Origin: Cellulomonas chitinilytica | Lineage (GTDB): Bacteria; Actinomycetota; Actinomycetes; Actinomycetales; Cellulomonadaceae | Assembly (NCBI RefSeq): GCF_016862675.1 | Contig: NZ_BONK01000002.1 | Location: forward strand, 186,001 to 250,000 | DNA: 64,000 bases | Direction: 5' to 3' | Shown here: in pieces, positions 1 to 64,000 of the stretch | Layout: every line of letters starts with the position of its first letter | Position numbering within the stretch: the stretch's first letter is position 1 | Made by a program: the position numbers and the translations under genes | The notes under the pieces: model-generated | Told to the model about the DNA's origin: nothing | The model's input: only the letters and a program-made list of their open reading frames with translations | The model's database searches: none

Positions 1-2
1 CC

Positions 3-1850
3 AGCCTGGCCGACCTGGAGCGCATGGACCCAGGTGCCTACGGCGACCTCCGGCGCGCGATGCGGCAGCTCGAGACGCACTACCGGGACCTGTGCGACAT
101 CGAGTTCACCATCGAGCGGGGCCGCCTGTGGATGCTGCAGACGCGGGTCGGCAAGCGCACGGCGGCCGCGGCGTTCCGGATCGCCACCCAGCTCGTCGAC
201 GAGCACCTGATCACGCTCGACGAGGCGCTCGCACGGGTCTCGGGCGAGCAGCTCACGCAGCTGCTGTTCCCGCAGTTCGACTCCACCGCGGACCGCACCC
301 TGCTGGCCCGCGGGATGGCAGCGTCGCCGGGTGCGGCCGTCGGGGCCGCCGTGTTCGACTCCCGGACCGCCCAGGCGTGGGCGGCGGACGGGAAGGACGT
401 GGTCCTGGTCCGCCGGGAGACGAACCCGGACGACCTCGGGGGCATGATCGCCGCGGTCGGCGTCCTGACGGCACGCGGCGGCAAGACGTCGCACGCGGCC
501 GTCGTCGCCCGGGGCATGGGCCGCACGTGCGTGGTCGGCGCGGAGGCGCTCGACATCGACGTCGTCACGCGCAGCTTCAGCGCCGACGGCCACGTGGTGC
601 ACGAGGGCGACGTGGTCGCGATCGACGGCTCCACGGGCGAGGTGTTCCTCGGCGCGGTCGCGGTGGCCCCCTCCCCGGTGAGCCGCTACCTCGACGAGGG
701 CCTCGACGCCGCCCTCTCGGCCGCACCGGACGAGGCCACGCAGGACCTGGTCCGCGCCGTCGACCGGCTCCTGCAGCACGCCGACGCGACCCGCCGGCTG
801 CACGTCCACGCGAACGCGGACACCGCCGACGACGCGGCCCGCGCACGCCGGCTCGGCGCCCAGGGTGTCGGGCTGTGCCGGACCGAGCACATGTTCCTCG
901 GCGAGCGCCGCGTGCTCGTCGAGCGCGTGGTCCTCGCGGACGACGACGCCGAGCGGCAGGCGGCGCTCGACGCCCTGCTCCCCCTGCAGCGGGAGGACTT
1001 CGTGGGTCTGCTCACCGCGATGGACGGGCTCCCGACGACGATCCGGCTGCTGGACCCGCCCCTGCACGAGTTCCTGCCGGACCTCACGGAGCTGTCCGTC
1101 CGGGTCGCGCTCGCGGAGGCCAGGGGCGAGTCCTCACCGCAGGACGTGCGGCTCCTGGCGGCCGTGCGGCGGATGCACGAGGCGAACCCGATGCTGGGGC
1201 TGCGCGGCGTCCGCCTCGGGCTCGTGATGCCCGGGCTGTTCGCGCTGCAGATCCGGGCCGTGTGCGAGGCGGTCGCCCGGCGCCTGGCCGACGGGGGCGA
1301 CCCGCGGGCGGAGATCATGGTCCCGCTCGTCGGCTCCGTGCAGGAGCTGCGCCTCGTGCGCGACGAGGCCGTGGGCATCATGGCCGAGGTCGGCGCAGCG
1401 CACGGGGTCGACCTCGCGCTGCCCGTCGGCGTGATGATCGAGCTGCCGCGTGCCGCCCTCACCGCCGGCCGCATCGCCGAGCACGCGGCGTTCTTCTCGT
1501 TCGGCACGAACGACCTGACACAGACGACGTGGGGCTTCTCGCGCGACGACGTCGAGGGGGCGTTCTTCGCGCAGTACACCGACAACGGGGTCCTGGTCGT
1601 GTCGCCGTTCGAGACGATCGACGAGCACGGCGTCGGGCGGCTCGTGCGGATCGCCGTCGAGGAGGGCCGCGCGGCCCGCCCGGGCCTGACCATCGGGGTG
1701 TGCGGGGAGCACGGCGGCGACCCGGAGTCGATCCGGTTCTTCCACGGTGTCGGCATCGACTACGTGTCCTGCTCGCCGTTCCGGGTGCCGGTCGCGCGGC
1801 TCGAGGCGGGCCGGGCGGCCGTGGCGGAGGCGGGCCTCGAGACACGCTGA
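3..1850 (+). CDS. ppdK: Pyruvate, phosphate dikinase (5'-truncated by window edge)
   Basis: Pyruvate phosphate dikinase interconverts pyruvate + ATP + Pi with PEP + AMP + PPi. In actinobacteria it can serve in a PPi-linked glycolysis or in gluconeogenesis (family knowledge). The reading frame is open to the left edge, so the N-terminal ATP-grasp part lies outside. Seen here: the end of the nucleotide-binding part (DIEFTIERG, MLQTR) at about residues 25-45 counted from the first in-window ATG at 24; the swivelling phosphohistidine domain with GGKTSHAAVVARGMG (His at about residue 157); and the C-terminal PEP/pyruvate barrel ending in GVCGEHGGDP, whose Cys (about residue 560) is the catalytic acid. 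The usual motif is GGMTSH; Lys replaces Met here, which should be tolerated. The gene runs convergent with the MATE gene, 15 bases between stops, with no clear terminator. Confidence 0.93.
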   Translation, partial: SLADLERMDPGAYGDLRRAMRQLETHYRDLCDIEFTIERGRLWMLQTRVGKRTAAAAFRIATQLVDEHLITLDEALARVSGEQLTQLLFPQFDSTADRTLLARGMAASPGAAVGAAVFDSRTAQAWAADGKDVVLVRRETNPDDLGGMIAAVGVLTARGGKTSHAAVVARGMGRTCVVGAEALDIDVVTRSFSADGHVVHEGDVVAIDGSTGEVFLGAVAVAPSPVSRYLDEGLDAALSAAPDEATQDLVRAVDRLLQHADATRRLHVHANADTADDAARARRLGAQGVGLCRTEHMFLGERRVLVERVVLADDDAERQAALDALLPLQREDFVGLLTAMDGLPTTIRLLDPPLHEFLPDLTELSVRVALAEARGESSPQDVRLLAAVRRMHEANPMLGLRGVRLGLVMPGLFALQIRAVCEAVARRLADGGDPRAEIMVPLVGSVQELRLVRDEAVGIMAEVGAAHGVDLALPVGVMIELPRAALTAGRIAEHAAFFSFGTNDLTQTTWGFSRDDVEGAFFAQYTDNGVLVVSPFETIDEHGVGRLVRIAVEEGRAARPGLTIGVCGEHGGDPESIRFFHGVGIDYVSCSPFRVPVARLEAGRAAVAEAGLETR

Positions 1851-1865
1851 CACGCAGGCACAGGG

Positions 1866-3305
1866 TCAGGCGGCGGCGAGCGCCTCGTCCGCACGCTCCG
1901 GGCTGCCCTCGGCGAGGCCGCGGTCGATCGCCCGACGGGACGCGAGCCACAGGACGACGCCGACCACGCACACCAGAGCCTCGGTGACGGTCAGCGCCCA
2001 CACGACGCCGGCCAGGCCGAACCAGAGGTTCCCGAGCAGCACGATCGGCACGAACAGCACACCCTGCGCCATCGACATCACGATCGTCGGCACCGACCGC
2101 CCGGTCGCCTGGAACAGCGACGTGAGCAGGCCCGCGAACCCGTTCGCGACCATCGCCACGAGCTGCGCGGTGAGGATCGTGACGCCGATCGCGAGCACCG
2201 AGCGGTCCGCGACGAACGCGGTGAACAGCTGCTCGCGGAACAGGAGCACCGCCGCCATGAACACCGCGGCGACACCGCCGACCGCGATCGCGGACACGCG
2301 CAGCGCCGACCTCAGGCGACGGCGGTCGCCCTTGCCGTAGGCGTAGGCGAGCAGCGGCAGCACGCCGAGGGTCACGCCCATGAGCAGGAACTCCGGCACC
2401 TGGGCGATCCGGACGGCCACGCCCATGGCGGCGAGCGGCCCGTCACCGTAGGCGGCCGCGAGGTTGTTGAGGACCAGCGAGGTGACGATGAGGAACCCGG
2501 ACTGCAGGAGCTCGCCGACGCCCACGCCGAACACGGGCCGCATGACGGCCGGCGACAGGGTGAACCACCGCGGCGCGAGGCTCATGTGCTCGCTGTTCCG
2601 CTGCAGCCAGACGACGAAGTAGACGACGACCCCGAGGTTCGCGAGCCCCATCGCGAGGGCGGCACCGGCGACCCCCTGGTGCAGCACGAGGATGAGCAGC
2701 ACGTCGAGCACGAGGTTGGCGACGGTGGAGCCGATGAGCCCGACCATCACCTGGCGCGCGGCGCCCTCGGCCCGCACGAGCTGCTCCAGGCAGAAGGCAG
2801 CGGCGAGCACCGGGACGAACGCGAGCATGACCCCGACGAAGGCCCTGGTCGCAGGCATGGCCGCCGCGTCGGCACCGAGGAGCCGCACGAGCGGGTCCAG
2901 CAAGAGCAGCCCGACGCCACCGAGGACGGCACCCGCGAGCACGGAGCCCCACACGGCGAACGACGCGACGTGCTTGATCTGGCCGGCCTTGGCCGGCTCG
3001 TGCTCGGACGCGCCGAGCAGCCGGGAGACGAGCGCGCCGCCGCCGACGCCGAACACGCCGCCGACCGCCATGACGAGACCGAGCACCGGGGCGCCGAGCG
3101 TCACCGCGGCGAGCAGGGCGTTGTCGTGCAGCGAGCCGACCACGCCGGCGTTGATGACGTTGTAGACGGCGCCGACGATCATCGCGGCGGCCATCGGCAC
3201 GCAGAGGTGCACGAGGGCGCGGACGACCGGTGCCGCCGACAGGTACCAGCGGTTGGTGCCGACGGCGTCGGCCGGGGACTGGGAGTCGAGGGTCGAGGTG
3301 CTCAT
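1866..3305 (-). CDS. MATE family efflux transporter
   Basis: A 479-residue multidrug and toxic-compound extrusion protein of the DinF/NorM superfamily, expected to export cationic drugs or metabolites in exchange for Na+ or H+ (family knowledge). The sequence has about twelve hydrophobic helices in two halves, and the first helix carries the typical run VPMAAAMIVGAVYNVINAG near residues 36-54. The ATG start is preceded by a strong ribosome binding site (GGAAGGAGGAGCC) directly upstream. It lies 125 bases downstream of the marR gene on the same strand, so it is probably the target of that regulator. A 9-bp hairpin sits between the two genes. Substrate cannot be read from the sequence. Confidence 0.92.
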   Translation of the reverse strand: MSTSTLDSQSPADAVGTNRWYLSAAPVVRALVHLCVPMAAAMIVGAVYNVINAGVVGSLHDNALLAAVTLGAPVLGLVMAVGGVFGVGGGALVSRLLGASEHEPAKAGQIKHVASFAVWGSVLAGAVLGGVGLLLLDPLVRLLGADAAAMPATRAFVGVMLAFVPVLAAAFCLEQLVRAEGAARQVMVGLIGSTVANLVLDVLLILVLHQGVAGAALAMGLANLGVVVYFVVWLQRNSEHMSLAPRWFTLSPAVMRPVFGVGVGELLQSGFLIVTSLVLNNLAAAYGDGPLAAMGVAVRIAQVPEFLLMGVTLGVLPLLAYAYGKGDRRRLRSALRVSAIAVGGVAAVFMAAVLLFREQLFTAFVADRSVLAIGVTILTAQLVAMVANGFAGLLTSLFQATGRSVPTIVMSMAQGVLFVPIVLLGNLWFGLAGVVWALTVTEALVCVVGVVLWLASRRAIDRGLAEGSPERADEALAAA

Positions 3306-3333
3306 GGCTCCTCCTTCCGGGCAGGTTCGAGGG

Positions 3334-3355
3334 CGCGCCGGCAGACGCCGGCGCG
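3334..3355 (-). terminator. Hairpin between marR and the MATE gene
   Basis: Perfect inverted repeat: arms CGCGCCGGC and GCCGGCGCG around a 4-base loop (AGAC), located 28 bases before the MATE start. There is no T tract, so it may be a partial terminator, an mRNA-stability hairpin or a structure affecting translation of the pump. Confidence 0.4.
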
Positions 3356-3430
3356 GCGTGGGTCTTTCGGGGACGCGGAAGGACCGCGGGATGAGGTGGT
3401 CGTCGTCGGGTGCGGCCGGGCCGCCCCCGG

Positions 3431-3874
3431 CTACCGGGTCGGCTGCGGGAGCTCGGCGGTGACCTTGGTCAGGAGGGTGTGCAGCGTGTCGCGCTCGGAC
3501 TGGTCGAGCGGGGCGAGGAGCTCCTCCTCGATCTCACCGATGGCGGTGTCGAACCCGGCGATGAGCTCCGCGCCGTCGTTCGTGGCGTACACGCGCTTGC
3601 TGCGCTCGTTGCCGGCCTCCGTGCGGCGCTCGACGAGGCCGCGTCGCTCGAGCCCCTGCAGGAGGCTCGAGACGCTCGCCGCGCTCGTGCGGCTGACGTC
3701 CGCGATGTCGCGCTGGATCGCGCCCGGGTTCTGGACCAGGTAGCCGAGCACGAAGCTCTGCTCGTGGGTGAGGTCGCGCGCCCGGATCCAGTCCTCGCCG
3801 GCCTTGCGCTGAGCCCAGCCGATCCAGCGGAACAGGCCGAGGATGCTGCCGGGCGTGCTCTCCTGTGCGTCCAT
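3431..3874 (-). CDS. MarR family transcriptional regulator
   Basis: A 147-residue winged-helix regulator of the MarR family, which usually represses its own operon and a nearby transporter and is released by small phenolic or cationic ligands (family knowledge). Seen: a helix-rich N-terminus (LTHEQSFVLGYLV), the recognition region (IADVSRTSAASVSSLLQGLE) and the wing (RTEAGNERSKRVYAT). The start MDAQES is chosen because a complete promoter lies exactly in front of it, which places transcription start at or next to the ATG (leaderless). A longer open frame upstream reads through that promoter and is rejected. The MATE pump follows on the same strand and is its probable target. Confidence 0.92.
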   Translation of the reverse strand: MDAQESTPGSILGLFRWIGWAQRKAGEDWIRARDLTHEQSFVLGYLVQNPGAIQRDIADVSRTSAASVSSLLQGLERRGLVERRTEAGNERSKRVYATNDGAELIAGFDTAIGEIEEELLAPLDQSERDTLHTLLTKVTAELPQPTR

Positions 3875-3881
3875 GATGAGA

Positions 3882-3919
3882 ACGCTAACTGTTCGACTTC
3901 TAACTGTCAACTGTCGAAC
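3882..3919 (-). promoter_or_regulatory. marR promoter with overlapping operator (leaderless start)
   Basis: On the minus strand: TTGACA (3910-3905), 17-base spacer, TAGCGT (3887-3882), then 7 bases to the ATG at 3874. An inverted repeat GTTCGAC (3891-3897) / GTCGAAC (3913-3919) frames the -35 box, and AACTGT recurs three times (from 3887, 3902 and 3909 on the plus strand). This is the layout expected for MarR autorepression. Confidence 0.75.
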
Positions 3920-3944
3920 GATCGGAGAACGCCGGCGGGGAGGC

Positions 3945-4709
3945 TCAGGACCAGCGGCCGAGCCGCTGCGCGAGGATCGCGAGCGCGACCGGCCCCGCGG
4001 TCGACGTCCGCAGGACGTGCGGGCCGAGCCGCACCGCTCGCGCACCCGCATCGGTCAGCCGGGCCAGCTCCGCGTCGCCGATCCCGCCCTCGGGCCCGAC
4101 CACCACGAGGCACTCCGTCCCCGCGACCTCCGGCAGCGCCACCTCGGCGACCGGCACGGCCGCCTCCTCGTGCATCACGAGCGCGACGCCGCCACCCGCG
4201 ACGACCGTCCGCACCCGCTCCGCGAGCGCGCGCGTGTCGACCGCCGTGCCGACGTCGGGCACCCTCGCCCGGCGCGCCTGCTTCGCGGCCGCCTTCACCG
4301 TGCCGAGCCACCGCGCACGGCTCTTCGCCGCACGGTCGCCCCGCCACACCACGATCGACCGTTCCGCCTGCCACGGGACGACGGCGTCCGCGCCGACCTC
4401 CGTCGCGGCCTCGATCGCCATCTCGTCGCGGTCGCCCTTCGCGAGCGCCTGGACGAGCACGAGCGCCACGTCCGGGGTCGGCTCGACGACCAGCTCGACG
4501 ACGTCGAGGAGCACCCCCTCACCGCCCACCGACGCGACCGTCCCGACGAGCCGTACGCCCTGCCCGTCCACGACGTCGACCCGCTCACCCGGGCCGCGGC
4601 GCTGCACCACGCCCGCGTGCCGTCCCTCGGCGCCGTCGAGCAGGTACGTGCCGCCCGCGACCGCCGCGTCGAGCGTGCCGGGTTCCGCGAGGAAGACCGG
4701 TGCGCTCAC
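3945..4709 (-). CDS. rsmE: 16S rRNA (uracil(1498)-N(3))-methyltransferase RsmE
   Basis: RsmE methylates N3 of U1498 in 16S rRNA using S-adenosylmethionine; it is a SPOUT-fold enzyme with a C-terminal knot and an N-terminal PUA-like domain (family knowledge). The 254-residue product has the hallmark VGPEGGIGDAEL at about residues 204-215 and LGPHVLRTSTAGP at 228-240, which build the SAM-binding trefoil knot. The GTG start at 4709 lies 2 bases after the dnaJ stop, so the gene is probably translated with dnaJ. The pairing hrcA-dnaJ-rsmE is widespread in Gram-positive bacteria. Confidence 0.93.
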   Translation of the reverse strand: MSAPVFLAEPGTLDAAVAGGTYLLDGAEGRHAGVVQRRGPGERVDVVDGQGVRLVGTVASVGGEGVLLDVVELVVEPTPDVALVLVQALAKGDRDEMAIEAATEVGADAVVPWQAERSIVVWRGDRAAKSRARWLGTVKAAAKQARRARVPDVGTAVDTRALAERVRTVVAGGGVALVMHEEAAVPVAEVALPEVAGTECLVVVGPEGGIGDAELARLTDAGARAVRLGPHVLRTSTAGPVALAILAQRLGRWS

Positions 4710-4711
4710 CC

Positions 4712-5839
4712 TCAGCGCCCGGCGAGCTTGTCGCGCAGCTTGGAGAAGACCCCGGAGCTCGCGGTCGCGAGCCGCGACTCGGGCCGCTCCTCGCCGCGCA
4801 GCGTCGCGAGCCGGCGCAGCAGCTCGGTCTGCTCCTCGTCGAGCGTGGTGGGGACCTGGACGTCGACGTGGACGTGCAGGTCGCCGCGGCCGGCGGCGTG
4901 CAGGTGACCGACGCCCAGGCCCTTGAGCGTGACGACCTGCGCCGGCTGGGTGCCGGGGCGCAGGTCCACCTCCCGCTCGCCGTCCAGGGTGTCGAGGGTG
5001 AGCAGCGTGCCGAGGGCCGCGGCCGTCATCGGCACCTGGAGGGTCGCGTGCAGGTCGTCGCCGCGGCGCACGAACGTGTCGTGCTTGCGCTCCCGGACCT
5101 CGAGGTACACGTCGCCTGCGGGTCCGCCGGCCGGGCCGACCTCGCCCTGCGCGGTGAGCTTGATGCGCGTCCCCGTGTCGACGCCCGCCGGCACGTCGAC
5201 GGCCAGCGTGCGGCGCGACCGGACCCGGCCCTCGCCGGAGCACTCCGGGCACGGCTCCGGGATCACGGTGCCGAACCCGTGGCACGCGGCGCACGGCTGC
5301 GTCGTCATGACCTGACCGAGGAACGAGCGCGCGACCCGCTGCACGGAGCCGCGCCCGTGGCACACCTCGCAGGTGAGCGGTGCGGTGCCCGGGCGGCAGC
5401 ACGACCCGCCGCACGTCGGGCACAGCACGGCCGTGTCGACCGGCACCTCCCGGTGCGCGCCGAACGTCACCTCGGCGAGGTCGAGGTCCAGGCGGACGAG
5501 CGCGTCCTGACCTCGCCGGGCCCGTGGGATCGGGCCGCGCTGCGCGCTCGCGCCGGCCGCGGCGCCGAAGAACGTCTCGAAGATGTCCTGGAAGCCGAAG
5601 CCGCCGCCCATCCCGCCGCCCGGCGACGCCGGGTCGGCACCCAGGTCGTACGCGCGGCGCTTCTCGGGGTTCCCGAGCACGTCGTACGCGCGCGAGACGT
5701 CCTTGAAGCGGTCCTCGGAGGCTGCGTCCTCACCGGCGACGTCCGGGTGGTGCTCCCGGGCGAGCTTGCGGTACGCCTTCTTGATCTGCTCCGGCGTCGC
5801 GTCGCGCGGGACCCCGAGGATCTCGTAGTAGTCGGTCAC
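4712..5839 (-). CDS. dnaJ: Chaperone protein DnaJ (type I, actinobacterial DnaJ2)
   Basis: DnaJ stimulates the ATPase of DnaK and delivers unfolded clients. The 375-residue protein has a J domain at about 1-68 with the HPD motif at 31-33, a Gly/Phe-rich linker (GGGMGGGFGFQ), and a zinc-finger region with four CxxC modules (CPTCGG, CEVCHGRG, CAACHGFG, CPECSGEG), followed by the two C-terminal client-binding domains. The first module lacks the final G-x-G of the consensus. Actinobacteria often carry two dnaJ genes; the copy next to hrcA is the second type. It sits between hrcA and rsmE and is expected to be under HrcA/CIRCE control. Confidence 0.96.
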   Translation of the reverse strand: MTDYYEILGVPRDATPEQIKKAYRKLAREHHPDVAGEDAASEDRFKDVSRAYDVLGNPEKRRAYDLGADPASPGGGMGGGFGFQDIFETFFGAAAGASAQRGPIPRARRGQDALVRLDLDLAEVTFGAHREVPVDTAVLCPTCGGSCCRPGTAPLTCEVCHGRGSVQRVARSFLGQVMTTQPCAACHGFGTVIPEPCPECSGEGRVRSRRTLAVDVPAGVDTGTRIKLTAQGEVGPAGGPAGDVYLEVRERKHDTFVRRGDDLHATLQVPMTAAALGTLLTLDTLDGEREVDLRPGTQPAQVVTLKGLGVGHLHAAGRGDLHVHVDVQVPTTLDEEQTELLRRLATLRGEERPESRLATASSGVFSKLRDKLAGR

Positions 5840-5915
5840 GTGAGGCTGTGCTCGCTTCCTGCGCTCAGGCGTGCGGTGAGGATGGGGTGCGTCGGGAGAA
5901 GGTCAGGCACGGGGG

Positions 5916-6941
5916 CTACCCCGCGAGGATCCGGGTGAGGTACCTGGCGACGGCGCGGACCGCGGACATCGTGCCCGGGTAGTCCATGCGCAACGGTCCG
6001 ATGGACCCGACCCGGGCCACCGACGTGCCGTTCTCGTCGCCGTACCCGCTCGTGATGAAGCTCGTCTCGAGGAGGCCCTCGTGCTGCGTCTCGCGGCCGA
6101 TCCGCACCGCGACGCTCGCGTTGTCCTCGGCCATCTCCGACAGCAGTCGCAGCAGCACGACCTGCTCCTCGAGCGCCTCCAGAACAGGACCGATGCTGCC
6201 GGCGAAGTCGACGGCCCCGCCACGCGCGAGGTAGGCGGTGCCGGCCAGCACGACGCGCTCCTCGCTCTCCTGCGCGAGCGTCTCCTCGACGACCCCGACC
6301 ACGGCCTCGACGAGCGCCGCGTCGGACGGCCCGAACGCGTCCGCCAGCTCGGCCAGCGCCACCGGGAGCTCCGAGAGCCGACGGCCCGCGGCGCTCACGT
6401 TGAGCCGGGCGCGCAGCTGGCCGACGACGACCTCGTCGAGGTCCGCGCCCAGCTCGATAGTGCGCTGCTCGACGCGTCCCGTGTCCGTGATCAGCACGAC
6501 CAGCAGGTGCCGCGCGCCGACGGGCACGAGCTCGACGTGCCGCAGCGCCGAGCGTCGCAGCGACGGGTACTGGACGACGGCGACCTGCTGAGTGAGCTGG
6601 GCGATGAGGCGCACGGCGCGGTCGACGACGTCGTCGAGGTCCTGCGCCTCCTCGAGGAACGCCCCGATCGCCCGCCGCTCCGGGACCGACATCGGCTTGA
6701 CCGTGGTCAGGCGGTCCACGAACAGGCGGTAGCCCTTGTCGGTGGGCACGCGCCCGGCCGACGTGTGCGGCTGCGCGATGTACCCGCTCTCCTCGAGCGC
6801 GGCCATGTCGTTGCGGATCGTGGCCGGCGAGACGCCGAGGGCGTGCCGCTCCACGAGCGCGCGGGAGCCGACGGGCTCACGGGTGGCGACGTAGTCCTCG
6901 ACGATCGCCCGCAGCACGTCCAGCCGACGGTCCTCGCTCAT
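5916..6941 (-). CDS. hrcA: Heat-inducible transcriptional repressor HrcA
   Basis: HrcA represses heat-shock operons by binding CIRCE and needs GroE for activity (established). The 341-residue protein has an N-terminal winged helix ([17 protein letters not shown] region, about residues 25-60), the linker [16 protein letters not shown], and a GAF-like domain ending in [20 protein letters not shown]. The ATG at 6941 follows GGGGGAGGCGAG, a good ribosome binding site. A longer frame starting in the CIRCE is rejected because it would read through the operator. dnaJ follows 76 bases downstream, in the same direction. A CIRCE element lies 52 bases upstream of the start. Confidence 0.96.
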
Positions 6942-6992
6942 CTCGCCTCCCCCACGCCTCGGGCCCTGCTGCCTGTGTGCCTGTTGTACCGG

Positions 6993-7019
6993 GTAGCACT
7001 CCCCCGGCACGAGTGCCAA
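6993..7019. promoter_or_regulatory. CIRCE element (HrcA operator)
   Basis: GTAGCACTC, a 9-base spacer, then GAGTGCCAA. The consensus is TTAGCACTC-N9-GAGTGCTAA, so 16 of the 18 arm positions match. It lies in the divergent region between hrcA and the DUF3097 gene and should give HrcA autoregulation. Confidence 0.92.
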
Positions 7020-7069
7020 TCCTACGCCGGGCGCCGGGCGAGCCCAGGTCCCGCCGGCCCACGTCCCTC

Positions 7070-7075
7070 TAGAGT
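7070..7075 (+). promoter_or_regulatory. -10 box of the DUF3097 gene (leaderless)
   Basis: TAGAGT ends 6 bases before the GTG start at 7082, and no ribosome binding site is present. The spacing places transcription start at the start codon. Confidence 0.55.
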
Positions 7076-7081
7076 GCCCGC

Positions 7082-7939
7082 GTGACTCAGGACCGCTACG
7101 GCTCGGACGTGCTCGGGGGCTCCGGCTCCACCCACCACCGCCCCGCCCGCACCTCGCGGCCGCAGCCGGCGGAACCCGGGCTCGTCGTCGAGGAGGTCAC
7201 GACCGGCTGGGTCGGCGCCGTGGTCCGTGTCGAGAAGTCCGGCGGCATGCACGTCGTGGTGCTCGAGGACCGGCGCGGCCGCACCCGCACCTTCCCGCTC
7301 GGCCCGGGGTTCTGGGTCGACGGCGAGCCCGTCGCGCTCACCGCCCCCGTCCGGACGACCGCACCGGCCCGGCCGACGAGGACCGCGTCCGGGTCGGTCG
7401 CCGTGCACGACGCCAAGGCCCGCGTGGCCCGCGGCAGCCGGATCTGGGTCGAGGGTCGCCACGACGCCGAGCTCGTCGAGAAGGTGTGGGGCGACGACCT
7501 GCGCCTCGAGGGGGTCGTCGTCGAGCTGCTCGACGGCGTCGACAACCTGCCCGACGCGATCCGCGACTTCGCCCCCGGCCCGGGACGCCGGGTCGGCGTG
7601 CTCGTCGACCACCTCGTCGCCGGGTCCAAGGAGAGCCGCATCGCGGCCGACGCCGTCAAGGCGGCCCCCGCCGGCAGCGTGCTCGTCCTCGGGCACCCCT
7701 ACGTCGACGTGTGGCAGGCCGTCCGCCCCGAGCGGATCGGCCTCGCGGCATGGCCGACGATCGAGCGCGGCACCGAGTGGAAGCACGGGATCCTGCGCGA
7801 GCTCGGCTGGCCCGCCGCCGACCAGGCCGACGTCGCGCACGCCTGGAAGCGGATCCTCGGCACCGTGCGCAGCTACGCCGACCTCGAGCCGAGCCTGCTC
7901 GGCCGCGTCGAGGAGCTCATCGACTTCGTCACCGCGTGA
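7082..7939 (+). CDS. DUF3097 family protein
   Basis: A 285-residue protein of a family found almost only in actinobacteria and commonly encoded next to hrcA-dnaJ; no function is established. Seen: an N-terminal low-complexity stretch (1-35), a small beta-rich segment ([20 protein letters not shown]), then an alpha/beta region with [20 protein letters not shown] and [15 protein letters not shown]. That second part recalls a Toprim-like fold (Glu after the first strand, later [11 protein letters not shown] and GHPYVDVW). This fold guess is inference. The GTG start is supported by a TANNNT box at 7070-7075. It is divergent from hrcA, with the CIRCE between them, so heat regulation is possible. 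Confidence 0.88.
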
Positions 7940-7985
7940 CGGGGCGGCCGCCGCGGATGCCCGCGACGGCCGCCTCGTCCTGGCG

Positions 7986-9104
7986 TCACGGGGCGATGGG
8001 CTCGCCCAGCAGTCGCCGGTAGAAGTACGCGCTGGCGAGGAGCACGACGGGCACCGCCACGAACGCACCGACGAAGCAGAGCACGAAGCCCGCGACGACG
8101 ATGAAGTACGAGACGATCACGAACAGGACCGTCGCACCGAGGTTCGCCCGGATCAGGTCGACGCTGGCACGGATCGCGTCCGTCGGCTGCAGCCGCTTGT
8201 CGATCACGAAGAACAGTGTGAAGAACAGGAAGAAGTTCACGCCCACCGCGACGAGCCAGCCGATCAGCGGGATCCAGGACACGAGCCCGACCACGAGGTT
8301 GATCGCGGCGAGCAGCAGCGCCGCCAGCACCACGGGACCCAGGTCGGCGAAGTCGAAGAAGTCCTTGAGGGCGATCTGGCGCCCGTACGTGACCCGCAGG
8401 GCCGCCCGGATGAACACCGCCTCGACGATGAACCCGAGCAGCGACCACAGCGCCACCAGCACGATCCAGCCGAGGTTGAACCCGCCGTACCCGCGCCCGT
8501 TGTCGAACAGCGACGCGAACCCGCCGAAGATCAGCGACAGCAGGAACCCGACGACGCCGGCACCGAGGATCCACAGCAGACCCGCGCCGATGAACGTGCC
8601 GCCGTTCTGCGTGAACTTGTTCCAGCCGTACGACAGCGCCTCGCCCAGCGGGGTCGCGGCGCTCGGCGGGTAGCCCCCGGGCGGCGGGCCGTACTGCCCC
8701 GGGGGCGGCGGCGGGTACTGGCTCGCACCCGGCGCACCGTAGCCACCGGCGGGAGGCGGAGGCGGGTACCCGCCCGCCGGAGGAGGCGGCGGGTAGCCAC
8801 CGCCCGCGGGCGGCGGGTAGGCGCCCCCCGCAGGGGGGTACCCGCCGGCCGGCGGGTAGGCGCCCCCCGCAGGGGGGTACCCGCCGGCCGGCGGGTAGAC
8901 GGGCGGTGCGGGCGGCGCCTGCGGAGGCGGTGCCGCCGCAGGCGTCGGGGGCTCGGGCGGCGGCACGGCACCACCGGGCGGCACGGATCCGACGACCTCG
9001 GTCTCGTCCGGCAGCGGCGGCCGGGGAGGCTCGGGGGGCGGCGCCGCGGCCGCCCGGTCGGGCTCGTCGTCGCGCGGCGGCGTGCCGCCGGGGTTCTCGG
9101 TCAT
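7986..9104 (-). CDS. Integral membrane protein with long Pro/Gly/Tyr-rich N-terminus
   Basis: A 372-residue protein. Residues 1-165 are low-complexity cytoplasmic sequence dominated by repeats such as YPPAGGYPPAGGA and YPPPPPAGG; residues 166-372 form about six hydrophobic helices (for example LLWILGAGVVGFLLSLIFGG and AALLLAAINLVVGLVSWI), resembling the DUF4013 / glycerophosphodiesterase membrane-domain families. No catalytic motif is visible. Such proline-rich tails on actinobacterial membrane proteins often recruit partners or form condensates (inference). The repeat region holds a perfect 39-bp tandem duplication (8821-8898), so its length may vary between strains. It is convergent with the DUF3097 gene; function unknown. 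Confidence 0.85.
   Translation of the reverse strand: MTENPGGTPPRDDEPDRAAAAPPPEPPRPPLPDETEVVGSVPPGGAVPPPEPPTPAAAPPPQAPPAPPVYPPAGGYPPAGGAYPPAGGYPPAGGAYPPPAGGGYPPPPPAGGYPPPPPAGGYGAPGASQYPPPPPGQYGPPPGGYPPSAATPLGEALSYGWNKFTQNGGTFIGAGLLWILGAGVVGFLLSLIFGGFASLFDNGRGYGGFNLGWIVLVALWSLLGFIVEAVFIRAALRVTYGRQIALKDFFDFADLGPVVLAALLLAAINLVVGLVSWIPLIGWLVAVGVNFFLFFTLFFVIDKRLQPTDAIRASVDLIRANLGATVLFVIVSYFIVVAGFVLCFVGAFVAVPVVLLASAYFYRRLLGEPIAP
8821..8898. repeat. Perfect 39-bp tandem duplication
   Basis: Two identical 39-base units (8821-8859 and 8860-8898) inside the Pro/Gly/Tyr-rich part of the membrane protein. Each encodes 13 residues in frame, so copy change would keep the reading frame. Confidence 0.9.
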
Positions 9105-9390
9105 GCGTCTCCTTCGAGGCCATGCCTGGGTCGTGCCGGACGAAACTCTGTGGAGGTCCCGACTCCCCCGCCCGGACGTTCCTCCGCCTGAGCGAATCGA
9201 AGCAGCGGTGCCGTGTCAAGGAACCGGGCCGTTCGGGCATACCGGGCACAGCGGCGTTCACCGGTTCGGTCGACGCCGGCCGGGCCGCCGCACACGGCCG
9301 CGGTGGAACCGGGCGCAGCCGGGACGAACCGTCGGTAGGCTCCCAGGCCGCGGGCCACGGCGGCACGCGACGCACACGAGGAGTCACCCG

Positions 9391-9771
9391 ATGTCCAACG
9401 AGTACCCGCCGGCGCCGCGCCCGTCCGAGGCCACCGACCAGCGCACGTGGGCGATGGTCGCGCACCTCGGGGGGATCCTCGCGTACGTCTGGGTCGGATG
9501 GGCCGCGCCGCTGGTGATCTGGCTGGTGCACCGGGAGCGGGGCGGGGTCGCCGCCGACCAGGCGCGCGTCGCGCTGAACTTCCAGCTCACGGTGCTCGTC
9601 GGGCTCGTCGCCTGCCAGATCGTGCGGATGCTGCCGCTCGTCGGCTTCGTCGGCTGGATCGCGTTCGTCGGGATCTGCCTGATCAGCCTCGTGCTGTCGA
9701 TCCTCGCGGCGCTCGCGGTCCAGCGCGGCGGCTCGTACCGGTACCCGTTCTCGCTCGAGCTGGTGCGCTGA
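9391..9771 (+). CDS. DUF4870 domain-containing membrane protein
   Basis: A 126-residue protein of the DUF4870 (Tic20-like) family with three to four hydrophobic segments (MVAHLGGILAYVWVGWAAP, FQLTVLVGLVACQIV, VGFVGWIAFVGICLISLVLS). The charged loop VHRERGGVAADQARVALNFQL is characteristic. Function is unknown in bacteria. The ATG at 9391 has a good ribosome binding site (ACGAGGAG, 8 bases away); an upstream in-frame extension lacks one and is rejected. It is divergent from the proline-rich membrane protein. The 286 bases between them (9105-9390) hold a possible -10 box TAGGCT at 9336 and nothing else that I can recognise. Confidence 0.87.
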   Translation: MSNEYPPAPRPSEATDQRTWAMVAHLGGILAYVWVGWAAPLVIWLVHRERGGVAADQARVALNFQLTVLVGLVACQIVRMLPLVGFVGWIAFVGICLISLVLSILAALAVQRGGSYRYPFSLELVR

Positions 9772-9799
9772 CCGGAGCCGTCACGTCCGGCCGCGGGCG

Positions 9800-11034
9800 T
9801 CAGGCTGCGAGGGTCCGCACGACGGCGTCGGCGAGGAGCCGGCCCCGACGGGTGAGCACGACGCGGCGTCCCCCGTCGGCGGTGCGTCCCAGCGCCGCCG
9901 GACCGTCGACGAGCCCGTCGGCCACGAGACCCGCGACCGACGTCCGGGCCGCCCCCGGCAGCTCGTCCAGCGGCATGCCCGCCGCGAGGCGCACGCCGAG
10001 CATCAGGCGCTCGAGCTCGGCGGACTCGCCGTCCACGACCTCCCGCCCGGCGGCGGGGCTGAGCCCCCGGGCGAGCCGGTCGGCGTACGCCCGCGGGTGC
10101 TTGACGTTCCACCACCGCACGCCGCCGACGTGGCTGTGCGCACCCGGGCCGACGCCCCACCAGTCGTCGCCGCGCCAGTAGGCGAGGTTGTGGCGGCACT
10201 CGTCGGCGGACGTCCGCGCCCAGTTGCTCACCTCGTACCAGTGCAGGCCGGCGGCGGCGAGCAGGTCGTCCGCGAGCTCGTACTTCGCGGCCTGGTCGTC
10301 CTGGTCGGGCAGCGCGAGCTCACCGCGGCGGACCTGCACGGCCATCCGGGTGCCCGCCTCGACCACGAGCGCGTACGCGGAGACGTGGTCGACGCCCGTC
10401 GCGAGCGCCGTCTCGACGCTGGTGCGCCAGTCGTCCAGCGACTCCCCCGGCGTGCCGTAGATGAGGTCGAGGGACACGGCGAGCCCGGCGTCGCGGGCCC
10501 AGCGGACGACGTCCGGGATCCGTCGCGGGTCGTGCGTGCGGTCGAGCGTCGCGAGCACGTGCGGGACGGCCGACTGCATGCCGAACGAGACGCGCGTGAA
10601 CCCGGCGTCGGCGAGCGCCGCCAGCGACTGCGGGGTCACCGAGTCCGGGTTGGCCTCGGTGGTCACCTCGACGTCGTCGGCCAGGCCCCAGGCGTCGCGC
10701 ACGCCGCCGAGCATCCGGGCGAGGTCGGGGACGGCCAGGACGGTCGGCGTCCCGCCGCCGACGAACACGGTGCTCACGGGCCGGCGCGGCAGGTCCGCGA
10801 GGACACCTGCGGCCAGCGCGATCTCCCGCAGCGCGGTGTCGGCGTACGCCGCCTGCGACGCCCCGCCCCCGAGCTCGGTGGCCGTGTACGTGTTGAAGTC
10901 GCAGTACCCGCACCGCACCGTGCAGAACGGCACGTGCAGGTAGACCCCGAACGCGCGCCCGGCAGCACCCGCTGCGGCCGACGCCGGCAGCGCGCCGTCG
11001 TCGGGCGCGACGTCTCCCTCAGGGAGCGCCGGGC

Positions 11035-11038
<4 letters not shown>
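9800..11038 (-). CDS. hemW: Radical SAM family heme chaperone HemW
   Basis: HemW (formerly HemN-like) is a radical SAM protein that binds heme and delivers it to respiratory enzymes; it is not the coproporphyrinogen oxidase itself (family knowledge). The 412-residue product has the CxxxCxxC cluster motif CTVRCGYC at residues 39-46, the HemW-typical [20 protein letters not shown], and a C-terminal winged helix ([24 protein letters not shown]). The GTG start overlaps the lepA stop in GTGA (11035-11038), so it is translationally coupled to lepA. The lepA-hemW order is standard in Gram-positive bacteria. Confidence 0.95.
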
Positions 11039-12915
<1,877 letters not shown>

Positions 12916-13022
12916 GCGGAACTGCTCCCGGGTTCGTGGTGGGCGCACGTTGGCGCCGGATGGACGGTCCGCGACCGACCCGCGCCTGTCGGCGTGCGGG
13001 GGGTCGACCCCACCATGGTCCC

Positions 13023-13733
13023 ATGACGACGGACCTCGGCGACGCCCTCGACCACCTCACGATCCTCGGCGGCCTGCAGGACGAGTTCCTCGCGACGATC
13101 CCCGCCGTCGACCCGGCGACCCCGGTGCCCTGGTGCGGGCGCTGGCGGGTCCGCGACCTGGTCGTCCACCTGTCCCGCATCCACCACTGGGCCGCCGCCG
13201 AGGCCCGACGCGCGAAGGAGACGCCGCTCGGCCGCGGGCCGTTCGTCCTCGACGAGCTCTACCGGTCCTGCGCGGCGGAGCTGCGCGAGACGCTGGCCGC
13301 CCTCGGGCCGGACGCGCCGTCCCGCACGCTCACCGGCACCGGGACCGCCTCGTTCTGGCGCCGGCGCCAGACGCACGAGACGCTCGTCCACCTGTGGGAC
13401 CTGACGACCGCCGGCGGCCTCCCCTTCAGCGCCGACCCCGGCACGTGGGCCGACACCGTCGACGAGGTCGTCACCGTCATGCAGCCGCGGCAGGAGCGGC
13501 TGGGCCGGATGGAGCCGCTGGCCGCGCCGATCGGCCTCGTCGCGCCGGACGCCGGGCGCGACTGGCTGCTCGGCGCATCGACCGTCGCGGACCCGTCGGC
13601 GACCGTGACCGGACCGGCCGACACGCTCGCGCTGCTGCTGTGGGGGCGGGCGACGGTCGCCGACGAGCGCCTGACCGTGCGCGGCGACGCGGCGGCGCTC
13701 GACGACGCCCTGAGCCGCCGCCTCACCCCGTGA
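13023..13733 (+). CDS. Maleylpyruvate isomerase family mycothiol-dependent enzyme (DinB-like)
   Basis: A 236-residue protein of the actinobacterial TIGR03083/MDMPI family. Members have an N-terminal DinB-like four-helix bundle that binds a metal and may use mycothiol (family knowledge). Seen: [16 protein letters not shown] (metal-binding His region, residues about 42-57), [17 protein letters not shown] (second His region) and the C-terminal MDMPI segment ([20 protein letters not shown]). The ATG at 13023 lacks a ribosome binding site. It is divergent from lepA. The true substrate is unknown; many members are misnamed as maleylpyruvate isomerase. Confidence 0.85.
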
Positions 13734-13751
13734 CGCCCCGGCCCGGCGCGC

Positions 13752-14591
13752 TCACGCCTCGCGCGTGATCCGGACCTGCACCTCGGCGTCCTGCGTGCCC
13801 GCGCCCGCGTAGATGCCCCGCAACGGCGGCACGTCGTCGTACGACCGCCCCCGCGCGAGCACCACGTGGTGGTCTCCCGCGATCGTCCGGTTCGTCGGGT
13901 CGTACGCGAACCACTCCCCGACCCACCACTCGACCCACGCGTGCGACTCCCCGAGCACCGTCGTGCCCACGTCCGCACCCGAGTCGGGGTGCAGGTACCC
14001 CGAGACGTAGCGGGCGGGGATCCCGATGGCCCGCAGCGCACCCGTGACGAGGTGCGCGATGTCCTGGCACACGCCCGCACGGGCGCTCCACGCCTCGGCC
14101 GCCGGGGTGTGCACCGTCGTCACCCCCGGGATGTACTCGATCGCGTCGCGCAGCGCGGCGCTCACCGCCAGCGCGGCGTCGGCAGGCTCCAGGTCGGCCG
14201 CCGCCCGGCGTGCCAGCTCGACGACCTCCTCGGGCGGCTCCGTCGTCGCCGTGTCGGACAGGAACTCCGCCAGCCGGTCGCGCAGCTCCGCACCCCGCAA
14301 CGTGTCCCACCCGACGGGCGTGCGCACCGGGCCGCGCGCCGCGACCTCCACCACGTGCTCGGCCGTGACGACCATCGACTCGTGCGGGGCCAGCACCTCG
14401 AACGCCGTCACGGCGGTGCCCCAGTAGTCGCGGTACTCGTGCCACCACGTGTGCGGCTGCACGTCGACCTTGGACTCCACGACCGTCTGACCGTGCTGGG
14501 ACAACGGCGTCATCCGCGCCTCGTTGTACGACGCGACGACGGGCCCGGCGTACCGGAACGTCGACGTGTGCACGACCCGCAGCCTGGTCAC
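13752..14591 (-). CDS. Transglutaminase-like cysteine protease family protein
   Basis: A 279-residue protein with an N-terminal transglutaminase-like beta domain (about 1-90; RVVHTSTFRYAGPVVASYNE) and a papain-fold core. The catalytic triad can be read: Cys175 in RAGVCQDIAHL, His217 in GESHAWVEWW and Asp231 in YDPTN. No signal peptide is seen, so it is probably cytoplasmic. The GTG at 14591 is preceded by GAGGAGGAGCT, an excellent ribosome binding site. It is the last gene of a three-gene set with an alpha-E protein and a circularly permuted ATP-grasp enzyme, 76 bases after the alpha-E gene. In other bacteria this trio is conserved and predicted to make and cut peptide-like amide bonds; the product is unknown. 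Confidence 0.9.
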   Translation of the reverse strand: MTRLRVVHTSTFRYAGPVVASYNEARMTPLSQHGQTVVESKVDVQPHTWWHEYRDYWGTAVTAFEVLAPHESMVVTAEHVVEVAARGPVRTPVGWDTLRGAELRDRLAEFLSDTATTEPPEEVVELARRAAADLEPADAALAVSAALRDAIEYIPGVTTVHTPAAEAWSARAGVCQDIAHLVTGALRAIGIPARYVSGYLHPDSGADVGTTVLGESHAWVEWWVGEWFAYDPTNRTIAGDHHVVLARGRSYDDVPPLRGIYAGAGTQDAEVQVRITREA

Positions 14592-14667
14592 AGCTCCTCC
14601 TCGCCCGCGCTCATGGTTCCTTCTGCGTTCGCGCACCTGCGGGCGGCGCGGGCGCCCTCCGGCGCGC

Positions 14668-15597
14668 TCACAGCGCCTCCCCGACCCAGTGCGTCGTCGA
14701 CCCCGACGGGAAGTAGCGTCCCCGGATCGCGTCCGACGCCGCCGAGCAGGCGCGCTGCACCTGCTCCATCGCCTTCGGGAGGTCGTCGAGGACCTCGTCG
14801 AGCGGCCGGTACTCGAGGCTCGTCCGCACGAAGCCGATGTGCCGGCGCGCGTCGTCGACGGACGAACGGTCGACCACCGGCTCCAGCAGCGACAGGCACG
14901 TCTCCGCCTGGTTGAGCGCGAACACGATCGACCGCGGGAAGAGCCGGTCGAGCAGCAGGAACCCCGCGGCACGCTCGTCCGACGCGGTGCCGCGGTAGGT
15001 CCGCAGGAACGCCTCGTGGGCACCGCACGACCGCAGGAGCGTCGTCCAGCTCGGTCCCGCCGAGCCGGCCAGCGCCCGCGTCGTCAGCAGCCGGGCCGTC
15101 ATGTCGGCGCGTTCGATCGACCGGCCGAGCACCATGAACTGCCACGTGTCGTCGCGCGACGTGGCCGAGTCCATGATCCCGGCGACGATCGCGGCACGCT
15201 CCCGGACCCACGTGAAGTAGTCGTGCGGGCGTGCGGGGCGCATGTGCGACGGGAGCTGGTTCCAGGTGGTGTTGAGGCACTCCCAGAGCTCCGTCGAGAT
15301 GATCTCCCGGGCTCTGCGGGCGTTCTCCCGGGCGGACACCAGCGACCCGGCGATGGACGACGGGGCGAACCGGTCGTACGCCAGCATGTCGAGCACGTAC
15401 TCACGGCCGACCTCGATGTGCGTCGGCGGCGCGGGCCGGTCCATGACCGACAGCAGCGAGCGGCAGGCGAGGTCCTCCTCGGCCCAGGGGTCCTCGAGCA
15501 GGATCTGGACGTGCACGTCGAGCAGGCGCGCGGTGTCGTCCGCGCGCTCCACGTACCGGCCGATCCAGAACAGCGACTCGGCGATGCGGCTCAGCAC
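14668..15597 (-). CDS. Alpha-E domain-containing protein (DUF403)
   Basis: A 309-residue all-helical protein of the alpha-E family. It begins with the diagnostic MLSRIAESLFWIGRYVERAD and has the internal echo MVLGRSIERADMTARLL (about 155-171), which shows the two-fold repeat. No catalytic residues are known; members always travel with circularly permuted ATP-grasp and transglutaminase genes, so a scaffold or carrier role is inferred. The GTG at 15597 lies inside the last codons of the ATP-grasp gene (7-base overlap), implying translational coupling. Confidence 0.9.
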   Translation of the reverse strand: MLSRIAESLFWIGRYVERADDTARLLDVHVQILLEDPWAEEDLACRSLLSVMDRPAPPTHIEVGREYVLDMLAYDRFAPSSIAGSLVSARENARRAREIISTELWECLNTTWNQLPSHMRPARPHDYFTWVRERAAIVAGIMDSATSRDDTWQFMVLGRSIERADMTARLLTTRALAGSAGPSWTTLLRSCGAHEAFLRTYRGTASDERAAGFLLLDRLFPRSIVFALNQAETCLSLLEPVVDRSSVDDARRHIGFVRTSLEYRPLDEVLDDLPKAMEQVQRACSAASDAIRGRYFPSGSTTHWVGEAL

Positions 15598-17174
15598 GGC
15601 AGGCCCCCGTCCTGCCGCACGCCGGTCTGCTGCTGCTGCATGACCTGCGCGCGGACGTCGTTCGGGTTGGAGTCGATCGGCACCGCCGTGTCGAGCGGCA
15701 CCGGGTGCGGCAGGTCGGACGGACGGGTCGCCCGGCGCGGCACGGCACCGCCGAGCACCCAGGTGTCCTTCGACCCGCCACCCTGCGACGAGTTCACGAC
15801 GAGCTGCCCCTCGGGGAGCGCGACCCGCGTCAGGCCCCCGGGCAGCACCCACACCGACTCGCCGTCGTTGACCGCGAACGGCCGCAGGTCGGTGTGCCGG
15901 GGGCGCAGCCCGTCCTCGACGAGCGTCGGCACGGTGGACAGCTGGACGACGGGCTGCGCGATCCACCCGCGGGGGTCGTCGACCAGCCGGGTGCGCAGCG
16001 CGGCGAGCTCCGCGCGCGACGCGGCGGGGCCGACCACGAGCCCCTTCCCGCCGGACCCGTCGACGGGCTTGACCACGAGCTCGTCGAGGCGGTCGAGCAC
16101 CTCCTCGAGCGCGCCCGGGTCCTCCAGCCGCCACGTGTCGACGTTCGGCAGGATCGGCTCCTCACCGAGGTAGTACCGCACGAGGTCCGGCACGAACGTG
16201 TAGACGAGCTTGTCGTCCGCGACGCCGTTGCCGACCGCGTTCGCGATCGTGACGGTGCCGTTGCGCGCGCAGCTCAGCAGACCCGGGCTGCCCAGCAGCG
16301 AGTCGGACCGGAACACGACGGGGTCGAGGTAGTCGTCGTCCACCCGCCGGTAGATCACGTCGACCCGCCGCCGCCCCTGCGTGGTCCGCATCCACACCCG
16401 CCCGCTGGCGCAGAACAGGTCCCGCCCCTCGACGAGCTCCACGCCCATCGACCGGGCCAGCAGCGAGTGCTCGAAGTACGCGGAGTTGAACACCCCCGGC
16501 GTGAGGACGACGACGGTGGGCTCGTCGACGCCGGCCGGGGCCGCGGCGGTGAGGGCGGCCAGCAGGCGCCGCGGGTAGTCGGCGACCGGGCGGATCCGCA
16601 TCGACGCGAACACCTCGGGGAACGTCTGCGCCATCGCACGGCGGTTCGACAGCACGTAGCTGACACCGCTCGGCACGCGCACGTTGTCCTCGAGCACCCG
16701 CCAGTCGCCGTTGCCATCGCGGACCAGGTCGATGCCCGACACGTGCACCCGCACGCCGTTGGGCGGCTGGATGCCGCGCGCGGCACGGTGGAAGTGGGTG
16801 GACGAGACGATGACGGACCGGGGCACGACGCCGTCGGCGACGGCCCGCTGCTGCCCGTAGACGTCCGCGAGGAACGCCTCGAGCGCGCGCACCCGCTGCG
16901 CGACGCCGGGCGCCATCTGCTCCCACTCGGTGCCCGCGATGACGCGCGGGACGACGTCCAGCGGGAACGGACGCTCCTCGCCCGCGAAGTCGAACGTGAC
17001 CCCCTGGGCCATGTAGGAGCGCGCCAGCGTGTCCGCTCGCCCGCGCAGCTCCCCCGCGGAGAGCTGGGCGAACGCCTCGTGCACACGCTGGTACGCGGGC
17101 CTGGGATCGCCGCCGGGCCCGATCATCTCGTCCCAGGCCGGCCCCGCCGGGTAGTCGTCGAACAGGTCCGCCAT
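15591..17174 (-). CDS. Circularly permuted type 2 ATP-grasp protein
   Basis: A 527-residue protein of the DUF404/DUF407 ATP-grasp family, predicted to form amide bonds by carboxylate-amine ligation. Seen: VLEDNVRVPSGVSYVLSNR (about 160-178), VVLTPGVFNSAYFEHS, and the nucleotide-binding KPVDGSGGKGLVVG (about 400-413). The tail is Gln-rich (MQQQQTG). The ATG at 17174 is supported by a TACTGT box ending 6 bases upstream, so transcription is probably leaderless. It heads a three-gene operon with alpha-E and transglutaminase-like genes. Biochemical product unknown. Confidence 0.92.
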   Translation of the reverse strand: MADLFDDYPAGPAWDEMIGPGGDPRPAYQRVHEAFAQLSAGELRGRADTLARSYMAQGVTFDFAGEERPFPLDVVPRVIAGTEWEQMAPGVAQRVRALEAFLADVYGQQRAVADGVVPRSVIVSSTHFHRAARGIQPPNGVRVHVSGIDLVRDGNGDWRVLEDNVRVPSGVSYVLSNRRAMAQTFPEVFASMRIRPVADYPRRLLAALTAAAPAGVDEPTVVVLTPGVFNSAYFEHSLLARSMGVELVEGRDLFCASGRVWMRTTQGRRRVDVIYRRVDDDYLDPVVFRSDSLLGSPGLLSCARNGTVTIANAVGNGVADDKLVYTFVPDLVRYYLGEEPILPNVDTWRLEDPGALEEVLDRLDELVVKPVDGSGGKGLVVGPAASRAELAALRTRLVDDPRGWIAQPVVQLSTVPTLVEDGLRPRHTDLRPFAVNDGESVWVLPGGLTRVALPEGQLVVNSSQGGGSKDTWVLGGAVPRRATRPSDLPHPVPLDTAVPIDSNPNDVRAQVMQQQQTGVRQDGGLPC

Positions 17175-17180
17175 GGCGTG

Positions 17181-17186
17181 ACAGTA
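17181..17186 (-). promoter_or_regulatory. -10 box of the ATP-grasp operon (leaderless)
   Basis: TACTGT on the minus strand, 6 bases before the ATG. A TTGACA lies only 9 bases further upstream, too close to be a standard -35. Confidence 0.5.
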
Positions 17187-17241
17187 ACCCTGGCGTGTCA
17201 ACGCCGCGTTACGTCGCGGCACCGCCGGCCGGTCCGGCCGG

Positions 17242-17247
17242 TACCGT
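17242..17247 (+). promoter_or_regulatory. -10 box of the PemK-like gene (leaderless)
   Basis: TACCGT, 7 bases before the GTG at 17255. This spacing decides that start over a GTG at 17195. Confidence 0.4.
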
Positions 17248-17254
17248 CGTCCGC

Positions 17255-17800
17255 GTGGCCGTGACCAGCCGTGTGACCTCCGCCCTGCGACGTCTGGTCG
17301 GTGCCGTCCGACCAGGCCGCCGGGCCCCGTCGTCCGCCCCGCCGACACCGGCGGCGGCACCCCGGGCGCTGCCCGACCACCGCGGCCCGGTCCGGGTCGA
17401 GTACACGCCGTCGCCCGACGGCGTCGCCGACCCCGGCGAGGTCGTCTGGACCTGGGTGCCGTACGAGGACGACCCGACACGCGGCAAGGACAGGCCCGTG
17501 CTCGTGGTCGGCCGCGACGGCGGGGTCCTGCTCGGGCTCATGCTCACGAGCAAGGACCACAGCCGTGACGCGGCCGACGAGGCACGGTGGGGCCGGCGGT
17601 GGATGGACCTCGGCCCGGGCGCGTGGGACCGGCAGGGCCGACCCAGCGAGGTCCGGCTCGACCGGGTCCTGCGGATCGACCCGCACGCCGTGCGACGCGA
17701 GGGGGCGGTGCTCGACAGGAGCGTGTTCGACCGGGTCGCCCACGAGGTGACCGCCGGGCGTGGCGCTGGGGGGTCTCGCGGGCGGCGCAGCGGCTGGTAG
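17255..17800 (+). CDS. PemK/MazF-fold family protein, no antitoxin partner
   Basis: A 181-residue protein. After a basic, low-complexity N-terminus (about 1-45) comes a PemK/MazF-like beta-barrel: VRVEYTPSPDGVADPGEVVWTW, then GKDRPVLVVGRD, LGLMLTSKDH and the C-terminal helix FDRVAHEVTAG. MazF/PemK toxins are mRNA endonucleases, but there is no antitoxin gene on either side and the protein is longer than the usual 110 residues, so it may be a domesticated member. The start is the GTG after a TANNNT box. It ends 3 bases inside the likely -10 box of rpsT. Confidence 0.75.
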   Translation: MAVTSRVTSALRRLVGAVRPGRRAPSSAPPTPAAAPRALPDHRGPVRVEYTPSPDGVADPGEVVWTWVPYEDDPTRGKDRPVLVVGRDGGVLLGLMLTSKDHSRDAADEARWGRRWMDLGPGAWDRQGRPSEVRLDRVLRIDPHAVRREGAVLDRSVFDRVAHEVTAGRGAGGSRGRRSGW

Positions 17801-17803
17801 CAT
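17798..17803 (+). promoter_or_regulatory. Probable -10 box of rpsT
   Basis: TAGCAT preceded by TGG, overlapping the stop codon of the PemK-like gene. It would give a 5' leader of roughly 135 bases for rpsT. No good -35 is visible. Confidence 0.4.
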
Positions 17804-17813
17804 AGGGATTCGC

Positions 17814-17837
17814 GTGTCCGCCCGGGTCGGCGGGCAC
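17814..17837 (+). promoter_or_regulatory. Stem-loop in the rpsT leader
   Basis: GTGTCCGCC / GGCGGGCAC, 9 paired positions (one G-U) around a 6-base loop, near the predicted 5' end of the rpsT mRNA. It could be an RNA-stability hairpin or part of S20 autoregulation. Confidence 0.4.
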
Positions 17838-17943
17838 AAGCCCAGCTCCTCTCCGCGGGTATCCCCACGCCCCAGTCCCGGAGCTGTGCGCGCCCTCTAC
17901 GACCTGTCAGATCGCTTCGGCGAACGCACAAGAGAGTCCACAC

Positions 17944-18204
17944 GTGGCCAACATCAAGTCCCAGATCAAGCGCATCAACACCAACGAGAAGGCGCGCCTG
18001 CGCAACAAGGCCGTCAAGTCGGAGCTCAAGACGCACATCCGTCGCGTCCGCGAGGCCGTCGCCGGTGATGACAAGGAGGCGGCCCAGGCCGCTCTCGTGA
18101 CGGCGTCGAAGAAGCTCGACAAGGCCGTCTCGAAGGGTGTCATCCACTCGAACCAGGCCGCCAACAAGAAGTCGGCGCTGGCGAAGGCCGTCCAGGCCAT
18201 CTGA
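17944..18204 (+). CDS. rpsT: 30S ribosomal protein S20
   Basis: The 86-residue S20, a small helical protein that binds 16S rRNA at the base of the small subunit. The sequence [20 protein letters not shown] and the Lys/Arg/Ala-rich body match the family over full length. Translation starts at GTG (17944) in CACGTGGCC; there is only a weak GAGAG upstream, as often seen for rpsT, where poor initiation takes part in autoregulation. A strong bidirectional terminator follows at 18266. Confidence 0.97.
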
Positions 18205-18265
18205 GTCGCTGCCCTCCGGGGCACCTCGATCGGCCCTCGCGCGGCACCACCCGCCCGAGACGACA

Positions 18266-18311
18266 AACAGTGAAGGCGTCACCCCCCCTGCGGGGTGACG
18301 CCTTCACTGTT
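18266..18311. terminator. Bidirectional terminator, 20-bp perfect stem
   Basis: Perfect inverted repeat with 20-base arms (starting AACAGTGAAGG, ending CCTTCACTGTT) and a 6-base loop. It separates rpsT from the convergent HTH-TPR gene and serves both strands. Only short T/A tails flank it. Confidence 0.9.
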
Positions 18312-18322
18312 GTCCAGCCCGG

Positions 18323-19648
18323 TCAGGTCAGCGACCAGGTCTCCCAGCTGCTGAGCGGGACCGACGGCCGGAAACCTGCCTCGCGCAACGCCCGGTCGAA
18401 CGCCTGCGCGGCGGCGGCCGTGTCCCCCTGACGGACGAACCGGTCGCCGAGATCACGCCACGCCGCCGCGGACTGCCGGGACGCGGACATCATGCCGAGC
18501 ATGTCGGCAGCCCACTGGTACGCGCGCGTCGCACCCTCGCTGTCACCCTGCGCGTGCCGCACGTCGCCGAGCGACAGCTGCGCGACCGCGGTCTCGAGAC
18601 GCGGCGGCTCGCCGAGCCGTTCCAGCGCGGCGTTGACGAACGCGTCGGCGGCGTTGAGGTCGCCGAGCAGCAGGTGGGCACGCGACCGCTCGACGTCGAG
18701 GCGAGCGAGGTCCAGCTCGGACCCGAGCAGGGCCAGGTCGGGCGCAGCCTTCTCGATCTGCTCGAGGGCATCCCGAGGCTCCGCCGGCTCGGAGCGCAGC
18801 AGCAGCCACGCGTAGTTCAGGCGCAGACGCGGCAGGTCCCGGTCCGGCTCGCCGCCCTCGGCCAGGAGGGCCAACGCGCGCTCCGTGTACCGCTGCGCGA
18901 GCTCGTAGTCGCGACGCTGCTCCGCGACCAGGGCGGCGTTCCAGTACACGCTCCCCCGACCGCGCGGGGTGCCGAGCGACTCCGCGAGCCGGATCAGCTC
19001 GGCCGCGCGGTGCGTGGCGTACAGGAGGTCGCCGCGCTCGACGTACGACCACAGCACCGTCGACGCGAGCCGCAGGTGCTCGTCGACCCCGGCGAGCTCC
19101 GCCTGCTCGAGCTCCGTCAGGACGCGCTCCCCGACCTCCACGCTGCGGTGCAGGTCGCCGGCGTCCATGTAGGAGCCGACGAGCGCGGTCGCGAGGCTGG
19201 CCGCCTCGAGGTGGCTGCCGCGCTCGCGTGCGTCCGCGAGGAGCGGCTCGAGGATCGCGACGGCCTCCTCCAACTCACCCACCGACTCGTGGGCGCGGGC
19301 CATCGCCGTGAGGGCGACCACGCGGAGCGCGGGGGTGATGACGTCGAGGTCGAGACTCTGCAGCCGGCGCAGGGCCGCCGGGGCGTCGCCCTGGGACATG
19401 TCCAGCCGGGCGTAGTCGATCTCGAGCCGGGTGCGGGCCTCGTTGGGTCCGTCCTCGCCGTGGCGGAGAAACTCCAGCGTCGTCCCGAGGCGCCCGGCCA
19501 GCACGGCCAGGGCGGCGTCCGTCGGTTCGCGGTGCCCCGCCTCGATGAGGGAGATGTAGCTCGGGGAGAAGGCCGACCCCGCGAGGGCGGTCTGGGAGAG
19601 TCCTGCAGCGAGCCGGGCCTCGCGCACCCGGTCAGCAATGGTCGTCAT
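18323..19648 (-). CDS. XRE-family HTH regulator with C-terminal TPR repeats
   Basis: A 441-residue protein: an N-terminal XRE helix-turn-helix at about residues 5-60 (REARLAAGLSQTALAG, SPSYISLIEAGHREPT), then about 370 residues of helical TPR-like repeats (for example DAPAALRRLQSLDLDVITP, GDLHRSVEVGERVLTELE, GDTAAAAQAFDRALREAGF). This HTH-plus-TPR architecture is that of RRNPP-type peptide receptors (PlcR, Rgg, NprR) and of some actinobacterial regulators. The ATG has a promoter directly in front (leaderless). A 46-residue secreted-peptide gene lies just upstream on the same strand, which makes a peptide-sensing role plausible but unproven. Confidence 0.85.
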   Translation of the reverse strand: MTTIADRVREARLAAGLSQTALAGSAFSPSYISLIEAGHREPTDAALAVLAGRLGTTLEFLRHGEDGPNEARTRLEIDYARLDMSQGDAPAALRRLQSLDLDVITPALRVVALTAMARAHESVGELEEAVAILEPLLADARERGSHLEAASLATALVGSYMDAGDLHRSVEVGERVLTELEQAELAGVDEHLRLASTVLWSYVERGDLLYATHRAAELIRLAESLGTPRGRGSVYWNAALVAEQRRDYELAQRYTERALALLAEGGEPDRDLPRLRLNYAWLLLRSEPAEPRDALEQIEKAAPDLALLGSELDLARLDVERSRAHLLLGDLNAADAFVNAALERLGEPPRLETAVAQLSLGDVRHAQGDSEGATRAYQWAADMLGMMSASRQSAAAWRDLGDRFVRQGDTAAAAQAFDRALREAGFRPSVPLSSWETWSLT

Positions 19649-19656
19649 GTCAAGTC

Positions 19657-19684
19657 ATTGTATGTGTGACGCCGAATCTGTCCA
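19657..19684 (-). promoter_or_regulatory. Promoter of the HTH-TPR gene
   Basis: TGGACA, 16-base spacer, TACAAT, then 8 bases to the ATG at 19648. Five of six positions match consensus in each box, so this is one of the strongest promoters in the window, and it is leaderless. Confidence 0.7.
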
Positions 19685-19742
19685 CCATCCACGCCCGCGT
19701 CGGACCGATCTCACAGGTACCGGCCAGGTTGACCTGCGCGGA

Positions 19743-19795
19743 CGGGTCGTTCCCGGGGGACGCCGGCGCCGTCGCCGCGCCCCGGGAACGACCCG
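19743..19795 (-). terminator. Terminator after the small peptide gene
   Basis: Perfect 16-base inverted repeat (arms beginning CGGGTCGTTCCC, 21-base GC-rich loop) ending 10 bases downstream of the peptide stop codon. No T tract, as is common in actinobacteria. It separates the peptide gene from the regulator promoter. Confidence 0.7.
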
Positions 19796-19805
19796 GGTGG
19801 TCAGG

Positions 19806-19946
19806 TCACTCCGTGAGCTGACGGCAGCAGCCGGACGCACCGCCGGTCTGCGTGCTCGCGCCGTCCGCGAGCGCCGTTCCCCCTCCGAGGCCGAGGAAAA
19901 TCAGGAACGCGAAGGCTGCAGCGGTGTTCTTGAGAGGACGGGACAT
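19806..19946 (-). CDS. Small secreted peptide precursor (46 aa), possible signal peptide pheromone
   Basis: A 46-residue open frame with a good ribosome binding site (ACAGGAG, 9 bases before ATG 19946) and its own downstream terminator, so it looks like a real gene. It has a basic start (MSRPLK), a hydrophobic core at 8-27 (AAAFAFLIFLGLGGG) and a signal peptidase I-like site ALA|DG after residue 27. The predicted mature part is 19 residues, DGASTQTGGASGCCRQLTE, with a Cys-Cys pair. It lies directly upstream of the HTH-TPR regulator. I do not recognise the family. Alternatives: a small membrane protein or a lanthipeptide-like precursor, but no modification gene is adjacent. Confidence 0.6.
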   Translation of the reverse strand: MSRPLKNTAAAFAFLIFLGLGGGTALADGASTQTGGASGCCRQLTE

Positions 19947-20126
19947 GGGCGAGGCTCCTGTCATGTGGGGCACGTGGAAGGTCAAGTACATGATGACGCC
20001 AGCGGCTCCAGGTTGTCTCCGGAATCCGGGCGCCGTCACCCGTGGAGAGGACAGGGTGACACCTCTGCACGGCTGTCGAGATCATCCTGCGCGAATCGCT
20101 CGAAATCCACCCGCGATCCGGCGGTT

Positions 20127-20144
20127 CACAACGCCGAAGTTGTG
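20127..20144. promoter_or_regulatory. Inverted repeat in the promoter of the first EAL gene
   Basis: CACAAC-GCCGAA-GTTGTG, a perfect 6-6-6 palindrome lying between a TTCACA (-35-like) and a CATAGT (-10-like) box that ends 4 bases before the ATG at 20159. Likely operator. Confidence 0.45.
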
Positions 20145-20158
20145 GTGTCATAGTTCCC

Positions 20159-20884
20159 ATGACACCGGACGAGGCCGACGGGCGACTCGCGCGACTGGCA
20201 GCAGCCGTCGAGGAGGCGATCCCGAGCGCGCTCCGCCAGGAGTGGGACCGGCACGTCGCACACGAGCCCGTCCTCGTGGCTCGCCAGGGGATCTTCTCGT
20301 CCCACGGCCGCGCGTTCGCCTACCAGCTCTCCTTCCGGTCCCCCGACCTCCTGACCGTCTCCGCCGGCTCGTGGAGCGCCCACCAGCACGAACGCGCCAC
20401 CGCTCACGTGCTCGGCGCGACATTCGGTCGGGCGGACCTCGAGCACGTCGCGCACGGGCGGCTGCTGTTCGTGCGGTGCCCCCGCGCCTACCTCGTCGGG
20501 GAGCTCCCCGTGCCGCGCCGCCCCGACCGCCTCGTGATCGAGGTGACCGACATGAGCGTCGACCCGGCCGTCCTCGCCGGGGTCCGGCGGCTCCGCGAGG
20601 AGGGGTTCCGGATCGCGGTGCCGTCCTTCGTGAACACGGCAGACCAGCGTCGGCTGCTCCCGCACGCGGACTTCGTCAAGATCGACGTCCGCGACCTCGA
20701 CGTGGAGGGGCACCCCGTCGTCGACGTCGCCCGCTCCTACGGCGCGCTGCTCGTCGCGGAGTACGTCGAGAACCCCGAGACCCTGCGTCACGCCCGCAGC
20801 CTCGGGTTCACCCTGTTCCAGGGCAACCTGCTCGAGCGGGCCGGCGTGCTCGACCGGGCCGGCGCCCGGCGCGTGAGCCTCTGA
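20159..20884 (+). CDS. Degenerate EAL domain protein (catalytically dead)
   Basis: A 241-residue protein matching the EAL half of EAL-HDOD (YuxH-like) proteins: VLVARQGIFSSHGRAFAYQL corresponds to the usual VARQPIF..YELLFR. Key residues of cyclic-di-GMP phosphodiesterases are lost: the Glu of EAL is Gln56, and the metal-binding Asp-Asp is Pro155-Ser156; Lys174, Glu201 and Gln221 remain. No HDOD domain follows. It is therefore probably a nucleotide sensor or a protein-interaction module. A second, better conserved EAL gene follows 95 bases downstream. It is divergent from the small peptide gene. Confidence 0.82.
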   Translation: MTPDEADGRLARLAAAVEEAIPSALRQEWDRHVAHEPVLVARQGIFSSHGRAFAYQLSFRSPDLLTVSAGSWSAHQHERATAHVLGATFGRADLEHVAHGRLLFVRCPRAYLVGELPVPRRPDRLVIEVTDMSVDPAVLAGVRRLREEGFRIAVPSFVNTADQRRLLPHADFVKIDVRDLDVEGHPVVDVARSYGALLVAEYVENPETLRHARSLGFTLFQGNLLERAGVLDRAGARRVSL

Positions 20885-20903
20885 CCTGCACGTTCTGGTC
20901 GGG

Positions 20904-20916
20904 GACGAAATTCGTC
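20904..20916. promoter_or_regulatory. 13-bp palindrome between the two EAL genes
   Basis: GACGAA-A-TTCGTC, a perfect 6-1-6 palindrome 64 bases before the second EAL start. Possible operator; no convincing -10 box is seen nearby. Confidence 0.35.
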
Positions 20917-20979
20917 GTGCCGGGCAACCAATCTGCCGAAGTCGCGTCATGATCCGCGACCCCGCGCCTCTCATCTGAC

Positions 20980-21603
20980 GTGACTGCCCCACTTGCCGCC
21001 CCGCGGACACCCGCGCGGCTGCCGGTCGCCCGCCAGCCCATCTGGACCACGGGCAGCCAGCTGCACGGCTACGAGTACCTGTACCGGTCGCGCCACGGGC
21101 GCCCCGCCCAGGTCGACCTCTGGTCGGCGCCCGACCAGGACGTCGCGACGGCCTCGGTCCTCGAGACCCTGTACGACGCCGGGGAGCCGCCGGGGGAGGC
21201 CCGCGCGTTCGTCAACGTCACCAGGTCCTTCGTCGTCCGTGACAGGCCGCTGCCCGCCGTGCACGACCGGCTCGTGCTCGAGGTCGTGGAGTCGGTGGTG
21301 GTGGACGACGAGGTGCTCGCAGGGCTGGCCGCGCTGCGCAACCTCGGCCACCTCATCGCGATCGACGACTTCGAGGCGACCGACGGGCAGCGCAGGATGC
21401 TCCCCTACGCCGACTACGTGAAGCTCGACTGCCGGGCCGTCGAACGCCAGGGCACCGCGCTCGTCGACCTCGCACGCAGCTGGGGCGGCCGCCTCGTCGC
21501 CGAACGGGTGTCCACCGCGGATCGGCTCGCCGCCTGCACGAGCCTCGGGTTCGACCTGCTCCAGGGTGACGTCCTCGGACCCGCAGTCACACTCCCCCTG
21601 TGA
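20980..21603 (+). CDS. Stand-alone EAL domain protein (YuxH-like, residues conserved)
   Basis: A 207-residue single-domain EAL protein: VARQPIWTTGSQLHGYEYLYR at the start, AFVNVTRSF (Asn79), LVLEVVES (Glu101), LIAIDDFEA (Asp129-Asp130), YVKLDC (Lys148), LVAERV (Glu175) and LLQGDVLGP (Gln195). Unlike its upstream neighbour it keeps the main metal and catalytic positions, so hydrolysis or binding of cyclic di-GMP is possible. It is shorter than a full 240-residue EAL domain and lacks the HDOD partner. GTG start without a ribosome binding site. The two EAL genes probably arose by duplication and divergence. Confidence 0.82.
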   Translation: MTAPLAAPRTPARLPVARQPIWTTGSQLHGYEYLYRSRHGRPAQVDLWSAPDQDVATASVLETLYDAGEPPGEARAFVNVTRSFVVRDRPLPAVHDRLVLEVVESVVVDDEVLAGLAALRNLGHLIAIDDFEATDGQRRMLPYADYVKLDCRAVERQGTALVDLARSWGGRLVAERVSTADRLAACTSLGFDLLQGDVLGPAVTLPL

Positions 21604-21730
21604 CTGCCCGCCGTCGAGCAGCGACCGACGCGGGGCTCCCCGTCACGACCCGCCGTCCCGGCACACCGGCGCCGGCGGACCCGTGCCGCGCAGGCAGGCA
21701 GTCGCCCGTCAGCGCGACCCCGCCAGGCGA

Positions 21731-22750
21731 TCAGAGACCGGCGGCCTGAGCCACCCGCAGCACTGCGCGCTCCACGGCGAACTGCGGGTCGCGCCCCTCC
21801 CCCTTGACCTCGGCATCAGCCTGGGCGACGGCGGCGAACGCGCTCGCCAGACCCTCGGGCGTCCACCGGCGCAGATCGGCGACGGCTCGGTCCGTCTGCC
21901 ACGGCGCGAGACCGAGCTCGCGGAGCGCGCCGGCACCCCGACCGCGCACCGCTGCGACCTTGGCCATCGTGCGCAGCTTGAGCGCGAGCGCCGCGACGAT
22001 CGGGACAGGATCCACGCCGGTCGCCATCGCGTGCCGCAGCAACGCCACAGCCTGACCCGCCTGACCCGCCACCGCGGCGTCGGCCACCCGGAACCCGCTC
22101 GCCTCGATACGACCGCCGTAGTAGCGCTCGACGACGTCGGGACCGATCAGCCCCGACGTGTCCGCGACCAGCTGCGCGCAGGCCGACGCAAGCTCACGAA
22201 GGTCGCTCCCGACGGCGTCGACGAGCGCCCGCACCGCCTGCGCGTCCGCGCGTCGACCCGCCCGGCGCAGCTCCGCCACGACGAACGCCGACTTGTCCGC
22301 GTCGGACTTCACGACGTCGCACGCCACGACCGGCGCACCCGAGGCACGGATCGCGTCGAGGAGCTTCTTGCCGCGCTGCCCACCGCCGTGACGCAGGACC
22401 AGCACCGCATCGGCCGGCGGGGCGTCGAGATAGGCCAGGGCGTCGGCGAGGAGCTCGTCGCCGGCACGCTCCAGGCCGTCGACGACGACCACGCGGTCCT
22501 CGGCGAACAGGGACGGGCTCGTCACCACGCCGAGCATCCCCGTCGTGTACTCGGCGGCGTCGGGGCGCGTCACCTCGACCGCCGCATCCGCCGCCCGGGC
22601 CAGTGACACCAGCCTGTCGACCGCACGGTCCGCCAGGACACCCTCCGCCCCGGCGACCAGGACCACCGGCGCGAGGCCGACCTCCTCCCACGACAGTCCG
22701 CCCGACGGGCGGGCAGAGGCTCGGGACGGGGCTCGGCGGGCGGGAGGCAC
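21731..22750 (-). CDS. holA: DNA polymerase III subunit delta
   Basis: HolA, the delta subunit of the clamp loader, opens the beta sliding clamp. The 339-residue protein has APVVLVAGAEGVLADRAVDRL (about 27-47) in place of a functional P-loop, the domain III helices (LVADTSGLIGPDVVERYYGGR) and a C-terminal collar region (FAVERAVLRVAQAAGL), matching actinobacterial HolA over full length. The GTG at 22750 gives the usual length. It lies 19 bases downstream of comEC on the same strand, the standard comEA-comEC-holA order in actinobacteria. Confidence 0.94.
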   Translation of the reverse strand: MPPARRAPSRASARPSGGLSWEEVGLAPVVLVAGAEGVLADRAVDRLVSLARAADAAVEVTRPDAAEYTTGMLGVVTSPSLFAEDRVVVVDGLERAGDELLADALAYLDAPPADAVLVLRHGGGQRGKKLLDAIRASGAPVVACDVVKSDADKSAFVVAELRRAGRRADAQAVRALVDAVGSDLRELASACAQLVADTSGLIGPDVVERYYGGRIEASGFRVADAAVAGQAGQAVALLRHAMATGVDPVPIVAALALKLRTMAKVAAVRGRGAGALRELGLAPWQTDRAVADLRRWTPEGLASAFAAVAQADAEVKGEGRDPQFAVERAVLRVAQAAGL

Positions 22751-22769
22751 GCGCTCAGCCTGCCAGACG

Positions 22770-24809
22770 TCACCGACGCCCCCGGACCGGCACGGCGTCC
22801 AGGCGGGGGCCACGTGCGGGCGGGCGCTGATCCTGAACGGGCGTCGTGCGTGCAGCTCGGTCAGTCGTCGGCGAGGGCCCGTCCGGCGTCGGCGGGGCCG
22901 GTCTGGTCGGGGCCGGTGTGGGCGGGGGCTCGTCGGGGGCCGCCCGGTTCGTTGCGCCCGACGGCCGTGGGGCGAGGAGCAGGCGGACGACGCACACGCC
23001 GCAGGTCGCGAGGAGGAGCACCCCGATCGGGCCGCCGGCCCACGGCACCTGGGCGAGCGGTGCCCGGGCGACGGCACGGGCGACCGCACCGATCCACCAG
23101 CACGACGCACCGGCGCCCGCCGCGAGCAGGTGCGCGCCCGCGGGCCACACGCCGTCGAGCAGCCCCGCCGCGAGCCCGAGGACGGTCGCAGGTGCGACGG
23201 CAGGTGCGACGAGCAGGTTGGCGGGGACCGCGAGGGGCGAGACCGTCGACGACATCAGGAGGAGGACGGGCGCGCAGACGACCTGCGCCGACACCGGCAT
23301 CGCGAGCGCCGCGGCGAACGGCCGGCCGGTCCGACCGGACCAGCGCTCGGCGAGCGGCCCGCCGAGAAGGACGAGCCCTGCGGTGGCGAGGACCGACAGG
23401 ACGAACCCGGGCTCCGCGCCCAGCCACGGGTCGGCGACGAGCAGCACCACCACGGTCGCGGCGAGCGCGGCGGGCGCCCGCGACGGTCGGCCCACCACGA
23501 GGCCGACCGCGCCCACGGTCCCCATCAGCGCAGCTCGCAGGACGCTCGGCGCCGGGTGGACGAGCAGCACGAGCGCCAGCGACGATCCCACGACCGTCAC
23601 CGCGCGGGCCCGGCGTGGGATCCCGAGACCCGTGCAGATCGCGAGCACCAGACCTGCCACGAGCGCGAAATGGGCTCCGGAGACCGCCATGACATGGCTC
23701 AGTCCCGCGATCCGCATCGCGACGACCAGGTCCTGCGGGACGTGCGCGGTGTCACCGACGGCCACGCCCGGCAGCAGCGCGCCTGCGTCACCGGGCAGCG
23801 TGGCCGCGAGATCGACGACCTGCGCACGGACCTGTGCCGCGGCCGTGTGCCACGGTGCGGGCGGAGCGACGACGACCGGGTCGAGCGTCGTCGTCAGGAG
23901 CGCGACCTCCCGGCCTCCCGGTGCGGCCAGGAGCCGACCGCGCGCCTCGACCCGGGCACCGTACGGCACGTCGGCCCACGACGGGGGGCCGAACACCACG
24001 ACCGGGCCCGTCGCCGGGCCGCGGTGGCCGTCGCCCTCGGCCCGCTCGGCGGCGAGCGTCACGCTGACGCGCCCGGGGGCGCCGGGCCAGGCCGGTGGCA
24101 GGATCCGCGGATCGCCGCTGACCACCCCGACGACCGTGCCTCCGGCCCCCGCCGAGGAGAGGGCGGGCAGCAGGCCGGACGAGCGTGCGCCGACCTGCGC
24201 GGCTCCCGCGGCGAGCACTGCCGCCACGGCGACGACGGCGAGCGCCGCCGCGGCACCGGCCGTGGGTCGTCCCGCGACGGCCCGCTCCGGCTGCCGAGGG
24301 ACCGGCCACGGCGCAGGGAGGCCCGCATCGGGGGCGGGTTCGGAGGGCCGCGCGCGTCCGGAAGGCCGAGCGGGTTCGAAGGGCCGCGCGCGTCCGGAGG
24401 GCCGAGCGGGTTCGAAGCGCCGCGCGCATTCGGAAGGCCGAGCCCGCCTGAGGGGCTGAGCGCGTTCGGAGGCCCGAACGCGTTCGGAGGGTCGAGCCCC
24501 GCCGGGGCGACGACGTGCCGTCGCTCGTCCGGCGGCAACCGCGACCACCGAGAGCAGCGCGCCGGCGACGAGCCACGAGACGGCGGCGGGGAGGCGGGTG
24601 GCGGCGAACGACGCGCACCACGACCCGAGCGCCGCCGGCACGAGCCGCAGGTCCAACGTCGTGGCGAGCACACCGGTGTCTTGCTGCTGGGCGACGGCCG
24701 CAGGCTCGGACACGGCTGCTGGACGAGCCGGGCGGCGCGGTCGGACGTCGCCGTGCGCCCCCGTGGGTGCTCCGGCCGCGCCGTCGGCCGGCTGGCCGTT
24801 GCTGGTCAC
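22770..24809 (-). CDS. comEC: ComEC/Rec2-family competence membrane protein, without beta-lactamase domain
   Basis: ComEC forms the channel for single-stranded DNA entry in transformation. The 679-residue product has N-terminal hydrophobic helices, an OB-like DUF4131 region, and the competence transmembrane domain with GLSHVMAVSGAHFALVAGLVL (about 393-413) and SPLAVPANLLVAPAVAPATV. It ends with a Pro-rich tail. The C-terminal metallo-beta-lactamase nuclease domain of classical ComEC is absent. Residues about 100-165 are an Arg/Pro/Glu low-complexity repeat (ARPSGRARPFEP) encoded by imperfect DNA repeats at about 24340-24500. GTG start overlaps the comEA stop (GTGA), so it is coupled to comEA. 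Confidence 0.9.
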   Translation of the reverse strand: MTSNGQPADGAAGAPTGAHGDVRPRRPARPAAVSEPAAVAQQQDTGVLATTLDLRLVPAALGSWCASFAATRLPAAVSWLVAGALLSVVAVAAGRATARRRPGGARPSERVRASERAQPLRRARPSECARRFEPARPSGRARPFEPARPSGRARPSEPAPDAGLPAPWPVPRQPERAVAGRPTAGAAAALAVVAVAAVLAAGAAQVGARSSGLLPALSSAGAGGTVVGVVSGDPRILPPAWPGAPGRVSVTLAAERAEGDGHRGPATGPVVVFGPPSWADVPYGARVEARGRLLAAPGGREVALLTTTLDPVVVAPPAPWHTAAAQVRAQVVDLAATLPGDAGALLPGVAVGDTAHVPQDLVVAMRIAGLSHVMAVSGAHFALVAGLVLAICTGLGIPRRARAVTVVGSSLALVLLVHPAPSVLRAALMGTVGAVGLVVGRPSRAPAALAATVVVLLVADPWLGAEPGFVLSVLATAGLVLLGGPLAERWSGRTGRPFAAALAMPVSAQVVCAPVLLLMSSTVSPLAVPANLLVAPAVAPATVLGLAAGLLDGVWPAGAHLLAAGAGASCWWIGAVARAVARAPLAQVPWAGGPIGVLLLATCGVCVVRLLLAPRPSGATNRAAPDEPPPTPAPTRPAPPTPDGPSPTTDRAARTTPVQDQRPPARGPRLDAVPVRGRR

Positions 24810-25921
24810 ACGCGCACCAACGGGCGCAGGCGTTCGAGGAGCGTCGGGCCGATGCCCGGTACGTCGCCCAGCTCGTCGACCGACGTGAACCGGCGTTCGT
24901 CGCGGTGCTCCACGATCCGCTGCGCGAGCACCGGGCCGATCCCGGGCAGCTCGTCCAGGGCTCCGGCGTCAGCCGAGTTGAGATCCACCAGCCCGGGCGC
25001 CGCGGCCGACGACGGCGTCGCCGCGGCAGGGACCACCTCCCCCGGCAACGGGACGACGACCTGCTCGCCGTCGACGAGCACCCGCGCGAGGTTGAGCGCG
25101 GCGAGGTCCGCGTCGGCCGTCGCGCCCCCGGCCGCGGCGAGCGCGTCGACCACCCGCGAGCCGACGGGAAGCCGCACGACGCCCGGAGCGACGACCGCAC
25201 CGACGACGTGCACCACGACCAGCGGTGCTGCGACCTCGCCCGCCCCGGCACCGGAGACGGACGCGTCCGTGGGGACAGCCGCGGACCCCTCGGTCGCGAC
25301 CGGCGCGTCGACGTCCGGGGTCGCGCCGTCCGGCACCGGGGTCGGCAGCGCGACCGGCTCGCCCGGCGCCGACGCCGTCGCCCGTAGGGCCACCCCGCCG
25401 GCGACGACGAGCAGCACCACGCCCGCCGCACCCGCCAGGCGCCACGGCACGGCCCATCGCACCCGGCGTCGGGGGACGTGCGGCACCCGGTCGAGCGGGT
25501 GCCCGTGCGCGCGCACGTACCCGGCGCGGGCCGCCTCCAGCGCCCGTTCGGTGCGAACGCTCGCTGGGGCGTCGAGCAGGTCAGCGGCTCGCTCCGACGC
25601 CAAGGAAGGGTCGGAGGTCGGGTACGGCTCCGCGATCGGCGAGGGTCCGGAGGTCGGGTCCGGGACCGGCGGCCATTCCGGGCCTGGGACGGTCGGGACC
25701 GGCACGGTCAGGTCCGGGATGGCCGGGGCCGGGACGGTCAGGTCCGGCACGGTCGGGGCCGGCACGGTCAGGTCCGGCACGGTCGGGGCCGGGAAGCTCG
25801 GGGCCGGGAAGGTCGGAGCCGGTGTCCAGCCCGAGTGCGCGGGCTCGACAGCGCGCGTGGCGGCCGTGAGGTCGCCCAGGCGTCGGAGGGTCGCGGCGGC
25901 GGTCGGGTCGGATCGGGGCAC
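24806..25921 (-). CDS. comEA: ComEA-family helix-hairpin-helix DNA-binding protein
   Basis: ComEA binds incoming DNA at the membrane. The 371-residue protein has a long N-terminal cytoplasmic part (1-160) with repeats such as APTVPDLTVP, one transmembrane helix (about 161-180), an SLBB-type beta domain (about 235-295) and two helix-hairpin-helix motifs (DLNSADAGALDELPGIGPVL and VDELGDVPGIGPTLLERL) at 313-368. The unusually long Pro-rich N-terminus comes from imperfect 30-bp tandem repeats. The GTG at 25921 has a TAGCGT box 6 bases upstream (leaderless). It heads comEA-comEC-holA. Confidence 0.93.
   Translation of the reverse strand: MPRSDPTAAATLRRLGDLTAATRAVEPAHSGWTPAPTFPAPSFPAPTVPDLTVPAPTVPDLTVPAPAIPDLTVPVPTVPGPEWPPVPDPTSGPSPIAEPYPTSDPSLASERAADLLDAPASVRTERALEAARAGYVRAHGHPLDRVPHVPRRRVRWAVPWRLAGAAGVVLLVVAGGVALRATASAPGEPVALPTPVPDGATPDVDAPVATEGSAAVPTDASVSGAGAGEVAAPLVVVHVVGAVVAPGVVRLPVGSRVVDALAAAGGATADADLAALNLARVLVDGEQVVVPLPGEVVPAAATPSSAAAPGLVDLNSADAGALDELPGIGPVLAQRIVEHRDERRFTSVDELGDVPGIGPTLLERLRPLVRV
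25676..25820. repeat. Imperfect 30-bp tandem repeats in comEA
   Basis: Runs of GGTCAGGTCCGGCACGGTCG-type units encode the repeated decapeptide PTVPDLTVPA in the N-terminal part of ComEA. In-frame copy-number change would alter only this linker. Confidence 0.75.
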
Positions 25922-25927
25922 GACGGG

Positions 25928-25933
25928 ACGCTA
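25928..25933 (-). promoter_or_regulatory. -10 box of the comEA operon (leaderless)
   Basis: TAGCGT on the minus strand, 6 bases before the GTG at 25921. The 216 bases between this box and the degV stop show no other feature that I can name. Confidence 0.5.
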
Positions 25934-26149
25934 GGCGGCGACCGCGGATGCTCGACGTGCTCGCTGGGTCGCTCGTGGACGTGTCCTCGCAGCGAGGGCG
26001 CTGTGGGCGGCTCACGACGGGCGAACCGGCTCGCGCGGCGCGACGAGTGAAGCGGAGCGGGGGTGCCCGTCGCGAGGCCCCGACGCACCCGCGGACGGTC
26101 TCGGGGAGCTCGACGAGGAGGCGGCAGGGTCGGGCCGCCCTGCGGGCGG

Positions 26150-27157
26150 TCAGGCGTCCGCGACGACGATCGCGAGCAGACCCGGTCCGGCGTGCGCGGC
26201 GAGCACCGCACTCGACTCGCACACCACGACCTCGGACACCCGGTCCCCCGCCCAGGCCGCGACCTGGGCGCCGATCGACGAGCCGAGGTCGGGCTGCCCC
26301 AGGTGGTGCACGGCGACGCGCACGGCGGGCCGCGCCGCAGCCTCGGCGACCGCGACGGCCTCCAGCCGGTCACGGGCGGCGCGGCGGGTGCGGACCTTCT
26401 CCTGGACGACGACGCTCCCGTCCCGCAGCGCCAGCAGAGGCCGCAGACCGAGGACGGTCCCGATCGCCGCCGCCGGGGCGCTCAGGCGCCCGCCCCGCCG
26501 CAGGTGGTCGATGGACTCCACGAGGAACCAGACGCGGGTCGAGGCGGCCGTCGCCGTCGCCCGGGCCGCGACCGCCGCAGCGTCGGGTCCGGCGGGCTGA
26601 GGGTGCCGGCGCGCGCGCCACCACGACCGCGCGGCCGCGAGCGGGCCGGTCGTCGGCGCGGGTGCCGGCCCGTCGGCTCCCGCCGCGCACCGGGCGGCGT
26701 CGAGGACCGCGAAGCCGAGCGCCATCCCGACCACGCGGGAGTCGACCACGTGCACCGGGACGGGCGACGTGGCGGCCGCGAGCCGCGCGGCCCGCACCGT
26801 GCCCGACAGCTCGCCGGACAGGTGCACCGAGACGATCTCGCGGGCACCGGCGGCGGCCGCCCGGGCGTACGCGGCGGCGAACGCGGCGGGAGGCGGCTGC
26901 GACGTCGTCACGCGGGCGCCGTGCGTCAGGGCCCCGAGCAGGTCCGCGGAGGTGAGGTCGACACCCTCGACGTGGCGCACGCCGTCCACGACGACGTCGA
27001 GCGGGACGACGCCGATGCCCCACCGCTCCGCCGCACCGGGCGGGAGCGACGCCGTGGAGTCGGTGACGACGGCGACCGCCGGTCGTGCTCCGGTCCGTGA
27101 CCGCCCGGGGACCGCCGTCGAGCCGGGAGCCGAGCCGGGAGCCGGGTCCGCGGTCAG
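26150..27157 (-). CDS. DegV family fatty acid-binding protein, unusual start
   Basis: DegV/FakB proteins bind fatty acids for the FakA kinase. Seen: [19 protein letters not shown] (fatty acid-site strand), [53 protein letters not shown] and the C-terminal [20 protein letters not shown], so the domain is complete. The Ala-rich insert at about residues 195-225 is atypical. No ATG, GTG or TTG lies between the leuS stop and the conserved VAVVTDS core. The best candidate is a CTG that overlaps the leuS stop as CTGA (27154-27157), giving 335 residues; other in-frame starts lie deep inside leuS. No fakA gene is in the window. The gene is coupled to leuS in any case. Confidence 0.82.
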
Positions 27158-30060
27158 GCCGGCACCACGTTGACGAGCTTGGGGGCCCGCACGATCACGG
27201 TGCGCACGTCGCGCCCGTCGAGCGCCCGCTGGACACCCGCGTCGGCCAGCGCCAGCGCGCGCAGGTCGTCGTCGGAGACGTCGGGGGCGACCTCGACGCG
27301 ACCTCGCACCTTGCCCTGCACCTGCAGCACGCACGTGACCGTGTCCTCGACGAGGAACGCGGGGTCGGCGACCGGGTACGGCTCGTGGGCGAGCGACCGC
27401 TCGTGGCCGAGCCGCGCCCACAGCTCCTCGGCGATGTGCGGGGCGACCGGCGCGGTCATGAGGACCAGCGGCTCGATCGCGCCACGGGGGACCTCGGACA
27501 GCGTGGTGAGGTGGTTGTTGAGCACGATGAGCTTGGCGATGGCGGTGTTGATCCGCATCGCCTCCATGTCGACCGTCACGTCCGCGATGGTGCGGTGCAG
27601 CACGCGCAGGGTCTCGGCCGACACCTCGCCGTCGGTGACGGTGACCTCGCCCGTGCCCTCGTCGACCGCGTTGCGCCACAGCCGCTGCAGGAAGCGCTGC
27701 GACCCGACGACGGCCCGCGTCTCCCACGGGCGGGACAGGTCCAGCGGGCCCATCGACATCTCGTAGACGCGCAGGGTGTCGGCGCCGTACTCGGCGTACA
27801 TGTCGTCGGGCGTCACCATGTTCTTCAGGGACTTGCCCATCTTCCCGTACTCACGGTGCGCGGGCTGGCCCTGCCAGGAGAAGCCGGTCGACGACTCGTG
27901 GTCCTCCACGACCTCGTCGGCCGGGACGTAGACGCCCCGGTCGTCGGTGTAGGCGTACGCCTGGATGTAGCCCTGGTTGAAGAGCTTGTGGAACGGCTCC
28001 CTGCTGGCCACGTGACCCAGGTCGTGCAGCGCCTTGTGCCAGAAGCGTGCGTACAGCAGGTGCAGCACCGCGTGCTCGACGCCGCCGACGTACAGGTCGA
28101 CGCCGCCCACCGAGCCGGGCGCCTGGTGCCCGTGGCCCGAACCCATCCAGTAGCGCTCGAGCGCGGGGTCGACCAGGACGGCGTCGTTGGTGGGGTCCAG
28201 GTAGCGCAGGTAGTACCAGCACGAGCCGGCCCAGTTGGGCATCGTGTTCGTGTCGCGGCGGTAGACCTTCGGGCCGTCGCCGAGGTCGAGCGTGACGTTC
28301 ACCCAGTCCTCGTTGCGGCCCAGCGGGGGCTCGGGCGTCGAGTGCGCGTCGTCCGCGTCGAAGGTGCGCGGCGAGTAGTCGGGCACGTCCGGCAGGTTGA
28401 CCGGCAGGGCGGACTCCGGGACGGCCAGCGGCAGGTCGTTCTCGTCGTAGACGATCGGGAACGGCTCGCCCCAGTAGCGCTGCCGGCTGAACAGCCAGTC
28501 GCGCAGCCGGTAGGTGATGGTGCCCTCGCCGACGCCCCGGGCCTCGAGCCAGGCGATGATCGCGGCCTTCGCGTCCGCGACGGACAGCCCGTCGAGGCTG
28601 ATCTGGTCGTTCGACGAGTTGATCGTGGCCCCGTCGCCCGTGCGCGCACCGTCGGGGGTGCCCTCGGGGGCGTCGACCGTGTAGACGACCGGCAGCTCGA
28701 AGGCCTGCGCGAACGCGTAGTCCCGCTCGTCGCCTCCGGGGACGGCCATGATCGCGCCCGTGCCGTAGCCCATGAGGACGTAGTCGGCCGTGAACACGGG
28801 CAGCAGCTCGCCGTTGACGGGGTTCGCGGCCAGGTGGCCGGTGAAGACGCCCGTCTTGCGGCCCGCGTCGGCCTGCCGCTCCACGGCGGTCTTGGCGGCG
28901 GACTCCCGACGGTAGGCGGCGACCGCGTCGGCCGGCGTGCGGTGTCCGCCGGTCCAGGCGGCGTGCGTCCCGTCGGGCCACGCGGGCGGCACCTCGTCGA
29001 GCAGCGGGTGCTCGGGGGCGACCACCATGAACGTCGCCCCGAACAGCGTGTCCGGGCGGGTGGTGAACACCTCGACCTCGGCGCCGCCCTGGACGGCGAA
29101 CCGGACGCGGGCGCCCGACGAGCGACCGATCCAGTTCCGCTGCATCGCCTTGACCTTGTCCGGCCAGTCGATGAGCTCCAGGTCGTCGACGAGGCGGTCC
29201 GCGTACGCGGTGATCCGCATGTTCCACTGGCGCAGGTTGCGCTGGAACACCGGGAAGTTGCCGCGCTCCGAGCGGCCCTCGGACGTGACCTCCTCGTTCG
29301 CGAGGACCGTGCCCAGGCCGGGGCACCAGTTCACGGGCGTCTCGGAGACGTACGCGAGGCGCTGCGCGTCGACCACGCGGCGGCGGGCGACCTCGTCGAG
29401 CTCGGCCCACGTGCCCTCCGGCAGCGCACGCTCCCCCGACTCGTACGCCGCGACCAGCTCCGCGATGGGGCGGGCCTTCCCGCGGCCGCCGTCGGCGCGG
29501 ACCGCGTCCTCGTCGTACCAGGAGTCGAAGATCTGCAGGAAGATCCACTGCGTCCAGCGGACGTAGCCGGGGTCGATCGTCGCGAACGAGCGGCGCGGGT
29601 CGTGCGCCAGGCCCAGGCGACGCAGCTGGCGCTGCATGATGACGATGTTCGCCTCGGTCGTGGTGCGCGGGTGCTGGCCCGTCTGCACCGCGTACTGCTC
29701 GGCCGGCAGGCCGAACGCGTCGAAGCCGAGCGCGTGCAGCACGTTGTCGCCCTGCATGCGGCGGAACCGGGCGACGACGTCCGTCGCGATGTACCCGAGC
29801 GGGTGGCCGATGTGCAGGCCCGCGCCCGACGGGTACGGGAACATGTCCATCACGAAGAACGACCGCTGCGCGGGGTCCGCGTTCCGGCCGTCGCCGTCCG
29901 TGAGGTCGCCGACGGGGTTCGCGGCGAAGAACGTCCCGCGGTCCTGCCACTCGTCCTGCCAGCGGAGCTCGATGTCGCGGGCGAGGTCCGCCGTGTAGCG
30001 GAACGGCACGTCGTCCGTGGACGAGGAGGCGGCGGGGGCGGGGACGTGCTGCGCGGTCAC
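27154..30060 (-). CDS. leuS: Leucine--tRNA ligase
   Basis: Class I aminoacyl-tRNA synthetase charging tRNA-Leu. The 968-residue protein has HIGH at residues 83-86 ([12 protein letters not shown]), the CP1 editing domain (for example [15 protein letters not shown]), and the nucleotide loop KMGKSLKN, a Gly variant of KMSKS that is usual in actinobacteria. The C-terminal anticodon and tRNA-binding domains are complete (ends KLVNVVPA). The GTG at 30060 has a TAAACT box 6 bases upstream, so the mRNA is probably leaderless; no T-box or attenuator is seen. degV overlaps the stop. Confidence 0.97.
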
Positions 30061-30066
30061 CCGGCG

Positions 30067-30072
30067 AGTTTA
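30067..30072 (-). promoter_or_regulatory. -10 box of leuS (leaderless)
   Basis: TAAACT on the minus strand, 6 bases before GTG 30060. Confidence 0.55.
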
Positions 30073-30143
30073 CCGGCCGGACCGGGGCGGACGGCCACGT
30101 CGATCTTCCGGCGGACGTGAGCGGGACCGGCGCCGGTCGGGCG

Positions 30144-31376
30144 TCAGCCGACCGGCACGGCCTCGGTCGCACGCTCGGCCGGGACGCCGTCGACCGGACC
30201 CGTCTCGCGGCGGGGAGCCGGCCCACGGCCGACGGTCAGCACGACGAGCAGGCCCGCGGCGGTGAGGCCGGCACCGACCCACGCCGGCGCGAGGTACCCC
30301 GCACCGGCCGCGATGACGACACCGCCGAGGAACGCGCCGGCGGCGTTGCCGAGGTTGAGCGCCGAGTGGCACAGCGCTGCCCCGAGCGAGGGGGCCGCCG
30401 GGGAGACGTCCATCAGCCGGGTCTGCAGGGACAGGCCGAGGACCTGGGACGCGACGCCGAGGAGCACGAGCGACAGGATCGCCGGCACCAGGTACGGCCC
30501 GACGAGCGCGATCGCGACCAGGACGACGATCGTGGCGACCATGCCGCCGATCACCGTGCCCAGCACGGACCGGTCCGCGAACCGTCCGCCGACGAGCGTG
30601 CCGACGGTCATGCCGACGCCGTACAGCGCGAGCACGACCGGGACCGCCCCGACCGACAGGCCCGTCACCTCCGTGAGCAGCGGCTTGACGTAGGAGTAGA
30701 CCGCGAACATGCCGCCGAAGCCGATCGCGCCGGCGCCGAACGCGATCCACAGCGGCCCGTTGCGCAGGGCGGCGAGCTCGGTGCGGACGGTGGCGCCCGG
30801 CAGCGGCGCGAGCGACGGCGTCCACGCCCAGAGGGCCACGAGGGTGGCGAGCCCGAGCGCACCGACGCCGACGAACGACCAGCGCCAGCCGACGGCGTGC
30901 CCGACGACCGCGGTGAGCGGCACGCCGACGGCGCACGCGACGGTCAGGCCGGCCATCATCGACGCGACCGCCCGGCCGCGGCGCTCGGCACCGACGACCG
31001 CGGTCCCCATGACGGCCCCGACGCCGAAGAAAGCGCCGTGCGGCAGGCCCGCCACGAAGCGGGCGACGACGAGCCAGCCGGCCGACGCGGCGAACGCGGA
31101 CAGCACGTTGCCGACGACGAACGCCACCATGAGCAGCAGGAGCAGCCGGCGACGGTCCAGCCGGGCACCGATCGCGGCGAGCGTGGGCGCGCCGACGACG
31201 ACGCCGAGCGCGTACGCGGTGATCGCGTTGCCGGCCGTGGGGATCGAGACGCCGAGGTCGGTGGCGATCTCGGGCAGCAGGCCCATGGTCGCGAACTCGG
31301 TGGTGCCGATGCAGAAGCCGCCGAGCGCGAGCGCGACGAGCGCGGCTCGGGCGCGGGCTGACGTGAGGACGACCAC
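30144..31376 (-). CDS. MFS transporter, DHA1 family (AraJ/sugar-efflux type)
   Basis: A 410-residue major facilitator with twelve hydrophobic helices. The first helix GGFCIGTTEFATMGLLPEIA is diagnostic of the DHA1 subgroup that includes AraJ, SotB and chloramphenicol exporters; the loop after helix 2 has GARLDRRRLLL. It is expected to export a small sugar, drug or metabolite by proton antiport (family knowledge); the actual substrate is unknown. The GTG start has GGAG 9 bases upstream. The promoter region contains a perfect palindrome (31391-31402) just downstream of a TTGACG box, suggesting local repression. No regulator gene is directly adjacent except DtxR upstream. Confidence 0.9.
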   Translation of the reverse strand: MVVLTSARARAALVALALGGFCIGTTEFATMGLLPEIATDLGVSIPTAGNAITAYALGVVVGAPTLAAIGARLDRRRLLLLLMVAFVVGNVLSAFAASAGWLVVARFVAGLPHGAFFGVGAVMGTAVVGAERRGRAVASMMAGLTVACAVGVPLTAVVGHAVGWRWSFVGVGALGLATLVALWAWTPSLAPLPGATVRTELAALRNGPLWIAFGAGAIGFGGMFAVYSYVKPLLTEVTGLSVGAVPVVLALYGVGMTVGTLVGGRFADRSVLGTVIGGMVATIVVLVAIALVGPYLVPAILSLVLLGVASQVLGLSLQTRLMDVSPAAPSLGAALCHSALNLGNAAGAFLGGVVIAAGAGYLAPAWVGAGLTAAGLLVVLTVGRGPAPRRETGPVDGVPAERATEAVPVG

Positions 31377-31390
31377 GGCGACACTCCGGA

Positions 31391-31402
31391 CGAATCGATT
31401 CG
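31391..31402. promoter_or_regulatory. 12-bp palindrome in the MFS promoter
   Basis: CGAATCGATTCG, perfect, followed by a further GAT. A TTGACG box (31430-31425, minus strand) lies upstream, so the palindrome covers the -10 and start region, a repressor position. Confidence 0.5.
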
Positions 31403-31451
31403 ATCAAACGGCGGAGAACGTCGTCGTCAACTCCGGTGGATGACCCCCAGC

Positions 31452-32144
31452 CTAGGCGACGTGCGCCGCGACGAGCCAGATCGCACGCGCCGCGACCTCG
31501 CCGAGCTCGACCGTGCCGTCCGTCTCGCCGACCCGCACGGACACCACCCCCGTGACGGCGCGCCGCTCCACCACCGTGACCGGCGCGTCCAGGACGAGGC
31601 CGACCGACTCGACGTACCGCAGCAGCTCAGGGTCGGCGTCCGAGATGCGCGCGACCGCCCACCGACCGGGCGCGGCGTCCCACAGGACGTGCGCCGCCGG
31701 CACGTCGAGCGAGCCGTCCGGACCGGGGATCGGGTCGCCGTGCGGGTCGCGACGCGGGTGACCGAGCTGGGCGTCGATGCGGTCGACGAACACGTCCGAC
31801 ACCGCGTGCTCGAGCACCTCGGCCTCGTCGTGCACCTCGTCCCAGCCGTAGCCGAGCACCTCCACGAGGAAGGTCTCGACGAGCCGGTGGCGACGCACCA
31901 TCGCGAGCGCGTGCCGCTCACCGGCGGCGGTGAGCTGGACGGCGCCGTACGGCTCGTGCGTCACGAACCCGTTGTCGGCGAGCCGCCGGACCGTCTCCGA
32001 CACCGTCGACGCCCCCACGCCGAGCCGGGCGGCGAGCAGCTTCGTCGTGACCGGCACGTCCGACCACTCCTGCGCCGACCAGATCACCTTGAGGTAGTCC
32101 TGCGTCACGGAGGTCAGGACGGGGCTGGTCGGCGGCACGCTCAC
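31452..32144 (-). CDS. DtxR/MntR family metal-dependent transcriptional regulator
   Basis: A 230-residue iron- or manganese-dependent repressor. Seen: N-terminal winged helix (VTQDYLKVIWSAQEW, LGVGASTVSETVRRLADNGF), the dimerization and metal-binding region (RHRLVETFLVEVLGYGWDEVHDEAEVLEHAVSD, with the HDEAExLEHxxS ligands of the family) and a C-terminal SH3-like FeoA domain (about 160-230). The GTG at 32144 is chosen because TACGCT ends 7 bases upstream (leaderless). DtxR versus MntR specificity cannot be fixed by eye; the Val/Ala-rich first site leans to manganese. Four 15-bp repeats lie just upstream. Confidence 0.92.
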   Translation of the reverse strand: MSVPPTSPVLTSVTQDYLKVIWSAQEWSDVPVTTKLLAARLGVGASTVSETVRRLADNGFVTHEPYGAVQLTAAGERHALAMVRRHRLVETFLVEVLGYGWDEVHDEAEVLEHAVSDVFVDRIDAQLGHPRRDPHGDPIPGPDGSLDVPAAHVLWDAAPGRWAVARISDADPELLRYVESVGLVLDAPVTVVERRAVTGVVSVRVGETDGTVELGEVAARAIWLVAAHVA

Positions 32145-32151
32145 GGCGACA

Positions 32152-32157
32152 AGCGTA
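32152..32157 (-). promoter_or_regulatory. -10 box of the dtxR-type gene (leaderless)
   Basis: TACGCT on the minus strand, 7 bases before GTG 32144. Confidence 0.5.
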
Positions 32158-32172
32158 GGGCGAAGCCTCGTG

Positions 32173-32232
32173 GCGGCCCGCCCGTCAGCGGCCCGCCCGT
32201 CAGCGGCCCGCCCGTCAGCGACCCGCGGGTCA
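32173..32232. repeat. 15-bp tandem repeat, four copies
   Basis: Three perfect copies of GCGGCCCGCCCGTCA (32173-32217) and a diverged fourth (GCGACCCGCGGGTCA) that contains the stop codon of the lectin-peptidase gene. The array sits between that stop and the dtxR-type promoter. Confidence 0.9.
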
Positions 32233-33798
32233 CCAGCCGTCGACGCTCCAGTGCCACGCCTCGCTCGGCAGGTTCCGCAGCCCGGCCTCGGGAGCGTGCT
32301 GCGTGAGCCACGCGAACGCCGCGGACCCCGGGCGCACGACGGCGCCGTCCACGGTGAAGTCGAGCGCGAGGCCCCGCTCGTGCCGCGACGTCCCCGGCGG
32401 TGCCGTCGGGGGGCTGCACACGACGCTCGCCCCGTCGGCGGTCGTCGAGCAGTTGGCCGCCCGCAGCGCGATCTGCTGCTCGGCGCTGCGCCAGCCCCAC
32501 GCGTGCAGGTCGACGCCCTCGGCGCGAGCCTGCTCGAGGAGCGTGTCGACGGCGTCCGCGAGGCACGGGTGCACCCGGACGCCGGTCGCGGTGACGACGG
32601 TCTGCTCGAGCGGGATGGGTGCGTCGACGGCGGCGCAGTCCGTCTCGGCCAGGGCGGGTGCGGTGAGCTCGACGGGCACGTCGACGCGCCAGAGCTCCTG
32701 GCCGGTGCCCGCGAGCAGGAGCATCGACCCGTCCTCGAGACGCAGGCCGACACCGGGGCCCGCCGTCTCGGTGCCGGTGGCCCACATCGGCGTCCCGTCG
32801 GCGGTGACGAGCACGACGTTGCCGTCGGCCTGGACGACGAGCCGGGCGCCGTCGCCGGGCGGCGTCGTCAGCGGTGCGGTCCACAGCAGGTGCCCGTCGT
32901 ACTCGAGCGCGAGCCGGTCCGCCGTCAGCCGCAGACGCAGGTGGCCGTCGGGCGACCCGAGGTCCTGGCCGACGTCGAGCGCGGCTCCGTCCGTCAGGGT
33001 CGCGGGTCCGATCGCGGTGCCGCTGCGCCACAGCGGTGCACCCGCGGCGTCGAACAGCACGAGGTCGCCGTCGTCCTGCAGCACCAGCGACGCGCCCTCG
33101 TGCCCGGCGGTCCGTGTCCGCCACTCGCGGCGTCCGTCGGGGTCGACGACGACGAGGTTGCCGTCCGTGCCGAGCTCGAGGACGGACCCGGGCTCGTGCG
33201 TGCCGGCCGACCAGCGCGACGTGCCGTCGGGCCCCAGCAGGGTGACGTCACCGTCGTCGAGGACCAGCAGGGTCTGCCGCCCGTCGGGCGACGAGAGCGA
33301 CTGCCCGGGCGCGAGCGTCCCGCCCGCGGGCAGGATCGACGGCCGCACGGTCGTGCCGGAGTCCCAGCGCACCTCGTCCGCGGCGTCGAGGACGACGAGG
33401 TCGCCGTCGTCCTGGAGCACGAGCCGGGCGCCCGGGCGGTCGGCGGTCTCGGTGCGCCACGCCACCGACCCGTCGGGCGCGACCAGCACGACGTCGCCGT
33501 CGGGCCCGACCGACAGGCTCGCCCCCTCGACGGCCGTGCCGCTCGTCCAGCGCAGGTTCCCGTCCGCACCGAACAGTGCGAGTGACCCGTCGGTCTGGAG
33601 CACGAGCGCCTGCGAGCCGTCGGCGGAGACGAGCGCCTGGCCGGCGGTCAGCTGCTCGCCCGGCCGGAGCGTGTCCTCCCCCGTCGCCGCGCGGGCAGGG
33701 CCGGCGAGCACCACGGTCAGGCCGGCGACCGCGAGCACGACGAGCCCGAGAGGCCGTCCTCGACCCCCGTGGGTCCCTCGTCGTCGTGCCCTGGCCAC
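32230..33798 (-). CDS. Secreted bulb-type lectin repeat protein with C-terminal VanY-like M15 peptidase
   Basis: A 522-residue secreted protein. Residues 1-38 are a signal peptide (basic start, LGLVVLAVAGLTVVLAG, cleavage after ARA). Residues about 45-375 hold three bulb-type (mannose-binding B-lectin) domains with repeated sugar-site motifs such as QDDGDLVVLD, LGTDGNLVVVD and VQADGNVVLV. Residues about 390-522 are a D-Ala-D-Ala carboxypeptidase of family M15B: SRHERGLALDF gives zinc ligands His473 and Asp480, and EAWHW gives Glu513 and His516. It should bind glycans and cut peptidoglycan stem peptides, either its own or a competitor's. A CRP-like site lies upstream. GTG start with AGGGGG upstream. 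Confidence 0.88.
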   Translation of the reverse strand: MARARRRGTHGGRGRPLGLVVLAVAGLTVVLAGPARAATGEDTLRPGEQLTAGQALVSADGSQALVLQTDGSLALFGADGNLRWTSGTAVEGASLSVGPDGDVVLVAPDGSVAWRTETADRPGARLVLQDDGDLVVLDAADEVRWDSGTTVRPSILPAGGTLAPGQSLSSPDGRQTLLVLDDGDVTLLGPDGTSRWSAGTHEPGSVLELGTDGNLVVVDPDGRREWRTRTAGHEGASLVLQDDGDLVLFDAAGAPLWRSGTAIGPATLTDGAALDVGQDLGSPDGHLRLRLTADRLALEYDGHLLWTAPLTTPPGDGARLVVQADGNVVLVTADGTPMWATGTETAGPGVGLRLEDGSMLLLAGTGQELWRVDVPVELTAPALAETDCAAVDAPIPLEQTVVTATGVRVHPCLADAVDTLLEQARAEGVDLHAWGWRSAEQQIALRAANCSTTADGASVVCSPPTAPPGTSRHERGLALDFTVDGAVVRPGSAAFAWLTQHAPEAGLRNLPSEAWHWSVDGW

Positions 33799-33873
33799 GT
33801 GCGTCCCCCTCGCGCGTCCGCGCGTTCGGCGCGACGGCGACGTCCGACGCTGGAGCGGCCCTCGCGCGCTCTC

Positions 33874-33895
33874 ACATTAGGTGACCTGCGTCACA
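33874..33895 (-). promoter_or_regulatory. Promoter of the lectin-peptidase gene with CRP/GlxR-like site
   Basis: TAATGT (33879-33874, minus strand) is a likely -10 box. Directly upstream, GGTGA-CCTGCG-TCACA (33880-33895) matches the CRP/GlxR consensus TGTGA-N6-TCACA at 9 of 10 positions. It overlaps the stop codon of the phosphoesterase gene. Confidence 0.5.
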
Positions 33896-35588
33896 CCGGA
33901 GAAGGGCTGACGCCGCTCGTGGGCAATCGTGGCCCTTTCGGGAAGACGTCCGGCCACTGCAGACGGGGACTGACGGACGCGCTCGTGTCCGGTCGCACCT
34001 GGACGATCTGGTAGTCGAGGAACCGGCGCTCCTGCGGGTCCCACCGCAGGACCGTCATCTCGGCGACCCCGTGCAACGGGCCGATCGTCGGCTCCCCCAA
34101 CGTCGCGCCGGCCGTGCTCGCGCTGACGTACCGGACGCCGCCGCCGACCTCCAGCGGGCCGATCCGCTGGTGCAGGTGGCCCGACATCTGCGCCGGGACG
34201 CACCCGCCGTCCAGCGCCGCCTGGCCCACCGACGGCGTGTGGATGAGCAGCAGGTCGACGCCGTCGTCGTCGTCGCACGCGACGTCCGCGAGCCGCTGGC
34301 CCTCGTCCTTCGCCGACTCCCGCCCCGCCGACGACGTCCCGCTGCCCACCCGCGTCTCGTTCGGGTCGCTGTCCCCCAGGATCCGCAGCCCGTCGACCTC
34401 GACGACCTCGCCGTCGAGCACCGTCGCGCCCGCCCGCGCGTACGTCGCACTCGTCTCGCTGGAGTCGTGGTTGCCCGGGGACGTGACGAGCTCCACGCCG
34501 TCGGGGACCGCCCGCGCGAACGTCGTCACGCAGTACTGCTCGACCGTCGTGCCGTTCATGGTGGTGTCCCCCGCGTCCAGCACCAGGTCCGCCCCGACCC
34601 GCTTCACGGTGTCCCGGACGAGCGGGGCCATGCCGACGTTGCAGTGCAGGTCCGAGACCAGCACGATCACGACCGGCTCCACCGGGTCGGGCGTCGCGCT
34701 CCTCGCGGGTGTCGGCGTCGCGGTCGGGTGGATCCCGGCCAGCTCCTGGTCCAGCGCCTCCCGGGCGTCCCACGCCTCACCCAGCGCGCGGCGCGACGTC
34801 GCGTAGAACTGCTCGTTCGCGCGGTAGGCCGACACCACCTGACCGCCGTACGTGTCGATCACCCCGCCGAGCCGCCCCGTGACCCGGGCCCCCTCCAACG
34901 GTGTGTCGTCGAACACCGCGGACGCCGGCACCGCGTCCGACGGGCGGTCCCGCTCACCGACGCTCGACGTGAGGACCGTCGCCCCCACGACCACCGCCAC
35001 ACCGCCCGCCGCGATCGCCCGGGCGTGCGGGGTCAGGACGGAGACGAGCTCCTCGCGCCGGACCGCCCCCAGCGCCAGCCGGCCGAGCCACCAGGCCGCG
35101 ACGAGGACCGCGAGCGCACCGACCGTCCGGCCCGCGACGTCGACGACGAGCTCCCGGGCGACGTCCTGGACCGTCGCCTGCGGCGCCGAGAACAGCTGCA
35201 GGTACCCCTGCAGGTCACCGTTGAGCGCCTGCAGCGTCGCCGGTCGGTCGAGCTGGGTGAACGACTCGGGGATCTCCTGGACCGTCACCCGCACCCCGAG
35301 CGTGAGCGGCAGCGGCGAGTCGATCTCGAGCGTGCCGAGGGGGCCCAGGTCCAGCGTGACCGTGGAGTCCGTCGTCACGTCGTAGCGCGCCTTGTGGGGG
35401 CCGAGGTTGCCGTCGACGGTCGCCGTGGTGATGCCGAACACCAGCGCGGCGAGCACGCCCAGGACCGCGACGACGACCCGCGGCCAACGGGGCGACCGGG
35501 AGGACGAGGGCGGCGGGGGCGACGGGGGCGACGGGGGCACGTCGGGCTCGTCGCCGGGAGTCGGCTCGGGGCTCGTCGGTCCGTCCAT
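33891..35588 (-). CDS. Membrane-anchored metallophosphoesterase
   Basis: A 565-residue protein. A Pro/Ser-rich cytoplasmic start (1-34) leads to a transmembrane helix (VVVAVLGVLAALVFGITTA, about 38-56) and a second hydrophobic pair near 155-215; the C-terminal half is a calcineurin-like phosphoesterase with all motifs: VSDLHCN, LDAGDTTMN, SPGNHDS, LLIHTPS and SGHLHQ. It probably hydrolyses phosphoesters on the outer face of the membrane; substrate unknown. ATG start. A weak TAGGCT box lies 9 bases upstream. The lectin-peptidase follows on the same strand after 92 bases. Confidence 0.9.
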   Translation of the reverse strand: MDGPTSPEPTPGDEPDVPPSPPSPPPPSSSRSPRWPRVVVAVLGVLAALVFGITTATVDGNLGPHKARYDVTTDSTVTLDLGPLGTLEIDSPLPLTLGVRVTVQEIPESFTQLDRPATLQALNGDLQGYLQLFSAPQATVQDVARELVVDVAGRTVGALAVLVAAWWLGRLALGAVRREELVSVLTPHARAIAAGGVAVVVGATVLTSSVGERDRPSDAVPASAVFDDTPLEGARVTGRLGGVIDTYGGQVVSAYRANEQFYATSRRALGEAWDAREALDQELAGIHPTATPTPARSATPDPVEPVVIVLVSDLHCNVGMAPLVRDTVKRVGADLVLDAGDTTMNGTTVEQYCVTTFARAVPDGVELVTSPGNHDSSETSATYARAGATVLDGEVVEVDGLRILGDSDPNETRVGSGTSSAGRESAKDEGQRLADVACDDDDGVDLLLIHTPSVGQAALDGGCVPAQMSGHLHQRIGPLEVGGGVRYVSASTAGATLGEPTIGPLHGVAEMTVLRWDPQERRFLDYQIVQVRPDTSASVSPRLQWPDVFPKGPRLPTSGVSPSPV

Positions 35589-35680
35589 GGGTCTTCGAGC
35601 CTAAGCGCGGCCGCGGGCCCGCTTCTCGCCGAGCGGCCCCCACGCCGGGCGAACCCGCGGGTGAAGGTGCCGGCGGCCGG

Positions 35681-36457
35681 TCAGGCGCGTGCGTCCCGCC
35701 ACGCCACCCACCGCTGCGCCAGCGACAGGTCGTAGTCCGGGCCGCTCAGGCCCACCGTGAACAGCGTGACGCCCGCGTCGAGCAGGTCGGCCGCGGCGAC
35801 CTCCGGCGGGGACGAGACCGCGGCGGACCGTTCGACGAGCGACGCCGTGTCCCGCCCGACCGCCGCGCCGTGCTCGTCGAGGATCGCGCTCTTGCGGCGG
35901 ATCGTGGCGGCGTCGCCGAACGCGTGCCACACGTCCGCGTGCTCGGCCACGACCCGCAGCGTCTTGCGCTCACCCCCGCCGCCGACCAGCACCGGGATGT
36001 CCCGCGTCGGCACCGGGTTCGACGCCGCCCACCGCGCCTTGATCCGCGGCAGGGCCGCCGCCAGCTCGGCGATGCGCGTGCCGGGCGTCCCGAACTCGTA
36101 GCCGAACTGGTCGTAGTCCTTCTCGAACCAGCCCGCGCCGATGCCCAGCACCAGCCGGCCCCCGCTGATGTGGTCGACCGTGCGGGCCATGTCCGCGAGG
36201 AGCTCGGGATTGCGGTACGAGTTGCACGTGACGAGCGCGCCGATCTCGACGCGGCTCGTCTGCTCCGCCCACGCGCCGAGCATCGTCCAGCACTCGAAGT
36301 GCTTGCCGTCCGGGCCACCGGTCAACGGGAAGAAGTGGTCCCAGTTGAAGACGACGTCGACGCCGAGGTCCTCGGAGCGGCGGACGGCGTCCCGGATCTG
36401 CGCGTAGTCCGCGTGCTGCGGCTGGAGCTGGACGCCGATGCGGACGGGAGGGGTCAT
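35681..36457 (-). CDS. LLM class F420-dependent oxidoreductase
   Basis: A 258-residue luciferase-fold protein of the short, actinobacterial type that uses coenzyme F420 (TIGR03560-like). Seen: RIGVQLQPQHADYAQIRDAV at the start, VDVVFNWDHFFPL (substrate pocket), LVTCNSYRNPELLADMARTV and HISGGRLVLGIGAGWFEKDY, which is the hallmark phosphate-binding region. F420 use is inferred from family resemblance. The ATG at 36457 follows a TAGGCT box by 7 bases (leaderless); a longer frame upstream is rejected. It is unrelated in position to the sulfur operon downstream, whose LLM enzymes are of the FMN type. Confidence 0.88.
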   Translation of the reverse strand: MTPPVRIGVQLQPQHADYAQIRDAVRRSEDLGVDVVFNWDHFFPLTGGPDGKHFECWTMLGAWAEQTSRVEIGALVTCNSYRNPELLADMARTVDHISGGRLVLGIGAGWFEKDYDQFGYEFGTPGTRIAELAAALPRIKARWAASNPVPTRDIPVLVGGGGERKTLRVVAEHADVWHAFGDAATIRRKSAILDEHGAAVGRDTASLVERSAAVSSPPEVAAADLLDAGVTLFTVGLSGPDYDLSLAQRWVAWRDARA

Positions 36458-36464
36458 GCGGTCG

Positions 36465-36470
36465 AGCCTA
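36465..36470 (-). promoter_or_regulatory. -10 box of the F420-oxidoreductase gene (leaderless)
   Basis: TAGGCT on the minus strand, 7 bases before ATG 36457. Confidence 0.5.
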
Positions 36471-36506
36471 GGCGCCGGGTCCCGTACGGGCAGGTCCGCC
36501 CGCACG

Positions 36507-38150
36507 TCACTGGTAGGTGACCAGGTCCGGGACGGGCTGGACGGCGTAGGTCTGGGCCGGGTCGAGCATCGGCTGGTCCTCGTCGTAGAAGTTCTTCCAG
36601 CCCCAGTGCACGGGCGGCGCGCCCGCGCGAAGCGTCGCCCACGTGCCGGCCTTCGCGGGCTGCGTGCCCTGGCCGTCGACGTGGATGACGACCGCGAGCT
36701 CGTCGTGGGAGGTGTCGAGCCGCTCGCGCCCGTCGACCATGCGCAGGGAGAACTGGTGCACCACGAACATCTTCTGCGGGAGCCCGCGCTGCCGGGTCAG
36801 GTCGGCCAGCCAGGCGGCGACGGCGTTGATCTCGTCCACGCCGACCGAGCCGATCTGCCGCAGGTGCACCTGGTCGGGGGCGAGCCGCCACTCGGGGTCG
36901 AGCGCGAGGCCGACGTACGGCAGCGCCAGGAGGTCGGAGTACTGCTGCGCCTGCGTGAGGAAGTCCGTGCGGCCCGGCTGGAGGTCGAGGACCACGGCGA
37001 GGCCCGCGGCGCCGGCGGCCTCGACCAGCGGGCGCAGGGTCTCGACGGGGATGGCGCGCGAGTAGCTGCCGTCCGGCTCCGGGGCGGCCGACGCGACGGT
37101 CGCGATGATCTCGACGGCCGGGACGACGGTGTCGCCGGTCAGGGTCCGGAACGCGTCGGCGTGCGCCTGCGCGCGGGCGACCGTCGCGGGGACGTCCTGC
37201 TCCCCCAGCACGCCGAGCGCCGGCAGTCCGGGGGTGCCGTACAGCGCGAAATACCTCTTGCCCGGCAGGCCGGGGACCTGCGGGAACACGAGCTGGCCGC
37301 CACCTGGTGCGAGCTGCCCGGAGGACGCGGTCGCGACCCGGGACGCCAGCAGCGCGGGGTCGCCGAACGCCGCACCGACGGCGACGACGTGCGCCGGGTG
37401 GTGCGCGGCCAGGGCCTGCACGCCCGCCGAGGTGGCGCGCGGGTCGCCGCCCGGGACGTCGACCACCGGGATCCCGGCGGCGGCGATCGTCGCGAGGGCG
37501 GCCACGGGGGCGGCGCCGACACCCGTGAGCGCGACGGTCCCCTCGACGGGCTCAGGTCGGGCCGCGCGCGGGAGGGACGCGGGGGTCGGCGTGGGTGTCT
37601 GCGTGGGTGTCGGTGCGGGCGTCGATGCAGCCGTCGGTGCCGGCGACGGGGCGGCGTCGGGGTGCAGGACGGTCACGCCGGCCGGGACGGCCAGGTCCGC
37701 GGCCCCGTGGGCGAGCACCCAGCGGGTGCCGAGCCTGTCGAGCTCGTCGAGCAGCACCGGGGGCGGCACCGCGGGACCGGTGAGCAGCAGGGGCGCGCCG
37801 ACGGTCGTGGCCGTGGTCGCGGCGACGGCCTGCGCGGCGGGGTCGTCGGCGGCGGCGAGCGCGACGACGGGGGCCTGCGCGAACACGGTCTGCGACGCCT
37901 CCAGGGCGGCGGACTCGGCGGTCGCCGCGGGGAGCACCACGGCGGCGGGACCCGGTGTCGCGAGCGTCGCGGTCAGCGACGGGGATGTGCTCGTCGCGCT
38001 CGTGGACGGGGTCGGCGACGACGGTGCACCCGACGGTCCGTCGTCCGGTGTGCACCCCGCGAGCACGAGCAGCGCCGCGACGACCACCGCCACGGGTCCC
38101 CGCGCTCGTCGGGCGCCTGGGCGCACGTGGGGGGCGGAGGTCGTCGGCAT
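36507..38150 (-). CDS. Lipoprotein of unknown function with conserved C-terminal domain
   Basis: A 547-residue lipoprotein: hydrophobic signal (VAVVVAALLVL) and lipobox LAGC with Cys33, then a Ser/Thr/Pro linker. Residues about 68-270 look like two cell-wall-binding-repeat-type alpha/beta units (AAVVLPAATAESAALEAS, VALAAADDPAAQAVAATTA, AHVVAVGAAFGDPALLASRV). Residues 290-547 are well structured and barrel-like (FALYGTPGLPALGVLGEQ, LAVVLDLQPGRTDFL, VGLALDPEWRL, FVVHQFSLRMVD, FYDEDQPMLDPAQTY), recalling glycosidase-like TIM barrels, but no certain catalytic pair is seen. The ATG has a TAGAGT box 7 bases upstream. It is divergent from the TPP riboswitch. Function unknown. Confidence 0.82.
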   Translation of the reverse strand: MPTTSAPHVRPGARRARGPVAVVVAALLVLAGCTPDDGPSGAPSSPTPSTSATSTSPSLTATLATPGPAAVVLPAATAESAALEASQTVFAQAPVVALAAADDPAAQAVAATTATTVGAPLLLTGPAVPPPVLLDELDRLGTRWVLAHGAADLAVPAGVTVLHPDAAPSPAPTAASTPAPTPTQTPTPTPASLPRAARPEPVEGTVALTGVGAAPVAALATIAAAGIPVVDVPGGDPRATSAGVQALAAHHPAHVVAVGAAFGDPALLASRVATASSGQLAPGGGQLVFPQVPGLPGKRYFALYGTPGLPALGVLGEQDVPATVARAQAHADAFRTLTGDTVVPAVEIIATVASAAPEPDGSYSRAIPVETLRPLVEAAGAAGLAVVLDLQPGRTDFLTQAQQYSDLLALPYVGLALDPEWRLAPDQVHLRQIGSVGVDEINAVAAWLADLTRQRGLPQKMFVVHQFSLRMVDGRERLDTSHDELAVVIHVDGQGTQPAKAGTWATLRAGAPPVHWGWKNFYDEDQPMLDPAQTYAVQPVPDLVTYQ

Positions 38151-38157
38151 CCCGGCA

Positions 38158-38163
38158 ACTCTA
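38158..38163 (-). promoter_or_regulatory. -10 box of the lipoprotein gene (leaderless)
   Basis: TAGAGT on the minus strand, 7 bases before ATG 38150. Confidence 0.5.
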
Positions 38164-38242
38164 GGTCGGCCGGCGACGACCACGGACCGGAACTCCCCTA
38201 TCGGCGGGTGACGTCGGCGGGTTACGTTCGGGTCGACACAGC

Positions 38243-38342
38243 CCCCGGGGAGCGCAGGAGCGCTGAGAGTGCGGCCGGACACGTCGTCCCACCCGCAGAC
38301 CCGTGGAACCTGACCTGGTTCGTACCAGCGTAGGGAGCAGGG
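38243..38342 (+). ncRNA. TPP riboswitch (THI element)
   Basis: The two conserved pieces of the thiamine pyrophosphate aptamer are present in order: CGCTGAGAGTGCGG (38261-38274) and ACCTGACCTGGTTCGTACCA followed by GCGTAGGGA (38308-38335), with AGACCCGTGGA before the second. A likely -10 box TACGTT is at 38223. Downstream (38343-38483), CACGTCGCCGG near 38346 can pair with CCGGCGACCTCGTG near 38433, a candidate expression platform before the ykoF ribosome binding site. Confidence 0.92.
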
Positions 38343-38483
38343 CGCACGTCGCCGGCCGCGCGCCGGTGGCCGTGCCCGTCGGGCGGGTGCGCCGTCGGCG
38401 TGCCCACCGGCGGGCGGCCGCGGCGCGACGTCCGGCGACCTCGTGCGGCTGCCCGGGGGTCCGACGCGAGACGAGGAGCACCC

Positions 38484-39110
38484 ATGAGCACCGTGACGAG
38501 CACCCCCGGACCGACCCTGACGCCGACCGATCTCGGGGTGGGTGCCCGCCTGACCCTCCTGCCCGCCGACGGCGACCTCGTCGATGTTCTGGGTCGTGCG
38601 CTCGCGACCGCCGACGGGATGCGCGTCGAGATCGGGTCGGACGAGGTGTCGACTCTCGTGCGGGGGGCCGAGGACGACGTCCTGCTGTTCGTGCACCACG
38701 TGATCGCCGCGGCGGCCCGGGTGGCGGGGCACGTGGTCGCGCACGTGCACCTGTCCCGTGGCTGCCCGGGCGAGGTCGCGTGCGGCCTCCCCGACGACGC
38801 CGTGCTCGCGTACGTGGACGCCCCGGAACTCCCCGCGACGGGCCTGCGCGCCGCGGCGCACTGGGCCCTCTACCCGCTCGACGACGGCCGCCCCGGGCAC
38901 CCCGGCGACCACATGCGGGCGATCGAGCAGGCCGTCGCGGTGGCCCGCACCCGGGCGACGGTGTCCTCCGAACGGTTCGTGACGCGTCTCGACGGCGACC
39001 TCGCGGAGGTCCTCGGCGCGGTGGCCGCCGGGTGGCTCGCGGCGGGCCGGCACGTCCGTCACGTCGTCGCCCACGCGACGGTGTCGGTGGGGTCGCCGCC
39101 GCGGCGGTGA
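38484..39110 (+). CDS. YkoF family thiamine/HMP-binding protein
   Basis: A 208-residue protein made of two YkoF repeats (about 15-100 and 110-205), with GARLTLLPADGDLVDVLGRA and the segment VAGHVVAHVHLSRGCPGE. In Bacillus, YkoF binds thiamine and belongs to the ykoFEDC hydroxymethylpyrimidine uptake system (family knowledge). Here a TPP riboswitch directly precedes it, which supports a thiamine role, but the ykoE, ykoD and ykoC transporter genes are not adjacent; the next genes form the sulfur operon. The ATG has GAGGAG 6 bases upstream. Confidence 0.88.
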   Translation: MSTVTSTPGPTLTPTDLGVGARLTLLPADGDLVDVLGRALATADGMRVEIGSDEVSTLVRGAEDDVLLFVHHVIAAAARVAGHVVAHVHLSRGCPGEVACGLPDDAVLAYVDAPELPATGLRAAAHWALYPLDDGRPGHPGDHMRAIEQAVAVARTRATVSSERFVTRLDGDLAEVLGAVAAGWLAAGRHVRHVVAHATVSVGSPPRR

Positions 39111-39173
39111 GCACGGCCGGGCCTCCCGACCTGGGACGGCGGTCTCACCTGGCGAGAATTCCGACCAATCTGG

Positions 39174-39201
39174 TTGGCATTTCACGGAGCGCCTCTACAG
39201 T
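39174..39201 (+). promoter_or_regulatory. Promoter of the sulfur operon leader
   Basis: TTGGCA (39174-39179), 16-base spacer, TACAGT (39196-39201), then 8 bases to the ATG of the leader peptide. The -35 box overlaps a small inverted repeat, ACCA-ATC-TGGT (39164-39174), a possible regulator site. Confidence 0.65.
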
Positions 39202-39209
39202 CGCCCGCC

Positions 39210-39287
39210 ATGACGACAGCACGCCTCGCGGCCATCACCGGTCGCCCCTGCCGGCAGCGGACCCGCACCTGCCCGTGTTGTCGCTGA
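39210..39287 (+). CDS. Leaderless cysteine-rich leader peptide (25 aa), probable cysteine attenuator
   Basis: A 25-codon frame, MTTARLAAITGRP followed by CRQRTRTCPCCR and a stop. Four of the last twelve residues are Cys, and three of them (TGC CCG TGT TGT) stand just before the stop. A good promoter places transcription at the ATG. In mycobacteria, leaderless poly-cysteine frames of this kind act as cysteine-responsive attenuators of sulfur operons (established). Here the peptide stands in front of an operon of sulfur-type genes. With little charged tRNA-Cys, ribosomes would stall at the Cys codons and let transcription continue. The following 180 bases are C-rich with a GGGCCC hairpin. Confidence 0.8.
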   Translation: MTTARLAAITGRPCRQRTRTCPCCR

Positions 39288-39344
39288 CCGCTCCCGGGCC
39301 CGCCGCGCACCCCGAGCGCGACTGAGCCCACACCCGCACGGACA

Positions 39345-39362
39345 CGGGCCCGCACGGGCCCG
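39345..39362 (+). promoter_or_regulatory. Hairpin in the sulfur operon leader
   Basis: CGGGCCC-GCAC-GGGCCCG, a 7-bp stem and 4-base loop, 58 bases after the leader peptide stop, inside C-rich sequence. It has no T tract; together with the C-rich run it fits a Rho-dependent or pausing attenuator. The rest of 39288-39468 shows no gene. Confidence 0.4.
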
Positions 39363-39468
39363 GCGCGGGCACCGCACCCGACAGACCCCATCCAGCAGGA
39401 GACCTCACGCGTCGTGCCACGCCGACGCGTGACGGTCCCTCGCGCCCCGAGAACGAGGACGAAACCCC

Positions 39469-41187
39469 ATGAGCGACCAGCTCTCCCAGATCGAGAACGA
39501 CCGCCGCCGCCGCAGGAGGTGGCCGTGGGTCGTCGCGGCGTCGGCCGTCGCCGTCGCCCTCGTCGGCACCGGTGCCGCCGCGTTCCTCGGCGGCGACGAG
39601 GACCCGACGCCCACCGCGACCGGGACCGCGCCCACCGAGCCCGTGCGGGGCGGCACGCTCCAGTTCGCCCTCATCGACTACCAGCACGTCGTCGACGTCC
39701 AGGCCGGGTCGAGCTACGCGGAGTCGATCATCGGCGGCAACGTCGTCGACAAGCTCACCTGGCAGGACCCCGACACCGGCGAGATCACGCCGTGGCTCGC
39801 GACGAGCTGGGACATCAACGACGACCTCACCGAGTTCACGTTCCACCTGCGCGACGACGTCACGTTCAGCGACGGCACCCCGTTCGACGCCGAGGTGGTG
39901 CGCGCCAACTTCGAGCAGTACGTGCACGGCGACGAGGCGCTGCAGATCAAGCCGAACGGCGCGACGCTGCTGCCCAACTACGTCGAGACGCGCGTCGTCG
40001 ACCCCCGCACGGTGACGGTCGTGTTCAGCAAGCCGTCCGCGAGCTTCCTGCAGGCGTCCTCGTTCACCGCGAACTTCCAGCCCGGGTTCCTGTCGCTGTC
40101 GACGCTCGCGAAGAGCGCCGAGGAGCGCACCGACCCGCTCAACGTCATCGGGACCGGCCCGTTCGTCTACGAGTCGTGGACGCCGCAGGTCAGCACCGTG
40201 CTCGTCAAGCGCAAGGGGTACGACTGGGCGCCGCCCGCGCTCAAGCACAAGGGTGAGGCGTACCTCGACAAGATCGTGTTCAGCTCCGTCCCCGAGGCGA
40301 GCGTCCGCACCGGGTCGCTGGAGTCCGGCGAGGTCGACGCGACCCTCGACGTGCAGACCACCGACGAGGCGCCGCTGCGCGACAAGGGCTTCGTCGTGGA
40401 GTCCGGCCGGGTCCGCGGCGCGGACATCCGGTTCGACTTCAACGTCGGCCTCTTCCCGACGGACGACCTCGCGGTCCGCCAGGCCATCCAGCTCGGCTGG
40501 AACCGGGACACCGTCGCGAAGAACGTCCTGACCGACTCCTACGAGATCTCCACCTCGGTCGTGGCACGGGCCGTGGACGGCTGGGTCGACTACAGCGGCA
40601 CGCTGCTGCACCAGGACACGAAGAAGGCAGAGAAGCTGCTCGACGACGCCGGGTGGGTGCCCGGGCCGGACGGCATCCGCGTGAAGGACGGCAAGCCGCT
40701 CGTCGTCAAGCTCTCCGGGATCAGCAACCTCGTCGTCAACAAGCCCGCGTACGAGTCGATCCAGCAGGACCTGCGCAAGCTCGGCATCGACCTGCAGCTC
40801 ACCGTCGTGCCGATCGCCGACTACACGGCCAACAACGCCAAGGCGAAGACGGACTTCAACATCACGGCCGCGAACCGCAGCCGCGCCGACATCTCGGTGC
40901 TCAACATCGCCTACAACCCGACCCTCGGGAACGCGAACTACGTGCCCGACGGCTTCGAGGGCCGCCAGGAGATCGTCGACACCCTGTCGGCGCTCGAGAC
41001 GACGCTCGACCCGGACGAGCGGCACGCCGCCGCGAAGAAGGCCCAGGACCTGATCCTCGAGAAGTACGCGCTGACCAACCCCGTCTACACGCCGGCGCAG
41101 GTCATCGCGCACAGCCCGAAGGTGCACGGGATCCTCTTCGACGCCCAGGCACGCAACCCGTTCGTCAACACGTGGAAGGAGGACTGA
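39469..41187 (+). CDS. ABC transporter substrate-binding protein, family 5 (peptide/nickel type)
   Basis: A 572-residue extracytoplasmic solute-binding protein. After a short basic start, a hydrophobic anchor (VVAASAVAVALVGTGAAAFL, about 21-40) is followed by a Thr/Pro linker and a family 5 domain: VRGGTLQFALIDYQHVVDVQ, WLATSWDINDDLTEFTFHLR, DVTFSDGTPFDAEVVRANFE, NVIGTGPFVYESW. There is no lipobox Cys, so it is either membrane-anchored or released. Family 5 proteins bind peptides, nickel complexes, glutathione and similar compounds; the neighbours suggest an organic sulfur ligand. First structural gene of the operon; its permeases and ATPase are encoded 9 kb downstream. Confidence 0.93.
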   Translation: MSDQLSQIENDRRRRRRWPWVVAASAVAVALVGTGAAAFLGGDEDPTPTATGTAPTEPVRGGTLQFALIDYQHVVDVQAGSSYAESIIGGNVVDKLTWQDPDTGEITPWLATSWDINDDLTEFTFHLRDDVTFSDGTPFDAEVVRANFEQYVHGDEALQIKPNGATLLPNYVETRVVDPRTVTVVFSKPSASFLQASSFTANFQPGFLSLSTLAKSAEERTDPLNVIGTGPFVYESWTPQVSTVLVKRKGYDWAPPALKHKGEAYLDKIVFSSVPEASVRTGSLESGEVDATLDVQTTDEAPLRDKGFVVESGRVRGADIRFDFNVGLFPTDDLAVRQAIQLGWNRDTVAKNVLTDSYEISTSVVARAVDGWVDYSGTLLHQDTKKAEKLLDDAGWVPGPDGIRVKDGKPLVVKLSGISNLVVNKPAYESIQQDLRKLGIDLQLTVVPIADYTANNAKAKTDFNITAANRSRADISVLNIAYNPTLGNANYVPDGFEGRQEIVDTLSALETTLDPDERHAAAKKAQDLILEKYALTNPVYTPAQVIAHSPKVHGILFDAQARNPFVNTWKED

Positions 41188-41222
41188 GGGGCCTCGCGCC
41201 CTTCAGTCCGCAGGGGCCGGCC

Positions 41223-42455
41223 GTGGGCGAGCAGCTGCACCTCAACGTCAACATCCTCAACTCCGGGGTCTTCGGCGGCTCCTGGCGGCACCCCGACAAC
41301 CCGCCGACGTCCGCGTACACGATCGAGCACTACACGCGCGTCGCCCGGGCCGCCGAGCGCGCCAAGCTCGACGCGGTGTTCCTCGCCGACGGGCCGGTGC
41401 TCGACGGCGGGCTCGAGCACCGCAGCGGCAACAGCTTCGAGCCGACCGTCAACCTCGCCCACCTGTCCGGCGTGACGAGCGACATCGGCCTGGTCGGCAC
41501 CTTGTCGTCGAGCTACAACGACGCCGACGAGCTCGCCCACCGGCTGCTCGGCGTCGACCACCTCAGCGGCGGCCGGGTCGGCTGGAACGTCGTGACGACC
41601 GCCGGCGCGGCGGCGGCCCGGAACTTCGGCCGCACCGCCGAGCCGGCGCACGCCGACCGCTACACGCGGGCGGCCGACGTGGTGTCGCGGGTCGTCGAGG
41701 CCTGGGACGGCGCCGCCGACCCGTCGCCGCAGGGGCGGCCCGTCGTCGTGCAGGCGGGCGGGTCGACCGACGGCGTCGAGCTCGCGGGCCGGCTCGGCGA
41801 GGTCATCTTCTCGGCGTCGCAGACCCTCGAGGAGGGGATCGCCTACCGCGCCCGGGTCAAGGCCGTCGCCGAGCGGCACGGGCGGCGGCCCGAGGACGTC
41901 GTCGTGCTGCCCGGCGTCTCGACGGTCGTCGCCGCGACCGAGGAGGAGGCACGTCGTCGCCGGGCGACCCTCGCCGAGCTCGTGCCGTGGCCGTACGCGA
42001 CCGCGCGGCTGTCCGCGCAGCTCGGGTTCGACGTGTCCGCGCACGACCCGGACGCCCTGGTGCCGCTCGACCTGCTACCCGAGCCCGACGACGCGGACGG
42101 CTCGCAGACGTTCTACCGGCTCGTCCTCGGCATCGTCCGCCGCGAGCGGCCGACGTTCCGGGCGTTGCTCGACCGTCTCGGCGGCGGCGCGGGGCACCGC
42201 ATCGTCGTCGGCACACCCGAGCAGGTCGCCGACGACCTCGAGACCTGGTTCCGGGCCGGCGGCGCCGACGGGTTCAACGTCATGCCCGACGTGCTGCCGT
42301 CCGGGTTCGACGACTTCGCCGAGGGCGTCGTGCCCGTGCTTCAGGCGCGCGGGCTGTTCCGCCGCGAGTACGACGGCTCGACGCTGCGCGCCCACCTCGG
42401 GCTGCCCGTGCGACCGCTGCCCCTGACCGACCGCCCGCTCGCCACGACGTGGTGA
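41223..42455 (+). CDS. LLM flavin monooxygenase, NtaA/SnaA/DmoA family (first copy)
   Basis: A 410-residue FMN-reduced-flavin monooxygenase. It starts with the hallmark LHLNVNILNSGVFGGSWRHP and has NLAHLSGVTSDIGLVGTLSS, HLSGGRVGWNVVTT, RPVVVQAGGSTDGVELAGR, RIVVGTPEQVADDLETWF and GADGFNVMPDVLPSGFDDF, the standard order of this family, which includes DszA, SnaA, NtaA and DMS monooxygenases. These enzymes break C-S or C-N bonds using FMNH2 from a partner reductase and oxygen (family knowledge). GTG start 35 bases after the SBP. A short LLM-like protein follows 25 bases later and may be its partner. No flavin reductase gene is in the operon. Confidence 0.92.
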   Translation: MGEQLHLNVNILNSGVFGGSWRHPDNPPTSAYTIEHYTRVARAAERAKLDAVFLADGPVLDGGLEHRSGNSFEPTVNLAHLSGVTSDIGLVGTLSSSYNDADELAHRLLGVDHLSGGRVGWNVVTTAGAAAARNFGRTAEPAHADRYTRAADVVSRVVEAWDGAADPSPQGRPVVVQAGGSTDGVELAGRLGEVIFSASQTLEEGIAYRARVKAVAERHGRRPEDVVVLPGVSTVVAATEEEARRRRATLAELVPWPYATARLSAQLGFDVSAHDPDALVPLDLLPEPDDADGSQTFYRLVLGIVRRERPTFRALLDRLGGGAGHRIVVGTPEQVADDLETWFRAGGADGFNVMPDVLPSGFDDFAEGVVPVLQARGLFRREYDGSTLRAHLGLPVRPLPLTDRPLATTW

Positions 42456-42480
42456 GCACGACCCCTGACGGAGGCCGACC

Positions 42481-43362
42481 GTGAGCCCTGCTGCGATCCC
42501 GCTGCTGCTCGACGTCCCGCCCGTGCGCCCGACGGACGCCCGGTCCGTGCTCGACGTCCTCGCGCGTGCCGACGTCGCCGCGGTGCTCCTGCGCGACGGT
42601 GCCGGCTCCCCCGACCCCGCGGTGGGCGGCGTCGACCCGTCAGTCCTCGCCGGCCGGCTCACCGCGCTCGGCGGCCCCTCCGTGGTGGTCGAGGCGAGCA
42701 CCGGTCACCACGCCCCGTACAACCTGGCGCGGCGGGTCCAGTCGCTCGCGCGGATCACGGGCGGGCGCGCGGGGCTGCTCCTGCGGCCCGGTGGGATCGA
42801 CCCCCTCACGCGGGCCTCCGGTGCGGTCGACGGCCCCGGGTCGTTCGCCGAGTACGTCGCGGTCGTCCGGGCGCTGTGGTCGAGCTTCCCCGCTGAAGCC
42901 CTCGTAGGCGACGCCGCGAGCGGCACTTTCGCGGACGTCGGCCTGCTCGTGCCCCCGGCGTTCGAGGGCGCGACGTACCGGGTCGCCGGGGCGCTGAACG
43001 TGCCTGCCGCCGCCGACGAGCAGCCCGTGCTGCTCGTCGAGGGCGCGCGCGCCGTGCCGACCGGTGCGCACGGCGTGCTCGTCGGGCCGGACGACGCGTC
43101 CCCCGAGGGAGCTGCCCGGCTCGTCGTCGTCAGCGCCCGCGCCGCAGGGCACGGACCCGACGGGCTCCTGGACGCCGTCCTCGCGGCGGCCGAGCAGTCC
43201 GGGGACGCCGACGCGCTCGTCGTCCGCGTCCCGGCGTCCCCGGACTCGCTCGCCCCGGTCGTCGACCACTGGCTTGCCGCGCTCCACGGCGCCGGCCTCG
43301 TCACCGCGGATCGCGACGCTCCCCTGCACGTCACCCTGGCCCGGAAGGTCGTCCACGCATGA
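42481..43362 (+). CDS. Short LLM-like protein (first half-type copy), putative non-catalytic partner
   Basis: A 293-residue protein that aligns with the middle of NtaA-type LLM enzymes: HAPYNLARRVQSLARITGGR matches the YNLARR..LDHVSGGR region, and YVAVVRALWSSF..EALVGDAASGTFAD with YRVAGALNVP matches the region around the second flavin loop. The first strand motif (NVNxxxxG) is replaced by LLLDVPPVRP and the C-terminal VVGTPEQVAD segment is missing. This looks like a decayed or specialised paralogue, possibly a LuxB-like subunit of the preceding enzyme (inference). GTG start at 42481; the stop overlaps the metY ATG (ATGA). Confidence 0.78.
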   Translation: MSPAAIPLLLDVPPVRPTDARSVLDVLARADVAAVLLRDGAGSPDPAVGGVDPSVLAGRLTALGGPSVVVEASTGHHAPYNLARRVQSLARITGGRAGLLLRPGGIDPLTRASGAVDGPGSFAEYVAVVRALWSSFPAEALVGDAASGTFADVGLLVPPAFEGATYRVAGALNVPAAADEQPVLLVEGARAVPTGAHGVLVGPDDASPEGAARLVVVSARAAGHGPDGLLDAVLAAAEQSGDADALVVRVPASPDSLAPVVDHWLAALHGAGLVTADRDAPLHVTLARKVVHA

Positions 43363-44756
43363 CGCTGAACCTCGACGAGACGGCCACCGAGACGGTGGCC
43401 GGACCTCGCACCCTCGGCTTCACGACCGTGCAGGTGCACGGCGCCGACACGACCGACCTGGGCTACGGCGCACGCATCAACCCGGTGTACCTCAGCGCGG
43501 GCTTCGTGTTCGAGGACTTCGACCAGGCGCGGGACAGGTTCGCCGGCGACGACCCCGGCTACGTCTACTCGCGCATCAACAACCCGACGAACGCCGCCGT
43601 GGAGCGGCTCGTCGCCGAGCTCGAGGGCGGCGCCGCGGCGACGCTCGTCGGCAGCGGGCAGGCGGCCGTGACGGTCGCGGTGCTCGGGATCGTGCAGGCG
43701 GGCGACCACGTCCTGTCCGCCCCGAGCATCTACGAGGGCACCCGGGCGCTGTTCCGGCACAACCTCGCCCGGTTCGGGGTCGAGGTGGAGTTCGTCGACG
43801 AGCCGAACGACCCGGAGGACTGGCGGCGGCGGGTCCGCCCGAACACCCGGCTGTTCTACGGGGAGGTCATCCCGAACCCGAAGAACGACCTCATCGACCT
43901 CGCGGCGATCGCGCAGGTGGCGCACGAGCACGGGTCGCCGTTCGTGGTCGACGCGACCCTCGCGACGCCGTACCTGGTGCGGCCCGTCGACCACGGCGTC
44001 GACGTCGTCGTGCACTCCACGAGCAAGTTCCTCGCCGGGCACGGCAACGCGATCGGCGGAGTCGTGATCGACGCGGGTCGCTTCGACTGGGCCGCGCACA
44101 CCGACCGCTACCCGCACCTCGCCGCCCCGGCCAGCGGCCCGGGGACGCCGTCGTTCGTCGAGAAGTTCGGCGGGCTCGCGGCGTTCGCGTACTCGCGCGG
44201 CGCCGTCGCGTCGCGGCTCGGCCCGAGCCTGTCGCCGTTCAACGCGTTCCTGCTCCAGCAGGGCCTGGAGACGTTGTCGCTGCGCGTGCAGCGGCACTCC
44301 GACAACGCGCTGACCGTCGCGCGGTGGCTCGAGCAGCAGCCGGAGGTCTCGTCGGTCGACTACGCCGGTCTCGAGTCGCACCCGCAGCACGACCTCGCCG
44401 TGCGCTACCTGCCGCGCGGGGCGGGCTCGGTGTTCGCGTTCACGCTGGCGGACGGGCTCGACGCGGCCCGGACCGTCATCGACGCGGTCGAGATCTTCAC
44501 GCGGATGACGCACGTCGGCGACGTGCGCTCGCTGATCCTGCACCCGCCGACGACGACCCACTCGAAGCTCCCGGCGGCGGAGCGGGAGCGGGCGGGCATC
44601 CACCCCGGCCTGATCCGGCTCTCCGTCGGCATCGAGGACGTCGACGACCTGCTCGCCGACCTGGACCGGGCGTTCCGGGTGCTGCGCGGCGAACGACCGC
44701 CGTCGCTGCTCGCCCGGGGCGGCACCGCCGCGACGACGCCCGCGGAAGGGCTCTGA
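43359..44756 (+). CDS. metY: O-acetylhomoserine sulfhydrylase / cystathionine gamma-synthase family PLP enzyme (MetY-like)
   Basis: A 465-residue fold-type I PLP enzyme of the Cys/Met metabolism family. It has YSRINNPTNAAVERLVAELE, LVGSGQAAVTVAVLGI, VVDATLATPYLVRPVDHG and STSKFLAGHGNAIGGVVIDA, with PLP-binding Lys223. The long insert (YPHLAAPASGP..SFVEKFGGLAAFAYSR) is typical of O-acetylhomoserine sulfhydrylase (MetY) and not of the shorter MetB. It makes homocysteine from O-acetylhomoserine and sulfide, so it can capture sulfur freed by the monooxygenases. Translationally coupled to the gene before it; the next ATG is one base after its stop. MetY versus another sulfide-accepting specificity is not settled by sequence alone. 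Confidence 0.9.
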   Translation: MTLNLDETATETVAGPRTLGFTTVQVHGADTTDLGYGARINPVYLSAGFVFEDFDQARDRFAGDDPGYVYSRINNPTNAAVERLVAELEGGAAATLVGSGQAAVTVAVLGIVQAGDHVLSAPSIYEGTRALFRHNLARFGVEVEFVDEPNDPEDWRRRVRPNTRLFYGEVIPNPKNDLIDLAAIAQVAHEHGSPFVVDATLATPYLVRPVDHGVDVVVHSTSKFLAGHGNAIGGVVIDAGRFDWAAHTDRYPHLAAPASGPGTPSFVEKFGGLAAFAYSRGAVASRLGPSLSPFNAFLLQQGLETLSLRVQRHSDNALTVARWLEQQPEVSSVDYAGLESHPQHDLAVRYLPRGAGSVFAFTLADGLDAARTVIDAVEIFTRMTHVGDVRSLILHPPTTTHSKLPAAERERAGIHPGLIRLSVGIEDVDDLLADLDRAFRVLRGERPPSLLARGGTAATTPAEGL

Positions 44757-44757
44757 C

Positions 44758-45939
44758 ATGGCGGCGCCGACCCTGCCCCTGACACCCACCGCGCTGCGGG
44801 CCGCGCTCCGGCCGGTCCTCGACGTCCTCGCCGCCGGGTCCGCGGCCCGCGAGGCCGAGCGCCGGCACCCGTTCGCCGAGGTGCGCGAGCTCGCCGACCT
44901 CGGGGTGCTGCGCTTCCGCGTCCCCGTCGACGAGGGCGGCGCCGGGGCGAGCGTCCGCGAGCTCGTCGACCTCGTCATCGAGATCGCCCGCGCGGACTCC
45001 AACGTCGCGCAGGCGCTGCGGCCCGGGTTCCTCGTCGCCGACGGGCTCGCGCAGGACGTCACGCCGTCCGCCGCGCGGGACCGGACGCTGCGCCGCGTGC
45101 TCGACGGCGACCTGTTCGCGGGGACCCGCAACGAGGCGGACGGCCGCCCGGGCGCGGTCGCGACGACCATCGTGCGGGACGGCGACGGGTACGTGGTGAG
45201 CGGCCGCAAGTTCTACAGCACCGGCGGCCTGCACGCCCGGTGGTTCTCGGGCAGCGCGACCGACGAGGACGGCGTCGTCGTGACGTTCACGGTCCCGACC
45301 GACCGGCCCGGCGTGCAGGTGCTCGACGACTTCGACGCCGTCGGTCAGCGGCTCACCGCGTCGGGGACGACCGTGCTGGAGGGTGTGCGCGTCTCGGCGG
45401 ACGAGGTGGACGCCGTGCGCCGCTCCGTTGGACACCCGGTGGGCGCGCTGGCCCAGCTCTACCTGGTGGCCGTGCTCGCGGGCATCGCGCACGCGGTGCT
45501 GGACGACGCGGTCGCGTTCGCGCAGCACCGGGCGCGTCCGATCAAGCACAGCTCCGCGGACCGGTCCGTCGACGACCCGTACGTCCGGGAGGCCGTCGGC
45601 GAGATCGCCGCCCACGCGTTCGCGGCCCGCTCGGCCGCGCTGGTGGCAGCCGAGCACCTGGACGTCGCGTGGGCGGCGGCCGACGGCGCGCCACCGACGA
45701 CGGACGCGACGATCGCCGTCGCGACCGCCCAGGTCACCGCCGTGCGGGAGTCGCTCGCCGCCGCGCAGCGGCTGTTCGACGTGGGCGGCGGCTCCGCCAC
45801 GGGCCGCGCGCACAACCTCGACCGGCACTGGCGCAACGCGCGCACGGTCGCGAACCACAACCCCGTCGCCTGGAAGGCGGCCGTCGTCGGCGCGCACCTG
45901 CTGACCGGCGAGCTCCCGCCCTCCACCGGGCTGTTCTGA
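44758..45939 (+). CDS. Acyl-CoA dehydrogenase-like flavin monooxygenase (DszC/SfnB type)
   Basis: A 393-residue protein with the acyl-CoA dehydrogenase fold: N-terminal helices, a beta domain (YVVSGRKFYSTGGLHARWF, about 142-160) and C-terminal helices. The end LFDVGGGSATGRAHNLDRHW, then RNARTVANHNPVAWK, is typical of the DszC/SfnB branch, whose members oxygenate sulfur compounds with FMNH2 rather than dehydrogenate acyl-CoA; the catalytic Glu of dehydrogenases is not evident. Its place between metY and two reductases supports a sulfur role (sulfoxidation or C-S cleavage). Starts one base after metY stops. Confidence 0.9.
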   Translation: MAAPTLPLTPTALRAALRPVLDVLAAGSAAREAERRHPFAEVRELADLGVLRFRVPVDEGGAGASVRELVDLVIEIARADSNVAQALRPGFLVADGLAQDVTPSAARDRTLRRVLDGDLFAGTRNEADGRPGAVATTIVRDGDGYVVSGRKFYSTGGLHARWFSGSATDEDGVVVTFTVPTDRPGVQVLDDFDAVGQRLTASGTTVLEGVRVSADEVDAVRRSVGHPVGALAQLYLVAVLAGIAHAVLDDAVAFAQHRARPIKHSSADRSVDDPYVREAVGEIAAHAFAARSAALVAAEHLDVAWAAADGAPPTTDATIAVATAQVTAVRESLAAAQRLFDVGGGSATGRAHNLDRHWRNARTVANHNPVAWKAAVVGAHLLTGELPPSTGLF

Positions 45940-45983
45940 ACCCCGACTCTGCATCCCGACCGTACGACCCGAGGAGACACACC

Positions 45984-47050
<1,067 letters not shown>

Positions 47051-47054
<4 letters not shown>

Positions 47055-48070
47055 CCACCTGGACCGCTTCCGACGACCGCTTCGACCGTCTCCCGCTGCG
47101 CCGGGCCGGCCGCTCCGGCCTCCTGCTGCCCGCGGTGTCGTTCGGCCTGTGGCAGAAGTTCGGCGACCGCCACCCGTACGAGACGCAGCGCGAGATCCTC
47201 CTCGCCGCGTTCGACCTGGGCATCACGCACTTCGACATCGCCAACCGGTACGGGCCGCCGCACCGCGCCGCCGAGAAGAACTTCGGCCGCCTGCTCCGCG
47301 AGGACCTCGGCGGTCACCGTGAGGAGATCGTCGTCTCGACGAAGGCGGGCAACCCGATCGGCCGCAGCCCGTACCTCGTCGGCGGCTCCCGCAAGTCGCT
47401 GCTCGGCTCGCTCGACCACAGCCTGCGCGACCTCGGCCTCGACTACGTCGACATCTTCTACTCGCACAGCCCGGACCTGAACACCCCGCTGGAGGAGACC
47501 GTCTCGGCGCTCGTCGACGCCGTCCGGCAGGGCAAGGCGCTGTACGTCGGCATCTCCAACTACTCCGCCGAGCGTGCGCACGAGGCCGCCGAGCTGCTGC
47601 GCGCGGCCGGCGTCCCGCTGCTCGTGCACCAGCCGCGCTACTCGATCTTCGACCGGCGCATCGAGCGGGAGGACATCCTCGGCCAGTCGGCCCGTGACGG
47701 GGTCGGCCTCGTCACGTACTCGCCGCTCGCCCAGGGCCTGCTGACCGACAAGTACCTCACGGGGCTGGTCCCCGCCGGGGCGCGGGCCGAGCAGAGCGAC
47801 TTCCTCTCCCCCGACGACATCACCGCCGACTACCGCACCCGGGCGGCGGCGCTCGACGCCCTCGCCCGTGAGCGCGGCCAGTCGCTCGCCCAGCTCGCGC
47901 TGCAGTGGGTGCTCCGGCGTCCCGAGGTGACGAGCGCGCTGGTCGGCGCGAGCTCGGTCGACCAGCTCCGGCACAACCTCGCCGCACTCGACGCTGCGCC
48001 CCTCACCGACGCCGAGCTCGCCTCCGTCGACGAGCACGGCGTCCACGGCACCGGTCTGAGGCTGAAGTGA
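47051..48070 (+). CDS. Aldo/keto reductase (YghZ/Kv-beta type, second copy)
   Basis: A 339-residue reductase of the branch with L-glyceraldehyde-3-phosphate reductase (YghZ): LLLPAVSFGLWQKFGDRHPY, THFDIANRYGPPHRAAEKNF (Asp, Tyr), IVVSTKAGNPIG (Lys), DYVDIFYSHSPDLNTPLEET (His), then QSLAQLALQWVLRRPEVTSA. It differs clearly from the preceding reductase, so it is not a recent duplicate. ATGA overlap at the start and GTGA overlap at the end show tight coupling in the operon. Substrate unknown; a carbonyl product of the monooxygenases is plausible. Confidence 0.92.
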
Positions 48071-49086
48071 GCGCTGGGACGACCGGGATCCGCAGGCTCG
48101 GGTTCCTGCTCCACCTCGACCGCGACCAGGCACCCGCCGAGGCGTTCGCCGACGCGGTGACGCTGTTCCAGCGGGCCGAGCAGCTCGGGTACGACTCCGG
48201 CTGGGTCATCCAGCGGCACTTCCGGCAGGGCAACGAGCACGTGTCGTCGCCGCTGGTCCTGCTGGCCGCGATCGCGCAGCACACGGGCCGCATCCGGCTC
48301 GGCACCGGCGTGCTCGTGCTGCCGCTCGAGGACCCGCTGCGGGTGGCGGAGGACGCCGCGACCCTCGACGCGCTCAGCGGCGGCCGCCTGGAGCTCGGGA
48401 TCGGGTCCGGCCCGTTCCCGGGCGCCTGGGAGGCGTTCGGCCGGGACCTCGCCGAGCGGCACGCGGCATGGGACGCGGCCGTCGACCGGCTGCACGAGGT
48501 GCTCGAGGGGACGCCGCTGAACAGCGCGGGCGAGCGGCTGCACCCTGCCGGGGCGGGCGTGCGCCGGCGGCTGTGGCAGGCGACGTCGAGCGCGCCCGAG
48601 GTCGCCGAGGCGCAGGCGGTGCGGGCCGCCGCCGCCGGGGACGGCCTGCAGCTGTCCCGGGCGACCGCGTGGAACCCGAACCTCGACGAGTCCGCGCAGG
48701 CGTCCCTCATCAAGGCGTACCGCTCGGCGCTCCCGCAGGGCGTCGAGCCGCGGGTGCTCGTCTCGCGCGCCGTCTACCCGGACGTGTCCCGCGAGGCGGC
48801 GCTCGAGAAGCTGGCGCCCGGCGCGCGGCGGTGGCAGGCGTGGCAGGGCCGCGGACGTCCCGAGATCGCCGACGCCTCCCCCGCCGAGTACCTCGACCGG
48901 GACCGGACCCGGTTCGGCACCCCCGACGAGATCGCCGACGGGCTCGCCACCGACGCGGGTCTCGCGGAGGCGACCGACCTCCTGGTGAGCTTCCCGCCCG
49001 CCGCGCCCGACCTGGCCGAGCACCTGCGGCTCCTCACCGCCACCGCGACCGAGGTCGCCCCGCGCCTGGGCTGGAAGGCGTCATGA
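48067..49086 (+). CDS. Luciferase-like flavin monooxygenase (KPN_01858-like)
   Basis: A 339-residue LLM protein of a different branch from the NtaA-type enzymes of the operon. It has RRLGFLLHLDRDQAPAEAFA, YDSGWVIQRHFRQGNEHVSS, IRLGTGVLVLPLEDPLRVAE and LDALSGGRLELGIGSGPF. I associate it with the 'FMN-dependent luciferase-like monooxygenase, KPN_01858' group, which in proteobacteria sits with peptide-type ABC importers and CMD/AhpD proteins, as here. That assignment is from memory of the family and should be checked. GTGA overlap with the reductase before it, ATGA overlap with the next gene. Confidence 0.87.
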   Translation: MSAGTTGIRRLGFLLHLDRDQAPAEAFADAVTLFQRAEQLGYDSGWVIQRHFRQGNEHVSSPLVLLAAIAQHTGRIRLGTGVLVLPLEDPLRVAEDAATLDALSGGRLELGIGSGPFPGAWEAFGRDLAERHAAWDAAVDRLHEVLEGTPLNSAGERLHPAGAGVRRRLWQATSSAPEVAEAQAVRAAAAGDGLQLSRATAWNPNLDESAQASLIKAYRSALPQGVEPRVLVSRAVYPDVSREAALEKLAPGARRWQAWQGRGRPEIADASPAEYLDRDRTRFGTPDEIADGLATDAGLAEATDLLVSFPPAAPDLAEHLRLLTATATEVAPRLGWKAS

Positions 49087-50402
49087 GCTACCACCTCAAC
49101 CTCTCGCTGCAGAACCCCGGGCACGTCCGGACGGCCTGGCGGCTGCCCGCCAACGACCCGTTCGCGCAGACCGACGTCGCCTACCTGCGACGGCTGGTGC
49201 AGGAGGCGGAGCGCGCGAAGATCCACGCCGTGTTCGTGGGCGACGGGCCGGCGCTCACGGGCGCCATCGAGCGCGCGCCGGAGGCCGGCATCGAGCCGGT
49301 CGTGCTGTTCGCCAGCCTGCTCGCCGGGACGAGCCACATCGGCGCGGTCGCCACGTCGAGCACGACGTACAACGACCCGTACAACCTCGCGCGGCGGTAC
49401 TCGGCGCTCGACCACGTCACCGGCGGCCGGGCCGCCCTCAACGCGGTCACGACCTACTCGCCCGCGGCCGCCGCGAACTTCGGGCTCGCCGAGCCGCCCG
49501 CGAAGGAGGACCGCTACCGGCGTGCCGAGGAGTTCCTCGAGGTCATCACCGCGCTGTGGGACGCGTGGGAGCCCGGCGCGATCGTCGCCGACAAGGCGTC
49601 CGGGCGATACGCGGACCCGTCGAAGGTCCACGCGATCGACCACGCCGGCGAGTTCTTCTCCGTGCGCGGGCCGCTCAGCATCCCCGAGTCGCCGCAGGGC
49701 CGGCCGCTGCTCGTGCAGGCCGGGGCGTCGGAGGGCGGCGTGCGGCTCGGGGCACGGTTCGCGGACGTCGTGTTCGCCGTGGCGCAGACGCCCGAGCGGG
49801 CCGTCGCGTTCCGCGAGGACCTGCGGCTGCGGGCGCGGGCCTTCGGCCGGGACGACGGGCCGATCGTGTCGCTCGGCGTCGTCGTCCTCCTGGGGTCCAC
49901 GCAGGAGGAGGCACGGCGCCGGGCCGACGACGTGCTCGGCACGATCGACATCGACACCGCCACCGCGCAGCTGCTCGCGTCGCTCGGCCTGCCGCCCGAC
50001 AGCCACCGGCCCGACGACCCGCTCACGCTCGCCGACCTGCCGGACGTCGCGGAGCGCCGCAGCTCCGAAGGCTTCCAGGCCAGCACCCGGGCGCTGCTCG
50101 AACGGGGTCCCCGGACGCCTCGCGACCTCGTGCACCGCTCCGCCGGCGGTGCCGGGCACCGGCTCGTCGTCGGGACGCCCGAGCAGGTCGCCGACGACCT
50201 CGACGCCTGGTACCGGGCGGGCGCCGCCGACGGGTTCACGATCATGCCCGCGGACACCGCCACCGACCTGGAGGCGTTCACCGGCCACGTCGTCCCGCTC
50301 CTGCAGGACCGCGGGTCGTTCCAGCGGGAGTACTCGGGCACGACGCTGCGCGAGAGCTACGGCCTCGCACCCGTGCGGCGACGGGAGGTCGCGCGCACAT
50401 GA
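49083..50402 (+). CDS. LLM flavin monooxygenase, NtaA/SnaA/DmoA family (second copy)
   Basis: A 439-residue enzyme of the same family as the one at 41223 but clearly distinct. Seen: YHLNLSLQNPGHVRTAWRLP, ASLLAGTSHIGAVATSSTTY, DPYNLARRYSALDHVTGGRA, ASGRYADPSKVHAIDHAGEF with the full-length insert, RPLLVQAGASEGGVRLGARF, RLVVGTPEQVADDLDAWYRA and GAADGFTIMPADTATDLEAF. It is complete, unlike the short copies. It probably cleaves a C-S bond with FMNH2. ATGA overlaps at both ends tie it to the LLM before it and the permease after it. Confidence 0.92.
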   Translation: MSYHLNLSLQNPGHVRTAWRLPANDPFAQTDVAYLRRLVQEAERAKIHAVFVGDGPALTGAIERAPEAGIEPVVLFASLLAGTSHIGAVATSSTTYNDPYNLARRYSALDHVTGGRAALNAVTTYSPAAAANFGLAEPPAKEDRYRRAEEFLEVITALWDAWEPGAIVADKASGRYADPSKVHAIDHAGEFFSVRGPLSIPESPQGRPLLVQAGASEGGVRLGARFADVVFAVAQTPERAVAFREDLRLRARAFGRDDGPIVSLGVVVLLGSTQEEARRRADDVLGTIDIDTATAQLLASLGLPPDSHRPDDPLTLADLPDVAERRSSEGFQASTRALLERGPRTPRDLVHRSAGGAGHRLVVGTPEQVADDLDAWYRAGAADGFTIMPADTATDLEAFTGHVVPLLQDRGSFQREYSGTTLRESYGLAPVRRREVART

Positions 50403-51430
50403 CCCGGTACCTCCTGCTCAAGGTCGGCCGCGCGCTGTTCGTGGTCTGGGCCGCGTTCACCCTCACGTTCGTGCTGCTCTACGTGCTGCCCGCGAACCCC
50501 GAGGACCTGATGTTCGACCCGTCCGAGATCAACACGGTCTCGGACGAGACGAAGGCGAGCGTCGCGGCGATGTACGGGTTCGACAAGCCCGTGCCGCTGC
50601 AGTACCTCGACCGGCTCGGCCACGCCCTGACCGGCGACTTCGGGAACTCGGTGCACAACGGCCAGCGCGTCTCCGACGCGATCGGCGAGGTGCTGCCCGC
50701 GACGATCGTGCTGTCGGTGGCGGCCCTCCTGCTCGCCGTCGTCATCGCGTTCGGGATCGCGGTCGTCGCCACCACCACGCGCGTCCCCTTCGTGCGCGCA
50801 CTCGTCGAGGCGTTGCCCCCCGCGTCGGTGTCCGTCCCCGTGTTCCTGCTGGGGATCGTCGTCATCCACGTGTTCTCGTTCCGGCTGGGCTGGTTCCCGT
50901 CCTTCGGCGACGCGGGCTGGAGGGGGCTCGTGCTGCCGCTCGTGACGCTCGCGATCCCCGTGTCAGGACCCATCGCGCAGCTGCTCGTGCGCAGCTTCGA
51001 GACCGAGCTCGCCAGCCCGTACGTGACGACGTCGACCGCGAAGGGCGCGACCCGCGGCTGGATCGTGGTGCGCGACGTCGCCCGCAACGCCAGCCTGCCC
51101 GCCCTGACGATCGCCGGGGTCACGTTCGGCCACCTGATCGCGGGCGCCGTGATCATCGAGACGATCTTCTCCCGCACGGGTCTCGGGCGGCTCACGCAGG
51201 TCGCCATCAACAGCAAGGACGTGCCGCTCGTCCAGGGCGTCGTCGTGCTCGTCGCGCTGACCTTCGCCGTCATCAACCTCGTCGTCGACGTCGTCTACCC
51301 GCTGCTCGACCCGCGGCTGCGCGCCGAGTTGCGAGCGAAGCCCGCCGACGTGACCGCACCGGCCGTCACGGCAGCGCCCGCGACCGCCGACGTCGAGCCC
51401 GCCGCTCCCGCCGACCTCGTGAGGACCTGA
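50399..51430 (+). CDS. ABC transporter permease, DppB type
   Basis: A 343-residue inner-membrane permease with six hydrophobic helices. The N-terminus MTRYLLLKVGRALFVVWAAF, the LTGDFGNSVHNGQRV loop and the EAA-type loop (TTSTAKGATRGWIVVRDVAR) followed by IIETIFSRTGLGRL are typical of DppB/OppB. It pairs with the DppC-type gene 2 bases downstream and with the family 5 binding protein at 39469. The tail is Ala/Pro-rich and disordered. Confidence 0.93.
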   Translation: MTRYLLLKVGRALFVVWAAFTLTFVLLYVLPANPEDLMFDPSEINTVSDETKASVAAMYGFDKPVPLQYLDRLGHALTGDFGNSVHNGQRVSDAIGEVLPATIVLSVAALLLAVVIAFGIAVVATTTRVPFVRALVEALPPASVSVPVFLLGIVVIHVFSFRLGWFPSFGDAGWRGLVLPLVTLAIPVSGPIAQLLVRSFETELASPYVTTSTAKGATRGWIVVRDVARNASLPALTIAGVTFGHLIAGAVIIETIFSRTGLGRLTQVAINSKDVPLVQGVVVLVALTFAVINLVVDVVYPLLDPRLRAELRAKPADVTAPAVTAAPATADVEPAAPADLVRT

Positions 51431-51432
51431 CC

Positions 51433-52314
51433 ATGAGCACCCTCACCCTCACGGCCCCCGGCGCGGCCGCCACCGCGACGCTCCGGCGCCTCACGGACAC
51501 CGTCCGCGACATCGCCCGCCAGCCGACCCTGCTGCTGTCGTGGGTCGTCGTCCTCGTCGCCGTCGCGTGGGCCGTCGTGCCCGACGTCTTCACCGACGCC
51601 AGCCCGTACGAGGGCGACAGCGCGCTGTCGTTCGCGCCGCCCGGCTGGGGCCACCCGTTCGGCACGGACCGGCTCGGTCGCGACCTGTACTCGCGGGCCG
51701 TGCACGGTGCCTCGGCGACCCTCACGGCGACGCTCATCGCCGTCCTCGTCGCCCTCACCGTAGGCGGGCTCATCGGGCTCGTCGCGGGTTACTTCGGCCG
51801 GCACGTCGACACCGCCGTGATGCGCACGGTCGACGTCGGGCTCGCGATCCCGAGCCTGCTCCTCGCCATGGTCATCGTCGCGATGCTCGGCTACTCGACG
51901 CGCAACATCGCCCTCGCCGTCGGCATCGCGTCCATCGCGTCGTTCGCGCGGGTCATGCGCGCCGAGGTCGTCCGGGTCGTCAGCAGCGACTACGTCGAGG
52001 CGGCCGACGGCGTCGGGGCCCGCCGCGCCGCCGTCGTCCTCAAGCACGTGCTGCCGAACTCGATGAGCTCGGTGCTGGCGCTCGCGGCGCTCGAGATCGG
52101 CACGTCCGTGCTCGCCGTCGCGAGCCTCGGGTTCCTCGGGTACGGCGCACCGCCGCCCGAGCCGGAGTGGGGCCTGCTCGTCGCCGAGGGCCGCGACTTC
52201 GTCGGGCAGTACCCGTGGATCTCCGTCCTGCCGGGCGTGCTCATCGCGGCGCTCGTGCTGTCGAGCCACCGGATCGCCACGTCGTTCCGACGCAGCCACC
52301 AGGAGACCTCATGA
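51433..52314 (+). CDS. ABC transporter permease, DppC type
   Basis: A 293-residue permease, second of the heterodimer. It has a long first helix (LLLSWVVVLVAVAWAVVP), GHPFGTDRLGRDLYSRAVHG, the hallmark of DppC, IPSLLLAMVIVAMLG, and an EAA loop in SDYVEAADGVGARRAAVVLK. It starts 2 bases after the DppB-type stop and overlaps the ATPase start by 4 bases (ATGA). Confidence 0.93.
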   Translation: MSTLTLTAPGAAATATLRRLTDTVRDIARQPTLLLSWVVVLVAVAWAVVPDVFTDASPYEGDSALSFAPPGWGHPFGTDRLGRDLYSRAVHGASATLTATLIAVLVALTVGGLIGLVAGYFGRHVDTAVMRTVDVGLAIPSLLLAMVIVAMLGYSTRNIALAVGIASIASFARVMRAEVVRVVSSDYVEAADGVGARRAAVVLKHVLPNSMSSVLALAALEIGTSVLAVASLGFLGYGAPPPEPEWGLLVAEGRDFVGQYPWISVLPGVLIAALVLSSHRIATSFRRSHQETS

Positions 52315-54019
52315 CGCTCACCACCGCGGCGCCGGTCGTCGACCCGACCCGCGCCGACGAGCCCGCCGCGCCGCTGCTGCGCGTCGCGGACCTCGCCGTC
52401 ACGTACCGCACGGACCGCGGCCGCCGGGAGGCTGTCGCGGCGGCGGACGTGCACGTGGAGCCGGGTGAGTTCGTCGCCGTCGTCGGCGAGTCCGGCTCCG
52501 GGAAGTCGACGCTCGTCCAGGCCTCCCTGGGCCTGCTGCCCGCGAACGGCCGCATCACGCGCGGCCGGGTCGAGTACTCGGGCGTCGACGTCACGCGGTG
52601 GAGCGACCGGCGGCTGTCCCGCGTCCGGGGGTCGTACGTGGGGTTCGTCCCGCAGGACCCCGGCACCGCGCTGAACCCGACCAAGCGCGTCGGCCAGCAG
52701 GTGCTCGAGGCGGTCGTGCTGAACGAGCCCGCGAGCCGGCCCCGCACCGCGGCCGAACGGGTCGCCCGGGCCGTCGAGAGCCTGGAGGTCGCCGGGCTCG
52801 CCGACGCCCGCCGCGTCTACGAGCAGTACCCGCACGAGCTCTCGGGCGGGATGCGCCAGCGTGTGCTCATCGCGATCGCGCTGGCCGGGAACCCGAAGCT
52901 GGTCGTCGCCGACGAACCCACGAGCGCCCTCGACGTCACCGTGCAGCGCGTCATCCTCGACCACCTCGGCGCCCTGCGCCGCGACCTCGGCATCGGCGTC
53001 CTGCTCGTCACGCACGACCTCGGCGTCGCGCTCGACCGCGCGGACCGGGTGGTCGTCATGCACGAGGGCCGGGTCGTCGAGGAGGGCGACGCCGGGGACG
53101 TCCTGCGCGCCCCGCGGGACCCGTACACGCGGCGCCTGCTCGCTGCGGCCCCGACGCGCAGCTCGGTCCGCCTCGCGCCGACGGACACCTCGACGCACAC
53201 CCCGGCGCCCGCGCCGGAGCCGACCATCGCGGGGTCGACCGGTCCCGTCCTGTCCGCCGAGGGCGTCAGCCGGACGTTCCACGTCGGCCACGGCCCCACC
53301 CGCCGCACCATCCACGCGGTCGCCGGCGTCGACCTGCACGTGCACCCGGGACGCACGCACGCGATCGTCGGGGAGTCGGGCGCCGGGAAGTCCACGCTCG
53401 CCCGCCTGCTCGTCGGGCTCGGCACGCCCGACGGCGGCCGCGTCCGCGTCGGCGACGCCACGCTGCACGACCTGTCCCGTCGCGAGCGGCGCGAGGTCAC
53501 CGCGACCTGCAGTTCGTCTACCAGAACCCGTACACGTCGCTCGACCCGCGGTTCAGCGTCGAACGTCTCGTGGCCGAGCCGCTGCGCTCGTTCCGGGTGG
53601 GCTCGCGGGCCGCGGTCCGGGACCGGGTCGTGGAGCTGCTGGACCAGGTGGCGCTCGACCCGAGCTACCTGCGGCAACGGCCGGGCCAGCTCTCGGGCGG
53701 GCAGCGGCAGCGGGTCGCGATCGCGCGGGCGCTCGCCCTCGAGCCGCGCACGATCGTGCTCGACGAGCCCGTGTCCGCGCTCGACGTGTCGGTGCAGGCG
53801 CAGATCCTCCAGCTCCTCGTCGACCTGCAAGCCCGGCTCGGCCTCAGCTACGTGCTCATCACGCACGACCTCGGCGTCGTGCGGCTCGTCGGCGACGACG
53901 TGACCGTCATGAAGGACGGCGTCGTCGTGGAGACCGGGACCGTCGACGACGTGTTCACCGCACCACGCCACGACTACACCCGGCGGCTCCTCGACGCCGT
54001 CCCCGGAGGTTCCCGATGA
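52311..54019 (+). pseudogene. Dual ABC transporter ATP-binding protein (DppD-DppF fusion), frameshifted
   Basis: A fused double ATPase. The first half is complete: GESGSGKST (Walker A), LSGGMRQRV (signature), LVVADEPTSALD (Walker B) and VTHD. The second half has GESGAGKST, then the frame breaks near 53499-53505 (GTCACCGCGACC): the Q-loop and the rest ([45 protein letters not shown]) continue one base earlier, in another frame, to a stop at 54019. Restoring one base, or re-reading one base, gives the expected V-T-R-D-L-Q-F. No slippery heptamer is visible, so a sequencing error or a recent mutation is more likely than programmed shifting. Without repair the protein would stop near 53903 with a nonfunctional second site. 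Confidence 0.85.
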
Positions 54020-54891
54020 CCGGCTCACGCGCTGGTACCCGCCCGACCCTGCTCGCCCCTCGGGGCGCGGCCGCGCTCGCGCTCCTCGACGACGACGTGC
54101 TGGACCGCGTCCGGGCCCTCCTCGTCGCCGGACGGTTGCACGGGCTCCTGCTCGGCGCGGAGCGGCTCGACGGCGGCGTCGCCGCGTCCGAGCCGACCGG
54201 ACTCGCCGCGACCCTCGCCGGACGGCTGCCCGAGGCGGGGCTCGTCACCGTCTCCGCGGACCCGCACGACCACCCGTACAACACGGCACGCCGCACCCTG
54301 TCGCTCGACCACGTCACGGGTGCGCGGTCCGGGGTGCTGTTCGGCGGGCACGGCGCCACGGTCGGCGAGACGGCCGAACGGGTCCTCGTCGTCCGCGAGC
54401 TGTGGAACAGCTACCCCGTGCAGTCGATCGTGGGCGACCGCGCCACCGGCGTCTTCGCGGTCGTCGACGGCGTCCGGGACGTCGCGCACCGCGGCCCCCG
54501 GTACGACGTGGCCGGGGCGCTCAACACGCCGTCGAGCCGGCAGGGCGAGCCCGTCTCGTTCTGGTCGGTCGACGGCCCGGCGGGCGCGCCGGACGACGGG
54601 CTCGTCGACGTGCTCGTCGTCCCGGCGACGACGCACCTGAGCGCCACCGCCGGGGCGCGGGTGTACCGGCGCGGGCCGCTAGACCCGTCGTGGCCGGACG
54701 GCACCCCGCCGTGGGCCGCCGACGGGCTCGTGCTGGAGACCGGCGACCTGGCACCCGCCACGCTCGACGCCCTCGACCGGCTCCCCCGGCAGGCCGCGAC
54801 CGTGACGGGCACGCTCCGTCACCGCCTGGGCCTGCCCGACCGCTCGATCAACCTCACCGACCGCCCCCGGACCTTCGGAGCCACCGCATGA
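54016..54891 (+). CDS. Short LLM-like protein (second half-type copy), putative non-catalytic partner
   Basis: A 291-residue relative of the short protein at 42481. HDHPYNTARRTLSLDHVTGA corresponds to the flavin-site region of NtaA-type LLM enzymes, and LVVRELWNSY..IVGDRATGVFAV with YDVAGALNTPS matches the next conserved block. The first NVNxxxxG strand and the C-terminal VIGTPEQVADD segment are missing. It ends with ATGA overlapping the start of a full-length LLM gene, so a short/long pair occurs here just as at 41223-43362. I infer a LuxA/LuxB-like subunit relationship, unproven. ATG overlaps the ATPase stop. Confidence 0.78.
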   Translation: MTGSRAGTRPTLLAPRGAAALALLDDDVLDRVRALLVAGRLHGLLLGAERLDGGVAASEPTGLAATLAGRLPEAGLVTVSADPHDHPYNTARRTLSLDHVTGARSGVLFGGHGATVGETAERVLVVRELWNSYPVQSIVGDRATGVFAVVDGVRDVAHRGPRYDVAGALNTPSSRQGEPVSFWSVDGPAGAPDDGLVDVLVVPATTHLSATAGARVYRRGPLDPSWPDGTPPWAADGLVLETGDLAPATLDALDRLPRQAATVTGTLRHRLGLPDRSINLTDRPRTFGATA

Positions 54892-56144
54892 GCCGCCGCG
54901 ACGACCAGCTCCTGCTCAACGTCAACCTGCAGGGCTTCGGCCAGCGCCCGGCGGCGTGGCAGGTCACGGACGACGCGCCGGACGCCCAGCTCACGGCGGA
55001 CTTCTGGGTCCGGGTCGCGCAGGTCGCGGAGCGAGGTCTGCTCGACGCCGTGTTCTTCGCGGACCACCCGAGCATCTCGAACCCGAACCCGCGTCCGCTG
55101 GGCCTCGTCGACCCCGTGGTGCTCGCGTCCGTCATCACGGCGCAGACCGAGCGGGTCGGGGTGATCGCGTCCGTCTCGACGACGTACACGCACCCGGTCG
55201 AGCTGGCCGAGCGGCTCCTGTCCGCCGACGAGCTGTCGGGCGGCCGCGTCGGCTGGAACGTCGTGACGACGTACGCGCCGTCGGTGGCGCGCAACTTCGG
55301 CCTGGACGCGAACCCGTCGCGCGAGGAGCGCTACCGCCGGGCCGACGAGGTCGTCCGCGCGGTCCGCAGCGTGTGGGACGCGGCGGCGGGCGACGGCACG
55401 TACCGGTTCGACGGCACGTACGTGCAGGTCGAGGGCCGGACGGGGCTGCGACCGAGCCGGCAGCGGCACCCGGTGCTGTTCCAGGCCGGCGGCTCGGCCC
55501 AGGGCCGGGACCTCGCGGCGCGCCACGCCGACGGGGTGTTCGCCGTGCAGCTCACTCTCGACGGCGCGGTCCGGGACTACGCCGACCTCAAGGCCGCGGC
55601 GCGGGAGGCGGGACGGCCCGGTGCACCGGCGATCACGCCCGGGCTCTCGCTCGTGCTCGGCAGCACCGAGGAGGAGGCCGTGCGGCTGTTCGACGACCTG
55701 GAGTCCCGGGTGCCGCCGCGGTACGCGCTCGGCGCCCTGAGCAACGTCCTGGCGCACGACGCGACGACGCTCGACCTGGACGCGCCGATCCCCGCCGACG
55801 TGCTCGACAAGCCGTGGGACCCGTCCGCGCACGTCACGTCGGCCGGGTACCGGACGACGTTCCTCGAGTGGATCGCCGACCGCCGCCACCTCACGGTGCG
55901 TGAGGTCGTCCGGGAGTTCGGCGGCTACGGCGCCCGCATCGTGATCGGGACGCCGGAGCAGGTCGCCGACGACATCGAGCACTGGTTCGAGAGCCACGCC
56001 GCCGACGGCTTCAACCTGATGCTCGACCGCTACCCGCAGGGCCTCGAGACGTTCGTCGACGAGGTCGTCCCGCTGCTGCAGAAGAAGGGCGTGTACCGGT
56101 ACGACTACGCCGGCGACACGCTGCGCGCCCACATCGGCGCCTGA
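54888..56144 (+). CDS. LLM flavin monooxygenase, NtaA/SnaA/DmoA family (third copy)
   Basis: A 418-residue enzyme: LLLNVNLQGFGQRPAAWQVT at the start, SVITAQTERVGVIASVSTTY, ELSGGRVGWNVVTTYAPSVA, RHPVLFQAGGSAQGRDLAAR, RIVIGTPEQVADDIEHWFES and HAADGFNLMLDRYPQGLETF. It is complete and carries all family blocks. It most likely oxidises and cleaves an organosulfur substrate with FMNH2. Coupled by ATGA to the short LLM-like gene before it and followed after 15 bases by the ATP-grasp gene. Confidence 0.92.
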   Translation: MSRRDDQLLLNVNLQGFGQRPAAWQVTDDAPDAQLTADFWVRVAQVAERGLLDAVFFADHPSISNPNPRPLGLVDPVVLASVITAQTERVGVIASVSTTYTHPVELAERLLSADELSGGRVGWNVVTTYAPSVARNFGLDANPSREERYRRADEVVRAVRSVWDAAAGDGTYRFDGTYVQVEGRTGLRPSRQRHPVLFQAGGSAQGRDLAARHADGVFAVQLTLDGAVRDYADLKAAAREAGRPGAPAITPGLSLVLGSTEEEAVRLFDDLESRVPPRYALGALSNVLAHDATTLDLDAPIPADVLDKPWDPSAHVTSAGYRTTFLEWIADRRHLTVREVVREFGGYGARIVIGTPEQVADDIEHWFESHAADGFNLMLDRYPQGLETFVDEVVPLLQKKGVYRYDYAGDTLRAHIGA

Positions 56145-56159
56145 TCCCCCGGAGGACCC

Positions 56160-57086
56160 ATGAGCACCGTCGTCGTCCTGCACGACAACCCCGACTGGCT
56201 GCCGCCGTTCGAGCGGGCCTTCGCGCGCGAGGGGGTCCGGCTCGAGCCGTGGCACCTCGGCTCGACGACCCTCGACCTCGCCGACGTCCCGCAGGACGCC
56301 GTCTTCTGGTCGCGGCTGAGCGCGTCCGCGCACACGCGCGGCGTGCCGCACGCCTACCCGACGGCCGTCGCGACGCTCGACTGGCTGGAGGCGAGCGGCC
56401 GCCGGGTCGTCAACGGCAGCGCGGTCGCCGCGCTCGAGGTGAGCAAGGTCCGGCAGTACGCGCGGCTGGCCGCGGCCGGCTTCGACGTGCCCCGGACGAT
56501 CGCCGTCGCCGGGACGGACGGGCTGGTCACCGCTGCGGCGACGTTCGGCGGCCCGTTCATCACGAAGCACAACCGGGGCGGCAAGGGCCTCGGCGTCCGG
56601 CGCTACGAGGACGCCGACGAGCTCGCGGCCGCCCTGGCCGACGGCCTCGTCGAGCCTCCCGTGGACGGCCTCACGCTGCTGCAGGAGCTGCTCGTCGCGC
56701 CCGAGCCGTTCGTCACGCGCGCCGAGTTCGCCGGCGGCGCGTTCCACTACGCGGTGCGGGTGGACACGTCGGGCGGCTTCGAGCTGTGCCCCGCCGAGGC
56801 GTGCGCGGTGCCGACCGCGACCGCGCCGTTGTTCTCGGTGCGCGAGGACGTCACCGCAGAGCACCCGCTCGTGACCCGGCTGGGCCGGTTCCTCGCCGCG
56901 CAGGGCGTCGAGATCGCGGGTGTGGAGTTCTTCGAGACCGTCGACGGGCGGGTCGTGCCGTACGACATCAACACGAACACGAACTACAGCCCGGACGTCG
57001 AGTCCTCCGTCGGGGACCCCGCCGCTGCGGCTGTCGCGCGGTTCCTCGGGGGGCTCGCGCGCGACGCGGGCCGCCTGGCCGCCTGA
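56160..57086 (+). CDS. ATP-grasp ligase, RimK/LysX-like
   Basis: A 308-residue ATP-grasp protein: an N-terminal Rossmann-like part (VVVLHDNPDWLPPFERAFAR, VFWSRLSAS), then the nucleotide-binding core with FITKHNRGGKGLGVRRY (Lys and Gly-rich loop) and the magnesium-binding VPYDINTNTNYSPDVE near residues 271-286. It resembles RimK/LysX-type alpha-L-glutamate or amino-group ligases, but exact substrate cannot be told. In a sulfur operon it could attach an amino acid to, or protect, a thiol-containing intermediate (speculation). ATG with a GGAGG ribosome binding site. Confidence 0.87.
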   Translation: MSTVVVLHDNPDWLPPFERAFAREGVRLEPWHLGSTTLDLADVPQDAVFWSRLSASAHTRGVPHAYPTAVATLDWLEASGRRVVNGSAVAALEVSKVRQYARLAAAGFDVPRTIAVAGTDGLVTAAATFGGPFITKHNRGGKGLGVRRYEDADELAAALADGLVEPPVDGLTLLQELLVAPEPFVTRAEFAGGAFHYAVRVDTSGGFELCPAEACAVPTATAPLFSVREDVTAEHPLVTRLGRFLAAQGVEIAGVEFFETVDGRVVPYDINTNTNYSPDVESSVGDPAAAAVARFLGGLARDAGRLAA

Positions 57087-57118
57087 ATCCCCACCCGAGC
57101 ACCGACGAAGGAGCACCG

Positions 57119-57460
57119 TTGTCCGAGTACTACGACCGTCACGAGGACGCCACGTACACCAAGGTGTACAAGGACACGACCCCCGACGTGCTGGCCGCGT
57201 TCGGCGCGTTCGACCAGGCCGTGTTCGCCGCCGAGGGGCGCGCGATCCCGCTGAAGTACCGCGAGCTCATCGCGCTCGCCGTGGGCCTGTCGACCCAGTG
57301 CGTCTACTGCATCGACGCGCACAGCCGGAAGGCCGTCGCGGCCGGCGCCGACGAGACCGAGCTCGCGGAGACGGCCTGGGTCGCGACCGCGATCCGTGCG
57401 GGAGGCGCGTACGCGCACGGCCGGCTCGCGTTCAAGCTCGCGGGAGCGCACACCCACTGA
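57119..57460 (+). CDS. Carboxymuconolactone decarboxylase family / AhpD-like protein
   Basis: A 113-residue helical protein of the CMD/AhpD family. The redox motif CVYCIDAHSRKAVAAGA has Cys61 and Cys64 followed by His68, as in AhpD peroxidase adaptor proteins. Translation begins at TTG (57119), supported by GAAGGAG 6 bases upstream; no ATG or GTG is available. It is the last gene of the sulfur operon, 32 bases after the ATP-grasp gene. Flavin monooxygenases leak peroxide, so a protective thiol-peroxidase role is plausible. Confidence 0.88.
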   Translation: MSEYYDRHEDATYTKVYKDTTPDVLAAFGAFDQAVFAAEGRAIPLKYRELIALAVGLSTQCVYCIDAHSRKAVAAGADETELAETAWVATAIRAGGAYAHGRLAFKLAGAHTH

Positions 57461-57526
57461 CGTGACGCCCGCGTGATGCCGTCCTGCCCGGAGGCGTGCA
57501 CCCCGCGCCGCTGGCAGCCTCGGAGG

Positions 57527-59119
57527 GTGGGCACCCACCGCGAGGTCGAGGCGGCCTTCGAGGTGCCCGACGACGCGTCGCTGCCGGACCTGCGCGGCGT
57601 CGGCGGGCTCGTCGCGTCGCAGCGGCCCGACCCGGACGACCTCGTCGCGCAGTACTACGACACCGCGTCCCTGGACCTCCTGCGGGCCGGGGTGACGCTG
57701 CGCCGGCGCATCGGCGGCGCCGACGAGGGCTGGCACCTCAAGGTGCCCGCGCGGGACGCGAAGGACGGGGCACGGGCACGCACCGAGCACCGGCTCCCGC
57801 TCGGCGACCCGTCCGCGCCGGACGCGCTGCTCGACATGGTGCGTGCGCGGGTGCGGGACCGGCCGGTCGACGTCGTCGCGGAGCTGCGGACCCGGCGGGT
57901 GCCGCACCGGTGGTCGGACGCGACGGGCCGGGCGGTCGTCGAGGTCACCGACGACCACGTGCACGCGGTGGTGCACGACGGCGACGAGCGCGTCGTGGTG
58001 ACCTGGCGGGAGTGGGAGGTGGAGCTCGTCGACGACGACGAGGGCACGTTCGCCGCCGTCACGGACCGCCTCGGCGTCGTCCCCGGGGCGACCGCCCGGG
58101 TGTCGCCCAAGCTCGAGCGTGCGCTGGGCGACCGCGTGCCGGTCCGTCGCGCCCCCGAGCCGCGCGACGACTCGGCCGGGGAGGTCGTGCGCGCGTATGT
58201 CGGCCGGCACCTCGAGCGGCTGCTCCTGGCGCACGACGGGGCCCGCCGCGGCGACGACGGCGCCGTGCACGACGCCCGCGTCGCGATCCGGCGGCTGCGC
58301 ACGGCACTGGCGGTGTACCGGCCCGTGGTCGACCGCACGACGACCGACCCGCTGCGGGAGCGGCTCGCGGAGGTCGGGCACGCGCTCGGCGCGGCCCGCG
58401 ACCCGCACGTCGAGCTGCGCGGGCTCCTGGACCGGGTCCACCGGGAACCGGTCGAGCTCGTGCTGGGACCTGTCGCGGACCGACTGCGGGACGACCGGTC
58501 ACGGGCGTGGCGGGACGGTGTCGAACGGCTCGCCGTCGTGCTCGGCTCGGCGGCGTGGTGGCGGCTGCTCGACGGGCTCGACGCCGTCGCGGACGGCGGT
58601 GCGCCGGGCCCGGCCGCCGCGCAGCCCGCGGTCGACGTGATACCCCGGCGGGCCGGGCGTGCGTGGCGACGCCTCGACCGTCGCGCGGAGGACCTCGCCG
58701 CCACGGACCGTGCACCCTCGGACCGCGCAGCGTCGGACCGCGCAGCGTCGGACCTGGCAGCCGCGGACCGTCCAGCCGTCGGGCCCGCGGCCGACGTCGC
58801 CCGTCACGAGGTCCGCAAGGCCGCCCGTCGCGCACGCTACGCCGCCGAGGTGGCGGTCCCCGTGGTGGGGCGGCCGGCCCGGCGCAGCGCCCGGCGGGCT
58901 CGTGCCGTGCAGGACGTGCTCGGCGCCCAGCACGACACCGTGGTGCGTCGCGAGACGCTCCGGCGGATCGGCGTGCAGGCCCACCTGGACGGCGAGAACG
59001 CCTTCACGTTCGGCCGGCTGCACGCGCTCGAGCAGGCGGCCGGCGAGGCGGCGGCGGCCGAGGCGGAACGGCTGCTCGCGCGTGCTCGGCGCCCGTCGCA
59101 CCGCGACTGGATGGCCTGA
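57527..59119 (+). CDS. CYTH and CHAD domain-containing protein
   Basis: A 530-residue protein. The N-terminal CYTH (triphosphate tunnel) domain at about 1-195 has HREVEAAFEVPDDASLPDL, QYYDTASLDLLRAGVTLRRR, WHLKVPAR and EVELVDDDEGTF; these charged residues line a tunnel that binds inorganic triphosphate or nucleoside triphosphates. The CHAD domain at about 210-530 has DDGAVHDARVAIRRLRTALA and RHEVRKAARRARYAAEV with the conserved basic and His residues; CHAD binds polyphosphate (family knowledge). A degenerate insert (SDRAASDRAASDLAAADR) at about 392-415 comes from 15-bp repeats. GTG 57527 is chosen because the domain begins there; ATGs at 57473 and 57476 are alternatives. Confidence 0.88.
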   Translation: MGTHREVEAAFEVPDDASLPDLRGVGGLVASQRPDPDDLVAQYYDTASLDLLRAGVTLRRRIGGADEGWHLKVPARDAKDGARARTEHRLPLGDPSAPDALLDMVRARVRDRPVDVVAELRTRRVPHRWSDATGRAVVEVTDDHVHAVVHDGDERVVVTWREWEVELVDDDEGTFAAVTDRLGVVPGATARVSPKLERALGDRVPVRRAPEPRDDSAGEVVRAYVGRHLERLLLAHDGARRGDDGAVHDARVAIRRLRTALAVYRPVVDRTTTDPLRERLAEVGHALGAARDPHVELRGLLDRVHREPVELVLGPVADRLRDDRSRAWRDGVERLAVVLGSAAWWRLLDGLDAVADGGAPGPAAAQPAVDVIPRRAGRAWRRLDRRAEDLAATDRAPSDRAASDRAASDLAAADRPAVGPAADVARHEVRKAARRARYAAEVAVPVVGRPARRSARRARAVQDVLGAQHDTVVRRETLRRIGVQAHLDGENAFTFGRLHALEQAAGEAAAAEAERLLARARRPSHRDWMA

Positions 59120-59125
59120 CCCCAC

Positions 59126-59186
59126 GGCCCGACCGGACGGCCCGGACGGCCCGACCGGCCCGGCAGGCCCGATCGGACGGCCGGAG
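59126..59186. repeat. Imperfect GC repeats between convergent genes
   Basis: CGGACGGCC and CCCGACCGG units recur three or more times between the stop of the CYTH-CHAD gene and that of the dioxygenase-like gene. It can fold in many ways and may work as a terminator region for both strands. Confidence 0.5.
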
Positions 59187-59188
59187 GG

Positions 59189-60130
59189 TCAGCCGACGGC
59201 GACGCGCACGACGTTGCGCCACGGGTCCTCGAACAGCACCGTCGCGCCGTCGTCCGCCACGGGCACGCCCGCGAACCGCACCCGGTCGGCGAGGGCGCCG
59301 AGGTCGTCGCCGGTCGGCACGGTGATCCGCACCTCGCCGAGCCCGAGGGACGACGCGCGCGGTCCGGCCCCGGCGCTGTTCCACGTGTTCATCGCGAGGT
59401 GGTGGTGGTACCCGCCGGCGGACACGAACAGGGCACTGTGCCACTCGGCAGTCACGTCGAACCCGAGCGCGTCGACGTAGAACCGCCGTGCGGCGTCCAC
59501 GTCGCCGACCTGCAGGTGCACGTGGCCGACGACGGCGTCTCCGGTGCCGGGCTGCTCGACGAGCTCGTCCGTGAGGTGCTCGCGCAGGAACGCGTTCGGG
59601 TCGAGCCGCAGCGAGTCCATGACGACACGCCCGTCGGCGTCGTGCTGCCAGAGGCTGCGGCTGCGGTCCCAGTAGAGCTCGACGCCGTTGCCCTCGGGGT
59701 CGGTGAGGTAGAACGCGAGCGAGACGAGGTGGTCGGCGGACCCGACGAAGGACCCCGGCTCACGCTGGGCGACGGACGCGAGCGTGGCGGCGAGCCCGGC
59801 CTGGTCGTCGAACAGGAGCGCGGTGTGGAACAGACCCGCCGAGCCGCGGACCGCGGGCGGCAGGTCGGGCGTGTGCCGCAGCACGACGAGCGGGGTTCTG
59901 CCGCGGCCGAGCGTCACGGTGTCCGTGCGGGGGACGCCGCCGAAGCGCTCGCCCGGGTCGTCGACCACGTCGAGCGCGAGGCCGTCGCGGTAGAACCGGA
60001 CCTGGCGGTCGAGGTCCCCGACCAGCAGCGTGACGGCGTCCATGCCCGTCCCCGCGGCGAGGGAGTCGTGCGGGGCCGAGGCGTGCAGGGGCACGGCGGG
60101 GCCGGATCCGGGGGTCGGTGCTGTCGACAT
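59189..60130 (-). CDS. VOC family protein, CatE-like two-domain dioxygenase/glyoxalase fold
   Basis: A 313-residue protein with two vicinal-oxygen-chelate modules, like catechol-2,3-dioxygenase CatE of Bacillus. Module 1 (about 30-165) has MDAVTLLVGDLDRQVRFYRD, GLFHTALLF (His) and FYLTDPEGNGVELYWDR (Glu); module 2 (about 200-310) has VVGHVHLQVGDVDAARRFY (His), YHHHLAMNTWN (His) and FEDPWRNVVRVAVG. His, His and Glu are the family metal ligands. The ATG at 60130 has TATTGT ending 7 bases upstream. Promoter palindromes suggest a MarR-type repressor, but none is adjacent. Substrate unknown. Confidence 0.89.
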   Translation of the reverse strand: MSTAPTPGSGPAVPLHASAPHDSLAAGTGMDAVTLLVGDLDRQVRFYRDGLALDVVDDPGERFGGVPRTDTVTLGRGRTPLVVLRHTPDLPPAVRGSAGLFHTALLFDDQAGLAATLASVAQREPGSFVGSADHLVSLAFYLTDPEGNGVELYWDRSRSLWQHDADGRVVMDSLRLDPNAFLREHLTDELVEQPGTGDAVVGHVHLQVGDVDAARRFYVDALGFDVTAEWHSALFVSAGGYHHHLAMNTWNSAGAGPRASSLGLGEVRITVPTGDDLGALADRVRFAGVPVADDGATVLFEDPWRNVVRVAVG

Positions 60131-60132
60131 GT

Positions 60133-60157
60133 CTCTCACAATAGTTGAGAGTTCAAC
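60133..60157 (-). promoter_or_regulatory. Operator and -10 box of the VOC gene
   Basis: CTCTCA-N7-TGAGAG (60133-60151) and, overlapping, GTTGA-GAGT-TCAAC (60144-60157) are perfect inverted repeats covering the -10 box TATTGT (60143-60138, minus strand), which is 7 bases before the ATG. A regulator bound here would block transcription. Confidence 0.65.
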
Positions 60158-60190
60158 ATTGTTCCCGCTGTGCGGTCCTGGCGGCGGCCC

Positions 60191-60835
60191 TCAGGCGGGC
60201 GGCACGTCCCCCGCACGGTGGTTGTGGCCGAGCCCGGTGAGGAACCGCGGGCCGGTCGTGACGAGCTCCGTGGCGAACGACGACGCCCACGCGCCGTACG
60301 GCGACCGCGCCAGCCCGTCGTTCGCGAACCGCCCGTCCGTCGTCACCTCCGTCACGCAGAAGTCGGGGATCACCAGGTCGGTCACCGGTCCCCCGCGCTC
60401 GACCTCCGCGACGACGAGCGGCGCGTTGCCGCCCGCGAACACGTCGATGACCCAGCCGTCCGCACCGAGCCACACCGAGTGGCGCAGCTTGGCGACCCGG
60501 GCGTCCGCCCGCCGGATCAGCTCGACGGCCACCGCCGGGTCCAGCTCGCGCTCCGCCTCGTACCGGGTCCCCTCGACCATCGGGCCCTTCACCGTGATCG
60601 CGCAGAAGTCGACCGCCCGCACGTGCCGCTCCAGCAGGGCGAGCTCGTCGTCGGCCGGGTCCAAGGGCTCGGAGACGGCCGACGCCTGCGCCCGGACCCG
60701 CACCGCGAACCCGTCCTGCGCGAGCAGGTACGACTGGACGATAAGCGCCGGGGCGCTCTCCAGCAGGTCCGTCGGCGGCCGCTCGACCCAGAACCGCCGC
60801 TCGAACTCGAAGTCGCCGTAGCCGGTGTCGCTCAT
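60191..60835 (-). CDS. CYTH domain-containing protein (triphosphate tunnel metalloenzyme)
   Basis: A 214-residue single-domain CYTH protein: FEFERRFWVERPP at the start (variant of ExExK), FAVRVRAQ, DFCAITVKGPMVEGTRYEAE, KLRHSVWLGADGWVIDVFAG, LVVAEVERGGPV and TTDGRFANDGLARSPYG. The alternating Glu/Lys/Arg residues form the triphosphate-binding tunnel. Possible activities are tripolyphosphatase, thiamine triphosphatase or adenylate cyclase. ATG with GGGGAGC upstream. A second CYTH protein (with CHAD) lies 1.7 kb away on the other strand. Confidence 0.88.
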   Translation of the reverse strand: MSDTGYGDFEFERRFWVERPPTDLLESAPALIVQSYLLAQDGFAVRVRAQASAVSEPLDPADDELALLERHVRAVDFCAITVKGPMVEGTRYEAERELDPAVAVELIRRADARVAKLRHSVWLGADGWVIDVFAGGNAPLVVAEVERGGPVTDLVIPDFCVTEVTTDGRFANDGLARSPYGAWASSFATELVTTGPRFLTGLGHNHRAGDVPPA

Positions 60836-60887
60836 CGCGAAATGCTCCCCGTGCGGTGCATGCCCGGAGCCTAGCGAGGTCGACCGC

Positions 60888-63446
60888 TCATTCAGCGCTC
60901 ACCGCGAGCAGCACCGGCAGGCGCGCCGCCCGGATCGCGGGCCACACCGCCGCCAGCACGCCGACGACCACCGCGAGCGCCAGCATCACCAGCAGGCTCC
61001 CCCACGGCACGGCGAGCGTCCGCAGCCCCCGGTCGGCGAACACCGTCGGGAGCGTCGCCGCGAGCGCGACCCCCACCACGAGCCCGACGGCCGTGCCGAA
61101 CACCGCGGTGAGCACCGACTCCACGGTGATGGTCGAGCCGAGCTGGACGCGGCCCAGCCCCACCGCCCGGAGCAGCCCGATCTCGCGCGTGCGCTCGATG
61201 ACCGACAGCGCGAGCGTGTTGACGATGCCGAGCACGGCGATCACGACCGAGAGCCCGAGCAGCGCGTAGAGGATCACGAGCACCCGGTCCACCTGCTCGG
61301 CGAGGTCGGAGACGAACTGCTCGGGGTCCATCACGGTGACGACCACGTACGGCAGGACCGTCGTGGTGAGCTCGCCGCGCAGCTCCTCGAGGTCGGTGCC
61401 CGGCACCGCGGTGACGAACACCGTCGTGACCTGCTGCTGGTCGGCGGGCACGAGCTCGTCGAGCACCGCCTGCGGCGCGACGAGCGGCACGCCGAACGCG
61501 GGCGAGTCGATCACCGCACCGATGCGCACGGACCGCGGCTCCCCCGTGCCGGTGAGCGTGAGCTCGTCGCCGACCCGCCAGCCCTCGTCGCGGGCCGTGG
61601 TCCTCTGCACGGCGACGTCGCCGCGCGCGAGCGCGTCCCGGAACGACCCCTGCACCTCGGTGGTCCGGACGCTGCGCCCGATGGCCTCGGGGTCGACGCC
61701 GGTGACGGTGAACGAGCCGTCGTCGCCCTGCGCGACCCGGACGGCGGCGGTCGCGAACGCGTCGGCCGCACGCACGTCCGGCAGCGCACGCACGTCCGCG
61801 ACGGCCTGTGCCGGGACCGTCCCGGCGGGTGCGACGCGCAGGATGAAGTCGGTGCTGGCCTCGCGCGTGACGATGGCACGCGTCGACGCCTGCGCGGTCG
61901 CGGCGATGACCGCCGACGCGCCGACGAGCGCCATGCCGATCATCAGGGCACCGGCCGTGTTGGCGGTCCGCCGGGGGTGGCGCACGACGTTGCCGCGCGC
62001 GAGCCTCCCGACGGGGCGCAGCACGAGCAGCGGGGCGCCGAGCGCGGTGAGGGCGCCGCGCGCGACGACGGGCGCGACACCGAGGACGCCGAGCACGACC
62101 GCGCACGCGCCGAGGCCGAGCATCCGGTCCGCGCCGTCCGCCTCCGGTCGCAGCAGCGCGCGGGAGATCGCGGCCGCCCCGACGAGGAGCAGCGTCGCCC
62201 CGACGAGCGCCCGGCGCACGAGCGACCGCTCGGGCAGCGTGACCTCGTCGCGCAGGGCGTCGACCGGCGGGACGAGGGCCGCCCGCCGCGCCGGCACGGC
62301 GGCGGCCGCGACGCTCACCAGCGTGCCGAGCAGCACCGAGACGACCACCGTGAACGCGTCGAGCGGCACCCGCCCGGTGAGGTCCATGCCGAACGACGCC
62401 ATCACCCGGCGCAGCAGCACCACGAGGCCGAGCCCGCCGGCGACGCCGAGCACGGCACCGACGACGCCGACGAGGGCGGCCTGCAGCACGATCGACCCGA
62501 ACACCTGCAGCGGGGAGGCACCGACGGCGCGCAGCAGCGCGAGCTCGCGCGTGCGCTGCCGGACCCACATGGCGAACGTGTTCGCGATGATGAACGCCCC
62601 GACGAACAGCGACACGCCCGCGAACACCAGCAGGAACGTCGTGACGAACCCGAGCACCTCCTCGATGCTCTCGGTCGCCTCCGCGCGCATCTCGTCGCCG
62701 GTGATCGCGACGGCGGGCGGCGCACCGGGAGTCGCGTCCTGGCGCAGCACGGGTCCGAGCCGGTCGGCGAGCTGCTGCTCGGTGACCCCCGGTTCGGCGT
62801 TCACGGCGATCGACACGGCCGTCCCGTCCGGCGCGAACGCCGCCTCGGCCGTCGCTCGGTCGACGAACACCACGGTGGCACCGGCGAGCGCGGCACCGAT
62901 CTCGGCCACGCCGACGACCCGCACGGGCCGCAGCTCACCACCGACGACGAGCGTGGTGTCGTCCCCGACGGCGAGGCCGGACGCGTCGAGCGTCGTCTGC
63001 TCGACCACGACCTCGCCGGGGCCGCGCGGCGGGTGGCCCGCGACGAGGCGCACCGCCCGGTCCCGCGAGTCGTAGGCGAACGCGAAGCTCGGCGCCTGGG
63101 TGCTCTGCACGGCCGTCCCGTCGGCGCCGACGAGCACGACGGGCCCCTGCAGGTCGGGCAGCGCGGCGGCGACACCGTCGACCTGCTCGATGGGCCCGAC
63201 CAGCGACAGCGGGACGCGGTTGTGCGTGCCGGCTCCCGGTCCCGCGGCCCCACCGGCGTCGTCGGCACCTCGCACGTACGCGTCGCCGAGCGTCGTCGTC
63301 GCGATGATGTCCGCGAACGTGGACCCGAGCATCGTGCGCAGGGCGAACGTGCCCGCGACGAACGCCACGCCGAGCGCCACCGCGAGCACGGAGAGGCAGA
63401 ACCGGACGAGGTGCGCCCGGATCGCCCGCACCGCGACGCGGTTCAC
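60888..63446 (-). CDS. ABC transporter permease, FtsX/MacB type (two FtsX domains)
   Basis: An 852-residue permease with a double FtsX arrangement: first transmembrane helix (LVRFCLSVLAVALGVAFVAG, about 13-32), a MacB periplasmic domain, three helices at about 285-405 (VGAFIIANTFAMWVRQRTRE), then a repeat of the same plan from about 490 to 852 (GIVNTLALSVIERTREIGLL). This duplicated type (about ten helices) is common in actinobacteria and exports lipids, peptides or drugs, or acts as a mechanotransducer (family knowledge). The GTG start overlaps the ATPase stop (GTGA), so both belong to one operon. Confidence 0.93.
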   Translation of the reverse strand: MNRVAVRAIRAHLVRFCLSVLAVALGVAFVAGTFALRTMLGSTFADIIATTTLGDAYVRGADDAGGAAGPGAGTHNRVPLSLVGPIEQVDGVAAALPDLQGPVVLVGADGTAVQSTQAPSFAFAYDSRDRAVRLVAGHPPRGPGEVVVEQTTLDASGLAVGDDTTLVVGGELRPVRVVGVAEIGAALAGATVVFVDRATAEAAFAPDGTAVSIAVNAEPGVTEQQLADRLGPVLRQDATPGAPPAVAITGDEMRAEATESIEEVLGFVTTFLLVFAGVSLFVGAFIIANTFAMWVRQRTRELALLRAVGASPLQVFGSIVLQAALVGVVGAVLGVAGGLGLVVLLRRVMASFGMDLTGRVPLDAFTVVVSVLLGTLVSVAAAAVPARRAALVPPVDALRDEVTLPERSLVRRALVGATLLLVGAAAISRALLRPEADGADRMLGLGACAVVLGVLGVAPVVARGALTALGAPLLVLRPVGRLARGNVVRHPRRTANTAGALMIGMALVGASAVIAATAQASTRAIVTREASTDFILRVAPAGTVPAQAVADVRALPDVRAADAFATAAVRVAQGDDGSFTVTGVDPEAIGRSVRTTEVQGSFRDALARGDVAVQRTTARDEGWRVGDELTLTGTGEPRSVRIGAVIDSPAFGVPLVAPQAVLDELVPADQQQVTTVFVTAVPGTDLEELRGELTTTVLPYVVVTVMDPEQFVSDLAEQVDRVLVILYALLGLSVVIAVLGIVNTLALSVIERTREIGLLRAVGLGRVQLGSTITVESVLTAVFGTAVGLVVGVALAATLPTVFADRGLRTLAVPWGSLLVMLALAVVVGVLAAVWPAIRAARLPVLLAVSAE

Positions 63447-64000
63447 CGTCCGGCCGCCCCGAGCTGCTCGAGCACGGTCGCCGGCGTGGGGTCCCGCAGC
63501 TCCCCGACGAGCCGGCCGTCGGCGAGGAACAGCACGCGGTGCGCGAACCCGGCGGACGTCGGGTCGTGGGTGACCATCACGACGGACTGGCCGAGCTCGT
63601 CGACGCTGCGGCGCAGGAAGCCGAGGACCTCCGCCGACGAGGCGGAGTCCAGGTTTCCGGTCGGCTCGTCCGCGAACACCACGGCGGGCCGGGCGATGAG
63701 GGCCCGCGCGCACGCGACCCGCTGCTGCTGCCCGCCGGACAGCTCGCTCGGCTTGTGGTCGAGCCGGTCACCGAGACCGAGCGTGCGGACGACGAGGTCG
63801 AGGTGCTGCCGGTCGACGGGCCGGCGCGCGATGTCGAGCGGGAGCGTGATGTTCTCCAGCGCCGTGAGCGTCGGCACGAGGTTGTACGACTGGAACACGA
63901 ACCCGACCCGGGTGCGCCGCAGGTGCGTGAGGCGCCGCTCGGACCACCGGCTGACCTCGGCGCCGTCGACCACGACCGAGCCGGACGTGGGCCGGTCGAG
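63443..64000 (-). CDS. ABC transporter ATP-binding protein, LolD/MacB type (5' end outside window)
   Basis: The C-terminal part of a LolD/MacB/FtsE-type ATPase; the frame is open to the right edge, so Walker A is not in the window. Seen: FVFQSYNLVPTLTALENITL (Q-loop), LSGGQQQRVACARALIARPA (signature), VVFADEPTGNLDSASSAEVL (Walker B) and VMVTHDPTSAGFAHRVLFL (His loop), which is the MacB/LolD pattern. It is the energising partner of the FtsX-type permease that follows by a GTGA overlap. Confidence 0.94.
   Translation of the reverse strand, partial: LDRPTSGSVVVDGAEVSRWSERRLTHLRRTRVGFVFQSYNLVPTLTALENITLPLDIARRPVDRQHLDLVVRTLGLGDRLDHKPSELSGGQQQRVACARALIARPAVVFADEPTGNLDSASSAEVLGFLRRSVDELGQSVVMVTHDPTSAGFAHRVLFLADGRLVGELRDPTPATVLEQLGAAGR

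Follow-up and report, generated by a model that had tools for sequence, protein, structure and literature searches.

A putative leaderless cysteine leader peptide in front of a sulfur-poor, candidate organosulfur operon in Cellulomonas chitinilytica

Does a 25-codon frame that ends in a cluster of cysteines sense cysteine on behalf of the large operon behind it? The question is raised by a locus on contig NZ_BONK01000002.1 of Cellulomonas chitinilytica, within the 64,000-nucleotide stretch of DNA that was analyzed (the window, to which all coordinates refer). In work attributed to Canestrari et al. of 2020, leaderless polycysteine ORFs are said to be cysteine-responsive attenuators in Mycobacterium smegmatis. 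As far as the excerpts of the following papers go, the M. smegmatis attenuator is described in PMC9031893 and cited in PMC9094748 and PMC13236596, Cys-rich upstream frames are noted in PMC4633059, and leader peptides of cys operons were predicted in 2005 for Mycobacterium, Propionibacterium acnes, and Bifidobacterium longum (PMC1262725).

The short frame lies behind a promoter-like site at 39174–39201 on the forward strand. This comprises a −35 element TTGGCA (39174–39179, five of six positions) and, after a spacer of 16 nt, a −10 element TACAGT (39196–39201), and together they match the consensus at 9 of 12 positions. The site is the single match in the region 38900–39700, where shuffled sequences give a mean of 0.0. 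The frame, MTTARLAAITGRPCRQRTRTCPCCR followed by a stop codon, occupies 39210–39287 on the same strand; its ATG at 39210 is separated by 8 nt from the −10, and its C-terminal end is CPCCR-stop, as the earlier note had read it. Neither a Shine-Dalgarno sequence nor a purine-rich site precedes the ATG. The Cys codons are numbers 14, 21, 23, and 24 (TGC, TGC, TGT, and TGT), such that four fall within the last 12 codons and three within the last five. From the spacing of the promoter, transcription would be expected to start at 39210. A search of 39131–39215 for perfect inverted repeats of 5–9 bases with a loop of at most 8, as in a palindromic operator, gave none.

Across both strands of the window, four promoter-like sites match at 9 of 12 positions or better, and two of them have a start codon 8 nt past the −10. 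One is that of MTTARLAAITGRPCRQRTRTCPCCR; behind the other, on the opposite strand, lies a frame of 441 aa with an N terminus that reads like a helix-turn-helix regulator, so this genome uses the same spacing for a far longer frame as well. The chance of finding a Cys-ended frame at this place was estimated with a criterion chosen post hoc, with the frame already known (a frame of 12–45 codons starting 5–9 nt past the promoter, with at least three Cys in its final six codons), and came to 6.7e-6, 1.3e-5, and 0/150,000 per promoter in three random models, that is, about 1e-5 or less. These odds, and a start placed 8 nt past the −10 of a 9/12 promoter, argue against the reading that MTTARLAAITGRPCRQRTRTCPCCR is simply a chance frame in C-rich sequence, which we regard as very unlikely.

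That reading draws its support from the lack of conservation of the frame. The best non-self match to MTTARLAAITGRPCRQRTRTCPCCR in 81 genomes of the genus has an E value of 0.04, and the 29 loci fetched from the genus matches contain one Cys-ended short frame, which lacks a −10 in place. Five other matches (E 0.003–0.02) among 396 sampled genomes of the order were rejected: four have no startable short frame, and at L157, the remaining one, there is overlap with a sense frame of 391 aa. Chance is also favored by the occurrence of CPCCR-stop DNA in 12 of the 81 genus genomes. When all 12 loci were read, 11 had no start with a −10 in place; only the frame of the window starts behind a suitably placed −10-like hexamer, and the others were therefore taken as chance. 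Further Cys-bearing short frames occur without a −10 and point the same way.

The operon begins 181 nt downstream of the short frame, and all of its genes lie on the forward strand; those without a profile match are named from a reading of the letters. The first gene (39469–41187) encodes a substrate-binding protein (SBP) of the SBP_bac_5 family with no Cys and no internal Met, for which the nearest profile, TIGR04028, scores 357 bits against a cut-off of 468. It is followed by a gene placed by position and letters as LLM monooxygenase-like (41188–42455, start approximate), and then by genes assigned by profile search: an LLM-like protein far below the TIGR03860 cut-off (42481–43362); MetY, an O-acetylhomoserine/O-acetylserine sulfhydrylase above the TIGR01326 cut-off (43359–44756); and a protein with an SfnB-like/DszC-like acyl-CoA dehydrogenase fold, below cut-off (44758–45939). 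Two genes at 45993–48070 read like aldo-keto reductases. Profile search further places two LLM monooxygenases at 48067–50402, one TIGR04027-like and below cut-off and the other above the TIGR03860 cut-off; two ABC permeases and an ATPase region of the dipeptide/nickel type at 50399–54019, where the search covered the first permease; and two LLM-type genes, the second above the TIGR03860 cut-off, with an ATP-grasp-like gene that has a weak RimK match, at 54016–57086. As in the earlier note's description, an ABC importer is joined to an LLM/MetY operon; the LLM, SfnB, and MetY families suggest that its role is organosulfur scavenging.

The proteins encoded by this operon contain very little sulfur. 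Fourteen of them, with 5,268 residues together, have 2 Cys and 13 internal Met, a count that omits the ATPase and includes some approximate starts; seven operon frames picked automatically total 3,004 residues, of which 3 are Cys and 3 are internal Met. By comparison, Cys makes up 0.73% and Met 1.23% of the residues in 27 gene-like frames elsewhere in the window, which were picked by codon-position GC and surely include some false ones. The SBPs of the 22 orthologous loci described below have no Cys in 22 of 22 cases and no internal Met in 19; the match begins past the start codon in five of the 22, and in the four of these with the start found the missing N terminus adds no Cys or Met. In G162, a genome from the same order of bacteria, the aligned parts of 11 operon proteins comprise 3,840 residues with 0 Cys and 9 Met. 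The codon TGT is never used in 13 operon genes (4,859 codons) and occurs twice among the 25 codons of MTTARLAAITGRPCRQRTRTCPCCR, four of which encode Cys. In Rhodococcus IGTS8 under sulfate starvation, the proteins made under sulfur limitation similarly contain few Cys and Met (PMC8557817, in the excerpt available), whereas here both are almost missing from nearly the entire operon. We argue from these sulfur-poor proteins that the operon is produced under sulfur shortage, the very condition in which a Cys leader would allow its expression. Sensor and cargo would then agree, with the demand for cysteine shifted into four codons of a throw-away peptide.

Close comparison of the frame is limited by the distribution of the SBP. 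In a set of 39 near genomes, of which 25 (its own included) belong to the genus, the best non-self match to the SBP is 42% identical, and its own genome alone passes 1e-120 among 219 sampled genomes of the family, so the sampled genus and family genomes offer no orthologue for such a comparison. Plasmid-borne close orthologues were sought in 212 records and set aside, the best listed identity being 37%. Orthologues of 57–68% identity occur in three other genomes of the 396 sampled in the order and at 19 of the 21 loci of a second search. This gives 22 orthologous loci (L080–L101), drawn from two source sets that may overlap, after two loci at 33–34% identity were dropped.

The window and these 22 loci were scanned for leaderless frames in a manner blind to Cys, requiring a TANNNT hexamer (A at position 2 and T at position 6), a start 5–9 nt behind it, at most 60 codons, and a distance of at most 420 nt from the SBP. 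Such a frame is present at 7 of the 23 loci, and all seven have a Cys-bearing end, which again weighs against chance. The six found in orthologues, in Glycomyces (three), Micromonospora, Microbispora, and a Sphaerisporangium MAG, encode a leaderless YSRREID(L/F)xxxAxALC peptide starting 7 nt after the −10, with the consensus MRxLLLYSRREIDLAxFAGALCRR. At E <= 10, three of the six peptides match NF042934 and one matches NF042933, with a best score of 17.7 bits against a cut-off of 27. The claim of a leaderless-type Cys-cluster frame before a sulfur operon therefore finds support, with 6 of 22 orthologous loci carrying a leaderless Cys leader of known type at that very place. Beyond the range of the scan, Streptomyces samsunensis has a further Cys-ended frame 447 nt upstream of the SBP and 10 nt after TACAGA. 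The DNA near the stop codon of MTTARLAAITGRPCRQRTRTCPCCR resembles its counterpart at L095, a likeness that may be due to chance.

At the other 16 of the 22 orthologous loci, four of them with the gene order of the window, the Cys-blind scan gave no leaderless frame. By eye, two of these (L083 and L087) show a promoter-like stretch and a short leader with no frame, from which it follows that the operon can run without a leader peptide. Such loci favor an alternative in which the promoter is real, the operon is controlled by a repressor or activator, and the short frame is untranslated or translated without consequence. This alternative is, however, opposed both by the chance of about 1e-5 for a Cys-ended frame at that place and by the fact that Cys leaders recur at this position among orthologues, and we consider it unlikely. 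As a separate observation, CCTATAGG-like stretches were seen by eye near the promoter at four orthologous loci free of a leaderless frame (L083, L087, L090, and L091); these are perhaps a repressor site.

The four relatives that keep the gene order of the window, as far as their records reach, are G162, in which it matches from the SBP to the ATPase, Mycetocola reblochoni, a Microbacteriaceae isolate, and Arthrobacter HMWF013. None of the four has a leaderless frame before the SBP in the Cys-blind scan. Short Cys-bearing frames that lack a −10 in place occur in two: G162 (L080) has VECPRCCRAGRGGSSGSLRV, and Arthrobacter (L101) has MTNRCLVLPTVAHRYCCFRNAASC..., the latter with 37 codons and 4 Cys. 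The Arthrobacter frame was taken as probably due to chance for lack of the −10, and that of G162 for the same reason and for its position beside a divergent gene start. On the opposite strand, the G162 frame precedes the start of a divergent gene of 340 aa, which reads like cysteine synthase; from this position, the letters of the frame may be explained by a leader of that gene. By eye, the operon of G162 (L151) is divergent from genes reading like cysteine synthase/cystathionine beta-synthase and cystathionine lyase.

Conservation of the frame in relatives, on which the earlier note had made its reading depend, was thus not found, given the best genus E value of 0.04, the rejected order matches, and the four relatives of the same gene order without the frame. 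By the condition that the note set, this weighs against its reading, although the sampled genomes of genus and family offer no SBP orthologue for a close comparison. The comparison suggests that the window leader is young, is a replacement, or has changed beyond recognition, and that the logic of a Cys leader recurs before this SBP with the peptide MTTARLAAITGRPCRQRTRTCPCCR particular to this lineage. Finding unrelated Cys leaders repeatedly ahead of one importer points to their easy gain and loss, and leaders of this kind would escape sequence-family models such as NF042934.

The RNA between the short frame and the operon is C rich and structured (39288–39468, 181 nt), with a composition of C 0.47, G 0.30, A 0.18, and T 0.05. 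Its strongest C-over-G stretch starts 83 nt into the leader. The predicted fold of 39209–39480 beats 200 of 200 shuffles (z = −3.2) and includes a GGGCCC hairpin at 39345–39362 (7-bp stem, 39345–39351/39356–39362) that has no T-run; a hairpin CACGCGTCG...CGACGCGTG with a 9-bp outer stem at 39406–39431; and a local CCTCG/CGAGG hairpin at 39438–39458, which pairs most of the operon Shine-Dalgarno GAGGA (39455–39459). Both the C-rich leader and the GGGCCC hairpin described previously are therefore present. The region 38900–39700 contains no intrinsic terminator, that is, no hairpin with a T-run as in a trp-type attenuator. No Rfam family was matched in the leader; across the whole window, the gathering score is reached only by a TPP riboswitch (38236–38355, 59 bits). 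The riboswitch precedes a gene at 38484–39110, directly upstream of the promoter, that reads like a YkoF-type thiamine-binding protein.

On the evidence of the DNA, we consider it probable that MTTARLAAITGRPCRQRTRTCPCCR is a leaderless, cysteine-responsive attenuator of the downstream operon. Transcription would start at, or within 1–2 bases of, 39210, in which case, judging by the promoter spacing, a 70S ribosome would initiate directly at the 5′ AUG, with no Shine-Dalgarno. When Cys-tRNA is plentiful, this ribosome would pass codons 21–24 (C-P-C-C) and stop at 39287; once it had gone, the 181-nt C-rich leader would be exposed, the Shine-Dalgarno of the operon would be mostly paired, and expression would be low. 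With scarce Cys-tRNA, the ribosome would halt at the Cys codons and the operon would be expressed, importing organosulfur compounds and stripping them to feed MetY, as its gene families suggest. Such a response of the operon to cysteine is what the frame and its position lead us to expect. For the read-out, we slightly prefer Rho-dependent termination, acting on the naked, C-rich RNA, over a change in access to the ribosome-binding site.

Rho favors RNA rich in C over G. The leader would suit it, since 1.1% of the 181-nt stretches from both strands of the whole window equal or exceed its excess of C over G. The C-rich stretch begins at 83 nt, out of reach of a ribosome halted on the Cys codons, which weighs against a direct link from the halt to Rho. 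For mycobacterial cys leaders, Rho was proposed in PMC1262725 and, in the part of that paper available, called weak by its authors.

In a translational variant of attenuation, the ribosome halted at Cys codons would instead refold the leader and free the Shine-Dalgarno, leaving transcription unaffected. We hold this variant to be rather improbable, in an estimate that overlaps with that for attenuation as a whole. The placement of the Shine-Dalgarno in the hairpin at 39438–39458 and the stability of the stretch (z = −3.2) are consistent with it, and the M. smegmatis leader is reported, in the excerpt of PMC9031893, to control translation. However, the local hairpin folds much alike with or without a ribosome on the Cys codons: in constrained folding, the operon Shine-Dalgarno is unpaired at 0.24–0.33 with a ribosome on codons 14–26 and at 0.30 without one. 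The same test on the six orthologous leaders gives changes of −0.08 to +0.09 without a consistent trend. Folding models, which are weak evidence for a GC-rich RNA of about 300 nt, thus lend no support to the idea that a stalled ribosome exposes the ribosome-binding site.

Cysteine-responsive attenuation at this locus would resemble several known systems. The mycobacterial ORFs of the Ms5788A type (NCBIfam NF042933) are leaderless, as MTTARLAAITGRPCRQRTRTCPCCR is predicted to be, and likewise end in a Cys cluster and precede a sulfur operon, but the operon here is a different one, MTTARLAAITGRPCRQRTRTCPCCR has no match to NF042933 at E <= 10, and unmasking of the ribosome-binding site is not seen in our folding. 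Leaders similar to those of NF042934 (cis_reg_atten, "putative leader peptide"), short and ending in Cys, occupy this position before 6 of the 22 orthologous SBPs, whereas MTTARLAAITGRPCRQRTRTCPCCR has four Cys, lacks an SRRxxDL-like motif, and is without a match at E <= 10; a search of MTTARLAAITGRPCRQRTRTCPCCR against both families gave 0 matches at that threshold. The cys-operon leaders of PMC1262725 also have runs of Cys codons near the stop and no terminator, a likeness drawn from the descriptions available in that paper rather than from sequences, and their operons differ. In Streptomyces lividans, metL (PMC8079986, in excerpt) is leaderless, has Cys and Met near its end, precedes a sulfur amino-acid importer, and lacks a typical terminator; its sequence and importer (metNIQ) differ, and it has been read as methionine dependent. 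Since MTTARLAAITGRPCRQRTRTCPCCR lies outside both leader families yet has the same architecture, we view it as a probable further example of a known leader mechanism.

The suggestion that this locus would extend the mechanism beyond mycobacteria goes too far in view of the 2005 predictions for Propionibacterium and Bifidobacterium (PMC1262725, in the part available) and of a match to NF042934 above cut-off in the same genome. Among the matches listed in a literature search, with subscription journals largely outside its scope, there was no prior report of this leader or operon. The locus offers a candidate cysteine sensor outside mycobacteria that is open to test, on an operon nearly free of sulfur amino acids.

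The NF042934 match above cut-off in this genome lies at C13:17985 (L124/L152, G000:C13:17985); as a further Cys leader in the genome, it is in keeping with the attenuator reading of MTTARLAAITGRPCRQRTRTCPCCR. The leader there, VSTWNLTERRAVDLRRVASALCRPDPGR, is of the SRRxxDL type, is led by a Shine-Dalgarno (by eye), and precedes a symporter of the DctA/GltP fold. A profile built from the six orthologous leaders matches 20 of the 81 genus genomes at E <= 0.1 (L104–L123), and all 20 loci have a short frame that ends, or nearly ends, in VASALCR before a symporter-like gene.

In addition, Cys mini-ORFs occur in the middle of operons of the genus, before SBP paralogues of about 40% identity. These mini-ORFs, MTACCPGRRRPRR and variants (MTACCPG...), are led by a Shine-Dalgarno, and their ATG overlaps the stop codon of an ABC ATPase. 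They were seen at L032 (G000:C2, before 356780), L034, L013, L009, L012, L008, and L140–L148; the corresponding mid-operon place in the genome studied here reads MSTSCRCGLRRTPTNA. A pattern search gave nine hits in 81 genomes of the genus and, among 218 genomes of the family, those nine again, with Cys-Cys in seven of the nine and a single Cys in two. Beyond the positions that the pattern itself fixes, the nine loci have a pairwise identity of 0.74, then 0.67, and then 0.2–0.5, a profile biased over −8 to +20 by the selecting pattern and drawn from loci of which several are close relatives. We treat the mid-operon mini-ORFs as a lead rather than a finding. It is conceivable, though doubtful, that the genus guards several sulfur-starvation operons with Cys mini-ORFs of three builds: the leaderless terminal-cluster type, the Shine-Dalgarno-led SRRxxDL type, and the mid-operon MTACCPG... 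type. If so, the last would control no more than the binding protein that follows and would act as a cysteine checkpoint within an operon, linked to translation of the preceding gene; no description of such a checkpoint was among the literature matches listed. Of 16 paralogues (L002–L017), three have the mini-ORF (L009, L012, and L013), L008 has a shorter VTSCRRG, and L003 comes without upstream sequence. Eleven of these 16 paralogous SBPs have no internal Met, and all have 0–3 Cys in the matched part.
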